The notes under the pieces: generated by a model
What the model was told of the DNA's origin: nothing
Seen by the model: the letters and a program-made list of their open reading frames with translations, nothing else
Database searches by the model: none
Origin: Bacillus cereus
Lineage (GTDB): Bacteria; Bacillota; Bacilli; Bacillales; Bacillaceae_G
DNA length: 64,000 nucleotides
Reading direction: 5' to 3'
NCBI RefSeq assembly: GCF_002584535.1
Contig: NZ_NUOT01000013.1
Span: forward strand, 90,501 to 154,500
Part shown: piece by piece, positions 1 to 64,000 of the stretch
Position numbering within the stretch: the first letter of the stretch is position 1
How the letters are laid out: each line of letters starts with the position of its first letter
Translations under genes and position numbers: made by a program

Positions 1-1520
1 TTAAGTTCTTTATAAGTCACAGAATGATTTTCTGTTACGATTGCAATTTGATCTGGAACCTTATTGAATTGTTTTTCTAAGTAGTAAGAAACTCCACCTT
101 TATGATACAAATCACCCATTGGATTATCCGCATGTTCGTTTGTTCGATCAATCAGTTCTACATCTTTTGTTAATAATACTTTAAGCTCTGCTATTTGCTT
201 ATCTGGCTGTGAGGTAGTAACATCAAGAATATTTTTATAAAAATTCAAAAAACTCTCCATAAACTCTTTCGTCATATGAGAAGCATTATATTGAATAACC
301 CCATGTAATGAAGTATTAACTTTTTCAAATATACACGTTAGATCAGATTGCGCAAATTTCTTTAGAAGAGGGAATGAAGAAAATTTTATTTCTCCCATAT
401 CTAATGTAATCCCTTCCACACCTGCAAAAAATAACGAGGCACCTTCAAAATCAGAAGTTCTTGCTTTTTCTAGTACAAACATAGTTTGATATAAAGGCTG
501 GTTAGCGGAATTACCTTGATCATTGTACTTCTCTATCAATTCTTGATAAGATACCCTTTGATTTGAGAATATTTTTCTTACATCACGTTGTACCAAATTG
601 GCATACTCAGCAAAAGATTGCGTGTCATTTACCAAGCAGTTTACAGGTAATGTATTCACATAATAACCAATCTTATCTAGATGTTTTTTTGAATGCCGTC
701 CTAAAAAAGGAACTCCTGTAGCGATATTGTTATTATCAAAATAATAAGATAGCACTATATGGTAATTTGCTAATAAAAAACTAAAAGGAGTAACACCCAT
801 CTTAAAGGACTCCGAATAAATTTTTTCAGTTAAATCTTTATCTAACTGCAAAACAATGGATTCAGCTGTTTCACTTTTCAACATATCCCTAGACTTTCCG
901 AATGGCAGCTGAAGTTCCTCTACCCCTTTGTGTAATCTTTCTTTCCAATAATCTAATGACTTCTTATATTTATCTGTTGTTTTATACTCATCTAACATCT
1001 CAATATGATCAAAAAAAGAACAGTCATTTGCTACTAGAGAAAAATCTTCGTTATTCCTCATCTGTTTATAAATAGAAGCGATTTCTTTCAATATCACAAT
1101 AAGTGACCAATAATCGACAACGATGTGGTGTGTAATAAGCAATACATATTTATTATTATCATCAGTAGTAGCAACTATAAATCTAGAAAGTGGTCCATTC
1201 TTTAAATCAATCAATTTATTTGCTTCAATATTGAAAAAATCACGTACTTCCTGCTCGTTTATAAAAGTGTAGGTTTCAAAAGATACACGATTATTTTCGT
1301 TAACCGTTTGTAGTATTTCACCATTTTTCTCAATAAAACGAGCACATAAAATAGGATGTTTCACAGAAATTAAATCACTAACCTTTTGTAAATCGTATAC
1401 ATCTATATCACTTTCAACCTTTGCAGAAAAGTAAGTATTATATGCCGTTGATTGCGGATTGGCCGTTTGTATTTTCCATAATCCTTTTTGACCCTCTGAC
1501 AATTTATATTCTTTATTCAT
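1..1520 (-). CDS. Nonribosomal peptide synthetase, N-terminal part (condensation domain, start of adenylation domain)
   Basis: Partial gene: it starts with ATG at 1520 and is open to the window edge, giving about 506 residues. I translated it by hand from the reverse strand. Residues 1 to about 450 are a condensation domain; the active-site motif HHxxxDxW is present (H131, H132, D136, read as HHIVVDYWS). From about residue 465 the sequence turns into the start of an adenylation domain (PDQIAIVTENHSVTYKEL). Beginning with a condensation domain suggests either acceptance of an acyl or peptidyl group from another protein, or N-acylation. It is the fourth gene of a leftward operon after kamA, a thioesterase and an SbnA-like synthase, 134 bases downstream of the last. 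The activated amino acid cannot be read because the specificity residues lie outside the window. Confidence 0.93.
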   Translation of the reverse strand, partial: MNKEYKLSEGQKGLWKIQTANPQSTAYNTYFSAKVESDIDVYDLQKVSDLISVKHPILCARFIEKNGEILQTVNENNRVSFETYTFINEQEVRDFFNIEANKLIDLKNGPLSRFIVATTDDNNKYVLLITHHIVVDYWSLIVILKEIASIYKQMRNNEDFSLVANDCSFFDHIEMLDEYKTTDKYKKSLDYWKERLHKGVEELQLPFGKSRDMLKSETAESIVLQLDKDLTEKIYSESFKMGVTPFSFLLANYHIVLSYYFDNNNIATGVPFLGRHSKKHLDKIGYYVNTLPVNCLVNDTQSFAEYANLVQRDVRKIFSNQRVSYQELIEKYNDQGNSANQPLYQTMFVLEKARTSDFEGASLFFAGVEGITLDMGEIKFSSFPLLKKFAQSDLTCIFEKVNTSLHGVIQYNASHMTKEFMESFLNFYKNILDVTTSQPDKQIAELKVLLTKDVELIDRTNEHADNPMGDLYHKGGVSYYLEKQFNKVPDQIAIVTENHSVTYKEL

Positions 1521-1654
1521 TTTTGATCCCACCCTAAGTATCAGTAGTTTAAGTAACAAAGTACTTTTTTATAAAATAGAAATGATGAGCCCCCATCATT
1601 TAGAAAACCTAATTACTCCTTAGTGCTATCTGATTGATACAAATGTTTAAAACC

Positions 1655-2632
1655 CTATATCAAACTGAGTTCTTTTTCAGAATGAGGATTCAATACTTTA
1701 TGACACCATTCCTCATTGTAAATCGTATCAAAATATCGATCTCCCCTATCTGCAAACAGCGTTACTACATTAGGCTTTTTCACATAGTTTTTATCTTTAA
1801 AATAATTTTTCACTGCACCGTATACAGCACCCGAAGAACCTCCAGCAAATATTGCATGTTTACTTAAGAGTTCTTTACACATTTCTATGCTCGTTTTTTC
1901 ACTGATTATCACAACATCATCAATGATTGAATCTTTTAGAATATCCGGTACAATACTTGAGCCTATCCCAGGGATGGATCTATTTTGAGGTTGCAAACCA
2001 AAAATAACAGAACCTTCCATATCTACCGCGATAACTTTTGATTTCGGGAACTTCTCTTTGACACAATTAGAAATGCCAGTAATTGTCCCCCCAGAACTTA
2101 CACCTAAAAAAATATAATCCACTTCAATTTCGTTACATATTTGCTTCCCTACGGTCTCGTAATATGCATTTGCAACTAATTTATTACCGTATTGATTAAT
2201 CCAATATGAATTTGCTATTGAATTTCTTAGCTCATTAACCTTCTCTAACCTTGTGATTAAATATCCACCTGAATTATCGGGTTCTGTTACTTTTATTACT
2301 GTTGCTCCTAGAGATCTAATGATCATTTCATTCACAGGTAAAATTTTCGGATCAACCACGCAAATAAATTTCAAACCTAGCCTTTTACAATAACTTGCTA
2401 AAGCGATACCAAAATTACCAGACGAAGATTCAATAATTGTTGTATCCTTGTCGATATCACCTTTCTGAAGCAAAGTTTCAAGAATGTGTGCAGCTGCTCT
2501 ATCTTTAACGCTACCAGTAGGGTTGTTTCCCTCTAATTTAACGAATAAATTCACATTACATAAGTCTTTACTTGTTAGTTGTACCATTGGCGTTTTTCCA
2601 ACAAAATCTAATACACTATTATAAATACTCAT
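1655..2632 (-). CDS. SbnA-like PLP-dependent N-(2-amino-2-carboxyethyl)-L-glutamate synthase (diaminopropionate pathway)
   Basis: A 325-residue member of the cysteine synthase/OASS fold. Lys43 in NPTGSVKDR is the expected PLP Schiff-base lysine, SSSGNFG is the substrate loop, and GVSSGGTITG is the phosphate-binding loop. In the SbnA family, O-phosphoserine and glutamate are condensed to ACEGA, which SbnB oxidises to L-2,3-diaminopropionate plus 2-oxoglutarate. The SbnB-like partner is present at 5939-6907 on the other strand, which favours this role over plain cysteine synthesis. The start overlaps the end of the thioesterase gene by 14 bases and has a GGGAGT site, so translation is probably coupled. 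Cysteine or cystathionine beta-synthase activity is the alternative. Confidence 0.85.
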   Translation of the reverse strand: MSIYNSVLDFVGKTPMVQLTSKDLCNVNLFVKLEGNNPTGSVKDRAAAHILETLLQKGDIDKDTTIIESSSGNFGIALASYCKRLGLKFICVVDPKILPVNEMIIRSLGATVIKVTEPDNSGGYLITRLEKVNELRNSIANSYWINQYGNKLVANAYYETVGKQICNEIEVDYIFLGVSSGGTITGISNCVKEKFPKSKVIAVDMEGSVIFGLQPQNRSIPGIGSSIVPDILKDSIIDDVVIISEKTSIEMCKELLSKHAIFAGGSSGAVYGAVKNYFKDKNYVKKPNVVTLFADRGDRYFDTIYNEEWCHKVLNPHSEKELSLI

Positions 2633-3356
2633 AATTTACTCCCACTTGATTCTTGTTATTTTTTTCATAAATTAATGATTTGTTTATAATGTTATTAATA
2701 TATTCAACGTTATTGTTAATGAAAAAATGGTTACCATTTAATGTATAAACTATCGCTTCACGCTCGCTGTATTTATTCCATTCTAGAGCTTCCTCTAGTT
2801 TTACTGTATCTTCAGTTCCTATAAGAATGGAAATATCACATTCGATTTTATGCTGATTAGGATTATATTCGTATTCTCCTAGTATCTTTAAATCATTCCT
2901 TATTATCGGTAGAAACAAATCTGTTAATTCTTTACTATCAACCAACTCTTGTGGGATGCCTCCAAGAGCATTCAATTTACTTAGCAATTCCTGATCAGAA
3001 AAATGATGTAATTTTTCTTTATCTTTCATCCGATCCGGTGTTTTGCAACCAGAAAAAAATATATGTTCTGGTAATCTTTTGCCCTCAGAACGGATCTTAT
3101 GATATAGCTCGTAAGCTAATATACTTCCCATGCTATGTCCATATAATGCATACTGATTTTGGTCGATCTTATCCTGAATCATATTATAAATATCATCCGT
3201 TACTTCTTTCATACTCATATAGAAGCCCTCATTAAATCTTTGTCCCCTTCCTTTCAACGGAACAGGATGTAAATAAATAGATTTATCTAAATGATTCCTC
3301 CATTTGTAATACCCTACCTCCGAACCACCAGCGTAAGGTAGACAAAATAATAGCAT
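2619..3356 (-). CDS. Type II thioesterase (GrsT-like) of the NRPS cluster
   Basis: A 245-residue alpha/beta hydrolase of the stand-alone thioesterase family that clears mis-primed or stalled carrier domains of NRPS and PKS enzymes. The N-terminus LLFCLPYAGGS is typical of the family, the nucleophile elbow is GHSMGS with Ser75, and the later acid and histidine fit GTEDTV and GNHFF near the C-terminus. It sits between kamA (79 bases upstream) and the SbnA-like gene (14-base overlap) in the same direction, so it belongs to the operon. The start ATG follows a run of six G. No unusual feature. Confidence 0.9.
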   Translation of the reverse strand: MLLFCLPYAGGSEVGYYKWRNHLDKSIYLHPVPLKGRGQRFNEGFYMSMKEVTDDIYNMIQDKIDQNQYALYGHSMGSILAYELYHKIRSEGKRLPEHIFFSGCKTPDRMKDKEKLHHFSDQELLSKLNALGGIPQELVDSKELTDLFLPIIRNDLKILGEYEYNPNQHKIECDISILIGTEDTVKLEEALEWNKYSEREAIVYTLNGNHFFINNNVEYINNIINKSLIYEKNNKNQVGVNYEYL

Positions 3357-3435
3357 GCATTTCCCCCCTTTAAATAGAAACTTTCTAATTATAACTATTA
3401 AGATGAATATTTAAAAATGCAGATTAAAAAGACTA

Positions 3436-4845
3436 TTACACTTTATTGAGTTCATGATTACTTGCCATTTTTTGAAGCTGGGATTGATACTTCTTTTCTT
3501 TTAATTTATCCCTTTTATCCCTATTATTCTTCAATGAAATATGACCAGGATTTTCTTCATACCCTTTTCTTCTACTATACCTCGACAAACCTTCTGGAAT
3601 TAAGCTAGACTGTTTATCTTGGAGTATCCCTGCAACCCCTATAGTTGAAGATTCATTTATATATTGTGGATAGATTTTCTTGAAATAGTCTAATGCCCTA
3701 TTAGCCTTATAGTCTTGCGGCTCAGGATACGATGTAATGACACCTTCAAAATTACGTAAAACCACTTTATCAGGACTTTGTGAAATGATATAGTTTGGCT
3801 GAATAGCAATTTTACCTCCTCCGCCCGGCGCATCTACCACAAATGTAGGTACTGCATAACCCGACGTATGCCCCCTGAGTCCTTCAATAATTTCAAGACC
3901 TTTCGATATAGGGGCTCTAAAATGACTAATGCCTTCTGATAAATCACACTGATATATGTAATAAGGGCGAACACGAATCTTTACTAGATCATGCATTAGC
4001 TTTTTCATTATTGTTACACTATCATTGATACCCGCTAATATCACTGACTGATTTCCTAATGGCACACCTGCATCAGCAAGCATTTCACACGCCTTTTTTG
4101 CTTCCTCTGTAATTTCAATTGATGTATTAAAGTGAGTATTCAGCCATATAGGATGATATTTCTTTAAGATATTACAAAGATTCTCTGTAATTCTTTGTGG
4201 AAAAACGACTGGAGCACGTGTCCCTATTCGAATAATCTCAACATGAGGGATCTCTCTTAAACTTTTCAGTATGTACTCCAATATAGTGTCATTAATTAAC
4301 AAACCATCTCCGCCGGAAATTAATACATCTCTAACCTCAGGCGTTTCTCTTATATACTCAATAGCTCTGTCTAACTGCTTTTTCGGAACCGCCATACCCA
4401 CTTGGCCAGAGAAACGTCGACGTGTGCAGTATCGGCAATACATTGAACACTGATTGGTAACTAAAAATAACACTCTATCTGGATATCGATGAGTTAAACC
4501 AGGAACTGGAGAATCTTCATCTTCCTCTAATGGATCCTCAAGATCGTACTTTGTTTTATATACTTCATTCGAAATCGGTACAGATTGCATCCGAATTGGA
4601 CAATGCGGATCGTCCGGATTCATCAGTGAAGCATAGTACGGAGTAATATTAAGCGGGATTGTTTTTGTAGATATTCTTATTCCCTCTTCTTCATCTGGTG
4701 TTAAATGAATTACTTTTTTTAAATCTTCTAAGGTACGGATTGTATTCGTAAGTTGCCAAACCCAATCATTCCATTGGTCTTCAGTAACATGTTTCCACAT
4801 TTCTATATCTCTCCAATGACGGGTTGGTTTGTATAATTGATCCAC
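3436..4845 (-). CDS. kamA: L-lysine 2,3-aminomutase (radical SAM/PLP)
   Basis: 469 residues, close in length and sequence to the Bacillus KamA (YodO) enzyme that converts L-lysine to L-beta-lysine. The radical SAM cluster motif CxxxCxxC is present as CSMYCRYC, and the glycine-rich PGGGGK segment of the PLP/SAM site is intact. A GTG start follows GGGAG by 11 bases. It is the first gene of the leftward operon that leads into an NRPS, so here it probably supplies beta-lysine as a peptide building block and not for lysine fermentation. The C-terminal 60 residues are lysine- and arginine-rich, as in other Bacillus homologues. Confidence 0.93.
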   Translation of the reverse strand: MDQLYKPTRHWRDIEMWKHVTEDQWNDWVWQLTNTIRTLEDLKKVIHLTPDEEEGIRISTKTIPLNITPYYASLMNPDDPHCPIRMQSVPISNEVYKTKYDLEDPLEEDEDSPVPGLTHRYPDRVLFLVTNQCSMYCRYCTRRRFSGQVGMAVPKKQLDRAIEYIRETPEVRDVLISGGDGLLINDTILEYILKSLREIPHVEIIRIGTRAPVVFPQRITENLCNILKKYHPIWLNTHFNTSIEITEEAKKACEMLADAGVPLGNQSVILAGINDSVTIMKKLMHDLVKIRVRPYYIYQCDLSEGISHFRAPISKGLEIIEGLRGHTSGYAVPTFVVDAPGGGGKIAIQPNYIISQSPDKVVLRNFEGVITSYPEPQDYKANRALDYFKKIYPQYINESSTIGVAGILQDKQSSLIPEGLSRYSRRKGYEENPGHISLKNNRDKRDKLKEKKYQSQLQKMASNHELNKV

Positions 4846-5938
4846 TTTTGAACAACTCCCTGAATTATTAGATGAATAGGTTATGATAGTAACTTTAATG
4901 CTTTTTAATCTAAAGTATTGTGCTTGTAAATATGATATAGCGATACTTCATATTCATTTAAAAAGGACGGTACATATTGATGATTCCCCACCATTATCCA
5001 ATTGATAATTTATGGCATTTTTTGTATTTAGCATCAGATTCACTACCTTCTTGCTGTTTAACTTTCTGTATCTAAAATATACGTGTCAATTTATGTTAAT
5101 AACAATCAGTAAAATTTCACAAAAAATCTGGCAATTCATTTCTTGTTTTCACTGCTTTATTTTACATATTTGCGATGAAGAGAAATCATGACAGTACTTC
5201 AGTTTATATTTAGGAATAATAGGAATGGCAAACTCCTACATAGTAAAAATTCTGTCATTGCTCATTTTATATATAAGAAAGACCTTTACATGTCTATGAT
5301 CCTATAAACTTAATATGCTGGGTGGCTACCAATTCTATTTCAAGTAAAATTTGTATAATAAAAAAACAGGTAGAATCTACTTTCTACCTGTCAGACTGTC
5401 GACAAACCCCATTCAAATTAATAAAAAAATGTAAGTATCGCTTACATGAACAAATTTTTCAATCGCCGAAGGATTGTCCAACGCATACCATTTTTTATTC
5501 TCTTCCGTATGCCGAAGATGGCCCACTTCTTCAAGATAGCCTCCCCATAGATAGCGGTGAACCATCTTCGTTTAATTTTCCTAAAGCAGCTCTATCATTA
5601 GATTAAAATACAGCTAATCATTTTTAGAATATTTTTTTATATGCAAATATGATACAATAATTTACATAATTGTCAATCAACTCAGAAAACTACAACTTTA
5701 TATCTAAATACTACTTCTATAAACTTTCATTTGCATTCTTAATTATTGTTATTTTAAACAAATGGTTATTCTACTTTAAAATATCAATCTCAAAAACAAT
5801 AGCAATAAGTGTTTATAGATTAGGGATTTTTGAAAGGATGTGTTCTACTCTTTATATTCATTCTACTTTTTAAAACAAACGTTTTATTTTAAGCCTGAAA
5901 GTTTTAGACTAATACATTTTAACTAGGGGTGTAGAAAA
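4846..5938. other. Intergenic region between kamA and the SbnB-like gene, with IS remnant
   Basis: Almost 1.1 kb without an intact gene, separating the divergent kamA operon and the SbnB-like gene. It must hold both promoters, but I could not assign boxes with confidence in this very AT-rich DNA. A hairpin lies at 5365-5391 (ACAGGTAGA and TCTACCTGT arms), just outside a decayed transposase tail (separate entry). Other short open frames here look non-coding. Confidence 0.6.
5395..5568 (-). pseudogene. Decayed C-terminal remnant of an IS1182-type transposase
   Basis: Read on the reverse strand from about 5568, the frame gives GMRWTILRRLKNLFM, a stop, then AILTFF, followed by a frame break and NLNG. 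From memory this matches the C-terminal core of Bacillus IS1182-family transposases, which read roughly HGMRWTTLRGLKKLSMQAMLTF and so on. The glutamine codon after FM has become TAA. Downstream the sequence GTTTGTCGACAG and the hairpin at 5365-5391 would fit the element's end. No N-terminal part remains. The family assignment rests on motif recall only. Confidence 0.5.
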
Positions 5939-6907
5939 TTGCTTTACTTAAATTCTAAAGATATTACTGATATTGGAATCAACTGGATAAAAACAGTTGA
6001 AATAATTAAAAAAGCTGTCAACGTTATGAATCATTCTGATTTCTCACAACCAATAAAGCCTTATCTACAATTTAATGATCCAGACAATCGGATTATAGCA
6101 ATGCCAGCGTTTGCTGGGGGAGAGTTTTCAGTAGCAGGTATTAAGTGGATCGCTAGCTTTCCTAAAAATCTTGAAGTTAGTATACCTAGAGCAAATTCAA
6201 TCACAATATTAAATGATGCGACTACTGGTGTACCATTCGCAACAATTAATACACCAATTGTGAGTGGTATACGAACTGCTTCTGTATCAGGTCTTATGAT
6301 TCAAGAGTTTGATAAAGTACATAATCTAAATGATGTAACACTCGGAATAATCGGGTTGGGCCCAATAGGTCAATTACATTTACAAATGGCAACAACCCTT
6401 TTAGGAGATAAAATTAAAAATATACGTCTTTTTGATATATCGGAAATCGATAAAAATAAAATCCCAGTAGAACTTAGAGAAAAAGTCACAATATGCTCGT
6501 CATGGGAAGATGTGTACCGTGATGCAGATATATTTATTACGTGTACTGTATCAAGTAAAGGATATATTGATGGTCCTCCAAAACCAAATGCACTGCTACT
6601 AAACGTATCACTACGTGATTTTAAAACTGATATACTAGACTATTCACCAGTAATTGTAGTTGACAATTGGGAAGAGGTATGTCGTGCAAATACAGATATA
6701 GAAGTCATGCATAATGAAAGAAATTTACAAAAATCAGACACTCTTGATATTAAAGATATTGTTTGTAGTAATGCATTTAAAGAGATTACAGAAGATAAAG
6801 TTGTCATGTTCCATCCAATGGGAATGGCTACTTTTGATATCGTAATTGCTCAATATTACTATGATCAAGCCATTGCTTTAGGCTATGGTCAACCGCTAGA
6901 AGCATAG
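5939..6907 (+). CDS. SbnB-like ACEGA dehydrogenase (ornithine cyclodeaminase family), diaminopropionate pathway
   Basis: 322 residues of the ornithine cyclodeaminase/mu-crystallin family. The NAD-binding Rossmann motif is GIIGLGPIGQLHL around residue 140, and family signatures RANS and NDATTGVPFA precede it. In siderophore and antibiotic clusters SbnB oxidises ACEGA made by SbnA to L-2,3-diaminopropionate. The SbnA-like partner lies 3.3 kb away in the divergent operon. The start is TTG at 5939 with AGGGGTG six bases upstream. A strong hairpin terminator follows at 6975-7016, so this gene is transcribed alone. Ornithine cyclodeaminase activity is the alternative reading. Confidence 0.85.
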   Translation: MLYLNSKDITDIGINWIKTVEIIKKAVNVMNHSDFSQPIKPYLQFNDPDNRIIAMPAFAGGEFSVAGIKWIASFPKNLEVSIPRANSITILNDATTGVPFATINTPIVSGIRTASVSGLMIQEFDKVHNLNDVTLGIIGLGPIGQLHLQMATTLLGDKIKNIRLFDISEIDKNKIPVELREKVTICSSWEDVYRDADIFITCTVSSKGYIDGPPKPNALLLNVSLRDFKTDILDYSPVIVVDNWEEVCRANTDIEVMHNERNLQKSDTLDIKDIVCSNAFKEITEDKVVMFHPMGMATFDIVIAQYYYDQAIALGYGQPLEA

Positions 6908-6974
6908 GCTATTAGCAACTCAAATTAAGATTTAACTGTTCAGTTAACCTAATCAACCAATTGAAGAAAAATAC

Positions 6975-7016
6975 AAAAAAGTGTTCTGGATTTTCGATCT
7001 TCAGAACACTTTTTTC
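6975..7016. terminator. Intrinsic terminator after the SbnB-like gene
   Basis: AAAAAAGTGTTCTG pairs perfectly with CAGAACACTTTTTT around a 13-base loop. It has a U tract in both directions and lies 68 bases after the stop codon of the SbnB-like gene. Confidence 0.88.
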
Positions 7017-7130
7017 ATTTTATCAAACACCGCTTTCGCAGCGCTTATTTAAAAATGCATAACTACTATGTGAATCATGGTTGAATCTTTGATTCTCTTC
7101 TAAATCATACTTTTTTATCCCGATTGGTGA

Positions 7131-7188
7131 GGGCTAATAATCAGTGGGAGATGAAGAAAATCCCCACTGATTAAAGTTTCACTTTATG
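7131..7188 (-). repeat. bcr-like dispersed repeat, partial copy in inverted orientation
   Basis: Reverse-complement match to the first half of the longer copy at 12572-12727: on the minus strand it reads ATAAAGTGAAACTTTAATCAG, then TGGGGA, a spacer and CCCACTGATTATTAG. The AATCAGTGGG/CCCACTGATT arms can form a hairpin. It lies in the 370-base gap between the SbnB-like gene and the membrane protein; the rest of that gap shows nothing else. Related copies are at 45150-45222 and 46724-46831. Confidence 0.7.
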
Positions 7189-7298
7189 AATTCTCCATTT
7201 TTTTTAATTATCAATTCAAAAAACAAGAAATTTTTTACAATTAATAGTAATATAGAACATATACATATTTATTAAAAATGGTGGGGGCTATTTCAATC

Positions 7299-8156
7299 AT
7301 GATGCGTGCACTTAACTTACATATAAAACAAGCCTTTTTAAATAAGATTTCTCTCACTCTCTTATTGAGTTGGTTAATTCTTGTCTCAATTTATCATTAT
7401 TACTATGTTTTACGATATTTAGGAGGACTACCTGACGGGCTTTTAATAACTGCTTATAAATGGATTGGCTTTCGTGATAATGGGATGGATGTGTATTTAC
7501 TATTAATGCCTGTACTAGCAGCACTCCCTTTTAGCACGAGCTATAACTCTGATAAAGTTGATAAATTCAAATCATTTGTAAGTAAAGAAATTCCCTTTTT
7601 CCCTTATGTATTTACGAAATATATCGTGACCTTCCTAATTGGGGGGCTTCTTTATATTCTCCCATTCGTATTTTCATTGCTGTTTTGTAAACTGACAATT
7701 CCAGATGGTATTCCGACAACCGACTTAGGTATTATTAAGGACAACAGCATGTTTTCATCTTTATATTTCTCTTCTCCAATTTCTTATATTTCCCTATATA
7801 TCGGGATTAATTTTTTATTTGCTGGTCTTATGGCGGTATTGGGTCTTTCTGCATCCATATGGTCTAGAAAAGATTACATGGCAATTCTATTCCCTTTTGC
7901 TATCACCTCTCTACCATATATTATTTTAAATATCGTATTCCCTACAATTGGCGGAGCGCCTATTCATTTATACGATCCAAAACAACCGCTCCAAGGAATG
8001 TCGCCTTACATTGGAATCGTGCAATGCACCTTGTTTTTAGGAATTAGTTTATTTATGTATATGAAAGGTATACAGAAAGATCGAAAGCAATATATGCGGA
8101 GACTTCAAAAAAGAATGCGATGTAAAAAATCGATTCAAAAATCAGTTAGTATGTAA
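7299..8156 (+). CDS. Polytopic membrane protein of unknown function (ABC-permease-like appearance)
   Basis: About 285 residues, with roughly six hydrophobic segments and a basic C-terminal tail (residues 255-285 carry KDRKQYMRRLQKRMRCKK). I prefer the ATG at 7299, because GGTGGGGG lies about ten bases upstream of it, while the earlier in-frame ATG at 7278 has no ribosome site. I do not recognise the family; the layout resembles permeases of ABC exporters with a single short cytoplasmic N-terminus, but no ATPase gene is adjacent. Its position beside the NRPS cluster could mean a transport or self-protection role, which is only inference. Confidence 0.75.
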   Translation: MMRALNLHIKQAFLNKISLTLLLSWLILVSIYHYYYVLRYLGGLPDGLLITAYKWIGFRDNGMDVYLLLMPVLAALPFSTSYNSDKVDKFKSFVSKEIPFFPYVFTKYIVTFLIGGLLYILPFVFSLLFCKLTIPDGIPTTDLGIIKDNSMFSSLYFSSPISYISLYIGINFLFAGLMAVLGLSASIWSRKDYMAILFPFAITSLPYIILNIVFPTIGGAPIHLYDPKQPLQGMSPYIGIVQCTLFLGISLFMYMKGIQKDRKQYMRRLQKRMRCKKSIQKSVSM

Positions 8157-8163
8157 TACAAAA

Positions 8164-8196
8164 TACCCCTCAGCTATTATGCTGAGGGGTACTTTT
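8164..8196. terminator. Bidirectional terminator between convergent genes
   Basis: TACCCCTCAGC and GCTGAGGGGTA form an 11-bp stem with a six-base loop between the convergent membrane protein and nuclease genes; T-rich on the plus-strand side. Confidence 0.85.
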
Positions 8197-8198
8197 AC

Positions 8199-10565
8199 TT
8201 AGGATGCTTTTTTCAAATCAATTTGTGCAAGCACTGGGTCATGGTCACTCATACGGCCATGTTCCTTCATAATGTTGGAATTTAAATGTACCGGATCCAC
8301 AACTGTATGTGGTGCCATATTATTTGTTACTAAAACATGATCTAATACTTGTGCATTGCCGTCATGAATATATGTGTAACGATTTTCTTTCGAAACCGTT
8401 TCTAACATATCTTGCATGATATCGCCTTTTAATGCTTGCAGTGGTTTCGAGAATTCAAAGTCATTCATATCACCAACTACAACCACTGGTGCATTCACAT
8501 CTCGTTTTTGAATATCTTTTACAAAGCTGTTCACTTCCTGCGCCAGTTGAACGCGTTTCTCTTCACTCTTTAATACAAGAGGTTGAATTTTTCCAAACGG
8601 CGTCGCATCACCAAGTTTTGAATTTAAATGACTTGAAATAACAACAATATTTTGCCCTTGGAATTTAAACTCCGCAGCTAGCGGTTTACGAGTATTATCA
8701 AATACCGGATTATCTTGTCCAATGCGCGTCGGGTTTGTTGCTAACAGCTTTGGATTCTTTTCTAATTTCACACGTGATGGATTATAGAAGAAACCAACGC
8801 GAATGTTCGCTCCCGGTGCCCCGCCATCTTGGTTGTTTTGCGGAGCAACTTCTACATATTCATACTTAGGTCCATGAATTTCTTGCACAGCATCAATAAT
8901 ACGCTTTGCACTTAATGAAGCATCTGTTGTTCCGTCATTCGTTGATCCATTATTATCTTGCATTTCTTGTACACCAATAATGTCTGGCATCTTTAAATTA
9001 TATTTAATAGCATATGCCATTGCTTTTACCTTTTCATCAGATGTTTCTTTTGCATTCGCTGAAAAGTTTTCAATGTTATATGTTGCCACTGTTAATTTTC
9101 CAAGACGAGGCTGAATATTAGCGCCTGCTTGTTTAAACCCGCCATCCGTTACAGATGGTAATTCTGTTACCGGCGAAATACGATACGCACCATAGTCATA
9201 GCCGACTACACCTGTGATATCTCCATTAAATGTATCTCCTGATTTTGCTACATAATCACGAGGTACTTTTAAAGAAAGACGTTCTGGATTGAATTGATTC
9301 TCGCCTAACAATGGTGTTCCATATTTTGTAGTGACCTTATCTCCACCATTTGCAACTGTTACATATAAATTTCCATTTTTCTGCGGTCCAACAATTTGAG
9401 GAGTTGGCATTGTCACGCGCATACCCTCTATACTTTCATAGAAATCAATTGCATCTTCCTCTGGATCAAATACACCAAATGCATCATTATCAATAATTTG
9501 ATCTGGAATCTTTACACCCTTTTCACCTAATACAGTTGCTTCTGGCAACTGTTGATGATTTGCTTTCACTGAGGCATTGCTCGCTTTAATTTCTGTGATG
9601 GCTAAATCTGTATCAAATCTGTCAGCGTATCCAGCTCCAATAAATTCTTCTACCTCACCATCAACGTGCACAAGATCTCCTACTGCTACATTCGCTTCTT
9701 TCTTATAGACATAAATTCCTTCTGAAGTTGCCGTGTCTTCGTCAGGCTGCGAGTCTTGCATATAAAAACCATTCTTATCTAACGCTGTTACGACACCTTC
9801 TACATTTCGTACTTTCTTCCCATTATAAGGAGAAACATGTGATTTCCCTTGAATATCATGAATACGAACTTGCTCACCTTTTATAATTGTAAAAGAAAAT
9901 GTCGAAACTTCTGAAGGTGCAAGTCCTTCTTTCACTGCAATTGCTTTTATCACACTGTTCTCATTTATAACAATCGATTCATTATAACGAATACTTTTAT
10001 CTGTTGGAACAGAGCCATCTAATGTATAGTAGATTGTTGCTCCTTCTGTACTTGTGGTTAATGTTACTGCTGTTCCTTTTTCAATTTCCCCACCATTTGG
10101 TGATGCAGTCACATCACTTACACGGTTTTCCGTTTGTCCTTGAAACTTATATGCTGTTACGGACTTTAAACCAGGGCTACCAAAATAAAGCTCAAGCGTC
10201 CCTGTTAATTGAACTTTCTTCCCAACATTTTCAGGATGATCTTTTACATTCACTGCTGCTCTCACGTCACCTTTTGGCAACTGAACAGGCATGATTTTCG
10301 CAGGATCTGTCTCATTTGGAGAATCTGCAATTGCAACATTCGTATCTCCAAATTTCGCAGGATCTTTCGTGTACTTAGAAGGCCCTTCTGTATATCCAAC
10401 AATATACCCTTCCACTATCCCTTTACTGCTTCCTTGCTGCTTAAACAGTTGAATTGCATCCTGCACAGATAATACAGAATGTTCTTCTGCTTTTACTAAA
10501 GTTCCAGTAAATGAAATCAGTAGTATAAATGATAGCAAGATACTTACTAGTTTCTTCAAATTCAT
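8199..10565 (-). CDS. Secreted multidomain nuclease (YhcR/endonuclease-exonuclease-phosphatase type)
   Basis: 788 residues with a signal peptide (hydrophobic residues 9-23, cleavage near VKAEE). In order: a DUF6359-like domain (about 30-140); a chitobiase-type segment (about 145-225, ATIYYTLDGSVPT); OB-fold-like segments (about 230-470, containing NVEGVVTALDKNGFYMQD); and a C-terminal endonuclease/exonuclease/phosphatase domain. The latter carries NIENFS, GVQEM, SSHLNSK, VVGDMNDF and MSDHDPV, so the metal-binding and catalytic Asn, Glu, His and Asp residues are intact. It is an extracellular DNase or phosphohydrolase. No LPxTG anchor is visible at the C-terminus, so it is probably released. 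It is monocistronic, sharing the terminator at 8164-8196. Confidence 0.87.
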   Translation of the reverse strand: MNLKKLVSILLSFILLISFTGTLVKAEEHSVLSVQDAIQLFKQQGSSKGIVEGYIVGYTEGPSKYTKDPAKFGDTNVAIADSPNETDPAKIMPVQLPKGDVRAAVNVKDHPENVGKKVQLTGTLELYFGSPGLKSVTAYKFQGQTENRVSDVTASPNGGEIEKGTAVTLTTSTEGATIYYTLDGSVPTDKSIRYNESIVINENSVIKAIAVKEGLAPSEVSTFSFTIIKGEQVRIHDIQGKSHVSPYNGKKVRNVEGVVTALDKNGFYMQDSQPDEDTATSEGIYVYKKEANVAVGDLVHVDGEVEEFIGAGYADRFDTDLAITEIKASNASVKANHQQLPEATVLGEKGVKIPDQIIDNDAFGVFDPEEDAIDFYESIEGMRVTMPTPQIVGPQKNGNLYVTVANGGDKVTTKYGTPLLGENQFNPERLSLKVPRDYVAKSGDTFNGDITGVVGYDYGAYRISPVTELPSVTDGGFKQAGANIQPRLGKLTVATYNIENFSANAKETSDEKVKAMAYAIKYNLKMPDIIGVQEMQDNNGSTNDGTTDASLSAKRIIDAVQEIHGPKYEYVEVAPQNNQDGGAPGANIRVGFFYNPSRVKLEKNPKLLATNPTRIGQDNPVFDNTRKPLAAEFKFQGQNIVVISSHLNSKLGDATPFGKIQPLVLKSEEKRVQLAQEVNSFVKDIQKRDVNAPVVVVGDMNDFEFSKPLQALKGDIMQDMLETVSKENRYTYIHDGNAQVLDHVLVTNNMAPHTVVDPVHLNSNIMKEHGRMSDHDPVLAQIDLKKAS

Positions 10566-10829
10566 CGTCCTCCCCTAATTTTAATATTCTCTTAGCATGT
10601 ATTATCATAACAAAAAATTCTTTATAAAGAACTTAAAATTCGACAAATTTTACAAAAAATTAATCTCATACTTCCGTATGAGTCTGATATTACAATTTCC
10701 ACATCATTCTTTTAATATAAGTAGAACTCATACAGAAAGAAGTGAAATGTTAATCTTGTATCTTGCAGACAGGTATTTTACTTTTGAAGGGGAATTATTA
10801 TAATAAAATATTAAGATAAGGGTGAAAAC

Positions 10830-11092
10830 ATGAAAAGAGTATTAATAAACAAAGCTTCCTATTTAGATAAATCCGAATTAGAGCGTTTGAATACTGCTAT
10901 ATACTTTGCCGAGAAAGCTCACGAAGGGCAATTTCGAATTTCAGGTGAACCCTATATTACTCACCCAATTGCAGTTACAGAAATCTTACTAGACTGTAAA
11001 GCCGATATCATAACTTTAGTGGCAGCATTACTACACGATGTGGTAGAAGATACAAATTACACAATTGAGGAAATACGTGATACGTTTGGTGA
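10830..11092 (+). pseudogene. Truncated RelA/SpoT-type HD domain gene (5' fragment)
   Basis: The first about 88 residues are the N-terminal HD hydrolase region of a RelA/SpoT-like or MESH1-like (p)ppGpp hydrolase. EKAHEGQFRISGEPYITHPIA carries the first metal His region and LLHDVVEDT the HD pair. The family needs about 175 residues or more, but from about 11092 the reading changes and the frame ends at 11144 after a non-homologous tail. A plausible ribosome site (GGGTGA) lies before ATG 10830. The missing 3' half, and the 2H-type sequence that directly follows, show a deletion that joined two genes. The fragment lacks the distal metal ligand and is unlikely to be active. Confidence 0.8.
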
Positions 11093-11098
11093 AAAAAA

Positions 11099-11473
11099 GT
11101 GGAGAAATTTTGTAAACAAATGCCTTCTTTCACTTTATCTTTAGGAAAACCACAATTCTTTGGAAAACAAGTTTTATTCTTAAGTGTAGAAGACTCAAAA
11201 GTTTATAAACTACATCGTCTTTTAGTACAAGCAGTCCCTCCATCAGATGATTTGATTAAAAGGTATATGGAAATGGAACAGTATCATCTCCATTTAACGC
11301 TTGGACAAACCCATTGGGGTTTAACTTCGGATGAATTGGTACAAATGGAACAAGTGGCTAGAGATGAATTTACACCATATCCTGAGTGGACCGTTAATTT
11401 CATAAGAATTTATCAAGAAATAGAAGAGAATAAATATCAACCATACAAAGACATTCCGTTTTTAAATTTGTAA
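11099..11473 (+). pseudogene. 2H phosphoesterase (2'-5' RNA ligase-like) gene, 3' fragment
   Basis: In another frame from the HD fragment before it. The protein has one visible HxTx motif (HLHLTLGQ at about residues 72-79) of the 2H phosphoesterase/2'-5' RNA ligase superfamily, preceded by FLSVEDSKVYKLHRLL. The family normally has an N-terminal half with the first HxT motif, which is absent here. The nominal GTG at 11099 has no ribosome site. With the truncated HD gene directly upstream, this is best explained by a deletion with one end in each gene. Confidence 0.75.
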
Positions 11474-11623
11474 ACTTAAAGATACATTGACTTCTGATAA
11501 CGATAATTATGTAAATGAGCTATCCAAATGGATGGCTTATTTTATTTTTTTGCTTAGCGTGATTTTTTTCCGAAATGCTGGCGATACCCCATTAATTAGA
11601 TATAGTATGTGAAATTTTAAAAG

Positions 11624-11655
11624 AAGACACTCAATTCGAGTGTCTTTTCTTTTTG
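11624..11655. terminator. Terminator between convergent units
   Basis: AAGACACTC and GAGTGTCTT with a five-base loop and T-rich flanks. It ends the lipoprotein gene on the minus strand and any plus-strand transcript from the chimeric scar. Confidence 0.82.
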
Positions 11656-11664
11656 TAGATAATA

Positions 11665-12192
11665 TTATTGAAGATTTACTCGAACTTCTTCTTCTGATAA
11701 GGAAATTGGTTTGAAGATTAATTGAAGCTTAGGATCTCCTTGTTTTGATTCGAAAGCAATAGTTCCAGTTATTTTCCCATTTTGTGCAAGTTTTCCAAAA
11801 TTTAATTGAGTATCTTGGTTAATCATAGTTAACGTTGGATCTACAATATTTCCTTCACTGTTTTGTAAACTGAAATCGTGAGCATTATAATGTATTTCTT
11901 CTTTTCCGCCGTTTTCTATAGTTACATTAGCGATTAAAAATTCATGACCCTCTTTAGGTTTATCGAATTCTCCACCTGGAGACTTTTCAACATTTGTAAC
12001 AGTTAATTTGTGATTTCCAAGATTAATTGTTTCGCCAACTTTAAATTTTTTTTTCTCTTCTTTCTTTTCAGTTGTTTGTTCTGTTTTTGTATCATTTGAT
12101 ACTTTCTTGGCAGTTTCTTCTGTATCACTACATCCCGCTAGACTGATAGCAAGCGCTCCAGTTATAACGAGTGTACCCATCTTCTTATACAT
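11665..12192 (-). CDS. DUF4352 lipoprotein
   Basis: 175 residues with a lipoprotein signal: positively charged start, hydrophobic core and lipobox LAGC with Cys21, so it is anchored outside the membrane. A lysine/glutamate-rich linker (residues 24-48) leads to a DUF4352 immunoglobulin-like domain (about 50-170; LTVTNVEKSPGG, EFLIANVTIENGGKE, GTIAFE). Such proteins are common in Firmicutes; their function is not known. It is monocistronic with the terminator at 11624-11655. Confidence 0.87.
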   Translation of the reverse strand: MYKKMGTLVITGALAISLAGCSDTEETAKKVSNDTKTEQTTEKKEEKKKFKVGETINLGNHKLTVTNVEKSPGGEFDKPKEGHEFLIANVTIENGGKEEIHYNAHDFSLQNSEGNIVDPTLTMINQDTQLNFGKLAQNGKITGTIAFESKQGDPKLQLIFKPISLSEEEVRVNLQ

Positions 12193-12341
12193 TTCGTTTC
12201 CTCCAATTATATAAAATATATGATTCCTGAACTATCATAACAAATATGGTTACAACTTTTTTGTCAGATTATGTCGAACATAAAAAAAAGAGAGCATAAG
12301 CTCTCAGATGGAAAATGTTTCTTCTACAAGGGGTTACCATA

Positions 12342-12480
12342 CATGCCCATCAACTTAAGAATTCAGAACTATCCCAAAACGAAAAAATGAGCTTTTTTAT
12401 TACAAGTTAGGACAAAATCTCGTTCTGGGGGTAGTTGTATTTTCTTAGCTTGATAGCGATGTGGTGGTATCCCATAACCG
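12342..12480 (-). mobile_element. IS231-like element end (right-end remnant)
   Basis: Bases 12342-12361 read CATGCCCATCAACTTAAGAA, which I recall as the 20-bp terminal inverted repeat of IS231-type elements. Inside it, on the minus strand, a frame of about 36 codons ends in TAG at 12371-12369 (ending NKKAHFFVLG), consistent with the last part of a transposase. No further transposase and no second inverted repeat are found, so this is a remnant. The IR identity is from memory; the coding reading is inference. Confidence 0.6.
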
Positions 12481-12571
12481 AATCTATATTAACAAAAGGT
12501 GTTTTCACGTATAGAAAGCATCTTTTCAATCAACAACAAAGGGATCTTTAATGAACCAGAATGCCTTCGCT

Positions 12572-12727
12572 GTTATAAAGTGAAGCTTTAATCAGTGGGG
12601 GTTTTCTCCCTCCCCACTGATTATTAGTTAAACCAATCGAGCTTTTACGGACAGTGCATCTCCCACCTAACTTCTTTGCTTTCGCTGAATTTTGAAGTGG
12701 GAGTGTTACTGTCCGTTAATGCGGGAT
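12572..12727 (+). repeat. bcr-like dispersed repeat, longest copy in the window
   Basis: About 155 bases with nested inverted repeats: AATCAGTGGGG with CCCCACTGATT, and ACGGACAGT (12647-12655) with ACTGTCCGT (12708-12716), which encloses TCCCACCTAACTTC and GAAGTGGGA arms. Partial relatives occur at 7131-7188 (inverted), 45150-45222 and 46724-46831. Folding and dispersal fit the bcr repeats of the B. cereus group; I cannot say which number. Together with the IS231-like remnant it fills the 587-base gap before the SDR gene. Confidence 0.78.
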
Positions 12728-12779
12728 AAATCCAACTTTCTAGTAAGTCGATAATCTTACTCCATAATGCTCCGCAAGA

Positions 12780-13520
12780 TTAAAGCGTCTGTCCATTATC
12801 AATTGTAAATATTTGTCCCGTAATAGATTCCTGGATTAATTGAAAAAGAATCGCTTCGGCAATATCATCTGGTGTTGAAATTCTTTGAAGTGGTAGATTC
12901 CCCGCCAGTTGGTACATTTTCTCTTCATTACCTGCCCACCACCTTGTATCGACTGCACCAGGAGAAATACTATTTACTCTAATGTCAGGTGCTAATGCAA
13001 TTGCGAGCGATTTTGTCATCGTATGAATGGCTGATTTTGTTGCGGCATACGGTACGGATGATCCTAATCCCGTTATCCCTGCAACGCTTCCCATATTCAC
13101 AATCGCACCTGATTTTTTCTCCTTCATATAAGGAACAACAGCTTGTATACAATGAAACATCCCTTTCACGTTCACACTAAAAAGGTCATCCCACACTTGA
13201 TCCGTTACAGACTCTAAATCATCCATAGGTATTTGAGCTGTTATACTCGCATTATTCACTAAACAATCGACTGTTCCAAAAAAATGAACAGTTTGAGATA
13301 CCATATCCTCTACTTCTTCTTTTTTGGCTACATCTGCTTTCAAAGCCACCGCGGTACCTCCTCGCTGCTTTATTTCATTCACAGTTTCTAACGCTTCTTT
13401 TTCGGAACGGCTATAATTCACCACAACTTTCGCTCCTAAACTCGCTAATCTCAACGCAACAGCCTTTCCAATACCTGTGCCACCGCCTGTTATAATGGCT
13501 ACTTTATCTTTTATATTCAT
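12780..13520 (-). CDS. Short-chain dehydrogenase/reductase (SDR)
   Basis: 246 residues of the classical SDR family: NAD(P) motif GGGTGIGKA (about 12-20), NNAS at 89-92, catalytic Ser/Tyr/Lys with YAATKSA (Tyr and Lys present), and a C-terminal DGQTL. NYSRSEKEA after the second strand suggests NADPH use. It is divergent from a LysR-type regulator starting 121 bases away, the usual layout where the regulator controls the enzyme gene. The substrate cannot be inferred; FabG-like or glucose dehydrogenase-like activities are alternatives. Confidence 0.88.
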   Translation of the reverse strand: MNIKDKVAIITGGGTGIGKAVALRLASLGAKVVVNYSRSEKEALETVNEIKQRGGTAVALKADVAKKEEVEDMVSQTVHFFGTVDCLVNNASITAQIPMDDLESVTDQVWDDLFSVNVKGMFHCIQAVVPYMKEKKSGAIVNMGSVAGITGLGSSVPYAATKSAIHTMTKSLAIALAPDIRVNSISPGAVDTRWWAGNEEKMYQLAGNLPLQRISTPDDIAEAILFQLIQESITGQIFTIDNGQTL

Positions 13521-13641
13521 TTTAAAATCTCCTCACTGTATCTGATTTGATTTCATTTTATCTTCGTTCGTTTGAGGAGTATAATACTGAATAATGACTA
13601 TGGTATCATTTTAAATAATACCTAGGTGGAGGGATCTATTC

Positions 13642-14475
13642 TTGGAAAGCCATGACTTATGGATTTTTAAGCATGTTGCAGAACTACAATCAATCTCTAG
13701 AGCTGCTGAAAAGTTGGGATATGTACAACCAAATATAAGTCAGCGAATTAAAAACTTAGAAGCTGAACTCGGCGTTAAAATATTAAAGCGCAATAACAGA
13801 GGAGTAACATTAACGGAAGAAGGAAAAGTATTATTAGATTACACAAATGAAATTATGTCTTTAATGAATGAAGCGAAATCAAAAATAAACCCTGAGAAAT
13901 GGAGAGATTCTTTAACACTTGGGGCATCTCAAACTATTTCTGCGGTGAAAGTACCTCAACTATTTTCTTCTTTTTTTGAGTCACATACAAATATTGATAT
14001 GAAGCTAAGAACGAATGATAACGCAAAGTTACAAGAAATGCTTTTGTATGGAGAACTTGATGGGATTTTTTTAAGCGGTGCATATAATGATTCACAATTC
14101 GAAAGTGTGTACAGTTATTTTGAAAATATGATACTCATTTTACCAAAAGATACTCTGCCCGAAAATCAAACTTTACTTGTAAACAGTGATCCAAATTGTA
14201 TATATAGAAAGAAACTATTAGATTATCGTCATATGAATAACTTTGACCAAAGGACGATACTGGAATTTGATTCGCTTGAATCGATTATGCAAGCTGCTCA
14301 CGATGGGCTTGGTATTACGATCGTACCTACTAATGTTGTATATAGCCGAAATAAGCCAAAAACAATTCATTATGAAGAACTGCCCGAAACAGTCGAAATT
14401 GATTTTGTGATTAAACGTAGAAAACAGCAATCGCAAGGCTTAAAGAAATTCATTCGTTTTTTGCGAGAGTTATAA
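13642..14475 (+). CDS. LysR-family transcriptional regulator
   Basis: 277 residues. The N-terminal winged HTH is clear (AAEKLGYVQPNISQRIKNLE, about residues 21-40), followed by LTEEGKVLLDY and a periplasmic-binding-protein-like effector domain from about residue 90. The start is TTG at 13642, seven bases after GGTGGAGGGA. It is divergent from the SDR gene and probably regulates it and itself from the 121-base intergenic region. The co-inducer is unknown. Confidence 0.9.
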   Translation: MESHDLWIFKHVAELQSISRAAEKLGYVQPNISQRIKNLEAELGVKILKRNNRGVTLTEEGKVLLDYTNEIMSLMNEAKSKINPEKWRDSLTLGASQTISAVKVPQLFSSFFESHTNIDMKLRTNDNAKLQEMLLYGELDGIFLSGAYNDSQFESVYSYFENMILILPKDTLPENQTLLVNSDPNCIYRKKLLDYRHMNNFDQRTILEFDSLESIMQAAHDGLGITIVPTNVVYSRNKPKTIHYEELPETVEIDFVIKRRKQQSQGLKKFIRFLREL

Positions 14476-14597
14476 GTGTAAAGCAAAAGCCCCTTCAGGT
14501 TTCTAGATATATTGATGACTGATGAGTGAGGTAATATATAGTAAATGAAAGTTTATCGGTGCAAACTCGAATATATCGTCACTTTAGCAAACAACGA

Positions 14598-14627
14598 CAA
14601 AAAAAGGAGCCTACTGGCTCCTTTTTT
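14598..14627. terminator. Terminator of the hem operon
   Basis: AAAAAGGAGCC and GGCTCCTTTTT with a TACT loop, directly after the hemY stop on the minus strand. Confidence 0.9.
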
Positions 14628-16049
14628 TTATTGCGCAATTAATTCCGCTTCATTTATTTTTTCCAAATAAGACAACACATGCTTTACTGCTGCCTCACCT
14701 TGATCGATACAATCTGGAAGACCTGATCCGCCGTAAGAGCTACCAGCTAAATAAACGCCTGGTAATTCTTTATCCATAAATGTTTTTAACTTTGTCATAC
14801 GTTCTTTATGCCCCACAGTATATTGCGGCATGGCATCTTTCCAGCGGCTGACAACCGTAAAGTCCGGCTCTGCTGTAATATCCATTGTTTTTTGTAAATC
14901 TTCTAATATAAAACGAACCATTTCTTCATCTGTTTGTTCGACAATTGCTTCATCACCAGGACGCCCCATATAGCAGCGAAGAAGCACTTGACCTTCCGGT
15001 GTTGTATGCGGCCATTTCTTATGTGTCCACGTACATGCTGTAATGGAAAAATCGCTATTTCGGGATACAACGAAGCCTGTACCATCAATATCACGCTTAA
15101 TAGCTTCTTTTGGAAAGGCTAATGCAACATTAGCAACCGACGTCGATGGAACATTGCGGAAGAAACGAAACTCCTTATACTGTGCAAACATAGACGGCAA
15201 TACTTTGTGAGATGCAGCAACCACAATAGAGTCCGCCTCAATTTCTTTTCCATTGCTCAGCGTAATCGTATAACCATCGCCCATTTTTGCGACTTTTTCA
15301 ATCCGAGTCCCCTTCACAATAGTCCCATCTTCTAGCTGCTCTTCTATTCTTTCTACAATAGATTGCAGCCCTGTTTTCAATGTTAAAAAGATCCCTTGCG
15401 GCGCTGCATCCCTTTCTTTCTTCGGGGCCAAATTACGCATACCGAGTGAAATACTCCGATATTTCTGCTCTACTTGATAAAACTGCGGGAATGTCGCCAT
15501 TAAGCTCATTTGATCAATATCTCCCGCATAAATCCCAGATAACAATGGTTCGATTAAATTTTCAACCACTTCATTTCCTAAACGACGACGGAAAAATTGA
15601 CCAAGTGATTGATCAGAAACAGGCTTTGAACGAGGTAATACAAAATCAAAACCTGCTCTTACTTTACCAATCGGAGAGAACAATTCTGAAAATAGAAAGG
15701 GCGTAATTTGCGTTGGAATTCCCATCATGGATCCACTCGGCATCTTATGTAATCGGTTGTTCACAAGAACAAATGACTGACCAGTTGCGTTGTTTACAAG
15801 CGCATCTCCAAGGCCTAATTCTCTGGCTAACCTGGCTGCACTTTCTTTTCTTTCTAAGAAAGAATCTGGACCGCGCTCAATTGTAAATCCATCTTTTCGA
15901 ACGGTTTGAATTTTGCCGCCAAGCCTACCCGACGCTTCTATTAGCAATGTATCAATCGGCAATCCTTTTTCGCGAACTTCTTTTTGTAAGTAATACGCTG
16001 TTGTTAAACCTGTAATTCCACCACCGATGATAACAACTTTCTTTTTCAA
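14628..16049 (-). CDS. hemY: Coproporphyrinogen III oxidase (CgoX/HemY type)
   Basis: 473 residues. The N-terminal FAD dinucleotide motif is VIIGGGITGLTTAYYL, followed by EASGRLGGKI and ERGPDSFL; near the C-terminus is VYLAGSSYGGSGLPDCI. This oxygen-dependent flavoenzyme oxidises coproporphyrinogen III to coproporphyrin III in the coproporphyrin-dependent heme route of Gram-positive bacteria (historically protoporphyrinogen oxidase). It is the last gene of hemE-hemH-hemY, 24 bases after hemH, and ends at a strong terminator. Membrane association is typical of the family. Confidence 0.95.
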   Translation of the reverse strand: MKKKVVIIGGGITGLTTAYYLQKEVREKGLPIDTLLIEASGRLGGKIQTVRKDGFTIERGPDSFLERKESAARLARELGLGDALVNNATGQSFVLVNNRLHKMPSGSMMGIPTQITPFLFSELFSPIGKVRAGFDFVLPRSKPVSDQSLGQFFRRRLGNEVVENLIEPLLSGIYAGDIDQMSLMATFPQFYQVEQKYRSISLGMRNLAPKKERDAAPQGIFLTLKTGLQSIVERIEEQLEDGTIVKGTRIEKVAKMGDGYTITLSNGKEIEADSIVVAASHKVLPSMFAQYKEFRFFRNVPSTSVANVALAFPKEAIKRDIDGTGFVVSRNSDFSITACTWTHKKWPHTTPEGQVLLRCYMGRPGDEAIVEQTDEEMVRFILEDLQKTMDITAEPDFTVVSRWKDAMPQYTVGHKERMTKLKTFMDKELPGVYLAGSSYGGSGLPDCIDQGEAAVKHVLSYLEKINEAELIAQ

Positions 16050-16073
16050 AATGGCTCCTCCTTTCCCATTGTC

Positions 16074-17009
16074 TCACGAAACTTCTGCTTGTTTCTTTAA
16101 CACGACATCTGCTAAGCAAGAAATAAATGCATCTGATGCATTTGGCATTTCCGGACGATAATACTTCGCTCCAATTTCTTCTGTAACAATTTTACATTCA
16201 ATATCATTGTCATACAACACTTCTAAATGTTCAGCTACAAATCCAACCGGTGCATATACAAATGAAGTGTAGCCGTATTTTTCATGTAGTTCCCTCGTTA
16301 AATCTTGTACATCTGGCCCGATCCATGGGTCCGGTGTATTGCCCGCACTTTGCCAACCGACCGCATAATTAGGAACTTCTGCACCACGTGCAATATAATC
16401 AGCTGTTTCATTTAACTGTTCTGGATAAGGATCACCTAAAGCGATGATTTTCTCTGGTAAACTATGCGCAGATACAATTAACACTGCTTTTTCAAGTTCT
16501 TCTTCTGTCATACTGCTATATACTTTTTTCACTTCATCTACCCAATACTGAATAAATTTCGGTTCTTTATACCAGCTATCGATACCGTGAATTGTTAGAT
16601 TTCCGAGTTTCTCTGCTTCTTCTTGTGCTCTGCCGACATATGATTTTACGCTGAACGTAGAATAATGTGGAGCAAGAACAAGGGCAATTGCTTCTTCAAT
16701 CCCATCGTTATGCATAGCTTCTACAGCATCCTCAATGAAAGGTTCAATATGCTTTAATCCAAGATACATATGGAACTCTACGTTATCCTGCATCCCGTTT
16801 AAATGTTTTTCTAACTTTTTCGCTTGTTCTAATGTAATAGTAGCTAAAGGAGAAATACCACCAATTGCGCGGTAACGTTCTGTCAGGTCCTCTAACATTT
16901 CTGGACTTGGCTTTCGTCCTCTGCGAATATGTGTATAGTAACGTTCAATATCTTCTTCTTTATATGGTGTTCCGTATGCCATTACAAGCAAACCAATTTT
17001 CTTTTTCAT
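16074..17009 (-). CDS. hemH: Coproporphyrin III ferrochelatase (CpfC/HemH)
   Basis: 311 residues, the normal length of Bacillus ferrochelatase. It inserts ferrous iron into coproporphyrin III. The start LLVMAYGTP, the catalytic histidine region [12 protein letters not shown] and the [10 protein letters not shown] segment with its conserved glutamate are all present. It lies 14 bases downstream of hemE and 24 upstream of hemY, so the three form one operon. A paralogue is common in the B. cereus group but only this copy is in the window. Confidence 0.95.
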
Positions 17010-17023
17010 ACACCTATTCTCCT

Positions 17024-18070
17024 TTACTTCGCTAACTGTCCTTTAGAATACTCATGAATAAATGACGTCAAACGCTTTAATGTATCTGGATTTACTTCCG
17101 GGAATACACCGTGACCTAAGTTAAATACATAACCAGGTTGTTTCATCCCTTGATCTAAAATTGTTTTTACATGTTCTCTGATAACGTCCCATGGTGCAAG
17201 TAAGAATGAAGGATCCATATTACCTTGTACCGCTTTATGAATACCGCGCCCGCGCGCTTCTTCAATTGACAAGCGCCAATCAAGCCCAACTACATCAAGA
17301 GGTAAGTCATTCCATTCATTTGCTAAATGCCCTGCTCCAACGCCGTGCATGATCATCGGAACGTCCATTGTGCGAACTTCCGTGAAAATACGCTCCATCG
17401 CAGGTTTAATAAATGTGCGGTAATCTGCTACATTCACCGTTCCAACCCAAGAATCAAAGACTTGTACTGCTTTTGCTCCTGCTTTAATCTGTGCTTTCAA
17501 ATATGTGATTACCATATCAGCAAGCTTATCCATTAAGGCAAACCAAGCTTTCGGCTCTGCATACATAAACGCCTTTGTTTTATGATAGTTACGAGAAGGT
17601 CCTCCTTCAATCATGTAACTCGCTAATGTAAATGGCGCCCCTGAAAAACCAATTAATGGAACATCTAACATCTCATTTGTTAATAAACGAATTGTATCTA
17701 ATATGTATGGAACATCATCTTCTGGATGAATTTCACCAAGCTTCTCTACGTCTTGTAAAGAACGGATTGGATTATCAATAACCGGTCCAATTCCAGATTT
17801 AATTTCAACATCGACACCGATTGCTGGAAGTGGTGACATAATATCTTTATACAAAATCGCTGCGTCAACATTATATTGATCAACTGGAAGCTTTGTAACA
17901 TATGCACATAGCTCTGGATTGTGTGTAATTTCAAATAAAGAATACTTCTCTTTTATTTTTCTATATTCAGGTTGTGAACGACCTGCTTGTCTCATATACC
18001 ATGCTGGTACATATTCTGTTTGTTCCCCCATGCATGCTTTTAAAAATGTCTCATTTATAGTTCTTACCAA
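17024..18070 (-). CDS. hemE: Uroporphyrinogen decarboxylase
   Basis: 348 residues. [16 protein letters not shown] and [10 protein letters not shown] form the signature of the family, which removes four acetate carboxyls from uroporphyrinogen III to give coproporphyrinogen III. I place the start at the TTG at 18070 ([11 protein letters not shown] follows): GGAAGGGAG lies eight bases upstream, while the longer frame to 18094 has none. First gene of hemE-hemH-hemY. A 180-base gap separates it from the pbpF-like gene upstream, so it probably has its own promoter. Confidence 0.95.
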
Positions 18071-18253
18071 GACCCTTGCTCCCTTCCTTACCAATGCTTC
18101 TAGCGAATCCTATCCTACTTATTTATCTTTTTTTACTATACAGCTTGTAAAACAAAATGCATAACATTATATACGTTGTTCATGAAATTGACACAAACGT
18201 TCGTAAAACCGCTTACTATTTTCACAACATTCTTATTATATCACAAGCAAAAA

Positions 18254-20371
18254 CTACGGTTTAGCTACTTTTGTCTTTTCACCTTCTCGATTTGTTTGTG
18301 AGTTATACGGAACAACATAAAAACTTGGTTTAGAGAATATGTTAATAAACTTTTCTTCGTACTCACCAATTCCCTTTACTGTTCCAACATGGGTATGGAT
18401 TCCGTTCTCAACCTTATAGATTCGATAGATAACTCTTTTATCTTGAAGTGGTTTCCAGTTCAATTTCATCGTAAATAAACCAAACGGACTAAACGATAAT
18501 TTCGCCTCTATATTTTCAATTTTACTTAAGCGGATTGGTGTTCCGATCGTTTCAACACCTTTTGGCTTCTTGAAATTTGAATCATCTTGTACGTTCGCCT
18601 TCGTTAAAATCTTTTTAAATAATTGTGTTGCAGACGCACTCTCATCATGCAGTTGATGCTCGTTATCCGTACGATCGTACCCAATCCAGACCGCTCCTAC
18701 TAAACTCGGCGTGTATCCAACAAACCAAAAATCTCTAGCGCCTTCGCTTTGATTCGGAAGAGACGTTGTACCTGTTTTTCCTGCTAGTGCACCTTTATAT
18801 TCTCCCGCTTTTGCCGTACCTTCTTTTACGACACCTTCTAGCATTTTTGTCATATACCATGCTGTTTGTTTTGAAAACACTTTCGTTTCGTTTTTCGGTG
18901 ATTCTCCAATCACCTTTCCGTGTCGATCGAGTACCTTTTCAATCACATGTGGCTCAATAATGTTTCCATTCGCTAAAAACGAACGGTACATCTTTACAAG
19001 TTCAAATGGAGAAACCCCTTCTTTCAGCCCGCCAAGTGCCGTGCTTAAACCAGATTCTGCAATATGAATATTCCCCTTCTCTAAATATTGCTTTCCTTCT
19101 TCTATCCCCATTTCATGTAATAAAGATACAGCTGGTACATTCGCTGACTCTAAGAGCGCATCGTACATTGTTACTTCTTTTGAATACCGATGATTATAAT
19201 TTCTTGGTTCATATCCTTCAACAGAGACTCGTTCATTTGTTAATAAAGAATACGGATTATACTTTTTCGTTTCCAGCGCTGGTGCGTACACAATGAGCGG
19301 TTTTAAAACAGACCCTGGCTGTCTTTTCGCGAACACTCTATTAAACCCTCTTGGCACATACTCTCGTCCGCCAATCGCTGCTTTAATTCCTCCTGTCATA
19401 TTATCCATTAATAAAAAGGCACCTTGTGCTCCGCCCTCTTTTCCTGGAAAATTGCGTGCATCTTGAAATTGATCGTAAGCGACTTTTTGAATTTTTTCAT
19501 CCATTGAAACAACAAATGTATATCCACCGCGCAGAACTTCTTGATGCGACAAACCATATAAGCGTGCCGCCTCATCTATTACCATATCTACATAGGGCAT
19601 ATAAGCAAGTTCTCGCTCATTTAAATTTTTATAAAGCGCAATTGTTTTCCCTTGGTAGCGAACACTTTCCTCCGCTGATACATAGCCTTGTTTATGCATA
19701 AGTGACAATACTAAATCACGGCGTTCCTTACTCTTTTTTGGATATAAGAACGGTGAATACCCGTTTGGTGCTTTCGGAAGACCCGCAAGCATCGCTCCTT
19801 CTTCAACCGTCAACTCCTCTACATTTTTATTAAAATACAATTTTGCTGCTGCTTGAATTCCGTAGGCACCATGACCAAAATAAATATGATTCATATACAT
19901 TTCGAGAAGTTGCCCCTTCGTATATTTTTGTTCTAATTTAAGTGCGATTGCCACTTCTTTTAATTTACGTGTAAATGTTTTTTCATGAGTTAAAAAAACA
20001 TTTTTAACAAGTTGCTGCGTAATGGTACTACCGCCCTCGACTTTTTCTCTTGCTAAAATATCTTTATACAATGCGCGAAACACAGAAGGATAGTCAATCC
20101 CATGATGGTCATAAAACCGAGCATCCTCTACAGCGATAAATGCTTGTTGTACATGTTTCGGAACTTGTTCAATCGATACAAGATCTCTATTTTCTACATA
20201 TAATTTTGTAATTTCTTTTCCTTGTTGATCAACAATACGTGATGAAGAGTGGAAAACCAGCTGCTTTTCATCCATCATATAACCACCAGCTAACACAATG
20301 AGTTTATAGAATACAATTGCGACTACAAACACCGCCACGCCGCCCATTAAGGTCCACATTATTTTCTTCAT
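18254..20371 (-). CDS. pbpF: Class A penicillin-binding protein (PbpF-like)
   Basis: 705 residues. An N-terminal membrane anchor (about 5-30) is followed by the GT51 glycosyltransferase domain (EDARFYDHHGID with the catalytic Glu, GGSTITQQLVKN) and a transpeptidase domain with SVLK (SxxK), SAN and KTGT motifs. It polymerises and cross-links peptidoglycan. B. subtilis has pbpF directly upstream of hemEHY, so position and order support this name. The start is ATG 20371, eight bases after AAGGA. A fibronectin-like C-terminal segment (from about residue 620) ends the protein. Confidence 0.9.
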   Translation of the reverse strand: MKKIMWTLMGGVAVFVVAIVFYKLIVLAGGYMMDEKQLVFHSSSRIVDQQGKEITKLYVENRDLVSIEQVPKHVQQAFIAVEDARFYDHHGIDYPSVFRALYKDILAREKVEGGSTITQQLVKNVFLTHEKTFTRKLKEVAIALKLEQKYTKGQLLEMYMNHIYFGHGAYGIQAAAKLYFNKNVEELTVEEGAMLAGLPKAPNGYSPFLYPKKSKERRDLVLSLMHKQGYVSAEESVRYQGKTIALYKNLNERELAYMPYVDMVIDEAARLYGLSHQEVLRGGYTFVVSMDEKIQKVAYDQFQDARNFPGKEGGAQGAFLLMDNMTGGIKAAIGGREYVPRGFNRVFAKRQPGSVLKPLIVYAPALETKKYNPYSLLTNERVSVEGYEPRNYNHRYSKEVTMYDALLESANVPAVSLLHEMGIEEGKQYLEKGNIHIAESGLSTALGGLKEGVSPFELVKMYRSFLANGNIIEPHVIEKVLDRHGKVIGESPKNETKVFSKQTAWYMTKMLEGVVKEGTAKAGEYKGALAGKTGTTSLPNQSEGARDFWFVGYTPSLVGAVWIGYDRTDNEHQLHDESASATQLFKKILTKANVQDDSNFKKPKGVETIGTPIRLSKIENIEAKLSFSPFGLFTMKLNWKPLQDKRVIYRIYKVENGIHTHVGTVKGIGEYEEKFINIFSKPSFYVVPYNSQTNREGEKTKVAKP

Positions 20372-20501
20372 TCATCGTCCTTCTTTCCAAATGATGGTAC
20401 ATTTATTATTTGAAAAAGAATAATCTTTATGTATATAATCTTCCAAGTTTTTGGCAAGAGTTGCTATAATGAAAGCAAAATCATTAAGGGGGGCATTATA
20501 A

Positions 20502-20975
20502 ATGAAAGCAATCATTTCATACGAAACACCTCTAGAACAACCGCATTTCACTGCAAAGAATGATGAAAAAAATATGTTTTATAAAGAAAATACAGAAGAA
20601 ACTGTAGAAGGTTCACTTAGCTATGACGTGCTAGACGCAGTCGGAGAATTTAAAGGACAACCTGGCTTTATTGTTTGTAACAACATTTCTGTTACAGATG
20701 AAGGCCGTCCTGTCTTTGAACATCGTTTCAAAAGCCGCGCAGGTCTTATTGAAAACGAACCCGGTTTCCAAGCAATCCGCGTTCTTCGCCCATTAAGTAA
20801 CGATACATATGTCATTATGACAATGTGGGAAACGGAGCAAAACTTTAAAGATTGGACGGAATCACGTTCTTTCGAAAATGCACATAAAAAACGCCCTGCA
20901 CAAGCAAGTGCAGAGCCGCAAAAAAGTATTTTTTCAAGACCATCTTTTGTGACAACATTTGATGTGTTAGCGTAA
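20502..20975 (+). CDS. hmoB: Heme-degrading monooxygenase HmoB-like (YhgC)
   Basis: 157 residues. The C-terminal half (about 60-135) is an ABM-type ferredoxin-like domain (FEHRFKSRAGLIENEPGF, MTMWETEQNFKDW) like HmoB/IsdG enzymes that open the heme ring and free iron. The N-terminal 60 residues match the extra segment of HmoB rather than IsdG. A strong GGGGG site precedes the ATG. It is divergent from pbpF and close to the heme synthesis operon, as yhgC is in B. subtilis. A terminator follows at 21019-21049. Confidence 0.87.
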   Translation: MKAIISYETPLEQPHFTAKNDEKNMFYKENTEETVEGSLSYDVLDAVGEFKGQPGFIVCNNISVTDEGRPVFEHRFKSRAGLIENEPGFQAIRVLRPLSNDTYVIMTMWETEQNFKDWTESRSFENAHKKRPAQASAEPQKSIFSRPSFVTTFDVLA

Positions 20976-21018
20976 AAAATACCCTTATCCTTTTCAAAGG
21001 TGCAAACAACATCAGCAG

Positions 21019-21049
21019 AAGACGAAATCCCAATGATTTCGTCTTTTTC
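21019..21049 (+). terminator. Terminator after hmoB
   Basis: AAGACGAAATC and GATTTCGTCTT with a five-base loop and TTTTC tail. Confidence 0.85.
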
Positions 21050-21080
21050 ATTATATTTGTAGAGTAAAGGGGGATTGGAT

Positions 21081-21506
21081 ATGAAATTCACAAAGTATTT
21101 TCTCCTTTTGTTCGCACTGATTTTATTAGTGATGACAGGTTGTTCAATCGGCATAGAAAACGAAAAACAGAATATAAAAGTTCAACAATGTATCGGTAAC
21201 GAAAATAACTATGAAGATTTCAATGAAATTACGAATAATGGGCAAGTTCGTAAAGTGAAAAAAATATTAGATAAAGCTGATTGGGAAAATGTAAAAGTAG
21301 ATATGACACGTCCTGCTGATTACCGTTTTATATTTCAATTTAAAAATCCTAAAATAGAAGCAAAAGCTGTTTTATATGAACTTTGGATCAGTCCCAATAA
21401 AGATAAAGTAAAAGTTGTAAGAGGTGGTCGTGAGTACGTTCAACTCAGTAATGAAGATTCATCCTCCCTATTTGAGATTTTAATAGGAGAAAAGCTTGGG
21501 AGATAA
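21081..21506 (+). CDS. Small lipoprotein of unknown function
   Basis: 141 residues from the ATG at 21081; GGGGG lies seven bases upstream, whereas the TTG at 21075 is too close. The signal peptide ends in the lipobox VMTGC. The mature part carries no domain I recognise (NGQVRKVKKILDKADW, then PADYRFIFQF). Similar small lipoproteins (YhfM-like) occur in Bacillus, but this is a guess. A hairpin terminator (21491-21523) overlaps the stop codon. Confidence 0.75.
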   Translation: MKFTKYFLLLFALILLVMTGCSIGIENEKQNIKVQQCIGNENNYEDFNEITNNGQVRKVKKILDKADWENVKVDMTRPADYRFIFQFKNPKIEAKAVLYELWISPNKDKVKVVRGGREYVQLSNEDSSSLFEILIGEKLGR

Positions 21507-21523
21507 CCCAAGCTCTTTTTTTA
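21491..21523 (+). terminator. Terminator overlapping the end of the lipoprotein gene
   Basis: AGCTTGGG and CCCAAGCT with a six-base loop, then CTTTTTTT. The stop codon lies in the loop. Confidence 0.85.
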
Positions 21524-21544
21524 TCTTTTAACGAAAGCCGTTAC

Positions 21545-22981
21545 TTATTCTTTTTGCTTATACCAATCTCGTATGTAATTGGCATCCTCTTCACGCACAT
21601 GCTTCAATTCATAATGACGCCCAATAGCGCTGCAAGCTACCGCTATAATATACGTATACAGCCTATCTTTACGCTGAAAATACGATTGCGTTTTTGTCAT
21701 TGCTTGTACATGTCTTCTTCTCACGAATCCTGTATACTTGGCGATGCCCCTGTATACAAGCGTTAACTGATCAGATTTTATCGCATATCCACCCGTTTTA
21801 TATTTTCCATACCCAAGAATCGTAAAGAACAAAAATAATGGCACTAATGTTAATAACGCACTATATTGCTCGAAATACAAACTTGCCCCTATAATCGGTA
21901 CCGATGCAAGTCCAAAAATAATCCAGCCCATAATCAAGTAACGACGCAGCGCAGCTTTTGGCAAATGTACAATTTCCTCTTCTATTTCATACGGCAACTT
22001 TAAATAGGTCAATAGCTCTTGTACATCCTTTTTCTTCATAAGCGGGTGCAATATGACATTCATATTCTTTGTATCTATGCTTTGAATGACTTCTACTTCC
22101 ATAGAACAATAGCCAAACGGTTGACGAAGAATTCCTTCTTTCATTGTCAACGCTTGAATCCGGTGCAATTTTAAAACAATCTCTTTCTTTTCGAGTAGCC
22201 CTTGTGAAATGCGAATTTCATTTCCGTTTCTCTGCACGGTAAAGTTCGCGTGTTTGAAAGCATAGCCAATTGTAGAGATGATCCATGAGATTACGATTAA
22301 AATCGCGCCCATGTATAACAAATTATATACACTATTGTCTTTCACATATGATTCTATTTCATCTATTAACCATTTCGGAAGAACGTTATCAAACTGTGTA
22401 TAAAGAAAGAACAATCCTGAAAATAACAAGCCAAACTGACCGGATGTAATAGACGCTAGCAAAATTTCTTTTGCTGTTAACTGATAAACAGTTGTGTTTG
22501 TTTCTTGTCGCAAGCTTTCCTCTTCTTTTATAGGCTTCTCGTCTTCTACTTTATTTAATAAGGCGATTAATTCTTTCGCTTCCTCTTCCTTAATACCAGC
22601 TAACGTTACCTCTGGATCCTTCCCACCACCAGCCGCTTCAATTTTGAGCTTCGTTAATCCAAATAACTGATAGATAATATTTGAAGTCGTACTAATTGTT
22701 TGCACACGCTCTTTATTTAGATAGCTTTCCTTTTTAACAAATACCCCTTGTTTTATATGTAAAATGTTGTTTTCAATCCAATAAACTTTAAAGTACCATT
22801 TCACAAACGAAAAGATGGCCAAAATCAATAAAAAACCTACAATGAAAATGGGAAACCAATACCAAGGCTCTCTTTCATCTTTCGGACCAAATAAAACAAC
22901 GATAATAAGCGGAAATAAACTAGAAATCCTTATATCAAATAATATCGTAATCGGATGTTGCCTTTTATTCATCCTCATCAC
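21545..22981 (-). CDS. YdbT-like membrane protein with bacterial PH (DUF304) domains, copy 1
   Basis: 478 residues with pairs of membrane segments alternating with bacterial PH-like domains: KQGVFVKKESYLNKERVQTI (about 75), RISQGLLEKKEIVLKLHRIQ (about 260) and YRGIAKYTGFVRRRHVQ (about 410) are the three repeat starts. YdbS/YdbT proteins of B. subtilis give resistance to some bacteriocins; here that is inference. The start overlaps the end of the YdbS-like gene by 17 bases. A second pair lies at 24857-26735. Confidence 0.85.
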   Translation of the reverse strand: MMRMNKRQHPITILFDIRISSLFPLIIVVLFGPKDEREPWYWFPIFIVGFLLILAIFSFVKWYFKVYWIENNILHIKQGVFVKKESYLNKERVQTISTTSNIIYQLFGLTKLKIEAAGGGKDPEVTLAGIKEEEAKELIALLNKVEDEKPIKEEESLRQETNTTVYQLTAKEILLASITSGQFGLLFSGLFFLYTQFDNVLPKWLIDEIESYVKDNSVYNLLYMGAILIVISWIISTIGYAFKHANFTVQRNGNEIRISQGLLEKKEIVLKLHRIQALTMKEGILRQPFGYCSMEVEVIQSIDTKNMNVILHPLMKKKDVQELLTYLKLPYEIEEEIVHLPKAALRRYLIMGWIIFGLASVPIIGASLYFEQYSALLTLVPLFLFFTILGYGKYKTGGYAIKSDQLTLVYRGIAKYTGFVRRRHVQAMTKTQSYFQRKDRLYTYIIAVACSAIGRHYELKHVREEDANYIRDWYKQKE

Positions 22982-23441
22982 TCACTTTCGCAAGTTCCCC
23001 AATTCGTCGTTTCAACTCTTCTGCTTCTCTCTTTGTTAACCCTGGAATACTATGAGAAGTCGCTGCCGTTGAAATTTGTAATTCTGCTAGCTCATATTTT
23101 CTCATAATCGGCCCTTGTTCGATCGTAACATGCTGAACACGTATCATCGGAACAAGTACACGTTTTACAACAAACATCCCTCTTTGAATTTCAATCTCTT
23201 CTTCATCTAGCCGGTAGCTATAGTACCGCTGGCGTAATGCGGGAAAAATAAAGTAATCTAGCGGTGCATACAGTATCGTCAAGGTGACCAATACACCAAA
23301 CAACCAGCCCCACCAATGAAATTGAATCATAAAAAAGAGATATGCTAAAACGATGCTTACAAGTACCCCGGCACCAATTAATGCATGGATTTTCCACACT
23401 TTCACCATATTCGGATGAATTTCATTTTCTAATGGATGCAT
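22965..23441 (-). CDS. YdbS-like membrane protein with PH domain, copy 1
   Basis: 158 residues: two membrane segments (about 18-60) and one bacterial PH-like domain (YRLDEEEIEIQRGMFVVKRV, then PMIRVQHVTIEQGPIMRKY). It is the first gene of a two-gene operon with the YdbT-like gene and overlaps it by 17 bases, implying a hetero-complex in the membrane. The second copy at 26259-26735 is very similar throughout. Confidence 0.87.
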   Translation of the reverse strand: MHPLENEIHPNMVKVWKIHALIGAGVLVSIVLAYLFFMIQFHWWGWLFGVLVTLTILYAPLDYFIFPALRQRYYSYRLDEEEIEIQRGMFVVKRVLVPMIRVQHVTIEQGPIMRKYELAELQISTAATSHSIPGLTKREAEELKRRIGELAKVSDEDE

Positions 23442-23760
23442 GTAATCACTCCAAATTTAGAAATCTATTGAATACATATACTATTTATCCCTCATTGTAA
23501 TATGTCATTCTCATACAAAACAAGGTAAAATAAACAGTTTTTGTAAAAGTGCAATTTATTATTTTTTCTTAATATGTAGAACACATCCCATACCTAAACG
23601 AAACTGTTATCTCTCCACATTTAAATTATAGGGTAAACTGTTTTTTCCTATTCTCTTTTTTGTATACGAGACTAAACCACCATTTCTTTGAAATATAGAC
23701 TATTAAACAAGCAATTCTTGCATTTAAACATAAAATATTTCTAAAAGGAGGTGCTTTTAA
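23442..23760. other. Intergenic region with divergent promoters
   Basis: 319 AT-rich bases between the YdbS-like gene (leftward) and a small gene (rightward). I see no repeat, hairpin or RNA gene. An AAAGGAGGTG ribosome site sits at its right end. Confidence 0.6.
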
Positions 23761-23979
23761 ATGGCTAATAATCATGATAAATGCGTATGTGAACAGTTAG
23801 TAACTTTACCATTGGGTACAGAAGTAGATATTTATTTAAGTGGAAATACACTCGAAGATGTTATTTTTGTTAATTTCAATGCGGACAATTTTTGTGCAAC
23901 TTTTATAGATAATGAAACAGAACCAGGAACTATACTTGTTTTAGATTGTGGAGATATTTTAGCACTTCGAATTGAATAA
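23761..23979 (+). CDS. Small protein of unknown function (72 residues)
   Basis: 72 residues, preceded by AAAGGAGGTG at good spacing and followed by a terminator, so it is a real monocistronic gene. Three cysteines (two in CVCE near residue 8-10), acidic overall, no signal peptide. The LPLGTEVDIYLSGNTLEDVIFVNF stretch suggests a small beta protein. I do not recognise it; cysteine-bearing small proteins of this kind in the B. cereus group are often spore-layer components, which is a guess supported only by the C1q-like neighbour. Confidence 0.75.
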   Translation: MANNHDKCVCEQLVTLPLGTEVDIYLSGNTLEDVIFVNFNADNFCATFIDNETEPGTILVLDCGDILALRIE

Positions 23980-23985
23980 TTAGAT

Positions 23986-24019
23986 GAAAAAAAAGAGCTT
24001 TCCAAAAAGCTCTTTTTTT
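23986..24019. terminator. Bidirectional terminator
   Basis: AAAAAAGAGCTTT and AAAGCTCTTTTTTT between the convergent 72-residue protein and the C1q-like gene. Confidence 0.87.
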
Positions 24020-24037
24020 GATTATACTGATGCAATT

Positions 24038-24475
24038 TTATGGAGATGAAAATCTAGCTACTTCAAAACGTGTTCCTTCGTTATTCAAAATAGTCATATT
24101 TCCTCCGCTAATCATTGTCCATACTTGAACTTTATCCCTTTTATTTAATTGTAGAATCGTACTTACTCTTACGGCATGAGGCCGCCCAACTAATTTTGGC
24201 ACAAAATAGTGATCTTCTCTAACAATATCGATATCATTTACACGTATTAACATTGTTATAGTACGAGAAATATCAAAAGGATAAGTAGCAAGAAATGCTG
24301 CACCTGCAGTAATAGCATATACTCCCTTTCTTGCAGGAACAAAGGTTGAGTCGGATATATTATACTCATTTTTTAAATCGAATTGTTTCGTTTCATACGT
24401 AATCTGTTTAAATTGTGCTGTAGGTATATTCTGGTTAAATGCTTTTACAGCTCTAAATGCGGACGGTCTAATCAA
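24038..24475 (-). CDS. C1q/TNF-like domain protein with unclear start
   Basis: 145 residues from a TTG at 24475. The sequence has the rhythm of a C1q-like jelly roll (FNQNIPTAQFKQITYETKQFD, GVYAITAGAAFLA, RTITMLIRVNDIDI, LQLNKRDKVQVW), as in the C-terminal domains of exosporium glycoproteins such as BclA; there is no collagen-like part. The start is a problem: the only ribosome-like site, GGGAGGGGGGGG, lies about 24-30 bases upstream of the TTG. An upstream ATG at 24520 would be in frame only if the eight-G run were seven. A surface or spore role is inference. Confidence 0.7.
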   Translation of the reverse strand: MIRPSAFRAVKAFNQNIPTAQFKQITYETKQFDLKNEYNISDSTFVPARKGVYAITAGAAFLATYPFDISRTITMLIRVNDIDIVREDHYFVPKLVGRPHAVRVSTILQLNKRDKVQVWTMISGGNMTILNNEGTRFEVARFSSP

Positions 24476-24856
24476 TTGTAGTAACGTTACGATAGGATTC
24501 CCCCCCCTCCCACATTAATGTATGAATGATATAAAAAGAGTGATTGGACACAAATTCTGGAGGGCTTGAGCGTTTCTTTTTTTAATATAAAATCTTGTAC
24601 AAATTAATTTCAAAGTGACATAACAAACCTGAAACAGGTCATTTTTTAACATTATGAAGCTTTTATCTTGCTACTTACTCCCTACCTTTTTGGCCAGCTA
24701 TTGGGGAGCTCGTGAGGAAAAAGAAGTAAGTTCATCTGATACCTCAAAACATAAAAAAATATCGTCTATTCTATTCATTTCCTATCAAGATTCTACTCTT
24801 ACAAATACAAATAGCGCAGTTCAAATCAATTGAACTGCGCTACTGTTATATAGATG
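24476..24856. other. Intergenic region with poly-G run and terminator
   Basis: 381 bases. It holds the G8 run (24500-24507 as C on the plus strand) upstream of the C1q-like gene and, at 24812-24842, a perfect 13-bp stem (TAGCGCAGTTCAA and TTGAACTGCGCTA) that ends the second YdbT-like gene. Nothing else is evident. Confidence 0.75.
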
Positions 24857-26275
24857 CTATTTATCCTTATACCAATCCACCATACGCTCTGCATCTTCCA
24901 AACGCATATGCTCTAATTTATAATTTGTGGATGCACTAGAGAAAGTTTGCGAACATAAATGGGCTCCACGCTGAAAATAAGACTGTGTTTTCTCGATTGA
25001 TTGTACATGCCTTCTTCTCACGAGTCCCGTATATTTAGCAATATTACGATACACCATTGTCAACTGTTCCTCTTCTACCCTGTAACCACCTGCACGGAAT
25101 GTCGCATAACCAAGTGACATCAGTAATACAAACAGAGGTAACAGTAGCCAAATAATAAAGTATTTTTCAAAATATATACTTGCGCCTGTAACCGGAACTG
25201 CTAATATACAAAAGAAAATAAAACTGTCTAATAAATAGCGACGCAGTGCCGTTTTTGGCAAGGCTGTAATAGTAGGATTTAGTTCATATGGCAACTGTAA
25301 ATGTGCAAGCAATTCTGCGACGCGGTCTTTCCGAATAACTGGATGAAGTGTAACGTTCTCCTCACCTTTTTCATTATTTTGAATGACTTCTACATGAATA
25401 GAACAGTAGCCAAATGGTTGACGGAATATCCCTTCTTTTATCGTGATCCCTTGAATGCGGTGCAGCTTTAACACAAGTTCTTTTCTCTCAAGAAGCCCTT
25501 GTGAAATACGAATTTCATCATTTTTCCGGTGCACAGTAAAGTTCGCATGCTTTAAGGCGTAGCCAATTGTAGATACGATCCAAGAAACAACAAGTAACAT
25601 CGCAACTAGATAAATCCAGCCATACACATCATGATCCATCACATATGCTTCTGCTTTGTCTTTCATCCATTTCGGGATATACTCATCTACTTGCGAATAA
25701 ACAAGGAATAAGAGAGAGAACAACAAACCAAATTGACCGGACGTAACCGACGCTAATAAGATCTCTTTCCAAGTCAACTTATATTCCGTCTTATTCTCCT
25801 CTTCCACACGAATTTGTGAAGAATCCTCTTGTATTTCTACGGCTTCCCCTGCCTGTTCATTTAACATTGTAATTAATGATTTTGCTTCATCCATCGTAAT
25901 ACCTGCTAAACTGACCTCAGGCTCATTACCACCGCCAGCTGTTTCAATTTTCAGCTTTGTTAAACCTAATACTTGATATAACATACTTGAACTTGTATTA
26001 ATTGTTTGGACGCGCTCTTTATTCAAGTAACTTTCTTTCTTCACAAATAACCCTTGTTTAATGTGCAGTACATTATTTTCAACCCAATATACTTTATAGT
26101 ACCACTCAACAATAATAGAGATAACTGAAATCACTAGGAAACCTATCGGTACTAAATACCAAAATGGAAATTTCCCTTTTAAACTAAACAGAAAAATAAT
26201 GAATGGTATAAAGTCTGTTATCTTTAATTCAAGTAACATCGTGATTGGATGCTGCCTCTTATACATCCTCATCAC
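24857..26275 (-). CDS. YdbT-like membrane protein with bacterial PH (DUF304) domains, copy 2
   Basis: 472 residues, colinear with copy 1 (21545-22981) along the whole length. Shared landmarks are KQGLFVKKESYLNKERVQTI, RISQGLLERKELVLKLHRIQ and YRNIAKYTGLVRRRHVQS. Membrane segments and PH-like repeats are in the same order. It overlaps its YdbS-like partner by 17 bases exactly as in copy 1. The two pairs lie about 1.4 kb apart in the same direction, so the operon was duplicated in tandem and has since diverged, most in the first membrane segments and the linker at 140-170. Confidence 0.85.
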   Translation of the reverse strand: MMRMYKRQHPITMLLELKITDFIPFIIFLFSLKGKFPFWYLVPIGFLVISVISIIVEWYYKVYWVENNVLHIKQGLFVKKESYLNKERVQTINTSSSMLYQVLGLTKLKIETAGGGNEPEVSLAGITMDEAKSLITMLNEQAGEAVEIQEDSSQIRVEEENKTEYKLTWKEILLASVTSGQFGLLFSLLFLVYSQVDEYIPKWMKDKAEAYVMDHDVYGWIYLVAMLLVVSWIVSTIGYALKHANFTVHRKNDEIRISQGLLERKELVLKLHRIQGITIKEGIFRQPFGYCSIHVEVIQNNEKGEENVTLHPVIRKDRVAELLAHLQLPYELNPTITALPKTALRRYLLDSFIFFCILAVPVTGASIYFEKYFIIWLLLPLFVLLMSLGYATFRAGGYRVEEEQLTMVYRNIAKYTGLVRRRHVQSIEKTQSYFQRGAHLCSQTFSSASTNYKLEHMRLEDAERMVDWYKDK

Positions 26276-26735
26276 TCACCTTCGCAAGTTCTCCAATTTG
26301 TCGTTTCAATTGTTCTGCTTCTCTCATCTTTAAACCTGGAATACTATGAGAAGTAGCGGCAGTTGAAATTTGTAATTCTGCTAGATCATATTTTCTCATA
26401 ATTGGACCTTGCTCAATTGTAACGTGTTGCACACGTATCATTGGAACTAATACACGTTTAACTGTAAACATGCCGTGCTGAATTTCTAATTCTTCTTCAT
26501 TTAAGCGGTAGCTGTAATAACGCTGCCGTATTTTTGGAAAGACAAAATAATCAAGCGGTGTATACACAACCGTTAGTCCAATTAGGATATAAAACAGCCA
26601 AGCCCACCAATTAAACTTAATCATGAAAAAGAGATAAGCAAGGATAACTAACACACTTATGCCCAGCTCCATTACAACACGAGCTTTCCAAACTTTGACC
26701 ATATCAGGATGAATTTCATTTTCCAGTGGCTGCAT
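26259..26735 (-). CDS. YdbS-like membrane protein with PH domain, copy 2
   Basis: 158 residues, same length as copy 1. The C-terminal PH-like half (VLVPMIRVQHVTIEQGPIMRKY, ISTAATSHSIPG) is nearly identical to copy 1, whereas the membrane half is more diverged. First gene of the duplicated pair. The stretch CTCCAAATTTAG just upstream of the start is also shared with copy 1, so the 5' region was part of the duplication. Confidence 0.87.
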   Translation of the reverse strand: MQPLENEIHPDMVKVWKARVVMELGISVLVILAYLFFMIKFNWWAWLFYILIGLTVVYTPLDYFVFPKIRQRYYSYRLNEEELEIQHGMFTVKRVLVPMIRVQHVTIEQGPIMRKYDLAELQISTAATSHSIPGLKMREAEQLKRQIGELAKVSDEDV

Positions 26736-26823
26736 CGAATCACTCCAAATTTAGTAATCTAATATATGAATTCTTTCATCTTACTATTTTACAGAAAATT
26801 ACATAGAAAGAGAATCATTTTTA

Positions 26824-27006
26824 TTACAATTCTTTCTTTTCATCATCTTTCTTCTCCGGAATGAAATAGCCGAACCAAATGAACCAAATCAGGCTAATCA
26901 ATGCCGTCCAGTCCTGTTCACCTTGAAATGCATTTATTACGTTTGGAATTTTATACACTCCAATAAACCCGAGGAAACCTAGCCACCAGTCTTTTCGAAA
27001 TTTCAT
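26824..27006 (-). CDS. Small membrane protein (60 residues, DUF3796-like)
   Basis: 60 residues with an N-terminal WWLGFLGFIGVYK and a second hydrophobic segment (ALISLIWFIWFGYF), followed by a charged tail. GGGAGAGGG precedes the ATG. The WLGFLGF start resembles DUF3796-type proteins; function unknown. Same direction as the YdbS/YdbT pair downstream but 88 bases away. Confidence 0.75.
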   Translation of the reverse strand: MKFRKDWWLGFLGFIGVYKIPNVINAFQGEQDWTALISLIWFIWFGYFIPEKKDDEKKEL

Positions 27007-27418
27007 ATTTCCCTCTCCCCTCTATCGATTGATTGATTCTCAACATTCAAAGAAAATAAAATAGGGCCTGCACTGTTTTCACGTGACATAGGGCGAAAAC
27101 GGGCTCTGATCGTAATCAGTTAAACCGATAATAATATTCATACTATCACTCATAACACCATCCCCTCATCGTTGAACAATACTCCCCCAATCGTTTTTCT
27201 ATCAGATTTTACCGAAAGAGTATCCCTACTTCAAACGAAGTTAAGTGGGGGAGTATTCATAACGACTACGTTTAGCTCGAACGATTGAGGTAATACCTTT
27301 TTTACTACAGTCTCATCCACATTCCTATTTCAACTATTCTTCTCTTAGACACAAAAACCCCCTTTGGTAAGATAGCCAAAGGGGCTGAAACTTCATGACT
27401 TCATTTCAAAGCAACATA
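27007..27418. repeat. Intergenic region with an 11-bp inverted repeat element
   Basis: 412 bases. AATACTCCCCC (27178-27188) and GGGGGAGTATT (27247-27257) are perfect arms around 58 bases that include a second smaller pairing (CTTCAAACGAAG). This looks like a small dispersed foldable repeat of the bcr or MITE kind. At its right end, 27353-27384, lies the ecs operon terminator. Nothing else is seen. Confidence 0.55.
27353..27384 (-). terminator. Terminator of the ecs operon
   Basis: CCAAAGGGG and CCCCTTTGG arms (27359-27367 and 27376-27384); on the minus strand the stem is followed by GGTTTTTG. Confidence 0.85.
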
Positions 27419-28138
27419 TCAAATCGATATTCCCTTCTGCTGAAGGAAACGAAGGCGATAGCAATTCATCGTCACCTCACCAAGCCGTTGCAACAATTGA
27501 TAGTTTGCATAGGCACCGACCGGGGCACCAATAACCGGTACAAGTTGCAGCATCTTCGCTAAATCGATATAATCTCGATACTCTTGCTGAAATTTCTCCC
27601 AGTTCATATGATTTTCTTTCTCTGTGTCCCACGTTTCGATTGCTTTCCATATTTCCTTGCGATGATTGTCACTGGAAAAAGCAAGCTGAAAGACGTGTAG
27701 GATAAAGAGGCGCTCTTCTTCTTTACTCGTATCGAATCCATACATTGTCGCTGCATCGAATAAAAACTTAATTTTAATGCTGAGTAAAAGCGGAAAATCT
27801 GCAAGCCCTAAAAGAAAACCACCTGCTCCTGTTCCGGCACCTTCTGCGGCCGCAACCTTTTTATACTCATCCATCTTCTTTAAAACCTCTGCATCTCTTC
27901 TTTCAAGCGACCAATCTGTTTCTTTTAACTTCGGTTTTATAAAATTCGATCCTGCACTAATACCTTGGACCATCTTTTTAATCGTTTCTGTTAATACATT
28001 TTGCACTTTTTCCGGAATTAGCTGTTGCATTTTCGTTTGTACCTTTTTTGAAAAACGATTCATTATAGAAGAATCTTTCATGATTGTAAGTTTCCACTGC
28101 TGCAATTTTTTTATGACCTTCTCTTCATATTCAGTCAT
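27419..28138 (-). CDS. ecsC: EcsC family protein
   Basis: 239 residues of the EcsC family, named from the third gene of the ecs operon. GGFLLGLADFPLLLSIKIKF (about 125-145) is the hydrophobic signature region, with PVIGAPVGAYANYQLL near the C-terminus. Role unknown; in B. subtilis it is dispensable for the secretion and competence phenotypes of ecsA and ecsB. It lies 13 bases after ecsB and ends before a terminator. Confidence 0.9.
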   Translation of the reverse strand: MTEYEEKVIKKLQQWKLTIMKDSSIMNRFSKKVQTKMQQLIPEKVQNVLTETIKKMVQGISAGSNFIKPKLKETDWSLERRDAEVLKKMDEYKKVAAAEGAGTGAGGFLLGLADFPLLLSIKIKFLFDAATMYGFDTSKEEERLFILHVFQLAFSSDNHRKEIWKAIETWDTEKENHMNWEKFQQEYRDYIDLAKMLQLVPVIGAPVGAYANYQLLQRLGEVTMNCYRLRFLQQKGISI

Positions 28139-28151
28139 AATTTCATTCCTT

Positions 28152-29363
28152 TCAGTTTAAGCGTTCGATACGTTTTGCACCGTATTGATATACAAAACCA
28201 ATACTAAAAGCTATGCTAACGGCAAATACAATACAAGTCATGATCATATCTTTTGTTGCGACCGCAAAAATGATGGTAAATACAACACTGCCTATACATA
28301 AAATCGCATTTAACAGTTTCAGAAAATCCTTTTTCTTTTCTTCAGCGTTCACTGGATATAAATCAAGCCAAAGTTTTAAACGATGGTGTTTCCAAAGGCT
28401 TAATAATTGATAACCAATTAAATATAGAAATACGATGCTTACAATGAAACGTCCATATAAAAACGGTATAAAGTAAAGAATCACACCGCCAATAGTAAGT
28501 AAGCGCATATAAAGACCAAAGTAGTTGCCAGATCTTAAAAATGTACGTGTATACAAATATAAATATGTACGATTTTCCCCAATCATTGAAAGCACAAAAT
28601 CAAGCCATTTTCGGCGTGATACTCGCTCTTTTAATGCTGGTACATCGACAAACATATTGGCAATGCGGTACAGGCGCATCATTTTCTTGTCTTCTTCTGC
28701 AATTAAGTATTCCCAGTTTAACGGTTTTCCCTTTACTGTTTGATACATGAATGCGAGATATACAACCATTACAAAGAGAATCACTCCTATATAAATTACA
28801 GGCGTACGTTCTACAAGAAAGTACACAAATAATCCGTTACATATAAAGCGAATGAACCAATCCGCACGCTGCATACTTGGATCTGTTAAAAATGATTTTT
28901 CCCACGCTACAAATAAATTCCATGCTTTAACGAAAATAAGTGCGGCCACAATCCATATGTAAGCCTCTCCTGTTTGCTTCATCTGCTGAAGATATAGCGG
29001 AGCAAGTGCTGCCGCTGCAATTGCTATCACATACAGCTGAATCATAAACGTAAAGAGAAACGCTTTTGTAAAGTATGGCTTTAATTTCTCTTCAACTGGA
29101 AGCAAATACACAAGATCGGCTTCTTTTAATAACGTTTGAATGGATCCTGCTGTTAACACAAGCCCTAGCAATACTGCCATTACAAGTGCGGTCGGAAATG
29201 AAGGTGTTAGTGTCTGCAACCATTGTTGATAATAATATGCACCGGCACCAATGATAAATACGAAAATAAACTTTAAATGATCATTAAAAACATACTTACT
29301 ATATGTACGAACTTCTTTTAAGAAATACTTGAACCGTTCTTTCCACAATGCTTTGCTATTCAT
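28152..29363 (-). CDS. ecsB: ABC transporter permease EcsB
   Basis: 403 residues with about ten membrane segments, the membrane half of the Ecs ABC transporter, which affects protein secretion, sporulation, competence and intramembrane protease (RasP) function in B. subtilis. EEKLKPYFTKAF and the long central loop EEDKKMMRLYRIANMFVDVPALKERV are typical of the family. It overlaps ecsA by eight bases, which supports translational coupling. Confidence 0.92.
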   Translation of the reverse strand: MNSKALWKERFKYFLKEVRTYSKYVFNDHLKFIFVFIIGAGAYYYQQWLQTLTPSFPTALVMAVLLGLVLTAGSIQTLLKEADLVYLLPVEEKLKPYFTKAFLFTFMIQLYVIAIAAAALAPLYLQQMKQTGEAYIWIVAALIFVKAWNLFVAWEKSFLTDPSMQRADWFIRFICNGLFVYFLVERTPVIYIGVILFVMVVYLAFMYQTVKGKPLNWEYLIAEEDKKMMRLYRIANMFVDVPALKERVSRRKWLDFVLSMIGENRTYLYLYTRTFLRSGNYFGLYMRLLTIGGVILYFIPFLYGRFIVSIVFLYLIGYQLLSLWKHHRLKLWLDLYPVNAEEKKKDFLKLLNAILCIGSVVFTIIFAVATKDMIMTCIVFAVSIAFSIGFVYQYGAKRIERLN

Positions 29364-30099
29364 AATCTTCTTCCTTTGTTAATGCAATATAAATATCATC
29401 TAGCGTTGCACCCGGCATATTAAATTGCGATTGCAACTCAGATAATGTTCCTTTCGCCCGCACTTCACCTTGATGTAAAATAATAAAGGAATCACAATAG
29501 CGCTCCGCAGTCGCTAAAATATGGGTACTCATTAAAATACCAGCACCACTCTTTTTCATCTTGTCCATCATTTGAAGTAGCGATTGAATCGCTAATGGAT
29601 CGAGTCCAACGAAAGGTTCATCGACAATATAAAGAGACGGTTCAACAAGAAAAGCACTCATAATCATTACTTTCTGCTTCATCCCTTTTGAAAAATGAGC
29701 CGGGAACCATTTTAAACGATTCGTCATTCGAAATTCTTTTAATAGTTGCCCTACGCGTTCTTCATATTGCTTCTCCTCCACTCCATATGCCATTGCTGTT
29801 AACTTTAAATGTTCTTCTAATGTTAATTCATCATATAATACAGGTGTTTCAGGAATAAATGAAAAACTAGATCGATACGCTGTCATATCTTCTCGAATTG
29901 TTTTTCCGTTAATTGTAACGCTACCTTTTTTCGGTTCCATTAAACCGATAATATGTTTAATCGTCGTACTTTTTCCAGCTCCGTTTAAACCAATTAAGCC
30001 AACAAGCTCGCCTTTATTAACAGAAAATGAAACATCTTGCAGCACCGGCCGCTTCGTATATCCTCCTGTGACATTTTCTACACGTAATAACTGTCCCAT
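29356..30099 (-). CDS. ecsA: ABC transporter ATP-binding protein EcsA
   Basis: 247 residues with Walker A GLNGAGKST (about 38-46), signature FSKGMKQKV (a variant of LSGGQ), Walker B LYIVDEPFVGLDP and the switch His in MSTHIL. It is the ATPase of the Ecs system and the first gene of ecsA-ecsB-ecsC. Divergent from hit, as in B. subtilis, but here the gap is about 580 bases and contains a probable RNA gene. Confidence 0.94.
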   Translation of the reverse strand: MGQLLRVENVTGGYTKRPVLQDVSFSVNKGELVGLIGLNGAGKSTTIKHIIGLMEPKKGSVTINGKTIREDMTAYRSSFSFIPETPVLYDELTLEEHLKLTAMAYGVEEKQYEERVGQLLKEFRMTNRLKWFPAHFSKGMKQKVMIMSAFLVEPSLYIVDEPFVGLDPLAIQSLLQMMDKMKKSGAGILMSTHILATAERYCDSFIILHQGEVRAKGTLSELQSQFNMPGATLDDIYIALTKEEDYE

Positions 30100-30254
30100 A
30101 TGACACCACTTTCTTCATTATATTCATTTGCTTGTATTCCATCAGAACGTATACCTTCATCTTATCAAAAAACAAAGGATACTACATAGTACCTAAATTT
30201 CTTCAAAAAAAATTTAATTTCTTTACATATCTCTTGCAAAACGGGACATCATAA

Positions 30255-30613
30255 TTAGTGAAGAAGGAACACATTGAAAAAGCAACCACCAAATTGATGA
30301 ATACAGCCTAGCGAAATCATCATGAAATGGGGTGTCCATAATGGACAAAGAAAATTTACACGAAACCAGATAATTTGTTTAATTTTAGAAACGGGGTGTC
30401 TCGAGGAGAGTATATACTGTTTTATAAAATAAACAAGTTCATTTTATAAAGGATTATCATTTCATTGTAAATGGGGTGTCTAAGGCAGAATACGAGCCGA
30501 ATTGTCACATATTTCCTAAATAAATGAGGTGTCTGCGAACGGTAGATTATTATGAAATGCTTTTTCAATCCCTCTTCAGAAAACAGGAAGCTGAGTCAGC
30601 TTCCTGTTTTTCG
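30255..30613 (+). ncRNA. Probable small RNA with four GGGGTGTC-type motifs, between ecsA and hit
   Basis: The 577-base gap between ecsA and hit has no gene but holds four copies of a motif: GGGGTGTC at 30329-30336, 30393-30400 and 30473-30480, and GAGGTGTC at 30526-30533. The first three are preceded by AAATG or AAACG and the fourth by AAATGA. At 30581-30609 a strong stem (AAACAGGAAGCTGA with TCAGCTTCCTGTTT) and TTTTT end the unit 58 bases before hit. CATAAT at about 30248 could be a -10 box. This fits a terminated RNA of about 350 bases; the boundaries and the 5' end are inferred. On the other strand the motif reads GACACCCC and would lie in the ecsA leader. Confidence 0.5.
30581..30613 (+). 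terminator. Terminator upstream of hit
   Basis: AAACAGGAAGCTGA and TCAGCTTCCTGTTT followed by TTTCG. It lies before hit and so must end a separate upstream transcript. Confidence 0.87.
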
Positions 30614-30676
30614 TATTTGTTCTCCTATGTAAGTATGGTAAAATACGGCTAAGACCTACTTGAAAGGATGAGGACA

Positions 30677-31111
30677 ATGAATCACACAGCGGATAATTGT
30701 ATTTTTTGTAAAATTATTGAAGGACAAATCCCTTGCTCAAAAGTATATGAAGATGAACATGTGCTTGCATTTTTAGATATTAGCCAAGTGACAAAAGGTC
30801 ATACACTTGTCATTCCAAAGGTACATAAACAAGACATTTTTGCCTTAACGCCAGAAATTGCATCACATATTTTTTCTGTCGTTCCAAAAATCACAAATGC
30901 GATTAAATCTGAATTTAACCCAGTCGGCTTTAATCTTCTAAATAACAACGGTGAAAAAGCTGGACAAACTGTATTCCACTTCCACCTTCATTTAATTCCA
31001 CGCTACGGTGAAAACGATGGTTTTGGCGCTGTTTGGAAATCAAACCAAAATGAATATACGACAGAAAATTTACAAAACATCGCAAGTACCATTGCAAATA
31101 GTGTAAAATAA
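30677..31111 (+). CDS. hit: HIT family nucleotide-binding protein
   Basis: 144 residues from the ATG at 30677 (AAAGGA eight bases upstream); an ATG three codons earlier is too close to the ribosome site. DNCIFCKIIEGQIPCSKVYED starts the protein and HFHLHLIPRY carries the histidine triad with the catalytic His. Members hydrolyse dinucleotide polyphosphates or adenylyl conjugates. Position beside ecsA matches the B. subtilis hit gene. The two cysteines of CIFC are probably a zinc site. Confidence 0.93.
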   Translation: MNHTADNCIFCKIIEGQIPCSKVYEDEHVLAFLDISQVTKGHTLVIPKVHKQDIFALTPEIASHIFSVVPKITNAIKSEFNPVGFNLLNNNGEKAGQTVFHFHLHLIPRYGENDGFGAVWKSNQNEYTTENLQNIASTIANSVK

Positions 31112-31137
31112 GGATAGAACACGCTTTATAAAATGAA

Positions 31138-31329
31138 CTATAGTAGCATATAAAACAAGATTGTACATAACAAGCCTACTCCTCCAAAAGAGATATACTG
31201 CTTGGCTTGTTTCTTAACCCAAAATGCTGGAGGATACGATCTTTTTTGTTTTATAAATAACAGTAAATGCATAGCACGTACAAGAAAGAAAAGACTTACG
31301 ATAAAACAAATATTTGTCACGAGTTTCAC
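31138..31329 (-). CDS. Small two-TM membrane protein (63 residues)
   Basis: GTG start at 31329 with GGGGGAG just upstream. Two hydrophobic segments (about 5-25 and 47-63) flank a basic loop (KQKRSYPPAFWVKKQAKQ). It is convergent with hit and divergent from yhaH. Its pattern recalls YtpI-like small proteins, but I cannot be sure. The ribosome site argues that it is real. Confidence 0.65.
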   Translation of the reverse strand: MKLVTNICFIVSLFFLVRAMHLLLFIKQKRSYPPAFWVKKQAKQYISFGGVGLLCTILFYMLL

Positions 31330-31408
31330 TTTTCTCCCCCCTTGTCTTAAGCATATGCACCGTTTTGTACATCATGAATATGAACAAAAAATAAGGAGGT
31401 TTCCTTTT

Positions 31409-31771
31409 ATGTCAAAAGCTAAATCCTTTGTAACAGGCTTAATTTGCGGCGGAGCTGTCGCTGGACTAGCCGTTCTTTTTTCTACTCCTTCTTCAGGTAA
31501 AGTTATGCGCAATAAACTAAAGGAAAAAGGAAATGATGTAAAAAAGACGTTTTCAGATATTGCAGCTGATACAAAATTATTAAAACGTCAAATTGTTGAA
31601 ACAGCTTCAGAAGGTAAAGAAGTTTTTCAAGAATTGAAAGTTGATATGCAGGACACGCTTTCCACATGGAAACAAGATATTGCTCAAAACAAACGTCATA
31701 TTGAACAAGAGATTTTAGACATTCAAAAATCAATTGAAAAACTACAACAAACAGTTCCAGAAAAAGCATAA
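31409..31771 (+). CDS. yhaH: YhaH-like protein (YtxH-type)
   Basis: 120 residues from the ATG at 31409, with AAGGAGG at good spacing; the open frame extends further upstream without a start signal. An N-terminal glycine-rich hydrophobic segment (GLICGGAVAGLAVLFSTPSS) is followed by a long charged helix with coiled-coil character (residues 35-118). This is the layout of YtxH/YhaH general stress-type proteins. Place in the order hit, yhaH, scoC matches B. subtilis. A terminator follows at 31830-31865. Confidence 0.85.
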   Translation: MSKAKSFVTGLICGGAVAGLAVLFSTPSSGKVMRNKLKEKGNDVKKTFSDIAADTKLLKRQIVETASEGKEVFQELKVDMQDTLSTWKQDIAQNKRHIEQEILDIQKSIEKLQQTVPEKA

Positions 31772-31829
31772 ATGATGTTCCATTCTTAGTTTTTGCATAT
31801 AACAAATATTTTTTATAAATATTTCTCCT

Positions 31830-31865
31830 AACACGACATATCACATAGATATGTCGTGTTTTTAT
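31830..31865 (+). terminator. Terminator after yhaH
   Basis: AACACGACATATC and GATATGTCGTGTT, 13-bp stem with five-base loop and T tail. Confidence 0.9.
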
Positions 31866-32071
31866 GCATTTACAATATATGTTATCCTCTACTACGTGAA
31901 GATAACACTTATAGTTGTGACATCTAAAACGCTTCCACAGTTATGCATGATTTGTACAAAATTATAATTTTTCCGAAAAATTTTCACAATTCTCACAAAA
32001 AGACTTTATTAATTTTTATTTTACTGGCATAATAGATACTAATGAATAAGAATGTAAAAGTGGGTGAGTAT

Positions 32072-32629
32072 ATGAAAAGTGGAGAAAAAGAGTATTCGGT
32101 CAAAGAAGCAATGATTTTTAGCCAACGCATTGCTCAATTATCGAAGGCATTATGGAAATGTGTAGAGAAAGATTGGCAACAGTGGATCAAACCGTATGAT
32201 TTAAACATTAACGAACACCATATTTTATCTATTGCCTATCATTTAAAAGGGGCTTCTATTTCTGAGATTGCAAAGTTTGGTGTGATGCACGTATCAACCG
32301 CATTTAACTTCTCTAAAAAGCTTGAAGAGCGTGGCTATCTTGTATTCTCAAAAAAAGAGGATGATAAGCGAAATACGTATATTGAAATTACAGAAAAAGG
32401 GGAAAAATTGCTGCTGCAATTAATGGAGGAGTATGACCCTGAAAACAATTCTGTCTTTAACGGAGCTCTTGCTCTTCGCAATTTTTATGGTAAGTTCCCA
32501 GAAAATATCGAATTGATCGCGATTTTAAGAAATATTTACGGACAAGATTTTATCGATATTTTTGAGAAATCATTAGAAAATATTGAGGAAAACTTTACAG
32601 AACACGATCAAAAATTAGTTAAAAAATAA
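32072..32629 (+). CDS. hpr: Transition-state regulator ScoC (Hpr), MarR family
   Basis: 185 residues from the ATG at 32072 (GGGTGAG upstream); an in-frame ATG at 32042 would add ten residues without a good site. MarR-type winged helix ([25 protein letters not shown] and [14 protein letters not shown]). In Bacillus, ScoC represses extracellular protease, oligopeptide permease and sporulation genes. Gene order with yhaH and yhaI is conserved. Confidence 0.95.
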
Positions 32630-32635
32630 TACCGG

Positions 32636-32971
32636 TTATTTTTTCGCTTTCATACTTAAAAATTCTTGCATAATTGGCTGAAATAAGCCTTGTCTATGTA
32701 GCGCTTCCGCAGTCTCGTTTACTTCGAGCTGATGTGGAAGCGCTTTTTCAAATTGCTCCAAAAGAGCATCAAACAAAAGTAAACCTTCTTGTTTCTCTGC
32801 TATGTATTGTTCGTTCAATTGTTCACAAAGATTTAGTATACGTTCAATATCCTTTTTACGTGCTTTTTTCTTTATAATTAAAGAATAAAATGGACACTTA
32901 TCTTCATCGATCATTTGAAAAAGTAATTCTACATAATATTCAGCTTGCTCTAGTCGCTTTACAACGTCCAT
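32636..32971 (-). CDS. yhaI: YhaI-like DUF1878 protein
   Basis: 111 residues from the ATG at 32971, where GAGGG precedes; a GTG four codons upstream overlaps the site. Helical protein (VKRLEQAEYYVELLFQM, KKARKKDIERILNLCEQLNEQ) of the YhaI/DUF1878 family with unknown role. Convergent with scoC, with only six bases between the stops. Confidence 0.85.
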   Translation of the reverse strand: MDVVKRLEQAEYYVELLFQMIDEDKCPFYSLIIKKKARKKDIERILNLCEQLNEQYIAEKQEGLLLFDALLEQFEKALPHQLEVNETAEALHRQGLFQPIMQEFLSMKAKK

Positions 32972-33090
32972 TTTCACCCTCACTTTCTAACCCAATGTCT
33001 TCTATTTCTGAATTTTATAACACGAACAAAATATCGTATGATACAATATATAAAAGTATATGTATTTTGGCCAAAAGGAGGTATCTCCTC

Positions 33091-33285
33091 GTGACTCTTA
33101 TAGAAATTGTTTTTGTCACATTCGCACTTATTGTTCTATTCTACACGAATTTCCTGACGCATACACTGTGCGTGCGAAAACAACTATCCGAAAACCGTCA
33201 AACGAACGCTTTTCGGGTGATTAATGTATGTATTACGATTCTATTAATTTCTAGTTATATAGAAATTATATTTCATGGAAAGTGA
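33091..33285 (+). CDS. Small membrane protein (64 residues)
   Basis: GTG at 33091 preceded by AAAGGAGG at nine bases. Two hydrophobic segments (about 3-22 and 44-61) flank a basic loop (CVRKQLSENRQTNAFR). A terminator follows at once (33281-33314). I do not recognise the family; it lies where B. subtilis has small yha genes. Confidence 0.75.
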   Translation: MTLIEIVFVTFALIVLFYTNFLTHTLCVRKQLSENRQTNAFRVINVCITILLISSYIEIIFHGK

Positions 33286-33314
33286 GGAAGGAAAGCCCCT
33301 TCCTCACTTTTTTC
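33281..33314. terminator. Bidirectional terminator
   Basis: AGTGAGGAAGG and CCTTCCTCACT followed by TTTTTT, between the convergent 64-residue protein and the 24-residue peptide gene. Confidence 0.88.
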
Positions 33315-33316
33315 CT

Positions 33317-33391
33317 CTATAAGCAAATTATACCTATAATAACTAATAAAATAAACAGTACAAGCAATAAAATAATAAGTGATGCATTCAT
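33317..33391 (-). CDS. YjcZ-like small hydrophobic peptide (24 residues)
   Basis: Found by eye on the minus strand. ATG at 33391 is preceded by a very strong site (GGGGAGGGG) and encodes a 24-residue peptide made of one membrane segment (SLIILLLVLFILLVIIGIICL). The pattern LIVxLFILLxIxG is that of the YjcZ/SscA-type small sporulation proteins. It stops just before the shared terminator. No other evidence of expression. Confidence 0.65.
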   Translation of the reverse strand: MNASLIILLLVLFILLVIIGIICL

Positions 33392-33743
33392 TCGCCCACC
33401 CCTCCCCTTCCTTTATATGCACATTCGCCCAATATGGTACCCTCTACATAATCTGACAATCACGATAAACAAATGGAGAATTTTTCTTTATCAATAGGAA
33501 AAGACGTCGAAATATGATATATTAAATTTTGTACATATTGCTTATACTATAGAATAAATTGACTTTCAGCTAAATTTCATCCTTAGCCTCGGTAAGCCCT
33601 GTTAAGCAGACTTTTCACTCTATAAGAAAGCAAAACTGATGAGACTTAATCGGGCTCTTATGAACAAACATAACCTCACATGAGGCAACAGTTCATTTGT
33701 GCGGGATGAATTAAAAATACATAATAGTAGGAGTGTTTATTGA
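33392..33743 (+). other. Intergenic region and prsA leader
   Basis: 352 bases between the divergent small peptide gene and prsA. TATACT/TAGAAT sequences at about 33544-33557 could be -10 boxes of the prsA promoter. The part from 33576 to 33710 folds (separate entry). Confidence 0.55.
33576..33710 (+). promoter_or_regulatory. Structured leader of prsA (predicted three-way junction)
   Basis: Three helices can be drawn by hand. P1 pairs TTCATCC (33576-33582) with GGATGAA (33704-33710). P2 pairs GCCCTGTTAAG (33596-33606) with CTTAATCGGGC (33645-33655), one mismatch. P3 pairs ATGAAC (33660-33665) with GTTCAT (33691-33696) and has an inner CCTCA/TGAGG stem (33674-33685). P1 closes the other two, and the ribosome site of prsA (TAGGAG) starts 18 bases later. 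No terminator-like stem with a U tract follows, so control, if any, would be on translation or RNA stability. The fold is by eye only. Confidence 0.45.
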
Positions 33744-34601
33744 ATGAAGAAAGCTATGCTTGCCTTAGCAGCAACAAGTTTGCTTGCCTTATCAGCATGT
33801 GGATCATCTGATAAAGTCGTTACCTCTAAAGCTGGTGACATTTCAAAAGAAGAATTTTACAACAAAATGAAAGACAGAGTTGGTAAACAAATGTTACGTG
33901 GTATGGTACTAGAACAAGTACTTGTTAAAAACCATAAAGTCGATGATAAAGAAGTCGACAAAAAATACGACGAATACAAAAAGCAACTGGGCGATCAATT
34001 TGACGCTGCTCTAAAACAACAAGGCTTTACAGAGAAATCATTCAAAGAGAGCGTTCGTGCTGAATTAGCAATGACAAAAGCAATTGAAAGCACAATTACT
34101 GAAAAAGAATTAAAAGAAAATTACAAGCCTGAAATTAAGGCAAGCCACATTCTTGTAAAAGATGAAGCAACTGCGAAAAAAGTAAAAGAAGAACTTAATC
34201 AAGGTAAATCTTTTGAAGAGTTAGCAAAACAATACTCTGAAGACCCAGGATCAAAAGAAAAAGGCGGAGATCTTGGCTATTTCGGACCTGGTAAAATGGT
34301 AAAACCATTCGAAGATGCTGCATATAAAATGAAAAAAGATGAGGTAAGTGAACCTGTTAAATCAGACTTCGGTTACCACATCATTAAAGTAACAGACATT
34401 AAAAAACAAGAGAAATCATTTGAAGATTCAAAAGCTGACATCAAAAAACAACTTGTTGCGAAAAAGATGCAAGATGGCGAATTCATGATGAAACTTCAAG
34501 AAGACGAACTTAAAAAGGCTGATGTGAAAGTCCAAGATAAAGATTTAAAAGATACTTTCGAAACGCCAAAAGCTGAAAAAGAAGAAAAAGAAAAAAAATA
34601 A
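33744..34601 (+). CDS. prsA: Foldase lipoprotein PrsA (parvulin-type peptidyl-prolyl isomerase)
   Basis: 285 residues. Signal peptide with lipobox LSAC (Cys19), N- and C-terminal helical chaperone parts, and a parvulin PPIase domain (about 130-220) with [32 protein letters not shown] and FGYHIIKV. It sits on the outer face of the membrane and helps folding of secreted proteins. Such proteins in this window include InhA, the nuclease and phospholipase C. The tail is lysine/glutamate-rich. Terminator at 34612-34644. Confidence 0.94.
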
Positions 34602-34611
34602 TGTAATAAAA

Positions 34612-34644
34612 AAAAGCTGTCAGGGAAACCTGACAGCTCTTTTT
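34612..34644 (+). terminator. Terminator after prsA
   Basis: AAAGCTGTCAGG and CCTGACAGCTCTTT with a T tail. Confidence 0.9.
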
Positions 34645-35168
34645 ATGGAACGGAACTAAAAAAGCATCTAGCAAATAGCTAGATGCAGATAAAAACACAA
34701 GAGAAGATAAAAAATCTTCCCTTAACCCGTATGCTATTATAACAAAAAAACATGAAAAAGCATAAAAAATATTATTTTTTATTTTTCAAACCTTACTAAT
34801 GTTTTTTCAGGAATAAAGCCATTGTGTTGAGGCGTTAGCTCACCTTCCCCCTCTTCCTACGTTCTCCGAATCATTCATGCTTCCATTTCTTCATATCAAA
34901 TGAACCTTACCTATCATTTCGCCTAGCTAAAAAAGTGCCTTAGGAGAACTTTCCTATTGTCATTAGAGGAAGCTGAAATAAGAATTTATTCAGCTAGATT
35001 TTTTCTATTTTGTAAGGAATGAATTTAAATCTTAACGGTTTATACTATTTGCTCTTATCGTCAATACGAGTATATTAATCATTTATATTTGGAAAATGTA
35101 AATGATGCAAGAGAAAAAGAGTTGTTCCATCGAACAACTCTTTTTCTTTCTATTCTACGTATAAACGA
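34645..35168. other. Intergenic region between prsA and glpD
   Basis: About 520 bases between convergent units. There is a second small hairpin at about 34663-34687 (CATCTAGC and GCTAGATG) and, at 35114-35148, the glpD terminator (AAAGAGTTGTTC and GAACAACTCTTT). The middle part has short open frames only, with no gene I can support. Confidence 0.65.
35114..35148 (-). terminator. Terminator after glpD
   Basis: AAAGAGTTGTTC (35116-35127) pairs with GAACAACTCTTT (35132-35143) around a CATC loop; T-rich on both sides. Confidence 0.87.
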
Positions 35169-36851
35169 TTACGCTAACGCTGCTGCTTGCTCCTGCTGAT
35201 CTACAGGGACTACAGCGTCCGTTAATGCTTTCTCTAATTCAGCTGTGTATTTCATTTGTTCTTCTTTACTCCAGCCTAATTTTGCCGCCATATATGCAAT
35301 TACTGCTTCTTTCCACTCATATACCCAGTGAATATTGAAGAATACAGCTCCTCTGCGGCGTACGAAGAAGTCAACAGGTTTTGCTGTCATTTCATAGTCC
35401 ATTGCGTATACAAGCGGTACAAGCACGTCTAACGGCATGTTATATTCTTTTGCATCTGCTTTCAATCCTTTTGCTAAGCTAAAGAGAACATCAACGTTAG
35501 AACCATAGAATTTCGCGAATTCTTCTGCCTGCTGCGTTGTTAAACCATATTTTGTTCCTTCCCCAGCCTTTTTCGTAATAAATGTTGGGAACCCACTAGA
35601 GCCACCTACATGCCCACCAGAGATCGGCATATGCTTTGTTTCACTCTTCGGATAAGAACCGTGGCCTTCTTTTTGTAATAGAGACGTTACATAGTCTACT
35701 ACCATCTCTGCCATTTTGCGGTATCCTGTTAACTTACCACCAGCGATTGTAATTAAACCAGATTCTGAAGTCCAAATTTCATCTTTACGAGAAATTTCAG
35801 ATGCGCTCTTACCTTCTTCATAAATTAATGGACGAACACCAGCCCAGCTTGATTCAATATCTTTTTCTGTAATTTTCACGCTTGGGAACATATAGTTGAT
35901 TGCATTAATGATATATGTGCGATCTTCTGTTGTCATTTGTGGTACTGCTGCGTCTTTATCATAGAATGTATCAGTTGTACCTACATATGTTTTCCCGCCA
36001 CGCGGAATTGCAAAGACCATACGTTTGTCTGGTGTATCAAAATAGATCGCCTGCCCTAGCGGGAAACGTTTTTGATCGATAACTAAGTGAACACCTTTAG
36101 ATAATTGCAGTACTTTTCCTTTTTTCGAATTATCTTTTTCACGTAATGTATCTACCCAAGGACCAGCTGCGTTTACAATTTTCTTACCGTACACTTCATA
36201 TACTTCGCCATCTAATAAGTCGATAACGCGTACACCACATACTTTTCCATCTTTATATAAGAATCCGTCTACTTTTGCATAGTTAACTGCTTTTGCACCG
36301 CGCTTGATTGCTTCTTTCATTACTTCAATTGTTAAACGTGCATCATCTGTACGATATTCTACGTAATAGCCGCCGCCCTTTAATCCTTCTTGTTTTACAA
36401 GCGGTTCTTTCTTCATTGTTTCTTCACGGCTAAACATTTTTCTACGTTCGCTTCGTTTTACCCCTGCTAGGAAGTCATATACACGAAGACCGATTGATGT
36501 ACTGAATGAACCGAACGTACCACCTTTATGGAATGGAAGTAACATCCACTCTGGTGTTGTTACATGGGGACCGTTCTCATATACAATCGCACGCTCTTTC
36601 CCAACCTCTGCTACCATTTTCACTTCAAGTTGTTTCAAATAACGTAAACCACCGTGTACAAGTTTCGTTGAACGACTTGATGTACCTGCTGCAAAGTCTT
36701 GCATTTCGAATACAATTGTTGATAAACCACGTGTTGCTCCATCTAATGCAATACCAGAACCAGTAATCCCTCCACCAATTACGATCACATCTAACTCTTG
36801 TTTATTTACTCCGTTTAATACGTCCTTACGTTGTTTACTTGAAAATTCCAT
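35169..36851 (-). CDS. glpD: Aerobic glycerol-3-phosphate dehydrogenase
   Basis: 560 residues, normal length. The FAD motif is VIVIGGGITGSGIALDGATRG near residue 25, followed by the family signature FAAGTSSRSTKLVHGGLRYL. It oxidises glycerol 3-phosphate to dihydroxyacetone phosphate and feeds electrons to quinone at the membrane. It is downstream of glpK but has its own leader with a terminator-like hairpin (36872-36930), so GlpP can control it separately. Confidence 0.95.
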   Translation of the reverse strand: MEFSSKQRKDVLNGVNKQELDVIVIGGGITGSGIALDGATRGLSTIVFEMQDFAAGTSSRSTKLVHGGLRYLKQLEVKMVAEVGKERAIVYENGPHVTTPEWMLLPFHKGGTFGSFSTSIGLRVYDFLAGVKRSERRKMFSREETMKKEPLVKQEGLKGGGYYVEYRTDDARLTIEVMKEAIKRGAKAVNYAKVDGFLYKDGKVCGVRVIDLLDGEVYEVYGKKIVNAAGPWVDTLREKDNSKKGKVLQLSKGVHLVIDQKRFPLGQAIYFDTPDKRMVFAIPRGGKTYVGTTDTFYDKDAAVPQMTTEDRTYIINAINYMFPSVKITEKDIESSWAGVRPLIYEEGKSASEISRKDEIWTSESGLITIAGGKLTGYRKMAEMVVDYVTSLLQKEGHGSYPKSETKHMPISGGHVGGSSGFPTFITKKAGEGTKYGLTTQQAEEFAKFYGSNVDVLFSLAKGLKADAKEYNMPLDVLVPLVYAMDYEMTAKPVDFFVRRRGAVFFNIHWVYEWKEAVIAYMAAKLGWSKEEQMKYTAELEKALTDAVVPVDQQEQAAALA

Positions 36852-36871
36852 GGTAATTCCTCCCTATTATA

Positions 36872-36930
36872 CGAAAAAAGAGACCACAAACTCCGCTATA
36901 GAAATCAATCTATAGCGCGTTGTGGTCTCT
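36872..36930 (-). promoter_or_regulatory. GlpP-type leader terminator upstream of glpD
   Basis: AGAGACCACAA (36879-36889) pairs with TTGTGGTCTCT (36920-36930), and inside it GCTATAGA pairs with TCTATAGC. On the minus strand the stem is followed by TTTTTCG, an intrinsic terminator placed between glpK and the glpD ribosome site. In B. subtilis GlpP with glycerol 3-phosphate prevents termination at such a leader. A related structure precedes glpF. Confidence 0.8.
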
Positions 36931-36982
36931 CCAAATCTCCTACCGAATTATTAACTTATCATCATTATAACACTGCTTATGA

Positions 36983-39308
<2,326 letters not shown>

Positions 39309-39327
39309 AAAATCCCCCCATAATCAA

Positions 39328-39341
39328 TTTAAACGCTTTCA
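39328..39341 (-). promoter_or_regulatory. cre-like site near glpF
   Basis: On the minus strand TGAAAGCGTTTAAA, one mismatch to the CcpA consensus TGWAANCGNTNWCA. It lies 20 bases before the glpF start, downstream of the leader terminator. Confidence 0.5.
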
Positions 39342-39387
39342 ATGTGATAGAGGTAAAATGAATGAACATTCATTTTTTCCCAAAGAA

Positions 39388-39447
39388 AAAGATCCACACC
39401 TGGCACGCTTCTATATAAAAATATAGAAACAATGAAATGTGGATCTC
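39388..39447 (-). promoter_or_regulatory. GlpP-type leader terminator upstream of glpF
   Basis: AGATCCACA (39390-39398) pairs with TGTGGATCT (39438-39446), with an inner TTCTATAT/ATATAGAA helix. On the minus strand the stem runs into TTTTTC. Same arrangement as at glpD; here it would gate the glpFK operon. Confidence 0.8.
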
Positions 39448-39495
39448 TTTTTTCTCCGTCACGTTTATTAACTTGTCTATAATGTTAACCGCAAA

Positions 39496-39509
39496 TGAAA
39501 GCGGTGTCA
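39496..39509 (+). promoter_or_regulatory. Perfect cre site (CcpA) between glpP and glpF
   Basis: TGAAAGCGGTGTCA matches the CcpA operator consensus TGWAANCGNTNWCA at every position. It sits 50 bases upstream of the glpF leader hairpin, near the expected promoter, so glucose would repress glpFK. Confidence 0.75.
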
Positions 39510-39533
39510 ACAAATTTTTTCACATTTTCGACA

Positions 39534-40091
39534 CTATTTTTGGAAATGTTTCCATAGTTCTTTTTTCGATGTTGTAATCGCTGTTGCACCAGCTGCTAAC
39601 GCTCTTTCTACATCATCAACCGTACGAATAAAGCCGCCTGCTAAAATCGGTACGCCCGTCCGTTCTTTCATCTCGGCAATCACACCTGTTAAAGCGCCTG
39701 GAAGCACTTCAATATAATCTGGTTTTGTCTTCTCTAACAGATTACAACTTTTCTCCATTGCACTCGAATCAATTAAAAAGATACGCTGAATCGCGACAAC
39801 ACCCTTTTGCTTCGCCTTCATAATCACACTTGCCTTTGTCGACAATAGTCCATATGGCTTATACTCTTGGCATAAAAACTCCGTCGCATGGCCATCGCTT
39901 TGCAACCCGTGAATTAAATCGACATGTAAAAATACCTTTTTACCATGCTGCTTCGCAAGTTTCACAACACTCTTCAATTGACCGATATGAATGTCTAAAA
40001 TAACAATATACTCATAATAACTATGTAATAATTTTTCTAAATCTTTTATTTGCCGAACAGCTGGCAAAATCTTTTGCTCATGAAATCCCAT
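39534..40091 (-). CDS. glpP: Glycerol uptake operon antiterminator
   Basis: 185 residues of the GlpP family, a TIM-barrel-like RNA-binding antiterminator activated by glycerol 3-phosphate. Landmarks: KILPAVRQIKDLEKLL, VFLHVDLIHGLQSDGHATEFL and VPILAGGFIRTVDDVERAL. Its targets should be the hairpins before glpF and glpD. It is just upstream of glpF in the same direction. Confidence 0.93.
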   Translation of the reverse strand: MGFHEQKILPAVRQIKDLEKLLHSYYEYIVILDIHIGQLKSVVKLAKQHGKKVFLHVDLIHGLQSDGHATEFLCQEYKPYGLLSTKASVIMKAKQKGVVAIQRIFLIDSSAMEKSCNLLEKTKPDYIEVLPGALTGVIAEMKERTGVPILAGGFIRTVDDVERALAAGATAITTSKKELWKHFQK

Positions 40092-40215
40092 TCAAAAAGT
40101 CCCCTTTTTTACATCATCCTATTCTTTATAGTACACAAATTAAGGAAAAAGAAAAGCTAGTAGAAGAATTTTTCATCCTACTTTCTTGTCACGTCGTGTC
40201 GAGCGGTCGATATCA

Positions 40216-40250
40216 TAAAAAAAAGGTGAATAACCGACTCGTTATTCACC
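40216..40250 (-). terminator. Terminator after yhaL
   Basis: GGTGAATAAC and GTTATTCACC; on the minus strand followed by TTTTTTTT. Confidence 0.9.
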
Positions 40251-40261
40251 ACTTACTCTCA

Positions 40262-40462
40262 TTACAGCAACACAGAATCCTTATCACTCTCTTGATTACG
40301 TCGCTCGCGCTCTTCCTCTAAACGCTTCATATATACTTCGCCTTCTTTTTCAATAAACTCATTATCCATCTCTTGCTCTTTTTTTGAAGTATATAAAACC
40401 ATGTAGCCACTTACGACAATCCCGATAATAACAAGATAAACCCACCATGGTAAAGTTTCCAA
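40262..40462 (-). CDS. yhaL: Sporulation protein YhaL family
   Basis: 66 residues from the TTG at 40462 (reads as METLPWWVYLVIIGIVV), with AAGGAAGG seven to ten bases upstream; the frame extends further but without a signal. One membrane segment, then a charged helical tail (EKEGEVYMKRLEEERERR). YhaL in B. subtilis lies near prsA and is expressed in sporulation under SigE. Confidence 0.82.
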   Translation of the reverse strand: METLPWWVYLVIIGIVVSGYMVLYTSKKEQEMDNEFIEKEGEVYMKRLEEERERRNQESDKDSVLL

Positions 40463-40560
40463 TTGATTTCCTTCCTTTCCTAAGACAAGCCTTGTTAGTT
40501 TCACTGTATGAGAGGAAGGACAAGATTATGACTCTTTTCCATACATTCTTTTTCACATCA

Positions 40561-40590
40561 TAAAAGCAGTACCCCTTAAGAGTACTGCTT
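40561..40590 (-). terminator. Terminator after the InhA gene
   Basis: AAGCAGTAC and GTACTGCTT with a nine-base loop. Confidence 0.75.
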
Positions 40591-40606
40591 CTAGTTTTAT
40601 CTTATT

Positions 40607-42994
40607 CTATCGATGAATCCAAACTGCACCTGCAGACTTGTCTTCAGCCTGGCCTACTACTTCAAACTTTAAGCCTAGTTTCGGTAATTTACGTCCTGCA
40701 TCTGGAATGATACTGTTGATGTACTGCTTAGAATCATCAAATTTCGCAACGCCTGGTAATCCTTTATAGTCAAAGATTCCGCGAGTTGGTGAATCTGCTT
40801 TCCATGCTGGCGTTTGATCAAATGAGAATGCCGCATCGGCAATTTGATAACGCGTACTGCTCTTCACAGTCGGTTGTCCATTTAATGTACCTACGATTGC
40901 CTCTGGATGAGAATCTACTACACCTAGGAATCCTTCACCTGGATGAACGCCTACCCAGTTATCTGTAAAGCTTTGATCTGCGTACCATACAACCATTCCT
41001 GTATTAAATACTGGACCACGCGCATATTTTAATGCTTGGTCAGAACCAGCGTAATTTCTCCACTCTACATAGTAGTTATGTTTTTTCTGTTCAAATCCAT
41101 CAGATACAGTAAATCCTTTTAACGTCATTGCTGGTTGACCTTCAGCATCATCAGAGAAAACAACTTTGCCATCTACAGTTAACGCTGCATTATCTAACGC
41201 AAATCCTTTATAAGCTACTGCGATATCTGTTAAATATTCAAACTGTAGTTTTACTTTTTTCCCTTTGAATTGGCTTAAATCGTATGATTTATCAACCCAC
41301 TTACCATCAGTTGTATCCATACCGCCTTTTACATCATTTTCTCCCATTCTATCAATACGTGTCTTCGTTCCATCTTCTGCAATAGCGTACACGTCAAGGA
41401 AATCATACTTCGCTTCAAGCTCATAGAATGCCTTATAATCAAACTTAGCATTCGCTGCATTTGTTAAATCAAATACTGGTGTCTCAAGTGTTGTACGCAT
41501 GTCATTTCCTTTTGTACTGTAATAAAACTTCTTACCAAATGCCGCTTCAATATTTTTAATATTTTTGTCCGGTAAGTTAACACGAACAATTCCTGGTCGT
41601 TTTGACTTTGTAACACTTTGATCGATATATGTTGCAGCGCCAATGCCGTTGCGAAGTTTATCGTAATCTACTTCTAAAATATTCGCCCAGTTTCCGCCCA
41701 TATTCTTTTGGAAAAACTCTTTATTTTGTGGTGACAAGCTCGTTGGCTCTGTTCCTGCAATTTTTCCAGCCCAGCTGCCTCCGCTCATAATAGACCATGA
41801 CTCAACAGGTTCACCTTGTCCTGTATACTTTGTGTCATACTCATCTGGTAAACCTAAATCATGACCGTACTCATGCGCAAACACACCAACCGCTCCATCT
41901 TCAGGTTCGATTGTATAATCGTATGCAGCCATCTTTCCGCCCCAATTCGGAACAGAAGCTTGTGTGCCATCAATTGCATATGGTTTTGATCCAAGTTTTG
42001 AACGGTGAGACCAAATTGCATCATCTTTCAATTTACCGCCGCCAGCTTCTTGTCCTACACCCGCATGAACAACCATTAAATGATCAATAATGCCGTCTGG
42101 CTCATTTTTATTTCCGTCACCATCTTGATCGTACTGATCAAATTGGTCAAAATCAGCCAAGTTAATTCCTTTTGCTACTGCTGCTTTTAATGCTTCCTTC
42201 ACAAAATCACGTGGTCCTAAAGGTCCTTTATTATCATGACCAGTACCAGCATCTGAACCGTAATCGGAAGCTTTCCCTGGAACAGTTAGCCATTCCGTTA
42301 CAGTTCCATCAACTGTGTAGCTACCACCAGATTGTTCTTCATAATATTGTTTAAATGTGTTAATCTTCGATCCATCAAATAACGTAAATGGCTCATCACC
42401 AAATAACATTTTTTGATAATGCTCACGATCAAAGTCTTTAGAATACATATATCCTGGCGCTTGATCAATATTATTATGTTTAAAATCACTAAACTCCGCG
42501 AGTAAAACAAGCACTTTATCTGTTCGAACAGCACCGTTATATCCTTCTTGCTTCGCTGGTGCAGTCGGAACTTTTCCATTTAACTTACCAGGGGTAAATC
42601 CAGATGCTTGTCCAGCTACTGTTCCTTCAGCCGGTTTATCTGCTTGTTCCTTTTCTTGCATCTTTGCATCTTTTACTTTTTTCATAAAATCAGATGCTTC
42701 TTGCGTCAAACTATCTCCAGGAACAATCTCTTTCCCAGGGTTTTCCCCTTTCTTTTTCTCAACATACTTTTCAACAGCCTTTGATGTCTCAGCTTGTGAT
42801 GCAGATTTATCAATAACGCCTCGTTCTTTTAACGCTTCTGCTAAACGTTCCTCTGGTATTAAATGTTCATCGATTGGTAGAGATGATGATGGCGTTTCAG
42901 CATATGCAGATTGCCCCCCAAATGCAAAAGTACTGCTTAATACTGCCGCTGTTGCTAATACTGATAAAGGTTTTCTCTTCCCATTGTTTTTCAA
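40607..42994 (-). CDS. Immune inhibitor A (InhA) family M6 metalloprotease
   Basis: 795 residues from the TTG at 42994 ([11 protein letters not shown] follows; GGGGAGGAAG upstream). The upstream extension of the frame to 43075 has no signal. A signal peptide ends at AYAET; the propeptide precedes the M6 catalytic domain with zinc motif [14 protein letters not shown] and Met-turn WSIMSGGSW. It degrades antibacterial peptides and host proteins and is secreted or exosporium-bound in the group. Several InhA paralogues exist in B. cereus; from the sequence it is not clearly InhA1 or InhA2, so I give no symbol. No PlcR box is upstream. Confidence 0.93.
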
Positions 42995-43145
42995 TGTACT
43001 TCCTCCCCATGTTTGCAAATTATCTGTTTTTTTTGCCAATAACAATATAATATTCGTATTATGACGAATATTCAATATTTTTCAACAAATAAAATGTTGA
43101 GAAATATTTTTTTATGCAGGATGAAACACATAAGACAGCAAAACA

Positions 43146-43175
43146 AAAAGGTTCTGCCCTAAATAGCAGAACCTT
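43146..43175 (-). terminator. Terminator after the alpha/beta hydrolase gene
   Basis: AAGGTTCTGC (43148-43157) and GCAGAACCTT (43166-43175) with an eight-base loop. Confidence 0.8.
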
Positions 43176-43217
43176 CGTTCGAATCATCTTCTTAAGAAAG
43201 AAGAAACGGGTTTATAA

Positions 43218-44108
43218 TTAAAAAATTCTATTGGTAGATACAGCATGCTTTTCAAAAAAAGCTTGGACATATTTCATAAACTCTTCCGGCTCTTGACGAA
43301 ACGGAGCATGATACCCTTTTTCAATCATATGGAATGTACTATTTTTCAATAGTTGATGATAAGTTTCACCATTTTTCCATGAAACGCTTTTATCATTTCT
43401 GCCCCAAATAATTAAGGTTGGCACCTTGATTTCATTCGCATCCATCGCAATGCGGCGCTCTCTCATTTTCGTCAATTCACTATAATGCTCTTTATCATCT
43501 CTTCTATTTTTCACCGCATTTTTATCATAATCCGTAATGGTAGATACCGTATTTACATCAACCGATAAATTCGGCTTTTGGAAACCTTCTTTTTGCTGGA
43601 AGGATTCTATTCCTGTCGAGTCCGCTAAAATAAGGTGCGTAATCGCTTCAGGATATAAATACGTCAAATTAAGAGAAATCTCTCCTCCCATGGAATGACC
43701 GAGAACAGCGAACTTATCGTAGCCTAATTTTTTCATTAACTTATAATATAAATTTGCTTGTGCTGGAAATGAATACTGAAAATCCACCGGCTTAGAAGAA
43801 CGACCAAATCCTAAAATATCAACCGCAATGATCGTATGATCTTTCGCTAATCCTGGATAAATATCACCAAATCCATCAGAAGAACCACCAAAGCCATGAA
43901 GCATAAGCAGCGGCGGGTTTCCTTCACCAATTTGTTTAAAATATATCGTTTGTCCATCAATTTCCGCCATCTTTTCTTCTGTGTTCAGTCTTGTTACCAT
44001 TGTATCCTTTACTTCCTGTACCTTCGCTGTAGGCCTTTCCACAACGTTACAAACCACTAATAATACAAGTGCAAGACCACTAATTATATAGAACTTTAAT
44101 TGTTTCAA
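43218..44108 (-). CDS. Membrane-anchored alpha/beta hydrolase
   Basis: 296 residues from the TTG at 44108, nine bases after AAAGGAGA. One N-terminal membrane segment (about 6-22) anchors the protein with the hydrolase outside. Family motifs: MLHGFGGSSDGF (oxyanion hole), nucleophile GHSMGGE, Asp in IIWGRNDKS and His in KGYHAPF, so the triad is complete. Substrate unknown; it may be an esterase or lipase-like enzyme. Single gene. Confidence 0.88.
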   Translation of the reverse strand: MKQLKFYIISGLALVLLVVCNVVERPTAKVQEVKDTMVTRLNTEEKMAEIDGQTIYFKQIGEGNPPLLMLHGFGGSSDGFGDIYPGLAKDHTIIAVDILGFGRSSKPVDFQYSFPAQANLYYKLMKKLGYDKFAVLGHSMGGEISLNLTYLYPEAITHLILADSTGIESFQQKEGFQKPNLSVDVNTVSTITDYDKNAVKNRRDDKEHYSELTKMRERRIAMDANEIKVPTLIIWGRNDKSVSWKNGETYHQLLKNSTFHMIEKGYHAPFRQEPEEFMKYVQAFFEKHAVSTNRIF

Positions 44109-44392
44109 GTTAACTGTCTCCTTTCTATTGCTGTGAATCAAGAACGAATACACTTAAAATAAGCTTTTACATTTTGTACGTATTTTATAGCTACCACAGT
44201 TGTAACAAATTAGGTTACAACTATAGTAAAAAAATATGCTTTCTCTCTAAATAAGAATGCACTGGAATATTTCTTGATTACCTTTATACTATTCAACTCA
44301 CCTGTAATTATTTTAGTTACAAATAAAAAGTAAGTCAATTCTTTTCAGAGAAATTTATATTCCTTTTACTCTACTAAAAGCTTGAAATGATT

Positions 44393-45040
44393 CTATTTAT
44401 CTCTTACGTCTGTATCTTCCCTAATAAATTCTAATATTTCTCCATTAGGTTTAATTTTCACACCTGTCAAATACCCTAAATAAGCAGCACCTGTATCTAT
44501 ATTCCATGTATTACTTTCAATGTCATAATACGGATTTTTGCAAGGTGTGTGTCCTATAATTTGCAATTTATTAATATTCTTTAACGGACTGCGATTCCAT
44601 AAAACGCCATACTCATCTTCCTCTATGAATGGATTTTCTGATTGTTTGGAAATTCCTGCGTGACTTAGAAACAGGTGTTCATTTTCCCAATATAGCGGAA
44701 GATTTCTAAACCATCTAACATCATTCATATAATCTCTATTCACTTTCCTGTATTGATCCAGTGTCTCTTCCCCACACTGTCTTAGCCAATTGTTATTCGG
44801 TGGATTATCAAAATGACTAATTATTTCAAACTCATGATTCCCCTTTAAAAATTTGACTTGACTAGGAAAATCAGCACTTAATTGTATTGCAAATTGGGCC
44901 ATTTGAGGTGAGTTTTTTCCTCTATCAATTAAATCACCTAATTGGAAAACCATTTCATTCTCTTTATCCCAATATTTATTGAGCAAATTCTTAAATGTAT
45001 AATAACACCCATGGACATCGCCTATAATAAAATAATTCAT
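44393..45040 (-). CDS. Metallophosphoesterase (PrpE/ApaH/serine-threonine phosphatase-like)
   Basis: 215 residues with the complete calcineurin-like metal motifs: GDVHG (8-12), GDLIDRG (35-41), GNHE (68-71), HAG and GHTP. These proteins hydrolyse phosphoproteins or dinucleotide polyphosphates. A GGAGGA site precedes the ATG. It stands alone with bcr-like repeat DNA upstream. Confidence 0.9.
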   Translation of the reverse strand: MNYFIIGDVHGCYYTFKNLLNKYWDKENEMVFQLGDLIDRGKNSPQMAQFAIQLSADFPSQVKFLKGNHEFEIISHFDNPPNNNWLRQCGEETLDQYRKVNRDYMNDVRWFRNLPLYWENEHLFLSHAGISKQSENPFIEEDEYGVLWNRSPLKNINKLQIIGHTPCKNPYYDIESNTWNIDTGAAYLGYLTGVKIKPNGEILEFIREDTDVRDK

Positions 45041-45149
45041 AGGGTACAGAATCCTCCTTATTTTAAATGAAAACGTTTATCCCTCTTTAACTAACTTACC
45101 CCTCTAGTGAAATTAGGGCAAGACATACATCCTCATTTTAATAAAGGGA

Positions 45150-45222
45150 ATCTTTAATCAGTAGGGTTTTCTTCATCCTTCACCTTACTTCTTTTCTTTT
45201 GCTGAATTTTGAAGCGGGGATT
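45150..45222 (+). repeat. bcr-like dispersed repeat, partial copy
   Basis: Matches pieces of the 12572-12727 repeat: CTTTAATCAGTAGGGTTTTC, then ACTTCTTTTCTTTTGCTGAA and TTTTGAAGCGGGGA. The end arms (ACGGACAGT type) are missing. It fills most of the 316-base gap between the metallophosphatase and the SUKH gene, together with the divergent promoters. Confidence 0.6.
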
Positions 45223-45356
45223 TTATATACGTAAATAGCGGAAGAAAACAGCTATTTGGAATCACTATAAATCTATGTTTGTGATTTTTTGTAAAAAAGG
45301 GAATGAATTATTTATAATAAAATAAAAAACTTATTTGAATAAAAGGAGAAATTTAA

Positions 45357-45818
45357 ATGAGAAACATTTGGGATACATCTAGTAAAAAACTAGAAGATTT
45401 AACAGATGAAATGGTTGTTTCCGCTGAAAATAAGCTAGGCGTAAAGTTACCGAAATCATATATTGACTTATGTAAAATACAAAACGGAGGGTATTTAATT
45501 TATGATGCTTATCCTACTTCTGTTCCAACAGGTTGGGCAGAAGACCATGTTAGCGTTAACTACATAAATGGGATTGGAGAAAAAGGAATTCTATCAAGCG
45601 CTTATTACATTGAAGAGTGGGAATTACCAAAAGATATTCTGCTTTTATGTGGAGACGGACATTGGTGGATTGCGCTGGATTATAGACACACAAAAGAAAA
45701 TCCACCAATCCTATACATCGATTTAGAATGGGAAGAAGATATTTTCATTTTAGAATTAGCTCCTGATTTTGAAACACTAATTAACGGCCTATTCGTTTAT
45801 GAATATGAGGAGAATTGA
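45357..45818 (+). CDS. SUKH (SMI1/KNR4) family protein, probable immunity protein
   Basis: 153 residues. ENKLGVKLPKSYIDLCKIQNGG (about 24-45) is the SUKH-1 signature, and PKDILLLCGDGHWWIALDY is the conserved central strand pair. SUKH proteins are often immunity proteins for polymorphic toxins of contact-dependent or secreted systems. No toxin gene is adjacent, so it may be an orphan immunity gene. AAAGGAG precedes the ATG. It begins a row of small plus-strand genes and fragments (45.4-46.95 kb). Confidence 0.85.
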   Translation: MRNIWDTSSKKLEDLTDEMVVSAENKLGVKLPKSYIDLCKIQNGGYLIYDAYPTSVPTGWAEDHVSVNYINGIGEKGILSSAYYIEEWELPKDILLLCGDGHWWIALDYRHTKENPPILYIDLEWEEDIFILELAPDFETLINGLFVYEYEEN

Positions 45819-45911
45819 TGATTGAAAGATTCACAATATCAATCGTGTTATTTGAATGGAACTCTCATGATAATAAGTGCCTTTTTATTTCAAGGATAAG
45901 TAGGTGTTCAT

Positions 45912-46199
45912 ATGAAACTATACTTTAAGGATATTGAATTAGGTGATATTACAGAAGTATCCACAGACACACCGTGGATGTATGGGACGATTCACTTAAA
46001 TGAAAATAGTAAGCCATTTCATGAATATTTTCACGGGATGGTTGATGAAGACAATGAATTCGATTTTGAAGTCGCAGATTCAGAATTTTTGGCGGAAAGT
46101 AATTGGTCTATTTTAGATGAAAATGAAGGTAAATATTTAGGGATCGATATACCGGCTATTTACATAGAAGATACAACGATCGCATGGCGCTGGAGATAA
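45912..46199 (+). CDS. Small acidic protein, possible immunity protein
   Basis: 95 residues, very acidic. DTPWMYGTIHLNENSKPFHEY and WSILDENEGKYLGIDIPAIYI look like a compact alpha/beta protein similar to small proteins found among immunity genes; I cannot name a family. The ATG follows a weak GTAGGTG site. It lies between a SUKH gene and a SUKH-like fragment, which supports an immunity role by context only. Confidence 0.65.
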   Translation: MKLYFKDIELGDITEVSTDTPWMYGTIHLNENSKPFHEYFHGMVDEDNEFDFEVADSEFLAESNWSILDENEGKYLGIDIPAIYIEDTTIAWRWR

Positions 46200-46259
46200 A
46201 TTGACCGATGCCAAAAGATACTATCTATCCTAAAATAGATTAAAAAAAGAGTTTTTTAT

Positions 46260-46409
46260 ATGTGGAAAAACTTGATTTTAGAAATTGAAAACATACTGAA
46301 AAGCGTTGGTTATAAGCTGAATACACCCGCTCTAGATACTGAGGTTCAGAGATTAAGAGAACGTGTGATACCTTCAATCCCCCTTAACAAAGAAATAAGG
46401 AGTGTTTAA
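46260..46409 (+). pseudogene. SUKH-like N-terminal fragment (49 codons)
   Basis: A short frame (ATG 46260 to TAA 46409). WKNLILEIENILKSVGYKLN followed by a proline and an acidic EVQRLRERV segment resembles the start of SMI1/KNR4 proteins (usually LNPPASEEEIEALEERLG). It ends where a full protein would need about 100 more residues. No ribosome site. Probably a remnant of a lost immunity gene. Confidence 0.4.
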
Positions 46410-46413
46410 AGCA

Positions 46414-46722
46414 ATGGGAAGATATCCACTGATTGCAATAATGAAAGAGTATGAGGATAAAGAAAATGTAATTTACAGTTTTGGTCCAAATACTGAATCT
46501 TGTATGTTATATCCAGATCTTTATAGTAGATGGAATTTTAAAGTTTTAAAGAATGAAACTAACCCTAATGAAGCATTTGTTTGTCTAGATGATATGCCGA
46601 AAAAACATATTTCCTTGTTGTATAAATGTATTCACAAAATATATGTTCACGTAAGAGAAAATGGTGGTATGGAAAATATGGATCAGATAGATTTCCCGGA
46701 ATACCTTGAGTTTATTGTATAA
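46414..46722 (+). CDS. Small protein of unknown function (102 residues)
   Basis: ATG at 46414 preceded by AAGGAG at eleven bases; the GTG at 46402 is too close to that site. GRYPLIAIMKEYEDKENVIY starts the protein and DDMPKKHISLLYKCIHKIYV lies near the middle. Not recognised; its setting among SUKH-type genes suggests an immunity-type protein. Followed directly by a repeat. Confidence 0.6.
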   Translation: MGRYPLIAIMKEYEDKENVIYSFGPNTESCMLYPDLYSRWNFKVLKNETNPNEAFVCLDDMPKKHISLLYKCIHKIYVHVRENGGMENMDQIDFPEYLEFIV

Positions 46723-46723
46723 G

Positions 46724-46831
46724 CTTTATAAAGTGAAACCTTAATCAGCGGCGGACTTAAGCCCTTACCTAACTTCTTTACTTTCACTGAACTTTGAGAT
46801 GGGGGTCTTACTGTCCGTTAATGCTGGATAA
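46724..46831 (+). repeat. bcr-like dispersed repeat, degenerate copy
   Basis: Runs colinear with 12572-12727: TTTATAAAGTGAAACCTTAA, TCAGCGGCGG, TACCTAACTTCTTTACTTTC, TGAACTTTGAGATGGGGGT and TTACTGTCCGTTAATGC. The first half of the hairpin arms is damaged by deletion. Confidence 0.65.
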
Positions 46832-46837
46832 GATAAG

Positions 46838-46951
46838 GTGGTTTTTAATCAGTTTATGGATCCATTTTCAGTTGCGGATTTTCGTTTGAGGCAAGATATC
46901 TATGAATATGGCTCAAACTTAGATGGTATAGACGATGAAAAAAACAAATAA
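46838..46951 (+). pseudogene. 3' fragment of a lost gene (37 codons)
   Basis: An open stretch starting directly at the repeat boundary and ending in TAA at 46951: FNQFMDPFSVADFRLRQDIY, EYGSNLDGIDDEKNK. It looks like the C-terminal end of a protein and has no start signal. It is followed by the Phr terminator on the other strand. The parent gene is unknown. Confidence 0.35.
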
Positions 46952-46952
46952 A

Positions 46953-46995
46953 AGAAGAACGCCTATTAGTGAGGGTAAACGTTCTTCTGTTTTTG
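46953..46995 (-). terminator. Terminator of the rap-phr unit
   Basis: AGAAGAACG and CGTTCTTCT around an 18-base loop, directly downstream of phr on the minus strand. Confidence 0.75.
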
Positions 46996-47007
46996 CTGGA
47001 AATTCAA

Positions 47008-47199
47008 TTAAATTTCTTTTGGTGCTGGGAAGTCTGCGTGACTATTATCAGGTGCTCCAACATTGTATGCTAAGTCAGGGTTTGCAGGTGCCGGTACATC
47101 CCCATGATTAGCTTGCTGTGTAAATGAACTATTTAAACCAACAGATACGATACCAGCTAACGCTAAACCTGTTACCACCACACGAATTTTTTTAAACAT
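47008..47199 (-). CDS. Phr-type pheromone precursor
   Basis: 63 residues with an export signal (FKKIRVVVTGLALAGIVSVGL) and a C-terminal part from which a short signalling peptide would be cut. Its start codon overlaps the stop of the rap gene by one base (TAATG), the classic Rap-Phr arrangement. Two related segments occur: H32-GDVPAP and H54-ADFPAP. In Bacillus Phr precursors the mature peptide comes from the C-terminal region, so ADFPAPK or a part of it is the likelier signal; this is inference. Confidence 0.85.
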   Translation of the reverse strand: MFKKIRVVVTGLALAGIVSVGLNSSFTQQANHGDVPAPANPDLAYNVGAPDNSHADFPAPKEI

Positions 47200-48293
47200 T
47201 ATTTTAATGCCCCTTTCTCAAACGTTTTTTCTTTTGCCTGTAATGCTGTGTAGAAGTACTCACTTGCTTTTACATGATTGTTTTCACCGTAAAATTTAAC
47301 TGCTAGTTTTTCTGTATATTCTTGAGTGTAATTATATAGTGATTCTTTGTCGAAATAATTAATTCCTTCAAGAATAATCTTTTCTAATTCTTCTGTTGGA
47401 ACATTATTATTTAGTGCTTTTAAAATAGTAAAGTGATGTATATATTCTTCATTATTCAATTCAGTACAAATGTTTAACCCATTTGTAAGTAATTCCTCAG
47501 CAATATTTATTTCACCTAGTTTATGATGTTCTCTAGCTTGTAGAAAAATCGCTTTAAAATGTGTCGGCATTTTTGTTGTAACTTCAGATAGATGACGAAT
47601 TGCCAGTGCTGAAAGATTTTGACTTGCATACAACCAACCTAGATTATTACGTACTCTTAAAAGTAACGATTCTTCATTTTGTTTTTGTAAAATATTAATT
47701 GCCGAATTATACTTTTCTTCTGCTTGTTCGTATTGGCGAAGTTGCACACACGCTGCTCCTAGAACACTTTCACATGAAGCAATGTTCTTTTCATACCCTT
47801 TATGTTTAACAAGAATTTCTTTTGCTTTATTTACATATTGAATAGCTTCAATAGGTTTATAGAAATGTTGCTTAAAAATAGCAATCCTATAATAAAATTC
47901 AGCATATTCCAACTCATCATGTATATGTTTTAACAATTTCTCAGCTTTCTCATAATATTCACTAGCCTCATTATAGTTCGTTGTTAATGTGGCATGTATC
48001 GCTTTGAAAAAGTGATAGTAATACGAAAGAACCTCGTCAGAAGCTGTGTTACATGATTCAATTACATCAAAACTATTTTTTGTAATGCTTAAACTATCAG
48101 TTAACACCTTATATCTAAAATCTAGTAAAGAATAATATAACAATAGATTTTGATCTTCTTCGGCATTAACAATCTTCTCATCAATTTCTTCTTTCAATTC
48201 TGTCGCTTTCTCCACTTGCTGCTTCAGCATCGATTGATACCAAGCGTCTAATGAATGCTTAATCTGTTCTTTCGTTACTACATGTGCACTCAT
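47199..48293 (-). CDS. Rap-family aspartate phosphatase/TPR regulator (RRNPP)
   Basis: 364 residues: an N-terminal three-helix bundle (DAWYQSMLKQQVEKATEL) and a C-terminal row of TPR repeats (from about residue 95; for example YYEKAEKLLKHIHDELEYAE, VLGAACVQLRQYEQAEEKYN, NNLGWLYASQNLSALAIRHL). Rap proteins dephosphorylate Spo0F or block response regulators, and are inhibited by their Phr peptide. The downstream phr gene is translationally coupled. Its target (Spo0F or other) cannot be read from the sequence. Confidence 0.9.
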   Translation of the reverse strand: MSAHVVTKEQIKHSLDAWYQSMLKQQVEKATELKEEIDEKIVNAEEDQNLLLYYSLLDFRYKVLTDSLSITKNSFDVIESCNTASDEVLSYYYHFFKAIHATLTTNYNEASEYYEKAEKLLKHIHDELEYAEFYYRIAIFKQHFYKPIEAIQYVNKAKEILVKHKGYEKNIASCESVLGAACVQLRQYEQAEEKYNSAINILQKQNEESLLLRVRNNLGWLYASQNLSALAIRHLSEVTTKMPTHFKAIFLQAREHHKLGEINIAEELLTNGLNICTELNNEEYIHHFTILKALNNNVPTEELEKIILEGINYFDKESLYNYTQEYTEKLAVKFYGENNHVKASEYFYTALQAKEKTFEKGALK

Positions 48294-48492
48294 AGAATTT
48301 CTCCCCTCATTTCTTTCTGTAATTATCTAAATATTAACACTTTTCCACAAATTGTATATAATTTCTTTTCTGCATAAGTTGAGAAATAATTTTCAGATTT
48401 TTACCAGTACAATTACGAATTGAGTGAAAGAAAGGGTATTTAAATCTTATATTGAATTTATAAAGATATAAAATTATAGAGGTCATATACGG

Positions 48493-48924
48493 ATGGTACT
48501 ACAAAGAGTAAGTCTAATAACAATTGGTGCTTTTAACTTACCTGTTCTTCGGGCATTTTATAAAAGTCTAGGGTGGGAAGAGACCGAAATCAGTTCAGAT
48601 ACTTATGCGGCATTTAAAACGGCAGGTGTTATTCTTTCTATATTTCCTATTGAGGAATTAGCAAGAGATGCTGGTGTTTCCATTACTCAAGACGTAAACA
48701 GCTTTCGTGGTGTAACGTTTGCTATCAATGTAGATAAGCCTGAACAAGTTGATACAACAATTGAGGAAATTCGAAATGTAGGCGGAAAAATTTTAAGGGA
48801 ACCAAGCGATGCTTTTTGGGGAGGAAGAACGGCTTATTTTGCCGATCCAGAAAACAATCTTTGGGAAGTAGCATGGAATCCTGATTCTATCTTTGATGAC
48901 AGAGGAGCTATGCTTTCTTTCTAG
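48493..48924 (+). CDS. VOC (glyoxalase/bleomycin resistance) family protein
   Basis: 143 residues with the two beta-alpha-beta-beta-beta modules of the vicinal oxygen chelate fold (LPVLRAFYKSLGWEE near the start; FWGGRTAYFADPENNLWEVAWNP at 112-134). The Glu of LWEV is a usual metal ligand. Could be a dioxygenase, glyoxalase-like or drug-binding protein; no neighbour gives a hint. Alone between the rap gene and a 300-base gap. Confidence 0.85.
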   Translation: MVLQRVSLITIGAFNLPVLRAFYKSLGWEETEISSDTYAAFKTAGVILSIFPIEELARDAGVSITQDVNSFRGVTFAINVDKPEQVDTTIEEIRNVGGKILREPSDAFWGGRTAYFADPENNLWEVAWNPDSIFDDRGAMLSF

Positions 48925-49231
48925 ATATTATTTGGATAAACGTAGACTATTAAAGTACCTTACCAACTAGTACTTTCAAACAAGGTAAAAAAGGACTAAC
49001 AAAAAATGACAGTAGGATTTTCTGGAGATGTATTTTTCTATGAGGCAGGACACCCTGACTTTTTACACAGCTTTTTCTCAACAATGTCATACAGGTGGGA
49101 GTCCTCTCGAAAGATATGATAGAGGAAACAGCCGTAAACCAATTTGCCCACGAGTTTTTAAAATCTCGTGGGCAAATTGTAGGCAAGCAATGTTAGAAGT
49201 TTGCTAAAATCACTTGCCTCATAAGTACTAT
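48925..49231. other. Intergenic region with small open frame and hairpin
   Basis: 307 bases. A 37-codon frame at 49006-49119 (VGFSGDVFFYEAGHPDFLHS at its start) looks like a protein fragment but has no ribosome site. At 49141-49178 AATTTGCCCACGAG pairs perfectly with CTCGTGGGCAAATT, probably the yhaM terminator. Confidence 0.5.
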
Positions 49232-50194
<963 letters not shown>

Positions 50195-50217
50195 TTAAGT
50201 ACTTTTAGTATAGCACA

Positions 50218-53145
50218 CTACACCTTATTTTCTTTACGTTCATGTGTTAATTTTATAATCTGTTTTTCTGTAAAGAATGATAATAGATGGGCATGACATG
50301 TAAAGAAAATCACTTGTCTATCCTTCGCAATTTCTTTTATTAATTGGATTGTTCGTTCTGTTCTTATTGCATCAAAATGTACAAAGCTATCATCAATAAT
50401 AAATGGATAATCATGTTCAAACGTCCGGGCTAGTGCAAATCTTAGTGACAAATACAGTTGCTCCGCTGTCGCCTGACTTAGTTCATGACTATAAAAACGC
50501 ATACCATCACTTCGTTCTACAATAAACGGCTCACTTTCTGATGGCGAAAAAATCTTACTATACTTCTCACCTGTTAAGTATACAAAATACTCCTCGGCCT
50601 TTTGTAGAATACGGGGCAGCTGTACTTCATGATAATATTGCTTTGTTTTTGTTAACACCGTTTTAGCAGTCGCGTATGCAGCCCACTTTTTCACTTGCTC
50701 ACGTACATGCGATTTTTTCATTTCCCATTCATGTAATAAGTCACCGTACGTACTACCTTCTTCTAAATTCGCAATCTCCACGCGATGCTCCGCAATACTC
50801 TCGGTCAATTTCTTCTCTTCTGAAAGGAAGCCTTGTATACGAAGTTCTTCTTGATTTAAGTTTTCTTCATATCCTTTCACTTGGTAGTGTTCCACTAATG
50901 ATAAGCTTGTTAAACGCTTTTCTAACATATCAATTTGAGGTGATAGCCGCTCTACTTGCTTCTCTGCCTCCTCAAGCTTTTCTGCTCTCTTACCAAGCTC
51001 TAAAAACATTTCTTCATTAGTAACTGCTGCCATTTCTAAGAGCGCATCTCGTTCTACTGTAAGTTGTTTTACTTGGTGCTGCAGTACTTCCCGCTCTTCT
51101 TTCCAATCAGCAAGCTTTCCTACAAGTTGCTCCTTCTTTTGCCCTTTTTCTTTTTCCTTTTGAATGCGATCACGAATCATATGAAGATGATCACATTCTG
51201 TATTTCTCATAACGTTCTCTAGTTTATGTTCAAACTGCGAAATCATTTCATATAATATCTCTTTTCGCTCCGCCATCTTTCCTACTTCGCGATATAACTG
51301 TTGCATCTTTTCCACACGTTCAAATGCTGATAATACATGCGCATATGTATAAAAACTTGGGAACGAATAACGCGCATTATATGTATCGACTTGCTCTCCC
51401 ACATGAAACGTATCTCGCTCCCATTCTTCATATGCAGAAACCACTCTTTCATAGGTTCTTTCAATTTGTTGTAACTTATAAGACTCTCGCTCAAATAATT
51501 TACGTATTTCTTCATCTTTTTCTACTTGATAACGAATAGATAGTGCCTCTTCATTTTGCCTTCCACCTGCACTTTGCTGCAGCGAGAGCAGTTCTTCTTG
51601 TAAGCTATCTGAAGAATTATCTTTATACAAAACAAGTGCAAGTACAATTAAGACAAAAAAGATAACACTCGTAAATAACAACGCACGATTATCTAGAAAT
51701 ACACTTGTCAGCAATATCACTGTATTAACAGCTAACAAAAGGAAACAAATCGTCTGCCAACGCTTTTTCTTTTCCCGCGCGGTTTTCATTCTTTCTTCAT
51801 ATTTACGCTTAATGCGCTCCGCACCAGTACCTATCAAGACTGTATCTTGAAACGACTTTTCTTTTTCTACAAGGTTCTGCCGCTCTTCATCCGATAACAT
51901 CTGCTTCCGAATATGCCCTACGTTTTCTTCCTGTTCTTCTAATTGCTCCTGCGCCACTTTAAAGCGCTCATCAAGCTGCTCTTTCCGATTATCTAACTCT
52001 CTCGCCTTTTGCACCGTTTGCGTTATCATTTCTTTTGCCGCAAGGCTTGTATCAAATGACAGTACCTTTTCTTTTTCAAAAGTAGTACCAATTTGCTGCT
52101 CGAGCTCTTCTATCTCTTCTTTCATATTCCCGATGCTTACTGTAATATCGCGCATTTCTTGGCGCGCATTTTCATATGACATATGCTGCATACGAAGTTC
52201 TTCTACATAACTATCTTTTTGCAACAGTTCTTCTTGTACTTCTATCCCATCCAATTCCGATTGCACCATTTCCATCCGTTTCTGGATTGAATCAAGTTGC
52301 ACCAAAAGCGGCTCCAGTTTTGCTTTTATCGTTTCATAACGTTCTACACCTCGAACTGGAAACGGATTCTTCTGCTCTTCTAGCGCTTTTTCATACGCTT
52401 GTTTTTCAATGACAAGAGGTTGTAGCGTGGCCAACACTTCATAGTCTTGCTTACGTTTCTCTGCCATCTCTTTTTCATCCCGAATGTGAGCAAGACGCCC
52501 TTCACTTTCTTTTAACTGCCCCATTAGCTTTTCATACGTACCAATTTTCCCTTGCCACGCCCCAAGCTTTTCTTGCAGTTTCTTTATTTCTTGAAGCGAC
52601 ACATTAATCTCCGGCTTACGGCCATTCGGCTTAAAACGCTGCTCCATTTCTTTTTCTAGCTTTTTATCTAACTGCAAGAGCGCATCACTTCCAACTGCAC
52701 TCGCCGAAAACAAATAATTTCCGATTTCAGCTTCTCCAACATGATGAATATTTTGGAGACCATGCATATCAAACGAAAAGACAGAATCAAACAGGTTCTC
52801 ATTCATCCCGCTTAGCAGAGTCTGCAGTACTTCTTCACCAGCTGTTTTTCCATCTTCAAAGTAAACCGTCACTTCTCCAGCAGCCGTTTTCGGAAGACGC
52901 TCGATTTTGAGTCTTCCATACTGCTCCGTCATAACGGTCACCCTACCGCCGTACTTCCCGCCTTCTTTCAGTTCGTAGCGTCTTTGCCCTCTCATTGGAA
53001 AACCAAATAAAATACTCTTCATAAACGAACGAATCGTCGATTTTCCCGCTTCATTTTCACCGTACAACACCGTCAGCAATGAAAGATCCATTTCCACATT
53101 TTCTAATTTCCCATAGCCATAAATATGGAGTTTCTCAATTCTCAT
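50218..53145 (-). CDS. yhaN: SbcC/Rad50-like ATPase YhaN
   Basis: 975 residues: Walker A YGENEAGKSTIRSF (about 30-43) at the N-terminus, long coiled coils (about 190-460 and 540-830) broken by two hydrophobic segments near 475-515 (ICFLLLAVNTVILLTSVF and LLFTSVIFFVLIVLALVL), and a C-terminal ATPase half with SQATAEQLYLSLRFALAR and FIIDDSFVHFD. The membrane segments distinguish it from SbcC proper. With YhaO it resembles the SbcCD/Mre11-Rad50 pair in DNA end processing. Start overlaps yhaO by four bases (ATGA). Confidence 0.9.
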   Translation of the reverse strand: MRIEKLHIYGYGKLENVEMDLSLLTVLYGENEAGKSTIRSFMKSILFGFPMRGQRRYELKEGGKYGGRVTVMTEQYGRLKIERLPKTAAGEVTVYFEDGKTAGEEVLQTLLSGMNENLFDSVFSFDMHGLQNIHHVGEAEIGNYLFSASAVGSDALLQLDKKLEKEMEQRFKPNGRKPEINVSLQEIKKLQEKLGAWQGKIGTYEKLMGQLKESEGRLAHIRDEKEMAEKRKQDYEVLATLQPLVIEKQAYEKALEEQKNPFPVRGVERYETIKAKLEPLLVQLDSIQKRMEMVQSELDGIEVQEELLQKDSYVEELRMQHMSYENARQEMRDITVSIGNMKEEIEELEQQIGTTFEKEKVLSFDTSLAAKEMITQTVQKARELDNRKEQLDERFKVAQEQLEEQEENVGHIRKQMLSDEERQNLVEKEKSFQDTVLIGTGAERIKRKYEERMKTAREKKKRWQTICFLLLAVNTVILLTSVFLDNRALLFTSVIFFVLIVLALVLYKDNSSDSLQEELLSLQQSAGGRQNEEALSIRYQVEKDEEIRKLFERESYKLQQIERTYERVVSAYEEWERDTFHVGEQVDTYNARYSFPSFYTYAHVLSAFERVEKMQQLYREVGKMAERKEILYEMISQFEHKLENVMRNTECDHLHMIRDRIQKEKEKGQKKEQLVGKLADWKEEREVLQHQVKQLTVERDALLEMAAVTNEEMFLELGKRAEKLEEAEKQVERLSPQIDMLEKRLTSLSLVEHYQVKGYEENLNQEELRIQGFLSEEKKLTESIAEHRVEIANLEEGSTYGDLLHEWEMKKSHVREQVKKWAAYATAKTVLTKTKQYYHEVQLPRILQKAEEYFVYLTGEKYSKIFSPSESEPFIVERSDGMRFYSHELSQATAEQLYLSLRFALARTFEHDYPFIIDDSFVHFDAIRTERTIQLIKEIAKDRQVIFFTCHAHLLSFFTEKQIIKLTHERKENKV

Positions 53146-54386
53146 TTTTTATCCCTCTCTTGCTGGAATAATTGCTCTAATATAATATTTTCCGCTTCCT
53201 TTTGAATCTCTGCTTTCTCCTCTTCTGAAAAAGACTCAATCACATTACGCGCGACAGGAGATGTCCAAATCGTTCGCAGCACCGCATCCATATTCGTAAA
53301 GGATTCTAGTTCTTGCAATACACTACCAACAAAATGATTTTCCTCTTTTAAACGCTCGGTTTCAGCAAATGAAATCGTCTCATTCTTCCACTTCATTACA
53401 TATACAAAATCTCTACGCTCTTCTCCCGCTGCCAAAATATGAAAAATCTCTTCCACACGTTTTTCATCACGTAAATAAGAAGCTAGAGGGCCTTGGCCAG
53501 TAAACACAGCTGTCAGAAGAGTTCCCTCCTCTTCTTTACGCCATTCGTTCAGCGCTTTTGAACAAGCCGTCATAAGGTCATCAACTGTCTGTAGTTCATC
53601 GATACTAATTTCCATTTCTCCCCAAACTACATCTGCCGTACTAAAGAAAGAACAATTCGCCTTTCGCTCTGTAATCTCAACAAGATACGCTCCCTTTTCT
53701 CCCGTTTCCTTCCGGTGGCGCCCTTGTATATTACCTGGATAAATGATATATGGCTCCTCTGCTAAAATCTCGCGTTTATGTATATGACCAAGAGCCCAAT
53801 AATCAAACCCTTTCTCCTTCAGCTCACGAATTTGAAACGGCGCATAGCGATTATGCTCTGCATCGCCACCTTCCACACTTCCGTGAAGCATCCCAATATG
53901 AAAAGGCGCATCGCTCATTTTTTCATACTGCGCTGTCATATTATCCGTGACAGCTTGTTGTAAATAACTAAACCCATAAATAGATGCAAGCAGTTCACCA
54001 TCTTTATAAAACGGCTTCGCTTCTACATATGGCTCTGTAAACACATGAACATTCTCAGGAAACTCAATTGCCGCCCAGCTTCCTCCTAAATGATCATGGT
54101 TACCATGAATGATATAAACAGGAATGTCATACTGCGAAAGGCGCTTCATTTGCTCTCTCACAAACACTTGCGCTCTAAGACTTCTCGTTTCCGCATCATA
54201 TAAATCTCCCGCAATCAGCATGAAATCAACGCGCTCTTGAATCGCTTTATCGATAATACGTTCAAATGACTGAAACGTACTTTGCTTCATTCTCTCCCAA
54301 ACAGATGACGACACATTCATTTCCATTCCTTTAAACGGACTATCCAAATGTAAATCTGCCGCATGTATAAACTTTACTTCTTTCAC
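53142..54386 (-). CDS. yhaO: SbcD/Mre11-like metallophosphoesterase YhaO
   Basis: 414 residues from the GTG at 54386 (GAAAGGA upstream); the longer frame to 54440 has no site. Phosphoesterase motifs HAADLHLDSPF, LIAGDLYD, IHGNHDHLG, MLHGS and ALGHIHKR are complete. Pairs with YhaN as a probable nuclease subunit. First gene of yhaO-yhaN-yhaM. Confidence 0.92.
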   Translation of the reverse strand: MKEVKFIHAADLHLDSPFKGMEMNVSSSVWERMKQSTFQSFERIIDKAIQERVDFMLIAGDLYDAETRSLRAQVFVREQMKRLSQYDIPVYIIHGNHDHLGGSWAAIEFPENVHVFTEPYVEAKPFYKDGELLASIYGFSYLQQAVTDNMTAQYEKMSDAPFHIGMLHGSVEGGDAEHNRYAPFQIRELKEKGFDYWALGHIHKREILAEEPYIIYPGNIQGRHRKETGEKGAYLVEITERKANCSFFSTADVVWGEMEISIDELQTVDDLMTACSKALNEWRKEEEGTLLTAVFTGQGPLASYLRDEKRVEEIFHILAAGEERRDFVYVMKWKNETISFAETERLKEENHFVGSVLQELESFTNMDAVLRTIWTSPVARNVIESFSEEEKAEIQKEAENIILEQLFQQERDKK

Positions 54387-54518
54387 AATGTAACGTCCTT
54401 TCTCCGTGATACTCAGTCTTATTTTAGCACGATATATCACAGATTTCTTTTGTATAATTGTTCGTTTTACAGTTGAATAGCTTTAACATTCTGATTGTTT
54501 ATTCTAGAGGGGATTTTC

Positions 54519-54625
54519 ATGGTTATATACAAGAACCATTTTCGAAAAAGATGGCTCAAAGTACTAGCTAGATCATTTGAGGCTATGATTAAAACGAAAG
54601 TAAATTCAAAAGGTAAAACAAACAA
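54519..54625 (+). pseudogene. Degenerate copy of the yhzD-like gene
   Basis: From ATG 54519 the DNA follows the intact gene at 56224: the leader GGGGATTTTCATGG matches GGGAATTTTCATGG, and TTTTCGAAAAAGATGGCTC matches the FEKDGS coding part. An insertion/deletion shifts the frame and TAG stops appear in the original frame (CTAGCTAG). Similarity fades after the AAATTCAAAAGG segment. It is a decayed duplicate on the left of the metalloprotease module. Confidence 0.75.
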
Positions 54626-54687
54626 GCTGGTTTCCACCAGGTCACCTTCACTAATTTTATGTAAAGATGACCTGATAATGAGAGGAT

Positions 54688-54918
54688 TTAGTCGGCTGGG
54701 GGAGTTACTTTCCAAGGATTTTCTTTGCAAGTGTTTGGTGGGAAATCGACTGGTAAATCATCTGGTGCATTCCCATAACTACAACCGCAATTGTTTTTAG
54801 AAGATTGCACTTTATCTGGAGTTATATTCCATTGTGTTATACTATCTTGTTTATCTTTTGTATATGAACGGTATCTTGCTTTTTTATGCAGAAAGTGTTT
54901 CTCTTTTATTTTAATCAC
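54688..54918 (-). CDS. Small protein with unusual start (about 76 residues)
   Basis: The frame opens with GTG at 54918, but the ribosome-like AAGAGGTGATT overlaps this codon. A start at the ATA five codons... positioned six bases downstream of the site (codon 3) would fit the spacing better. The protein is basic at the N-terminus (KEKHFLHKKARYRSYTKDKQ) and has three cysteines (NCGCSYG and NTCKENPW) in a proline-rich C-terminus, without a signal peptide. Not recognised. Downstream of the matrixin-like gene (32 bases), so probably co-transcribed. Its presence only in this inserted module suggests an accessory partner. Confidence 0.5.
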   Translation of the reverse strand: MIKIKEKHFLHKKARYRSYTKDKQDSITQWNITPDKVQSSKNNCGCSYGNAPDDLPVDFPPNTCKENPWKVTPPAD

Positions 54919-54950
54919 CTCTTCTTTTTTGTTTTAATTTAATCTTTTTA

Positions 54951-55568
54951 CTAACAATCAGGAAGATCACTAATTGAATTATAAGCATCATTAATTTGTT
55001 TTTGGGTTAATTGAGTGGATACATTGTTTATTAATGGAACGTGCATAATATTATCTTCAGCATCAACATGTTCTAGACCAAAAACATGTCCTAGTTCATG
55101 CGCAAGGATTAGTGGGCTATTAGAAAGTACATTATCTCTAGGATTTGCAATAAGAATGCTTGGACTATAAATGTTAGGACTCCAAATAGGGGCGCATCCT
55201 TGTACTATGGTACCGTTATCAAGTGTTATTGGTCCATTTATATAGAATACAGCAATATCTACTTCATTTGGTTCTGGCCATGGTCCTGTACCATAAGGTC
55301 TGCTATCTAAATCAGCTTGGAAGTTTTCAGGGAGATCTTCAAACACAGTAAATTCACAAGGGAAAGTTTGATCAGGAAGAACTACTGGACCATCTACTGG
55401 TACTCTTACAATTCTACTGCTGTCCGCAGGATCTCGAAAACGATATCTTATATCAATACCAGCCCCTACTTTCCAAATCCGATTTACCCAGCGTACATGT
55501 TCTCTAAACTGAGCATCTGTTATAGTTGACCCAGGTGCAATATAAAAGTCGATTACAACACAAGGCAT
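54951..55568 (-). CDS. Matrixin-like zinc metalloprotease (M10/M12-type metzincin)
   Basis: 205 residues with the extended zinc motif HELGHVFGLEH (about 157-167) and a Met-turn (DNIMHVP), the hallmarks of metzincins. There is no signal peptide (starts MPCVVIDFYIAPGS) and no propeptide cysteine switch is evident, although Cys3, Cys70 and Cys128 exist. The ribosome site (GATGATG) is weak. It lies in a module between a decayed and an intact yhzD-like gene. Substrate and location are unknown; lack of a signal suggests an intracellular, lysis-released or non-classically exported enzyme. Confidence 0.85.
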   Translation of the reverse strand: MPCVVIDFYIAPGSTITDAQFREHVRWVNRIWKVGAGIDIRYRFRDPADSSRIVRVPVDGPVVLPDQTFPCEFTVFEDLPENFQADLDSRPYGTGPWPEPNEVDIAVFYINGPITLDNGTIVQGCAPIWSPNIYSPSILIANPRDNVLSNSPLILAHELGHVFGLEHVDAEDNIMHVPLINNVSTQLTQKQINDAYNSISDLPDC

Positions 55569-56223
55569 TTCATCATCTCTATATATAGAATAGGTTGTAC
55601 AAATGGTGTACTACTATTAATAGATGCAGCTTGTCCATTTTAGGTAACGGCACTTGCGTATATTCGTACATTATCAGTAAATAATTGATTTAAAAATTTT
55701 GGGTAGGCTCCTATCTCTAAAAATCAATTTATATAACGGATATATCATATGAAAACACATGAGAAAATTACATTTTACTAAAGAGAAAAAGAGATTTTAC
55801 TGTTTTGCTAGTGGGGAATTTATGTATCATTATGATGTTGTTCACCCAACTGAACGGTTTACGATTTACGCTTGATCCCTGCACATTGTATGGGGATTTT
55901 TTCATAAAGAAAAGGCACTCAATGAGTGCCTTCCTTCAGTTCTTTAGTTCACCAATTGTTTTTCTGTAGGGTTTCAACATGATTAATGAAAAAATATAGA
56001 GCAGATCTATAATAAAATAATAGCACTATGTTACCTGATGTTTTCATGCAATTTTACATATGGGGTGTTTTTTACCCATCCCCCTCCTTTCTCTTCAAAA
56101 ATAAAGTAAATACAAAAGCCCTTCTACTTATTACCGATCATGTCACATATTTCTTTGCATATTCTAAAGATTTATGACAAAATAGTTATAAGATTCTGAT
56201 TTTAATCTTTGGAGGGAATTTTC
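55569..56223. other. Intergenic region upstream of the matrixin-like gene
   Basis: 655 bases. A 38-codon frame at 55759-55875 (ending FMYHYDVVHPTERFTIYA) reads like protein but lacks a ribosome site. A hairpin at 55912-55932 (AAGGCACTC and GAGTGCCTT) looks like a terminator. The right end holds the promoter and GGAGGG site of the yhzD-like gene. Nothing else supported. Confidence 0.5.
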
Positions 56224-56409
56224 ATGGGAGTATATATTCTAACAGTCTTTGAAAAAGATGGTTCCAAAATGCTAGACGAATCATTCGAGGCGACAACAGA
56301 AGCAGAAGCGAAATCAAAAGGGACATCCATTTTACAAGAAAAAGGATTGCATGAAAAAACACATCGCTGCACATCTTCAGCAGGAAAACTCGTTTTATTC
56401 CAGCGCTAA
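56224..56409 (+). CDS. yhzD: YhzD-like small protein
   Basis: 61 residues from ATG 56224, seven bases after GGAGGG. VYILTVFEKDGSKMLDESFE and KTHRCTSSAGKLVLFQR match the YhzD family of Bacillus (about 60 residues, role unknown), which in B. subtilis lies close to the yhaM-N-O region. A broken copy lies at 54519. Confidence 0.85.
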   Translation: MGVYILTVFEKDGSKMLDESFEATTEAEAKSKGTSILQEKGLHEKTHRCTSSAGKLVLFQR

Positions 56410-56435
56410 AAAAAGAAGCGTCATCCGCTTCTTTT

Positions 56436-56795
56436 TCATTCTATTTCTTCATCACACCACGTAAATACCACATCTAGAATCCGATTACCAATACGCACGC
56501 GTCTATTCCACTTTCCAGTTTGAATTTGGCGCTGCAGTTCATCTTTCATCTTTTCTGTCCAGTCGTGAATGGTCCCATTCCCGTCGTACGGATATATGCT
56601 AGGAAACTCTTCCTGCAGAAGACTCAGGCTTTCCGCATCCAAATGAAAATGGAAATAGTAGTTCGCCGTAAGCGATGGTTCCTGCAATTTTAAAAACGGA
56701 TCGTCAATTTGCTTTCTATTTCGGTAGAAAGTAAATATATTCACCTTTCCGCTCGTAATTTGGTCAATTTGAATTTCGTGCTTCTCTATAATCAC
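56436..56795 (-). CDS. Conserved hypothetical protein (119 residues)
   Basis: GTG start at 56795 with GAGGTGGG upstream. Mixed alpha/beta protein (IQIDQITSGKVNIFTFYRNR, FHFHLDAESLSLLQEEFP, RRVRIGNRILDVVFTWCDEE). I do not recognise the family. Convergent with yhzD. The 5' part of this gene (56737-56783) reappears in the scar at 58634. Confidence 0.75.
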   Translation of the reverse strand: MIIEKHEIQIDQITSGKVNIFTFYRNRKQIDDPFLKLQEPSLTANYYFHFHLDAESLSLLQEEFPSIYPYDGNGTIHDWTEKMKDELQRQIQTGKWNRRVRIGNRILDVVFTWCDEEIE

Positions 56796-56947
56796 GTCGC
56801 GCCCACCTCGTTATATACTACCTTTAGTATATATGTCTTTTGCATCAAAGTTAACCATTTTCACACGAAATTCATTTCCTTCATCTACATCCTGAACCTC
56901 CAAAATCAGAATAAATTACAAAAACAAATTTGAAGGGGAGCGATTAC

Positions 56948-57088
56948 ATGTATTTCGGTAGCAAAGGTTGGTACGTAAAAGAACTAAAAAAATTAGGTAT
57001 CCGTACTTATGAAGGTAAAAAACTAGAATCTTATCGTACGCATGTTTTGGCTAGTTTGCTTGAGAGAATGAAGAGAGAGTCAGCTTAA
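56948..57088 (+). CDS. DUF2639 (YflJ-like) small protein
   Basis: 46 residues, too short for most gene finders. ATG 56948 is preceded by GAAGGGGAG. YFGSKGWYVKELKKLGIRTY and RTHVLASLLERMKRESA are typical of DUF2639 proteins of Bacillus; role unknown. A terminator follows at 57096-57130. A partial second copy lies at 58682-58751. Confidence 0.8.
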   Translation: MYFGSKGWYVKELKKLGIRTYEGKKLESYRTHVLASLLERMKRESA

Positions 57089-57095
57089 TACAAAG

Positions 57096-57130
57096 AAAGA
57101 AGCAACGTTTTATGGCGTTGCTTCTTTTCT
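57096..57130. terminator. Terminator between the DUF2639 gene and the TetR gene
   Basis: AGAAGCAACG and CGTTGCTTCT with T-rich flanks; serves both convergent genes. Confidence 0.85.
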
Positions 57131-57144
57131 CTTTTTTTGTTCAA

Positions 57145-57711
57145 TTAGCCGTCTACTCTCATATTTAAAAATTGAACAAGTTGATCATTTAAATAACTTG
57201 TACTATACGAAAAATCATTTTGATACCACTCAATAATTATGCCAATTATCGCATTCGCTTGATAAGAAGAATAAAGCGAATGATTAACTCCTTCTTTAAG
57301 CAAAGCTTCTTGATCTTGAAGTAACAATTTCTTTATTTCCTCGAACAGTAAATAGTAGTACATTAATGGAACCTTTTTGGAAAAAATAATTCTGTAAAAT
57401 GATTTGTATTTTTCGATATGATGAAAAATCCGAATGGTAGAAGGATCTAAGTTACTAGTTCTCAATACTGATACATGGCGATAAGGTTCTTGATAAGAAC
57501 ATGCCAAATCTGCTGTAATTTCCTTAAAATATTCCTCAAATAAATCTTCTATTTGTGTATAATGCAAGTAAAATGTGCCACGATTTATTTTTGCTTTTCT
57601 ACAAATTTCCGAGATTGAGATGACTTCTAGACTTTTTTCGTTTAATAATTCTAACAATGCATTATGTAACGCCTCTTTTGTTTTCACAATACGCATATCT
57701 GTACGCATCAT
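57145..57711 (-). CDS. TetR-family repressor
   Basis: 188 residues from the ATG at 57711 (GAGGTG upstream); the frame extends further without a signal. N-terminal HTH: ALHNALLELLNEKSLEVISI, then SEICRKAKINRGTFYLHYTQ. The C-terminal ligand domain is of the TetR_C/YfiR-like helical type. Divergent from the SDR gene across 146 bases containing a 28-bp palindrome, so it probably represses that gene and itself and is released by a small molecule. Confidence 0.9.
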   Translation of the reverse strand: MMRTDMRIVKTKEALHNALLELLNEKSLEVISISEICRKAKINRGTFYLHYTQIEDLFEEYFKEITADLACSYQEPYRHVSVLRTSNLDPSTIRIFHHIEKYKSFYRIIFSKKVPLMYYYLLFEEIKKLLLQDQEALLKEGVNHSLYSSYQANAIIGIIIEWYQNDFSYSTSYLNDQLVQFLNMRVDG

Positions 57712-57752
57712 TTTTTCACCTCTTATTAAACACATCTCTTACTATGTGTTAA

Positions 57753-57762
57753 TTATTGAACA
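57753..57762 (+). promoter_or_regulatory. Second half-site of the TetR operator
   Basis: TTATTGAACA, identical to ten bases of one arm of the palindrome at 57810-57837, lies 42 bases upstream of the TetR gene start and could serve autoregulation. Confidence 0.45.
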
Positions 57763-57809
57763 GTTATCGTTATTTTGCTCATTGTAAGCGTTCTTTTATA
57801 TGATTATAA

Positions 57810-57837
57810 TTTTTATTGAACAACTGTTCAATAAAAA
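57810..57837. promoter_or_regulatory. Probable TetR operator, 28-bp palindrome
   Basis: TTTTTATTGAACA (57810-57822) and TGTTCAATAAAAA (57825-57837) are perfect inverted repeats separated by two bases. It lies 20 bases before the SDR start codon, overlapping the region of the ribosome site and transcription start, ideal for a repressor. Confidence 0.75.
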
Positions 57838-57857
57838 GACAAAGGGGGCCGTTTCAG

Positions 57858-58616
57858 ATGAGATTAAAAGGAAAAGTAGCAATTGTCACTGGTGCTGCAT
57901 CAGGCATGGGGAAAGCTATTGCAGAAGGTTATGCAAAAGAAGGAGCAAAGGTCGTTGTATCAGACTTAAACTTAGAAGGGGCTCAACATGTAGTACAGGG
58001 AATTAAGGCTATAGGTGCAGAAGCCATTGCTGTTCAAACAAACGTGACTTCCGATGAGGATCTACAACGTCTTTTTGATGAAACAAAACAAACTTATGGA
58101 AAATTAGATATTCTTGTTAATAATGCCGGCATTATGGATGGAATGGAACCTGTTGGTGAAATTTTAGACGAACGCTGGGAGAAGGTTTTCTCTGTTAATA
58201 CGGTATCTGTCATGAAAGCAATGCGGATTGCAGTAAATCTATTCTTAGAACAAGGACACGGCACAATCGTCAATAATATTTCCGCTGGCGGATTATACGG
58301 TGCACGTGCTGGTGCTGCTTACACAGCATCTAAACATGCAGTCGTTGGCCTAACAAAAAACACTGCCTTCATGTATGCGGACAAAAACATTCGTTGTAAC
58401 GGAATCGCTCCTGGAGCAGTCATGACAAACATTGCTTCTTCAATGACTCATTTGAGCGAATTTGGTATGAGCCGCCAATCATTAGGTATGGCAATTAATC
58501 CACGCGTTGGACAACCAGAAGAAGTTGCACAACTAGCTATCTTCTTAGGCTCAGACGAGGCTAGCTTCGTAAACGGACAAGTCATTGCTGTAGACGGTGG
58601 CTGGACTTCATATTAA
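57858..58616 (+). CDS. Short-chain dehydrogenase/reductase under TetR control
   Basis: 252 residues from the ATG at 57858 (GGGGG nine bases upstream). Classical SDR motifs: TGAASGMGKA, SDLNLEGA (Asp, suggesting NAD preference), NNAG, YTASKHA with Tyr/Lys, and a closing VDGGW. Similar to glucose-1-dehydrogenase or 3-oxoacyl reductase-like enzymes. The TetR partner and operator suggest inducible metabolism or detoxification of a small molecule. Confidence 0.9.
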   Translation: MRLKGKVAIVTGAASGMGKAIAEGYAKEGAKVVVSDLNLEGAQHVVQGIKAIGAEAIAVQTNVTSDEDLQRLFDETKQTYGKLDILVNNAGIMDGMEPVGEILDERWEKVFSVNTVSVMKAMRIAVNLFLEQGHGTIVNNISAGGLYGARAGAAYTASKHAVVGLTKNTAFMYADKNIRCNGIAPGAVMTNIASSMTHLSEFGMSRQSLGMAINPRVGQPEEVAQLAIFLGSDEASFVNGQVIAVDGGWTSY

Positions 58617-58633
58617 TGTTCATGAACACCTAT

Positions 58634-58790
58634 TATATTCACCTTTCCGCTCGTAATTTGTTCCATTTGAATCTCGTGCTTAAGCTAGAATCATATCGTA
58701 CGCATGTATTGGCAAGTTTGCTTGAAAAAGCAAAGAGACAATCTGCTTAATACATGAAAAGAAGCAATGTTTTTTGACGTTGCTTCTTTT
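58634..58790 (+). repeat. Duplication scar: fused pieces of the 56.4-57.1 kb genes
   Basis: 58634-58681 repeats 56737-56783 (the 5' part of the 119-residue gene) with few changes, then joins directly to a copy of 57021-57127 (3' end of the DUF2639 gene and its terminator). The DUF2639 part stays in frame (LESYRTHVLASLLEKAKRQSA, then stop), but its start is lost. It flanks the TetR-SDR module on the right, while the originals flank it on the left. Confidence 0.85.
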
Positions 58791-58959
58791 CTTCCAGTCA
58801 ATTACATAACAAATAGAACTTTTCTAATTGATTAGCTATCGTTTCATACGAATACTTAAAACTTATACCTTATACGAAGAGAGGAACTATGCAATCTCCA
58901 ATCATTTTGTGTGAATCACACTATTCTACTCTCAGGGCCCTTTTCTTATCATGCCGTTT
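58791..58959. other. Non-coding stretch between scar and small frame
   Basis: Part of a 640-base region (58617-59256) without an established gene. Apart from the scar and the 35-codon frame at 58960-59067 I see only short open frames. Confidence 0.5.
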
Positions 58960-59067
58960 TTATTTCAACAAGGAAATCATAATTTTCTCTAACTCAGTCT
59001 CATTTAAAACATCATCAATGATTACAACTTGATAAGCACCGTCCTTTCCTTTTGCAGGAACAATCAT
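58960..59067 (-). CDS. Possible 35-residue peptide
   Basis: Found by eye. ATG at 59067 follows AAAGGGG by six bases. IVPAKGKDGAYQVVIIDDVL and NETELEKIMISLLK read like a small acidic protein or a gene remnant. Family unknown. Confidence 0.35.
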   Translation of the reverse strand: MIVPAKGKDGAYQVVIIDDVLNETELEKIMISLLK

Positions 59068-59256
59068 CTTCATCCCCTTTACATTGCTTCTTCTGCTGTT
59101 TAGCCGGTACATCTGTACGTGCATTTAATAAAGATAAAAACGATAAACGGATATAAAAAAATGGCTTCGATACAATATCGAAACCATCTTTTAAACATCT
59201 CTTTATAAAATTATCTATTCTATAGAGATAGTTTATTCATTTATCTAATATGTATT

Positions 59257-59568
59257 TTATATACGTACAGCCGTACCACTTACAGCAACCATTAACATTC
59301 CGTCACGAACAACCTCATAGTCTACATCAACGCCAACAATTGCATTTGCTCCTTTTTGCTTCGCAAGTTGTTTCATTTCTTCAATCGCAATATCACGAGC
59401 TTCTTTTAATTTACTTTCATATGCGCCAGCGCGGCCACCGACAACATCACGAACAGAAGCAAATAAATCACGTACAATATTTGCGCCCATAATCGCTTCA
59501 CCATTTACAATATCCACATACTCAATAATTTCTTTACCTTGAATTCCAGAAGTTGTTGTTACAATCAT
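59257..59568 (-). CDS. YbjQ/UPF0145 family protein
   Basis: 103 residues from the ATG at 59568, with GGAGAG at eight bases. [34 protein letters not shown] and [15 protein letters not shown] are the signature of the YbjQ (DUF74) family, which forms small ring-like oligomers and is called a putative heavy-metal-binding domain. Function unknown. Single gene. Confidence 0.9.
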
Positions 59569-59696
59569 TACTGACACTCTCCTATAATTTATAAAAATGT
59601 ATTTGCGTTTCTTATACCTGTATTATTACATGAAAAAAATAAATAAACTATTTACTAACCTTACAAAAAGGTGACACTTTTGTAAGAATTATAAGC

Positions 59697-59735
59697 AAAA
59701 AGAACAGCGTCACTTTCGCGGACTCTGTTCTTTTT
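59697..59735. terminator. Terminator near the YbjQ-like and membrane protein genes
   Basis: AAAAAGAACAG and CTGTTCTTTTT arms around a 17-base loop; ends the membrane protein gene on the minus strand. Confidence 0.82.
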
Positions 59736-59745
59736 ATTTTTCCTA

Positions 59746-60546
59746 TTAAACGCTCTCTCTACTTTTCCTAATTTCAATTATGTATAAACTATAAAGGAGC
59801 ACCCCTAGCCCTAGAATTTTTTCATTCTTAGACGCATTGGGACCTAGTGTAATAGTAGGTACGTTTAACCCCATAAACCTTTCACTCCATTCTATAGGCA
59901 TATACCCTTGCTTACCGATTGCTAATGTACGTCCATCTGTTGTACGGAGAGTTGTTTGAATAAAATCAACCTCAACTTTTACATCAGATAACTTCGTTTC
60001 TTTATCCGTCATCAAAGAGCCACGTATCGAGCCAAAACTTTGTATCATTTTCTCTTTAAACATACCAAGCTGGTTATAATTCGAATCATAGATTACCCAA
60101 TCATATCCGTCAGCTCCAGTATGAAAATATGCAAGAATTTCCCCGCTACTCGTTTCTAATCCATAAACATCTTTATTTCTCAAAAAAGGTATCACTGAAA
60201 AAAGAATGTTAGATGAAATGATCTTTGTTCCAGCAACATATCCCCCATCTGGATGATATAGGCCAAATTGTTTATTCTGTTTAGGCAATTCTAATACGAC
60301 AAACGTATCGACATCCCAAAACGTTACATTACTTTTCACCGTATTCTTTTGTATCAAGTTTCCTTTTCGTAATTGCCAAAATCCAATTCCGAAAAAAACA
60401 GAAGAAACAAGAACAATAAAGATAATGTGTCCCCAATTCACAAATCCCCAAGTCCCGTATACACACCATAGCGCAAACAGAAAAATACCTGTTCCAATAA
60501 GAAGTTTAAACTTCCCTTTCCGCTTATAATAATCAAATAGTTCCAT
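59746..60546 (-). CDS. Membrane protein with a tubby/LURP-like C-terminal part, function unknown
   Basis: 266 residues: two hydrophobic segments (about 15-31 and 40-56) and then a mostly beta domain (FGLYHPDGGYVAGTK, VYGLETSSGEILAYFH, WVIYDSNYNQLGMFKEK). The pattern of short beta strands with D-x-N turns resembles LURP/scramblase-like or tubby-like folds, but weakly. Single gene; a terminator follows. Confidence 0.7.
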   Translation of the reverse strand: MELFDYYKRKGKFKLLIGTGIFLFALWCVYGTWGFVNWGHIIFIVLVSSVFFGIGFWQLRKGNLIQKNTVKSNVTFWDVDTFVVLELPKQNKQFGLYHPDGGYVAGTKIISSNILFSVIPFLRNKDVYGLETSSGEILAYFHTGADGYDWVIYDSNYNQLGMFKEKMIQSFGSIRGSLMTDKETKLSDVKVEVDFIQTTLRTTDGRTLAIGKQGYMPIEWSERFMGLNVPTITLGPNASKNEKILGLGVLLYSLYIIEIRKSRESV

Positions 60547-60820
60547 TTCTACATCCCTACCCCTTATTTGTATGTCTTAACTATTAATCTATCAAAAATA
60601 GATGAGATTCCCTAGAAAAAAATGGATCCGATTTAATATCGAATCCATCTTTAAATATATAATTTTAAGCGCTCTCATTAAAACCGTTCATTCATTGGGT
60701 TTATTAAAAGGTAAGTTCTTTCTATGTTTGGATTTAAGCCATTACATAAGTGGTGTTAAAGCCGTGCATAGGACGAAAAAAGGGCAACTCATTTTATCGG
60801 ATAAGCCTGTCCAGAACCAC

Positions 60821-60866
60821 AAAACCCCAAGACAGAGAAAAGGAATTTTCACTGTCTTGGGGTTTT
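60821..60866. terminator. Long terminator downstream of plcB
   Basis: AAAACCCCAAGACAG and CTGTCTTGGGGTTTT form a perfect 15-bp stem. It ends the plcB transcript on the minus strand. Confidence 0.88.
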
Positions 60867-60899
60867 ATCATTTTAAAGGAGCTTTTTGGGAAGCTCTGT

Positions 60900-60995
60900 T
60901 TAATCAATTTTCTCTACCACATCTAGGCGAATTATTTTCAAATCGTCTGTTTTAATTGCAAATGTTGAAGTAGATGATGCTTTAACTTTTGCCAT
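60900..60995 (-). other. Short frame downstream of and in frame with plcB
   Basis: After the TAA of plcB (61013-61011) the same frame stays open: five codons, ATG at 60995 and 31 codons (FAIKTDDLKIIRLDVVEKID at the end) to TAA at 60902. There is no ribosome site. It may be a remnant C-terminal extension or an unrelated gene end. It takes the position where the sphingomyelinase gene follows plcB in many B. cereus strains, but I do not see sphingomyelinase sequence. Confidence 0.35.
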
Positions 60996-61010
60996 GTGTA
61001 AATGTATTTG

Positions 61011-61862
61011 TTATTTATTATTCACGTACGTATCAAACCATAAATGGATATATCCAGCTGTAATACGTTGCGCTTCGATTAAGCGTTTTCCCGTTACCGG
61101 CGTTACCTCAGCACGCCACTTATCAGCAGAGTCTTGTGATACAGCAGCTTTTAGGAACCAATTTTTCGTATTACTATTAACAATTGATGGGAAATCAGCT
61201 TTTGCAGCAGTAGCTGAAGCATGAACCCACTCTTCTGGATTTACACTTTTCCAATTCCAATAACCATTTCCATCTGTTACCCTATAATTGTCTTTCACCG
61301 TATCAACGAAGTTTTCATATTTTGAATGGAAGCCAAATGGATGCGAAATGTTAGTAAAGTTTGCTGCATGCATAGGTTGATTAACATCCCCTAAATAATG
61401 AAGTGATAATCCTAAATAGAAGAATGCATTTTTCAGATCTTTATTTTGATAAGCTTCACCAGCTAATTTAAAATATTTCGCTCCTGTTTGCTTTGCCTGT
61501 TTAGCAAATGGAATATACGTTTTTCCTGAATCAGGATCATAGAAGTGTGAAGCAAATGTAGAATTATCATAGTATGGGTTTTCATAATCCGCAGAGTAAA
61601 TACCTTTCTCTAGATCTGTACGCCATTCATTTAATAGAGCTGTCTCATTTTGCTTCACAACAGTCGTATTTTGGTACATAATATCAATGGCTCTGTTTAC
61701 AATCCATAAATGAGAACTTACACCTTCATTATGTATAGATTCTGCTGACCACTTTAGAGCAATTGGTGGATCTTGGTGGCAATTTTCATGTGCAAACGCC
61801 ACACTTTGGATAGGAGCTGTTAAAGCAATTACAGAAGCTAAAGCTAAAATTTTTCTTTTCAT
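61011..61862 (-). CDS. Zinc-dependent phospholipase C (PlcB/PC-PLC family)
   Basis: 283 residues, the normal length. A signal peptide ends at AFAHE and a propeptide leads to the mature Trp in KWSAESIHNEG. All zinc ligands appear: the N-terminal Trp, GVSSHLW (His), STFASHFYDPD (His), LHYLGDVNQPMHAA (His, Asp, His) and GFHSKYENF (His, Glu). It hydrolyses phosphatidylcholine and similar lipids outside the cell. Compared with the classical B. cereus PlcB, as I remember it, the sequence is clearly homologous but diverged. Directly upstream (114 bases) lies a secreted protein gene with a PlcR box, so both may share a transcript. No sph gene follows. Confidence 0.92.
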   Translation of the reverse strand: MKRKILALASVIALTAPIQSVAFAHENCHQDPPIALKWSAESIHNEGVSSHLWIVNRAIDIMYQNTTVVKQNETALLNEWRTDLEKGIYSADYENPYYDNSTFASHFYDPDSGKTYIPFAKQAKQTGAKYFKLAGEAYQNKDLKNAFFYLGLSLHYLGDVNQPMHAANFTNISHPFGFHSKYENFVDTVKDNYRVTDGNGYWNWKSVNPEEWVHASATAAKADFPSIVNSNTKNWFLKAAVSQDSADKWRAEVTPVTGKRLIEAQRITAGYIHLWFDTYVNNK

Positions 61863-61976
61863 AAATATTCCTCCATTTGATATATAATTTAAATTTCTTT
61901 CATAGGGTCCTCTCTTACCTTACTGAAAGACACATTGCACATTAATAAATACGGTTATATAAATGTACTAGATGCT

Positions 61977-62738
61977 TTATGGTAAAGGTACTAATTCATA
62001 ACCAGATTGATATGGCGGCGCAGAACTTCCCCATAGTTTATCTTGATTTGAAAATGGTTGCTCTGAAGTCTCTAGCTCAAAATATGATGTAACTCCATAC
62101 TCAGAATTTTGTGGATCTGCATTGTACCAATCGGTAGGTCTACCCATTTTATCTCTAAGATAATCAGTTTTACCTGTTATTAAATTGATTTCCTTTGAAT
62201 TTTGTTCCTGAACTGTTAACGTACTTTTTGATTGGTCACTAAAATAAATCCAGCCGCGATTCCCAGCATTGACATATTTTTTAATTCCTCCTGCCTCAGC
62301 ATTTGGTCCCCCAATCCACATTGACATGGTAACTGGCGTACTATGTCTTATATATCCATCACTTTCTACCCCATCTGGAGTTTCAAAATTTATAGGTGTA
62401 CCATAGTACTCATTACCTTTTGTATCCTTATGAATCTCAGCAGTACCATAATAAGATTTATCTTTATATTGAATTACATAATGCCAACCCGCAAACTTCT
62501 CATAAGTTACTCCAAGTTTTTTCTGACCTACACCTGCGAAAGCAGCATGTCGAGGCTTACCATCCCAAATTTTACGTACCATTATATAATCTTTAGATGT
62601 CTTGATTGGATCCCCATAAATGTCAAGTATACGATTGTCCCCAGCTGCATAAGCAGCATTTGTTGGAAAAACAGTAATAATCAAACTAAATATGAATGCT
62701 AAGAATGTAACCATTGGTAGTTTTCTTTTCATAAACAT
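61977..62738 (-). CDS. Secreted protein of unknown function linked to plcB, possible beta-trefoil fold
   Basis: 253 residues with a signal peptide (hydrophobic core to about 30, cleavage near AAYAAGDN). The mature start (RILDIYGDPIKTSKDYIMV) is like the opening strands of Kunitz-type/beta-trefoil proteins and of some Bacillus toxin lectin domains; WHYVIQYKDKS and RGWIYFSDQSKSTLTV would fit later strands. This is only pattern resemblance. AAAGGA precedes the ATG. A perfect PlcR box 225 bases upstream and plcB 114 bases downstream make it a likely virulence factor secreted with the phospholipase. Confidence 0.72.
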   Translation of the reverse strand: MFMKRKLPMVTFLAFIFSLIITVFPTNAAYAAGDNRILDIYGDPIKTSKDYIMVRKIWDGKPRHAAFAGVGQKKLGVTYEKFAGWHYVIQYKDKSYYGTAEIHKDTKGNEYYGTPINFETPDGVESDGYIRHSTPVTMSMWIGGPNAEAGGIKKYVNAGNRGWIYFSDQSKSTLTVQEQNSKEINLITGKTDYLRDKMGRPTDWYNADPQNSEYGVTSYFELETSEQPFSNQDKLWGSSAPPYQSGYELVPLP

Positions 62739-62962
62739 GCCTTAATCCTTTCTTATTTTCAATAATGGTTTTACTATCTGCGCGCATCGTCTACCAGTAG
62801 ATAAGCCTCAGACTATCTAACAAATCTTTCATTTCTCTTTCATAAATGTTACAAAATCCTTTCAAAGGTCTAACCTCTTTACTGATAAAACTAACACGTA
62901 AAAAAGGAAACCTGCATGTTCATTAGCTTCATAGATCAGTTATTCAATAATATACATATGAA

Positions 62963-62978
62963 TATGCAATTTTGCATA
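62963..62978. promoter_or_regulatory. PlcR box
   Basis: TATGCAATTTTGCATA matches the PlcR operator TATGNANNNNTNCATA at every fixed position. It lies 225 bases before the start of the secreted protein gene, within the range seen for PlcR-regulated promoters with long leaders. Confidence 0.85.
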
Positions 62979-63025
62979 TTTAAATGAATTGATATCAATA
63001 CAGGTTCTTACGGTAATAAAAGCAT

Positions 63026-63077
63026 AAAAAACGTTATCCTTTCTAATCTAGCCTGTTTAGGAAGGATAACGTTTTTT
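63026..63077. terminator. Terminator downstream of the toxin gene
   Basis: AAAAAACGTTATCCTT and AAGGATAACGTTTTTT form a perfect 16-bp stem. It insulates the toxin gene from the PlcR-controlled gene. Confidence 0.88.
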
Positions 63078-63349
63078 GTATTTGAGAGCATTACAATCTC
63101 TTAAGTTGCGAGGCATGTTGGTGCCTTCTTAGTGGTTTATAACATTATTTTTTTATTAGATCGAAAATGTAATACGATAAATTACCATTAAATGATTTGG
63201 GCCTTTTGTCAATTCATTGAACCTATGGAATTACTACAATCAGGTTCTTTACAATCATATAGATCAACAATATCATATCTATGTGGACCTAACAGATTAA
63301 TAGTTGCTATCTCCATATGCTAGGAGGGAATTAAACTGAACCTAATTTT

Positions 63350-64000
63350 TTACTTAGATGTAAGAGCCACTAAAACATCTACTGAATAATCAACTGAATT
63401 TTTCACTTTATATTCTGTCGGACTTGTAAGACCCTTAAATTGATCACCAAATTGACCAAAAATATTATCCCAAATACCATTTTGTTCAGACATCCATTTT
63501 TGTAATTTTTCTCCTGGAGTAACTGAATATGTTGCTACCTGTTGATATAATGCAGTTCTATATTGATCATATGCATAATCAGTCTTTGGATTAAAGTCAA
63601 ATGTTTTTGTAACTGTACTTTCTGAATTTAAAGTAACACCATAACCAAAACTTGCAGTTAATGATTGATTTACTTTTGCAACTCCTTCAAGACCTACTTC
63701 CATTCCAATTGTATAAGATAACCCTACAGTTACATTATGCGAAATACCACTTGTAACCGCTTTGCTCCAATGATAACCTGAATTTTTATCTACTACATTT
63801 GAATCAATCAATTTCCAATTTACTTCTTTCTTCAATTTCGTATCTTCTAAAATTGGATCATTTTTAGGAATTGCTATTGTATATAATACTTCTCCTTTGT
63901 TGCCTGTTTTTTCATATTCTTCTCCAACTTTAAGCCAAGTGCCATCAGCTTTTAAAACCTTATGCTTAGAATTAGCATCTATTTTTAATCCATAAACTCT
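63350..64000 (-). CDS. Putative aerolysin-type (ETX/MTX2-like) pore-forming toxin, C-terminal part
   Basis: Partial gene: the frame is open to the window edge, so the last about 216 residues are seen and the nominal TTG at 63835 is internal. A stretch of alternating polar and hydrophobic residues with many Ser, Thr and Val, GISHNVTVGLSYTIGMEVGL then NQSLTASFGYGVTLNSESTV, looks like the amphipathic hairpin of aerolysin-like beta-pore toxins; TVTKTFDF closes it. The C-terminus is a short domain ending DYSVDVLVALTSK. Fold assignment is from pattern alone. The start, signal peptide and receptor-binding part lie outside the window. Confidence 0.6.
   Translation of the reverse strand, partial: RVYGLKIDANSKHKVLKADGTWLKVGEEYEKTGNKGEVLYTIAIPKNDPILEDTKLKKEVNWKLIDSNVVDKNSGYHWSKAVTSGISHNVTVGLSYTIGMEVGLEGVAKVNQSLTASFGYGVTLNSESTVTKTFDFNPKTDYAYDQYRTALYQQVATYSVTPGEKLQKWMSEQNGIWDNIFGQFGDQFKGLTSPTEYKVKNSVDYSVDVLVALTSK

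Follow-up and report, generated by a model that had tools for sequence, protein, structure and literature searches.

The locus described here raises the question of whether a Bacillus chromosome carries a nonribosomal peptide synthetase (NRPS) cluster provided with its own sources of both beta-lysine and L-2,3-diaminopropionate (L-Dap). We considered the window, that is the whole stretch of 64,000 nt, and in particular its positions 1-8156, whose features are collected in Table 1. A sequence-only reading had placed kamA, sbnA, sbnB, a type II thioesterase gene and an NRPS gene together at the edge of a cluster, and this was borne out by the reading frames and by Pfam and NCBIfam, in which the family matches of the five products were far above chance.

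Table 1. Features of the first 8156 positions of the window, with strand and basis of the assignment.
Feature	Positions	Strand	Basis
NRPS 5' end: condensation (C) domain and start of adenylation (A) domain to motif A1	3-1520	-	Pfam, frame, motif; exits window
sbnA-type N-(2-amino-2-carboxyethyl)-L-glutamate synthase gene (predicted step 1 to L-Dap)	1655-2632	-	TIGR03945, 5d84 alignment
Stand-alone (type II) thioesterase gene, GHSMG motif	2619-3356	-	PF00975
kamA/ablA, heading the run; predicted lysine 2,3-aminomutase (beta-lysine from L-lysine)	3436-4845	-	TIGR03820
Gene-poor stretch between divergent kamA and sbnB	4846-5938	.	no recognised gene
sbnB-type dehydrogenase gene (predicted step 2 to L-Dap)	5939-6907	+	TIGR03944, 4m54
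Hydrophobic protein gene, no family; may serve the island in transport or immunity	7278-8156	+	hydrophobicity from sequence

For KamA, the match to the AblA family (TIGR03820, NCBIfam) reached 647.2 bits against a cut-off of 525.4, with LAM_C (1.1e-57) and Radical_SAM as Pfam domains. Aligned to 2a5h, the protein keeps the CxxxCxxC motif, Lys337 and Asp293 with Asp330, which we take to be the radical-SAM cluster, the PLP lysine and the substrate aspartates, respectively. SbnA matched TIGR03945 with 395.5 bits (NCBIfam cut-off 349.95) and Pfam PALP with 7.7e-65, and it retains the equivalents of Tyr152 and Ser185, presumably O-phosphoserine-site residues, of its best solved relative, SbnA 5d84. 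SbnB matched Pfam OCD_Mu_crystall with 2.7e-32 and NCBIfam TIGR03944 with 321.1 bits, slightly below the cut-off of 326.9; its best solved relative was 4m54, deposited as 'Putative ornithine cyclodeaminase' and, we assume, the SbnB of S. aureus. By these matches and residues, both precursor pathways look intact. The Dap genes had been described as a pair, and both are indeed present, but they are not side by side, being 3.3 kb apart on opposite strands. The score of SbnB just under its family cut-off and its separate transcription count against the reading that we prefer below, in which both residues enter one peptide.

The thioesterase matched PF00975 with 6.3e-37 (Pfam), and its closest solved structure was 5ugz, deposited as 'Putative thioesterase'. 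The NRPS gene also stood up in part: its C domain (Condensation, PF00668, 2.9e-74 in Pfam) and the first ~45 residues of one A domain are in the window, and the rest lies outside. The frame is open over 3-1559, and the ATG at 1520, preceded by GGGTGGG, is the probable real start. The A domain leaves the window at its first motif, A1 (VTYKEL, read by eye), and the visible part of the NRPS holds no readable adenylation specificity, which also counts against the preferred reading. As for the product of 7278-8156, neither Pfam nor NCBIfam matched it at 0.001 (best Pfam E 0.22), and it was unmatched in 19 related genomes, in a search run with no positive control. Pfam and NCBIfam recognised no carrier-protein, transporter or resistance gene in 1-8156, a further point against the preferred reading.

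The minus-strand genes run from kamA through the thioesterase gene and sbnA into the NRPS gene with gaps of 79, -14 and 134 nt, with Shine-Dalgarno-like sequences and unbroken frames across the run, and between kamA and the NRPS gene a hairpin scan gave no terminator-like site on the minus strand. Hence kamA does come first, as had been proposed, and the four genes are probably co-transcribed. Terminator-like hairpins were found on the minus strand at 5392-5365, inside the kamA-sbnB intergenic stretch, and, a strong one, at 8164-8191, just 3' of the hydrophobic-protein gene. A riboswitch ahead of kamA was dropped as a candidate, since no Rfam family reached its gathering score across 1-12000. 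The promoter scan returned 34 sites against 36.1 in shuffled sequences; this is no excess, and we set it aside as evidence.

From position 8199 onward, a block of genes of the window stands in the same order in two related genomes, G503 and G450. In both of them a photolyase gene follows the endonuclease gene, and neither this gene nor the TetR gene seen there was found in the window. Since the flanking block is conserved but continues with the photolyase gene in the two relatives, the stretch 1-8156 has the look of an accessory island. Megablast against 72,556 plasmid records gave no match to 1-8200, and 4846-5938 had none even in a distant search mode. Regarding the host, its ferrochelatase shares 279 of 309 positions with the solved chain 2c8j, which we take to be the B. 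anthracis ferrochelatase, and a B. cereus-group relative is a plausible assignment. The closest set of genomes was the 19-genome family of G503; the endonuclease had no relatives above 64% in the class and order samples.

The arrangement of the Dap genes was compared with that at other sbnA loci. In 19 of 22 comparison loci sbnB is directly downstream of sbnA on the same strand, and the SbnB of the window is 47-61% identical to the partner SbnB at 18 of the 19 loci having one (32% at L105). No linked kamA was present in any of the 22 neighbourhoods. Likewise, none of the 49 sbnA-bearing genomes among 398 Bacilli had, by listed positions, a kamA within about 70 kb of sbnA, a count in which genes on different contigs could still be neighbours. 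A scan of genome contigs with SbnA gave 10 loci at 55-61% identity, with kamA at none; viral contigs contained no SbnA relatives, and the 19 genomes of the G503 family no SbnA match at E 1e-60, in a search lacking a known positive. We found no relative sharing the order kamA-thioesterase-sbnA-NRPS, so comparison gives no proof of these genes travelling together, and this counts against the preferred reading.

The C domain of the window stands at the N-terminus, no donor carrier precedes it, and its active-site motif, HHIVVDYWS, hints weakly at acyl initiation. In this case, the product would be an acyl-initiated lipopeptide or siderophore, a carrier protein would pass the acyl chain to the N-terminal C domain, and Dap and beta-lysine would follow as later residues. 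We regard this as a real possibility, somewhat short of an even chance; it is compatible with the explanation that we prefer, and the odds of the two overlap. The motif and position of the domain fit those of a starter. The closest motif, HHxxxDFWS, occurs in the L113 protein, where AMP-binding/DIP2-like and ACP-like domains precede the C domains. It is also present in L124, an Acinetobacter operon, in a C domain that is N-terminal and lies downstream of a similar ligase and a free-standing carrier protein, and in 4zxh (AB3403), which matched best among solved structures. Against this, the identity is only 20-26%, the domains of L114 and L006, fed by an acyl ligase or a free ACP, retain HHxxxDG, and an internal domain of genome G277 (L095) reads HHIISDEWS, hence a residue other than Gly there is not starter-specific. 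According to PMC8097023, altered motifs are commoner with small acceptor residues, which offers an alternative reading of the position. Neither an acyl ligase (FAAL) nor an ACP was recognised in 1-8156 by Pfam and NCBIfam. The C-domain tree was built without L065, L083, L084, L087 and L099 (duplicates or near-duplicates) and without hits yielding <400 residues; motif extraction for it left two domains with no motif and miscalled that of L003, which was read separately. This tree unites two long branches and was flagged as unsafe, and we discarded the C-domain subtype taken from it because the long branches meet.

Beta-lysine and Dap are found in one product in the tuberactinomycins, whose NRPS modules are for Ser, Dap, ureido-Dap and capreomycidine and which have a separate beta-lysine ligase; in these compounds, as in the streptothricins, beta-lysine is attached post-assembly by a separate ligase or acyltransferase. 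By analogy, the assembly line encoded here could build in L-Dap and leave beta-lysine to be added later by such an enzyme. We consider this rather improbable: no separate beta-lysine ligase or acyltransferase is in the visible part, which is the edge of the cluster only. The Dap enzymes of viomycin and capreomycin are homologous to SbnA/SbnB (PMC3179956). A kinship with the tuberactinomycins was not upheld by the bit scores: SbnA of the window scored 276 bits against S. aureus SbnA 5d84 and 158 against CmnB of capreomycin, SbnB 133 against 4m54 and 39 against CmnK. The window enzymes do not fit the VioB/VioK (CmnB/CmnK) type, and a further difference is that the KamA of the window is a Bacillales-type AblA.

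The closest cluster found lies at about 234-260 kb of contig C14 in G277, a Bacilli genome; we know of no product for it. It has sbnAB, several C-A-T modules, an SbnA 65% identical and a stand-alone thioesterase 46% identical to those of the window. However, sbnA and sbnB, apart in the window, are adjacent there, and kamA was absent from the two stretches examined, the KamA match of that genome being marginal (6.4e-4). In a cluster of Alkaliphilus transvaalensis (L006), sbnAB, a thioesterase gene (42%) and an NRPS gene lie within about 6 kb of sbnA, and the first domains of the NRPS are AMP-binding, carrier and C; unlike in the window, there is no kamA within 10 kb, and the KamA matches of the genome (60% and 46%) are on other contigs. 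To our knowledge, the zwittermicin A cluster has no kamA and edeine no beta-lysine. Both were likened to our locus by description only: zwittermicin A (B. cereus/B. thuringiensis) for its SbnA/SbnB-type L-Dap pathway, zwa5A/zwa5B (PMC3179956), and edeine (Brevibacillus brevis) for the 2,3-diaminopropionic acid in its peptide (PMC6804068). In searches of open-licence PMC papers, titles and abstract openings named no Bacillus product with both beta-lysine and Dap.

The origin of beta-lysine supply was judged from the neighbours of kamA. Among 45 comparison loci (the best KamA matches and hence a non-random sample, counted without L012 and L013, distant KamA-like matches below threshold), yokU is directly downstream on the same strand in 42; the exceptions are two Alkaliphilus loci and L041, in which a GNAT acetyltransferase gene is upstream of kamA. 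Two annotated kamA operons have the order ablB-ablA-yokU-yozE, and lysine-degradation genes are also found in annotated operons. Throughout the window, ablB, yokU, yozE and CoA-transferase genes are absent, and of the eight L126 operon genes used as queries, ablA alone was found. The place usual for yokU is taken by the thioesterase gene. kamA has departed from its usual lysine-catabolic operon. Given the missing catabolic neighbours, the thioesterase gene 79 nt away and the lack of a linked kamA at other sbnA loci, kamA was most likely recruited so that beta-lysine, like L-Dap, is supplied for a nonribosomal peptide, and its dedication to that product, claimed earlier from its place in the operon, is favoured.

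That kamA is instead a housekeeping or catabolic-type gene, not dedicated to the peptide, we hold to be unlikely: KamA does cluster with Bacillales housekeeping AblA proteins in the tree, spare copies are common, as judged from two matches in 16 of 19 G503-family genomes, and a title in the reference list of PMC9337991 names B. cereus, but the catabolic partners are missing and kamA runs closely into the thioesterase gene. A strong kamA match was present in 19 of these 19 genomes, and three of the second matches span only ~333 residues. We also disfavoured kamA as the host's own core copy, since it falls outside the sampled family clades, at a weakly supported fork (81/73), and its context differs. 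No KamA in the class and order samples exceeded 83% over most of the protein; one 333-residue partial reached 89%.

The explanation that we prefer, and on balance find probable as a whole, is that 1-8156 forms the margin of an accessory island for nonribosomal peptide synthesis in the chromosome of a Bacillus. L-Dap would be made by SbnA and SbnB, KamA would convert lysine to beta-lysine, the stand-alone thioesterase would clear misloaded carrier proteins, and the NRPS starting at 1520 would join both residues into a peptide, possibly after an acyl starter. In this view, kamA would have been recruited out of a Bacillales lysine-degradation operon and would now head a biosynthetic operon.

As far as we know, the peptides combining beta-lysine and Dap are the tuberactinomycin-type ribosome inhibitors of actinomycetes. 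We suggest, tentatively and as a doubtful proposition for now, that a B. cereus-group relative produces a cationic peptide, so far undescribed and probably acyl-initiated, with L-Dap and beta-lysine. Its precursor set would have been assembled independently of actinomycetes from an Sbn-type Dap pathway and from a kamA of lysine degradation, captured at the head of the NRPS operon. If a Bacillus cluster supplies both residues, this would mean that the combination arose a second time, by convergence, and would clearly exemplify the recruitment of a catabolic aminomutase to peptide biosynthesis; its significance is modest until the remaining cluster is read. A kamA lacking yokU or ablB and adjoining an NRPS gene could serve as a handle for genome mining. 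The GC content of kamA (0.371) is closer to that of three host genes (0.381-0.388) than to that of the thioesterase (0.314) and NRPS (0.311) genes, so its origin may differ from that of its neighbours.

At the left end of the window, a minus-strand run has the order kamA, thioesterase, sbnA and NRPS, with intergenic distances of 79, -14 and 134 nt and a Shine-Dalgarno-like sequence at every gene, and no minus-strand terminator-like site was found inside it; sbnB lies on the opposite strand, 1.1 kb upstream of kamA. The sequence-only reading had placed together a lysine 2,3-aminomutase (KamA, for beta-lysine), the SbnA/SbnB pair for L-2,3-diaminopropionate (L-Dap), a thioesterase and an NRPS, and this co-occurrence was borne out by reading frames and profiles, the NRPS being visible only in part (precisely, one condensation domain and about 45 adenylation-domain residues, to motif A1). 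The reading we consider most likely, with the balance slightly in its favour, is an accessory NRPS cluster that provides both L-Dap and beta-lysine for itself. L-Dap very probably feeds the window NRPS; for beta-lysine this is probable, with clearly less confidence. Such a set of genes is unusual, and kamA has changed its context cleanly. The kamA-sbnB gap also holds a minus-strand terminator-like hairpin (5392-5365) and a 94-codon open frame (5322-5606) without family match, which may be what is left of the end of a decayed gene.

Genes at the left end of the window, with the profile evidence for each
Feature	Position	Strand	Evidence and remarks
NRPS 5' part	start ATG 1520, off window at position 3	minus	Condensation profile 2.9e-74
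sbnA	1655-2632	minus	SbnA profile 395.5 bits (cut-off 349.95); third in run
Stand-alone thioesterase	2619-3356	minus	Thioesterase profile 6.3e-37; second in run
kamA	3436-4845	minus	AblA profile 647.2 bits (cut-off 525.4); first in run
sbnB	5939-6907	plus	SbnB profile 321.1 bits, just short of cut-off 326.9
Hydrophobic 292-aa protein	7278-8156	plus	No Pfam or NCBIfam match

When aligned to the solved structure 2a5h, KamA retained the CxxxCxxC cluster, together with residues equivalent to Asp293, Asp330 and Lys337, which we take to be functional residues of lysine 2,3-aminomutase; SbnA likewise retained Tyr152 and Ser185 of the solved SbnA, presumably functional too. The best solved relative of SbnB was 4m54, which we take to be S. 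aureus SbnB. Because SbnA scored higher against 5d84 (276 bits) than against CmnB (158), and SbnB higher against 4m54 (133 bits) than against CmnK (39), the window Dap enzymes are assigned, on sequence similarity, to the Sbn type and not to the CmnB/CmnK type of the tuberactinomycins.

In the Bacillales loci examined, the usual place of kamA is a lysine-degradation operon, annotated in Cytobacillus spongiae and Bacillus velezensis as aminotransferase, CoA-transferase A and B, peptidase, ablB, ablA, yokU and yozE. Among 45 kamA loci of other genomes, which are the best KamA matches and a non-random sample, yokU was directly 3' of kamA on the same strand in 42; the other three were two Alkaliphilus loci and L041, with a GNAT acetyltransferase gene upstream of kamA. 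When eight proteins of one such operon (L126) were searched against the whole window, ablA alone was found and the other seven were absent. In a tree of 48 proteins, to which its top identity was 82%, the window KamA fell within the Bacillales AblA group and outside the sampled family clades, the fork excluding it from these being weakly supported (81/73). Given this placement and the missing catabolic neighbours, it is read as a KamA of the Bacillales type that stands outside a catabolic context. The kamA of B. cereus (BC2251) is a predicted sigma-54 regulon member (PMC4524646).

All 19 genomes of the related G503 family had a strong kamA match, and 16 had two. The second match spanned only about 333 residues in G548, G671 and G617 (86-87% identity), and G259 had a similar partial match (89%) 9 kb from the full kamA. 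In two of six loci inspected (L058:1-555 and L061:1-495, the latter confirmed as Pfam Resolvase), a serine-recombinase-like gene adjoined kamA-yokU; this could indicate that integration takes place close to kamA and offers a way for kamA to move.

The kamA-sbnA pairing was not common within what was searched. No kamA was found near sbnA in 22 sbnA neighbourhoods, where sbnB was directly 3' of sbnA in 19 and a related thioesterase was present in four. Out of 398 Bacilli genomes sampled, at least 182 had a KamA match and 49 had SbnA at E 1e-75 or better; among the KamA matches listed, and judging same-contig pairs only, none of these 49 had a linked kamA, the closest pair being ~76 kb apart (G143). 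The closest cluster found, in G277, has several C-A-T modules (SbnA 65%, thioesterase 46% to the window); unlike the window, it showed no kamA in the stretches examined.

From 8199 rightwards, the block of endonuclease, hemY, hemH, hemE, penicillin-binding protein and others to glpD has the same order in G503 and G450, with additional genes in the window. After the endonuclease these two genomes, nearly a single observation given their close relationship (TetR gene 99% identical), carry a photolyase and a TetR-family gene, and the window has the NRPS edge instead. No relatives of the hydrophobic protein were found in 19 related genomes. On both grounds, an accessory insertion is the likeliest account of 1-8156, and this protein is a possible transporter or immunity part of it. 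A strong terminator-like hairpin (8164-8191) closes its gene. The window ferrochelatase is identical to 2c8j at 279/309 positions, as would be expected of a relative within the B. cereus group.

How the NRPS starts was considered from its condensation domain, which is N-terminal with no donor carrier ahead of it, a position in favour of an acyl donor; we regard such acyl initiation as a tentative lead, with rather less than an even chance. Its active site, HHIVVDYWS, is near the HHxxxDFWS found in two of 48 other condensation domains tabulated, one (L113) preceded by AMP-binding/DIP2-like and ACP-like domains and the other (L124) in an Acinetobacter operon with a similar ligase, acyl-CoA dehydrogenase and free carrier protein upstream; DVWS occurs downstream of an acyltransferase-domain gene (L118), and DFWS is again present in AB3403 (4zxh), the best match among solved structures. 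Like the position, these motifs suggest an acyl donor. However, the domains compared share only 20-26% identity and their tree is unsafe, other acyl-fed domains (L114 and the Alkaliphilus transvaalensis cluster L006) retain HHxxxDG, an internal domain of G277 reads DEWS, and small acceptor residues are a further feature with which altered motifs have been associated (PMC8097023). A start from an acyl ligase and a free ACP, with a first C domain of a special kind, is a well-described route (PMC9113097). The L124 record (CAKLQH020000009.1), labelled Acinetobacter phage, is probably bacterial sequence, since it carries an AB3403-type AMP-ligase/carrier-protein/NRPS operon.

Elsewhere in the window, on the minus strand, a two-gene bPH_2 (bacterial PH domain) operon is present in two near-tandem copies (21545-23441 and 24857-26735), whose large proteins are 58% identical. 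On the same strand are a RapH_N and TPR protein (47199-48293), a candidate Rap-type quorum-sensing phosphatase, and a large SMC/AAA-type ATPase adjoining an Mre11/SbcD-like phosphoesterase (50218-54440), a predicted nuclease pair.
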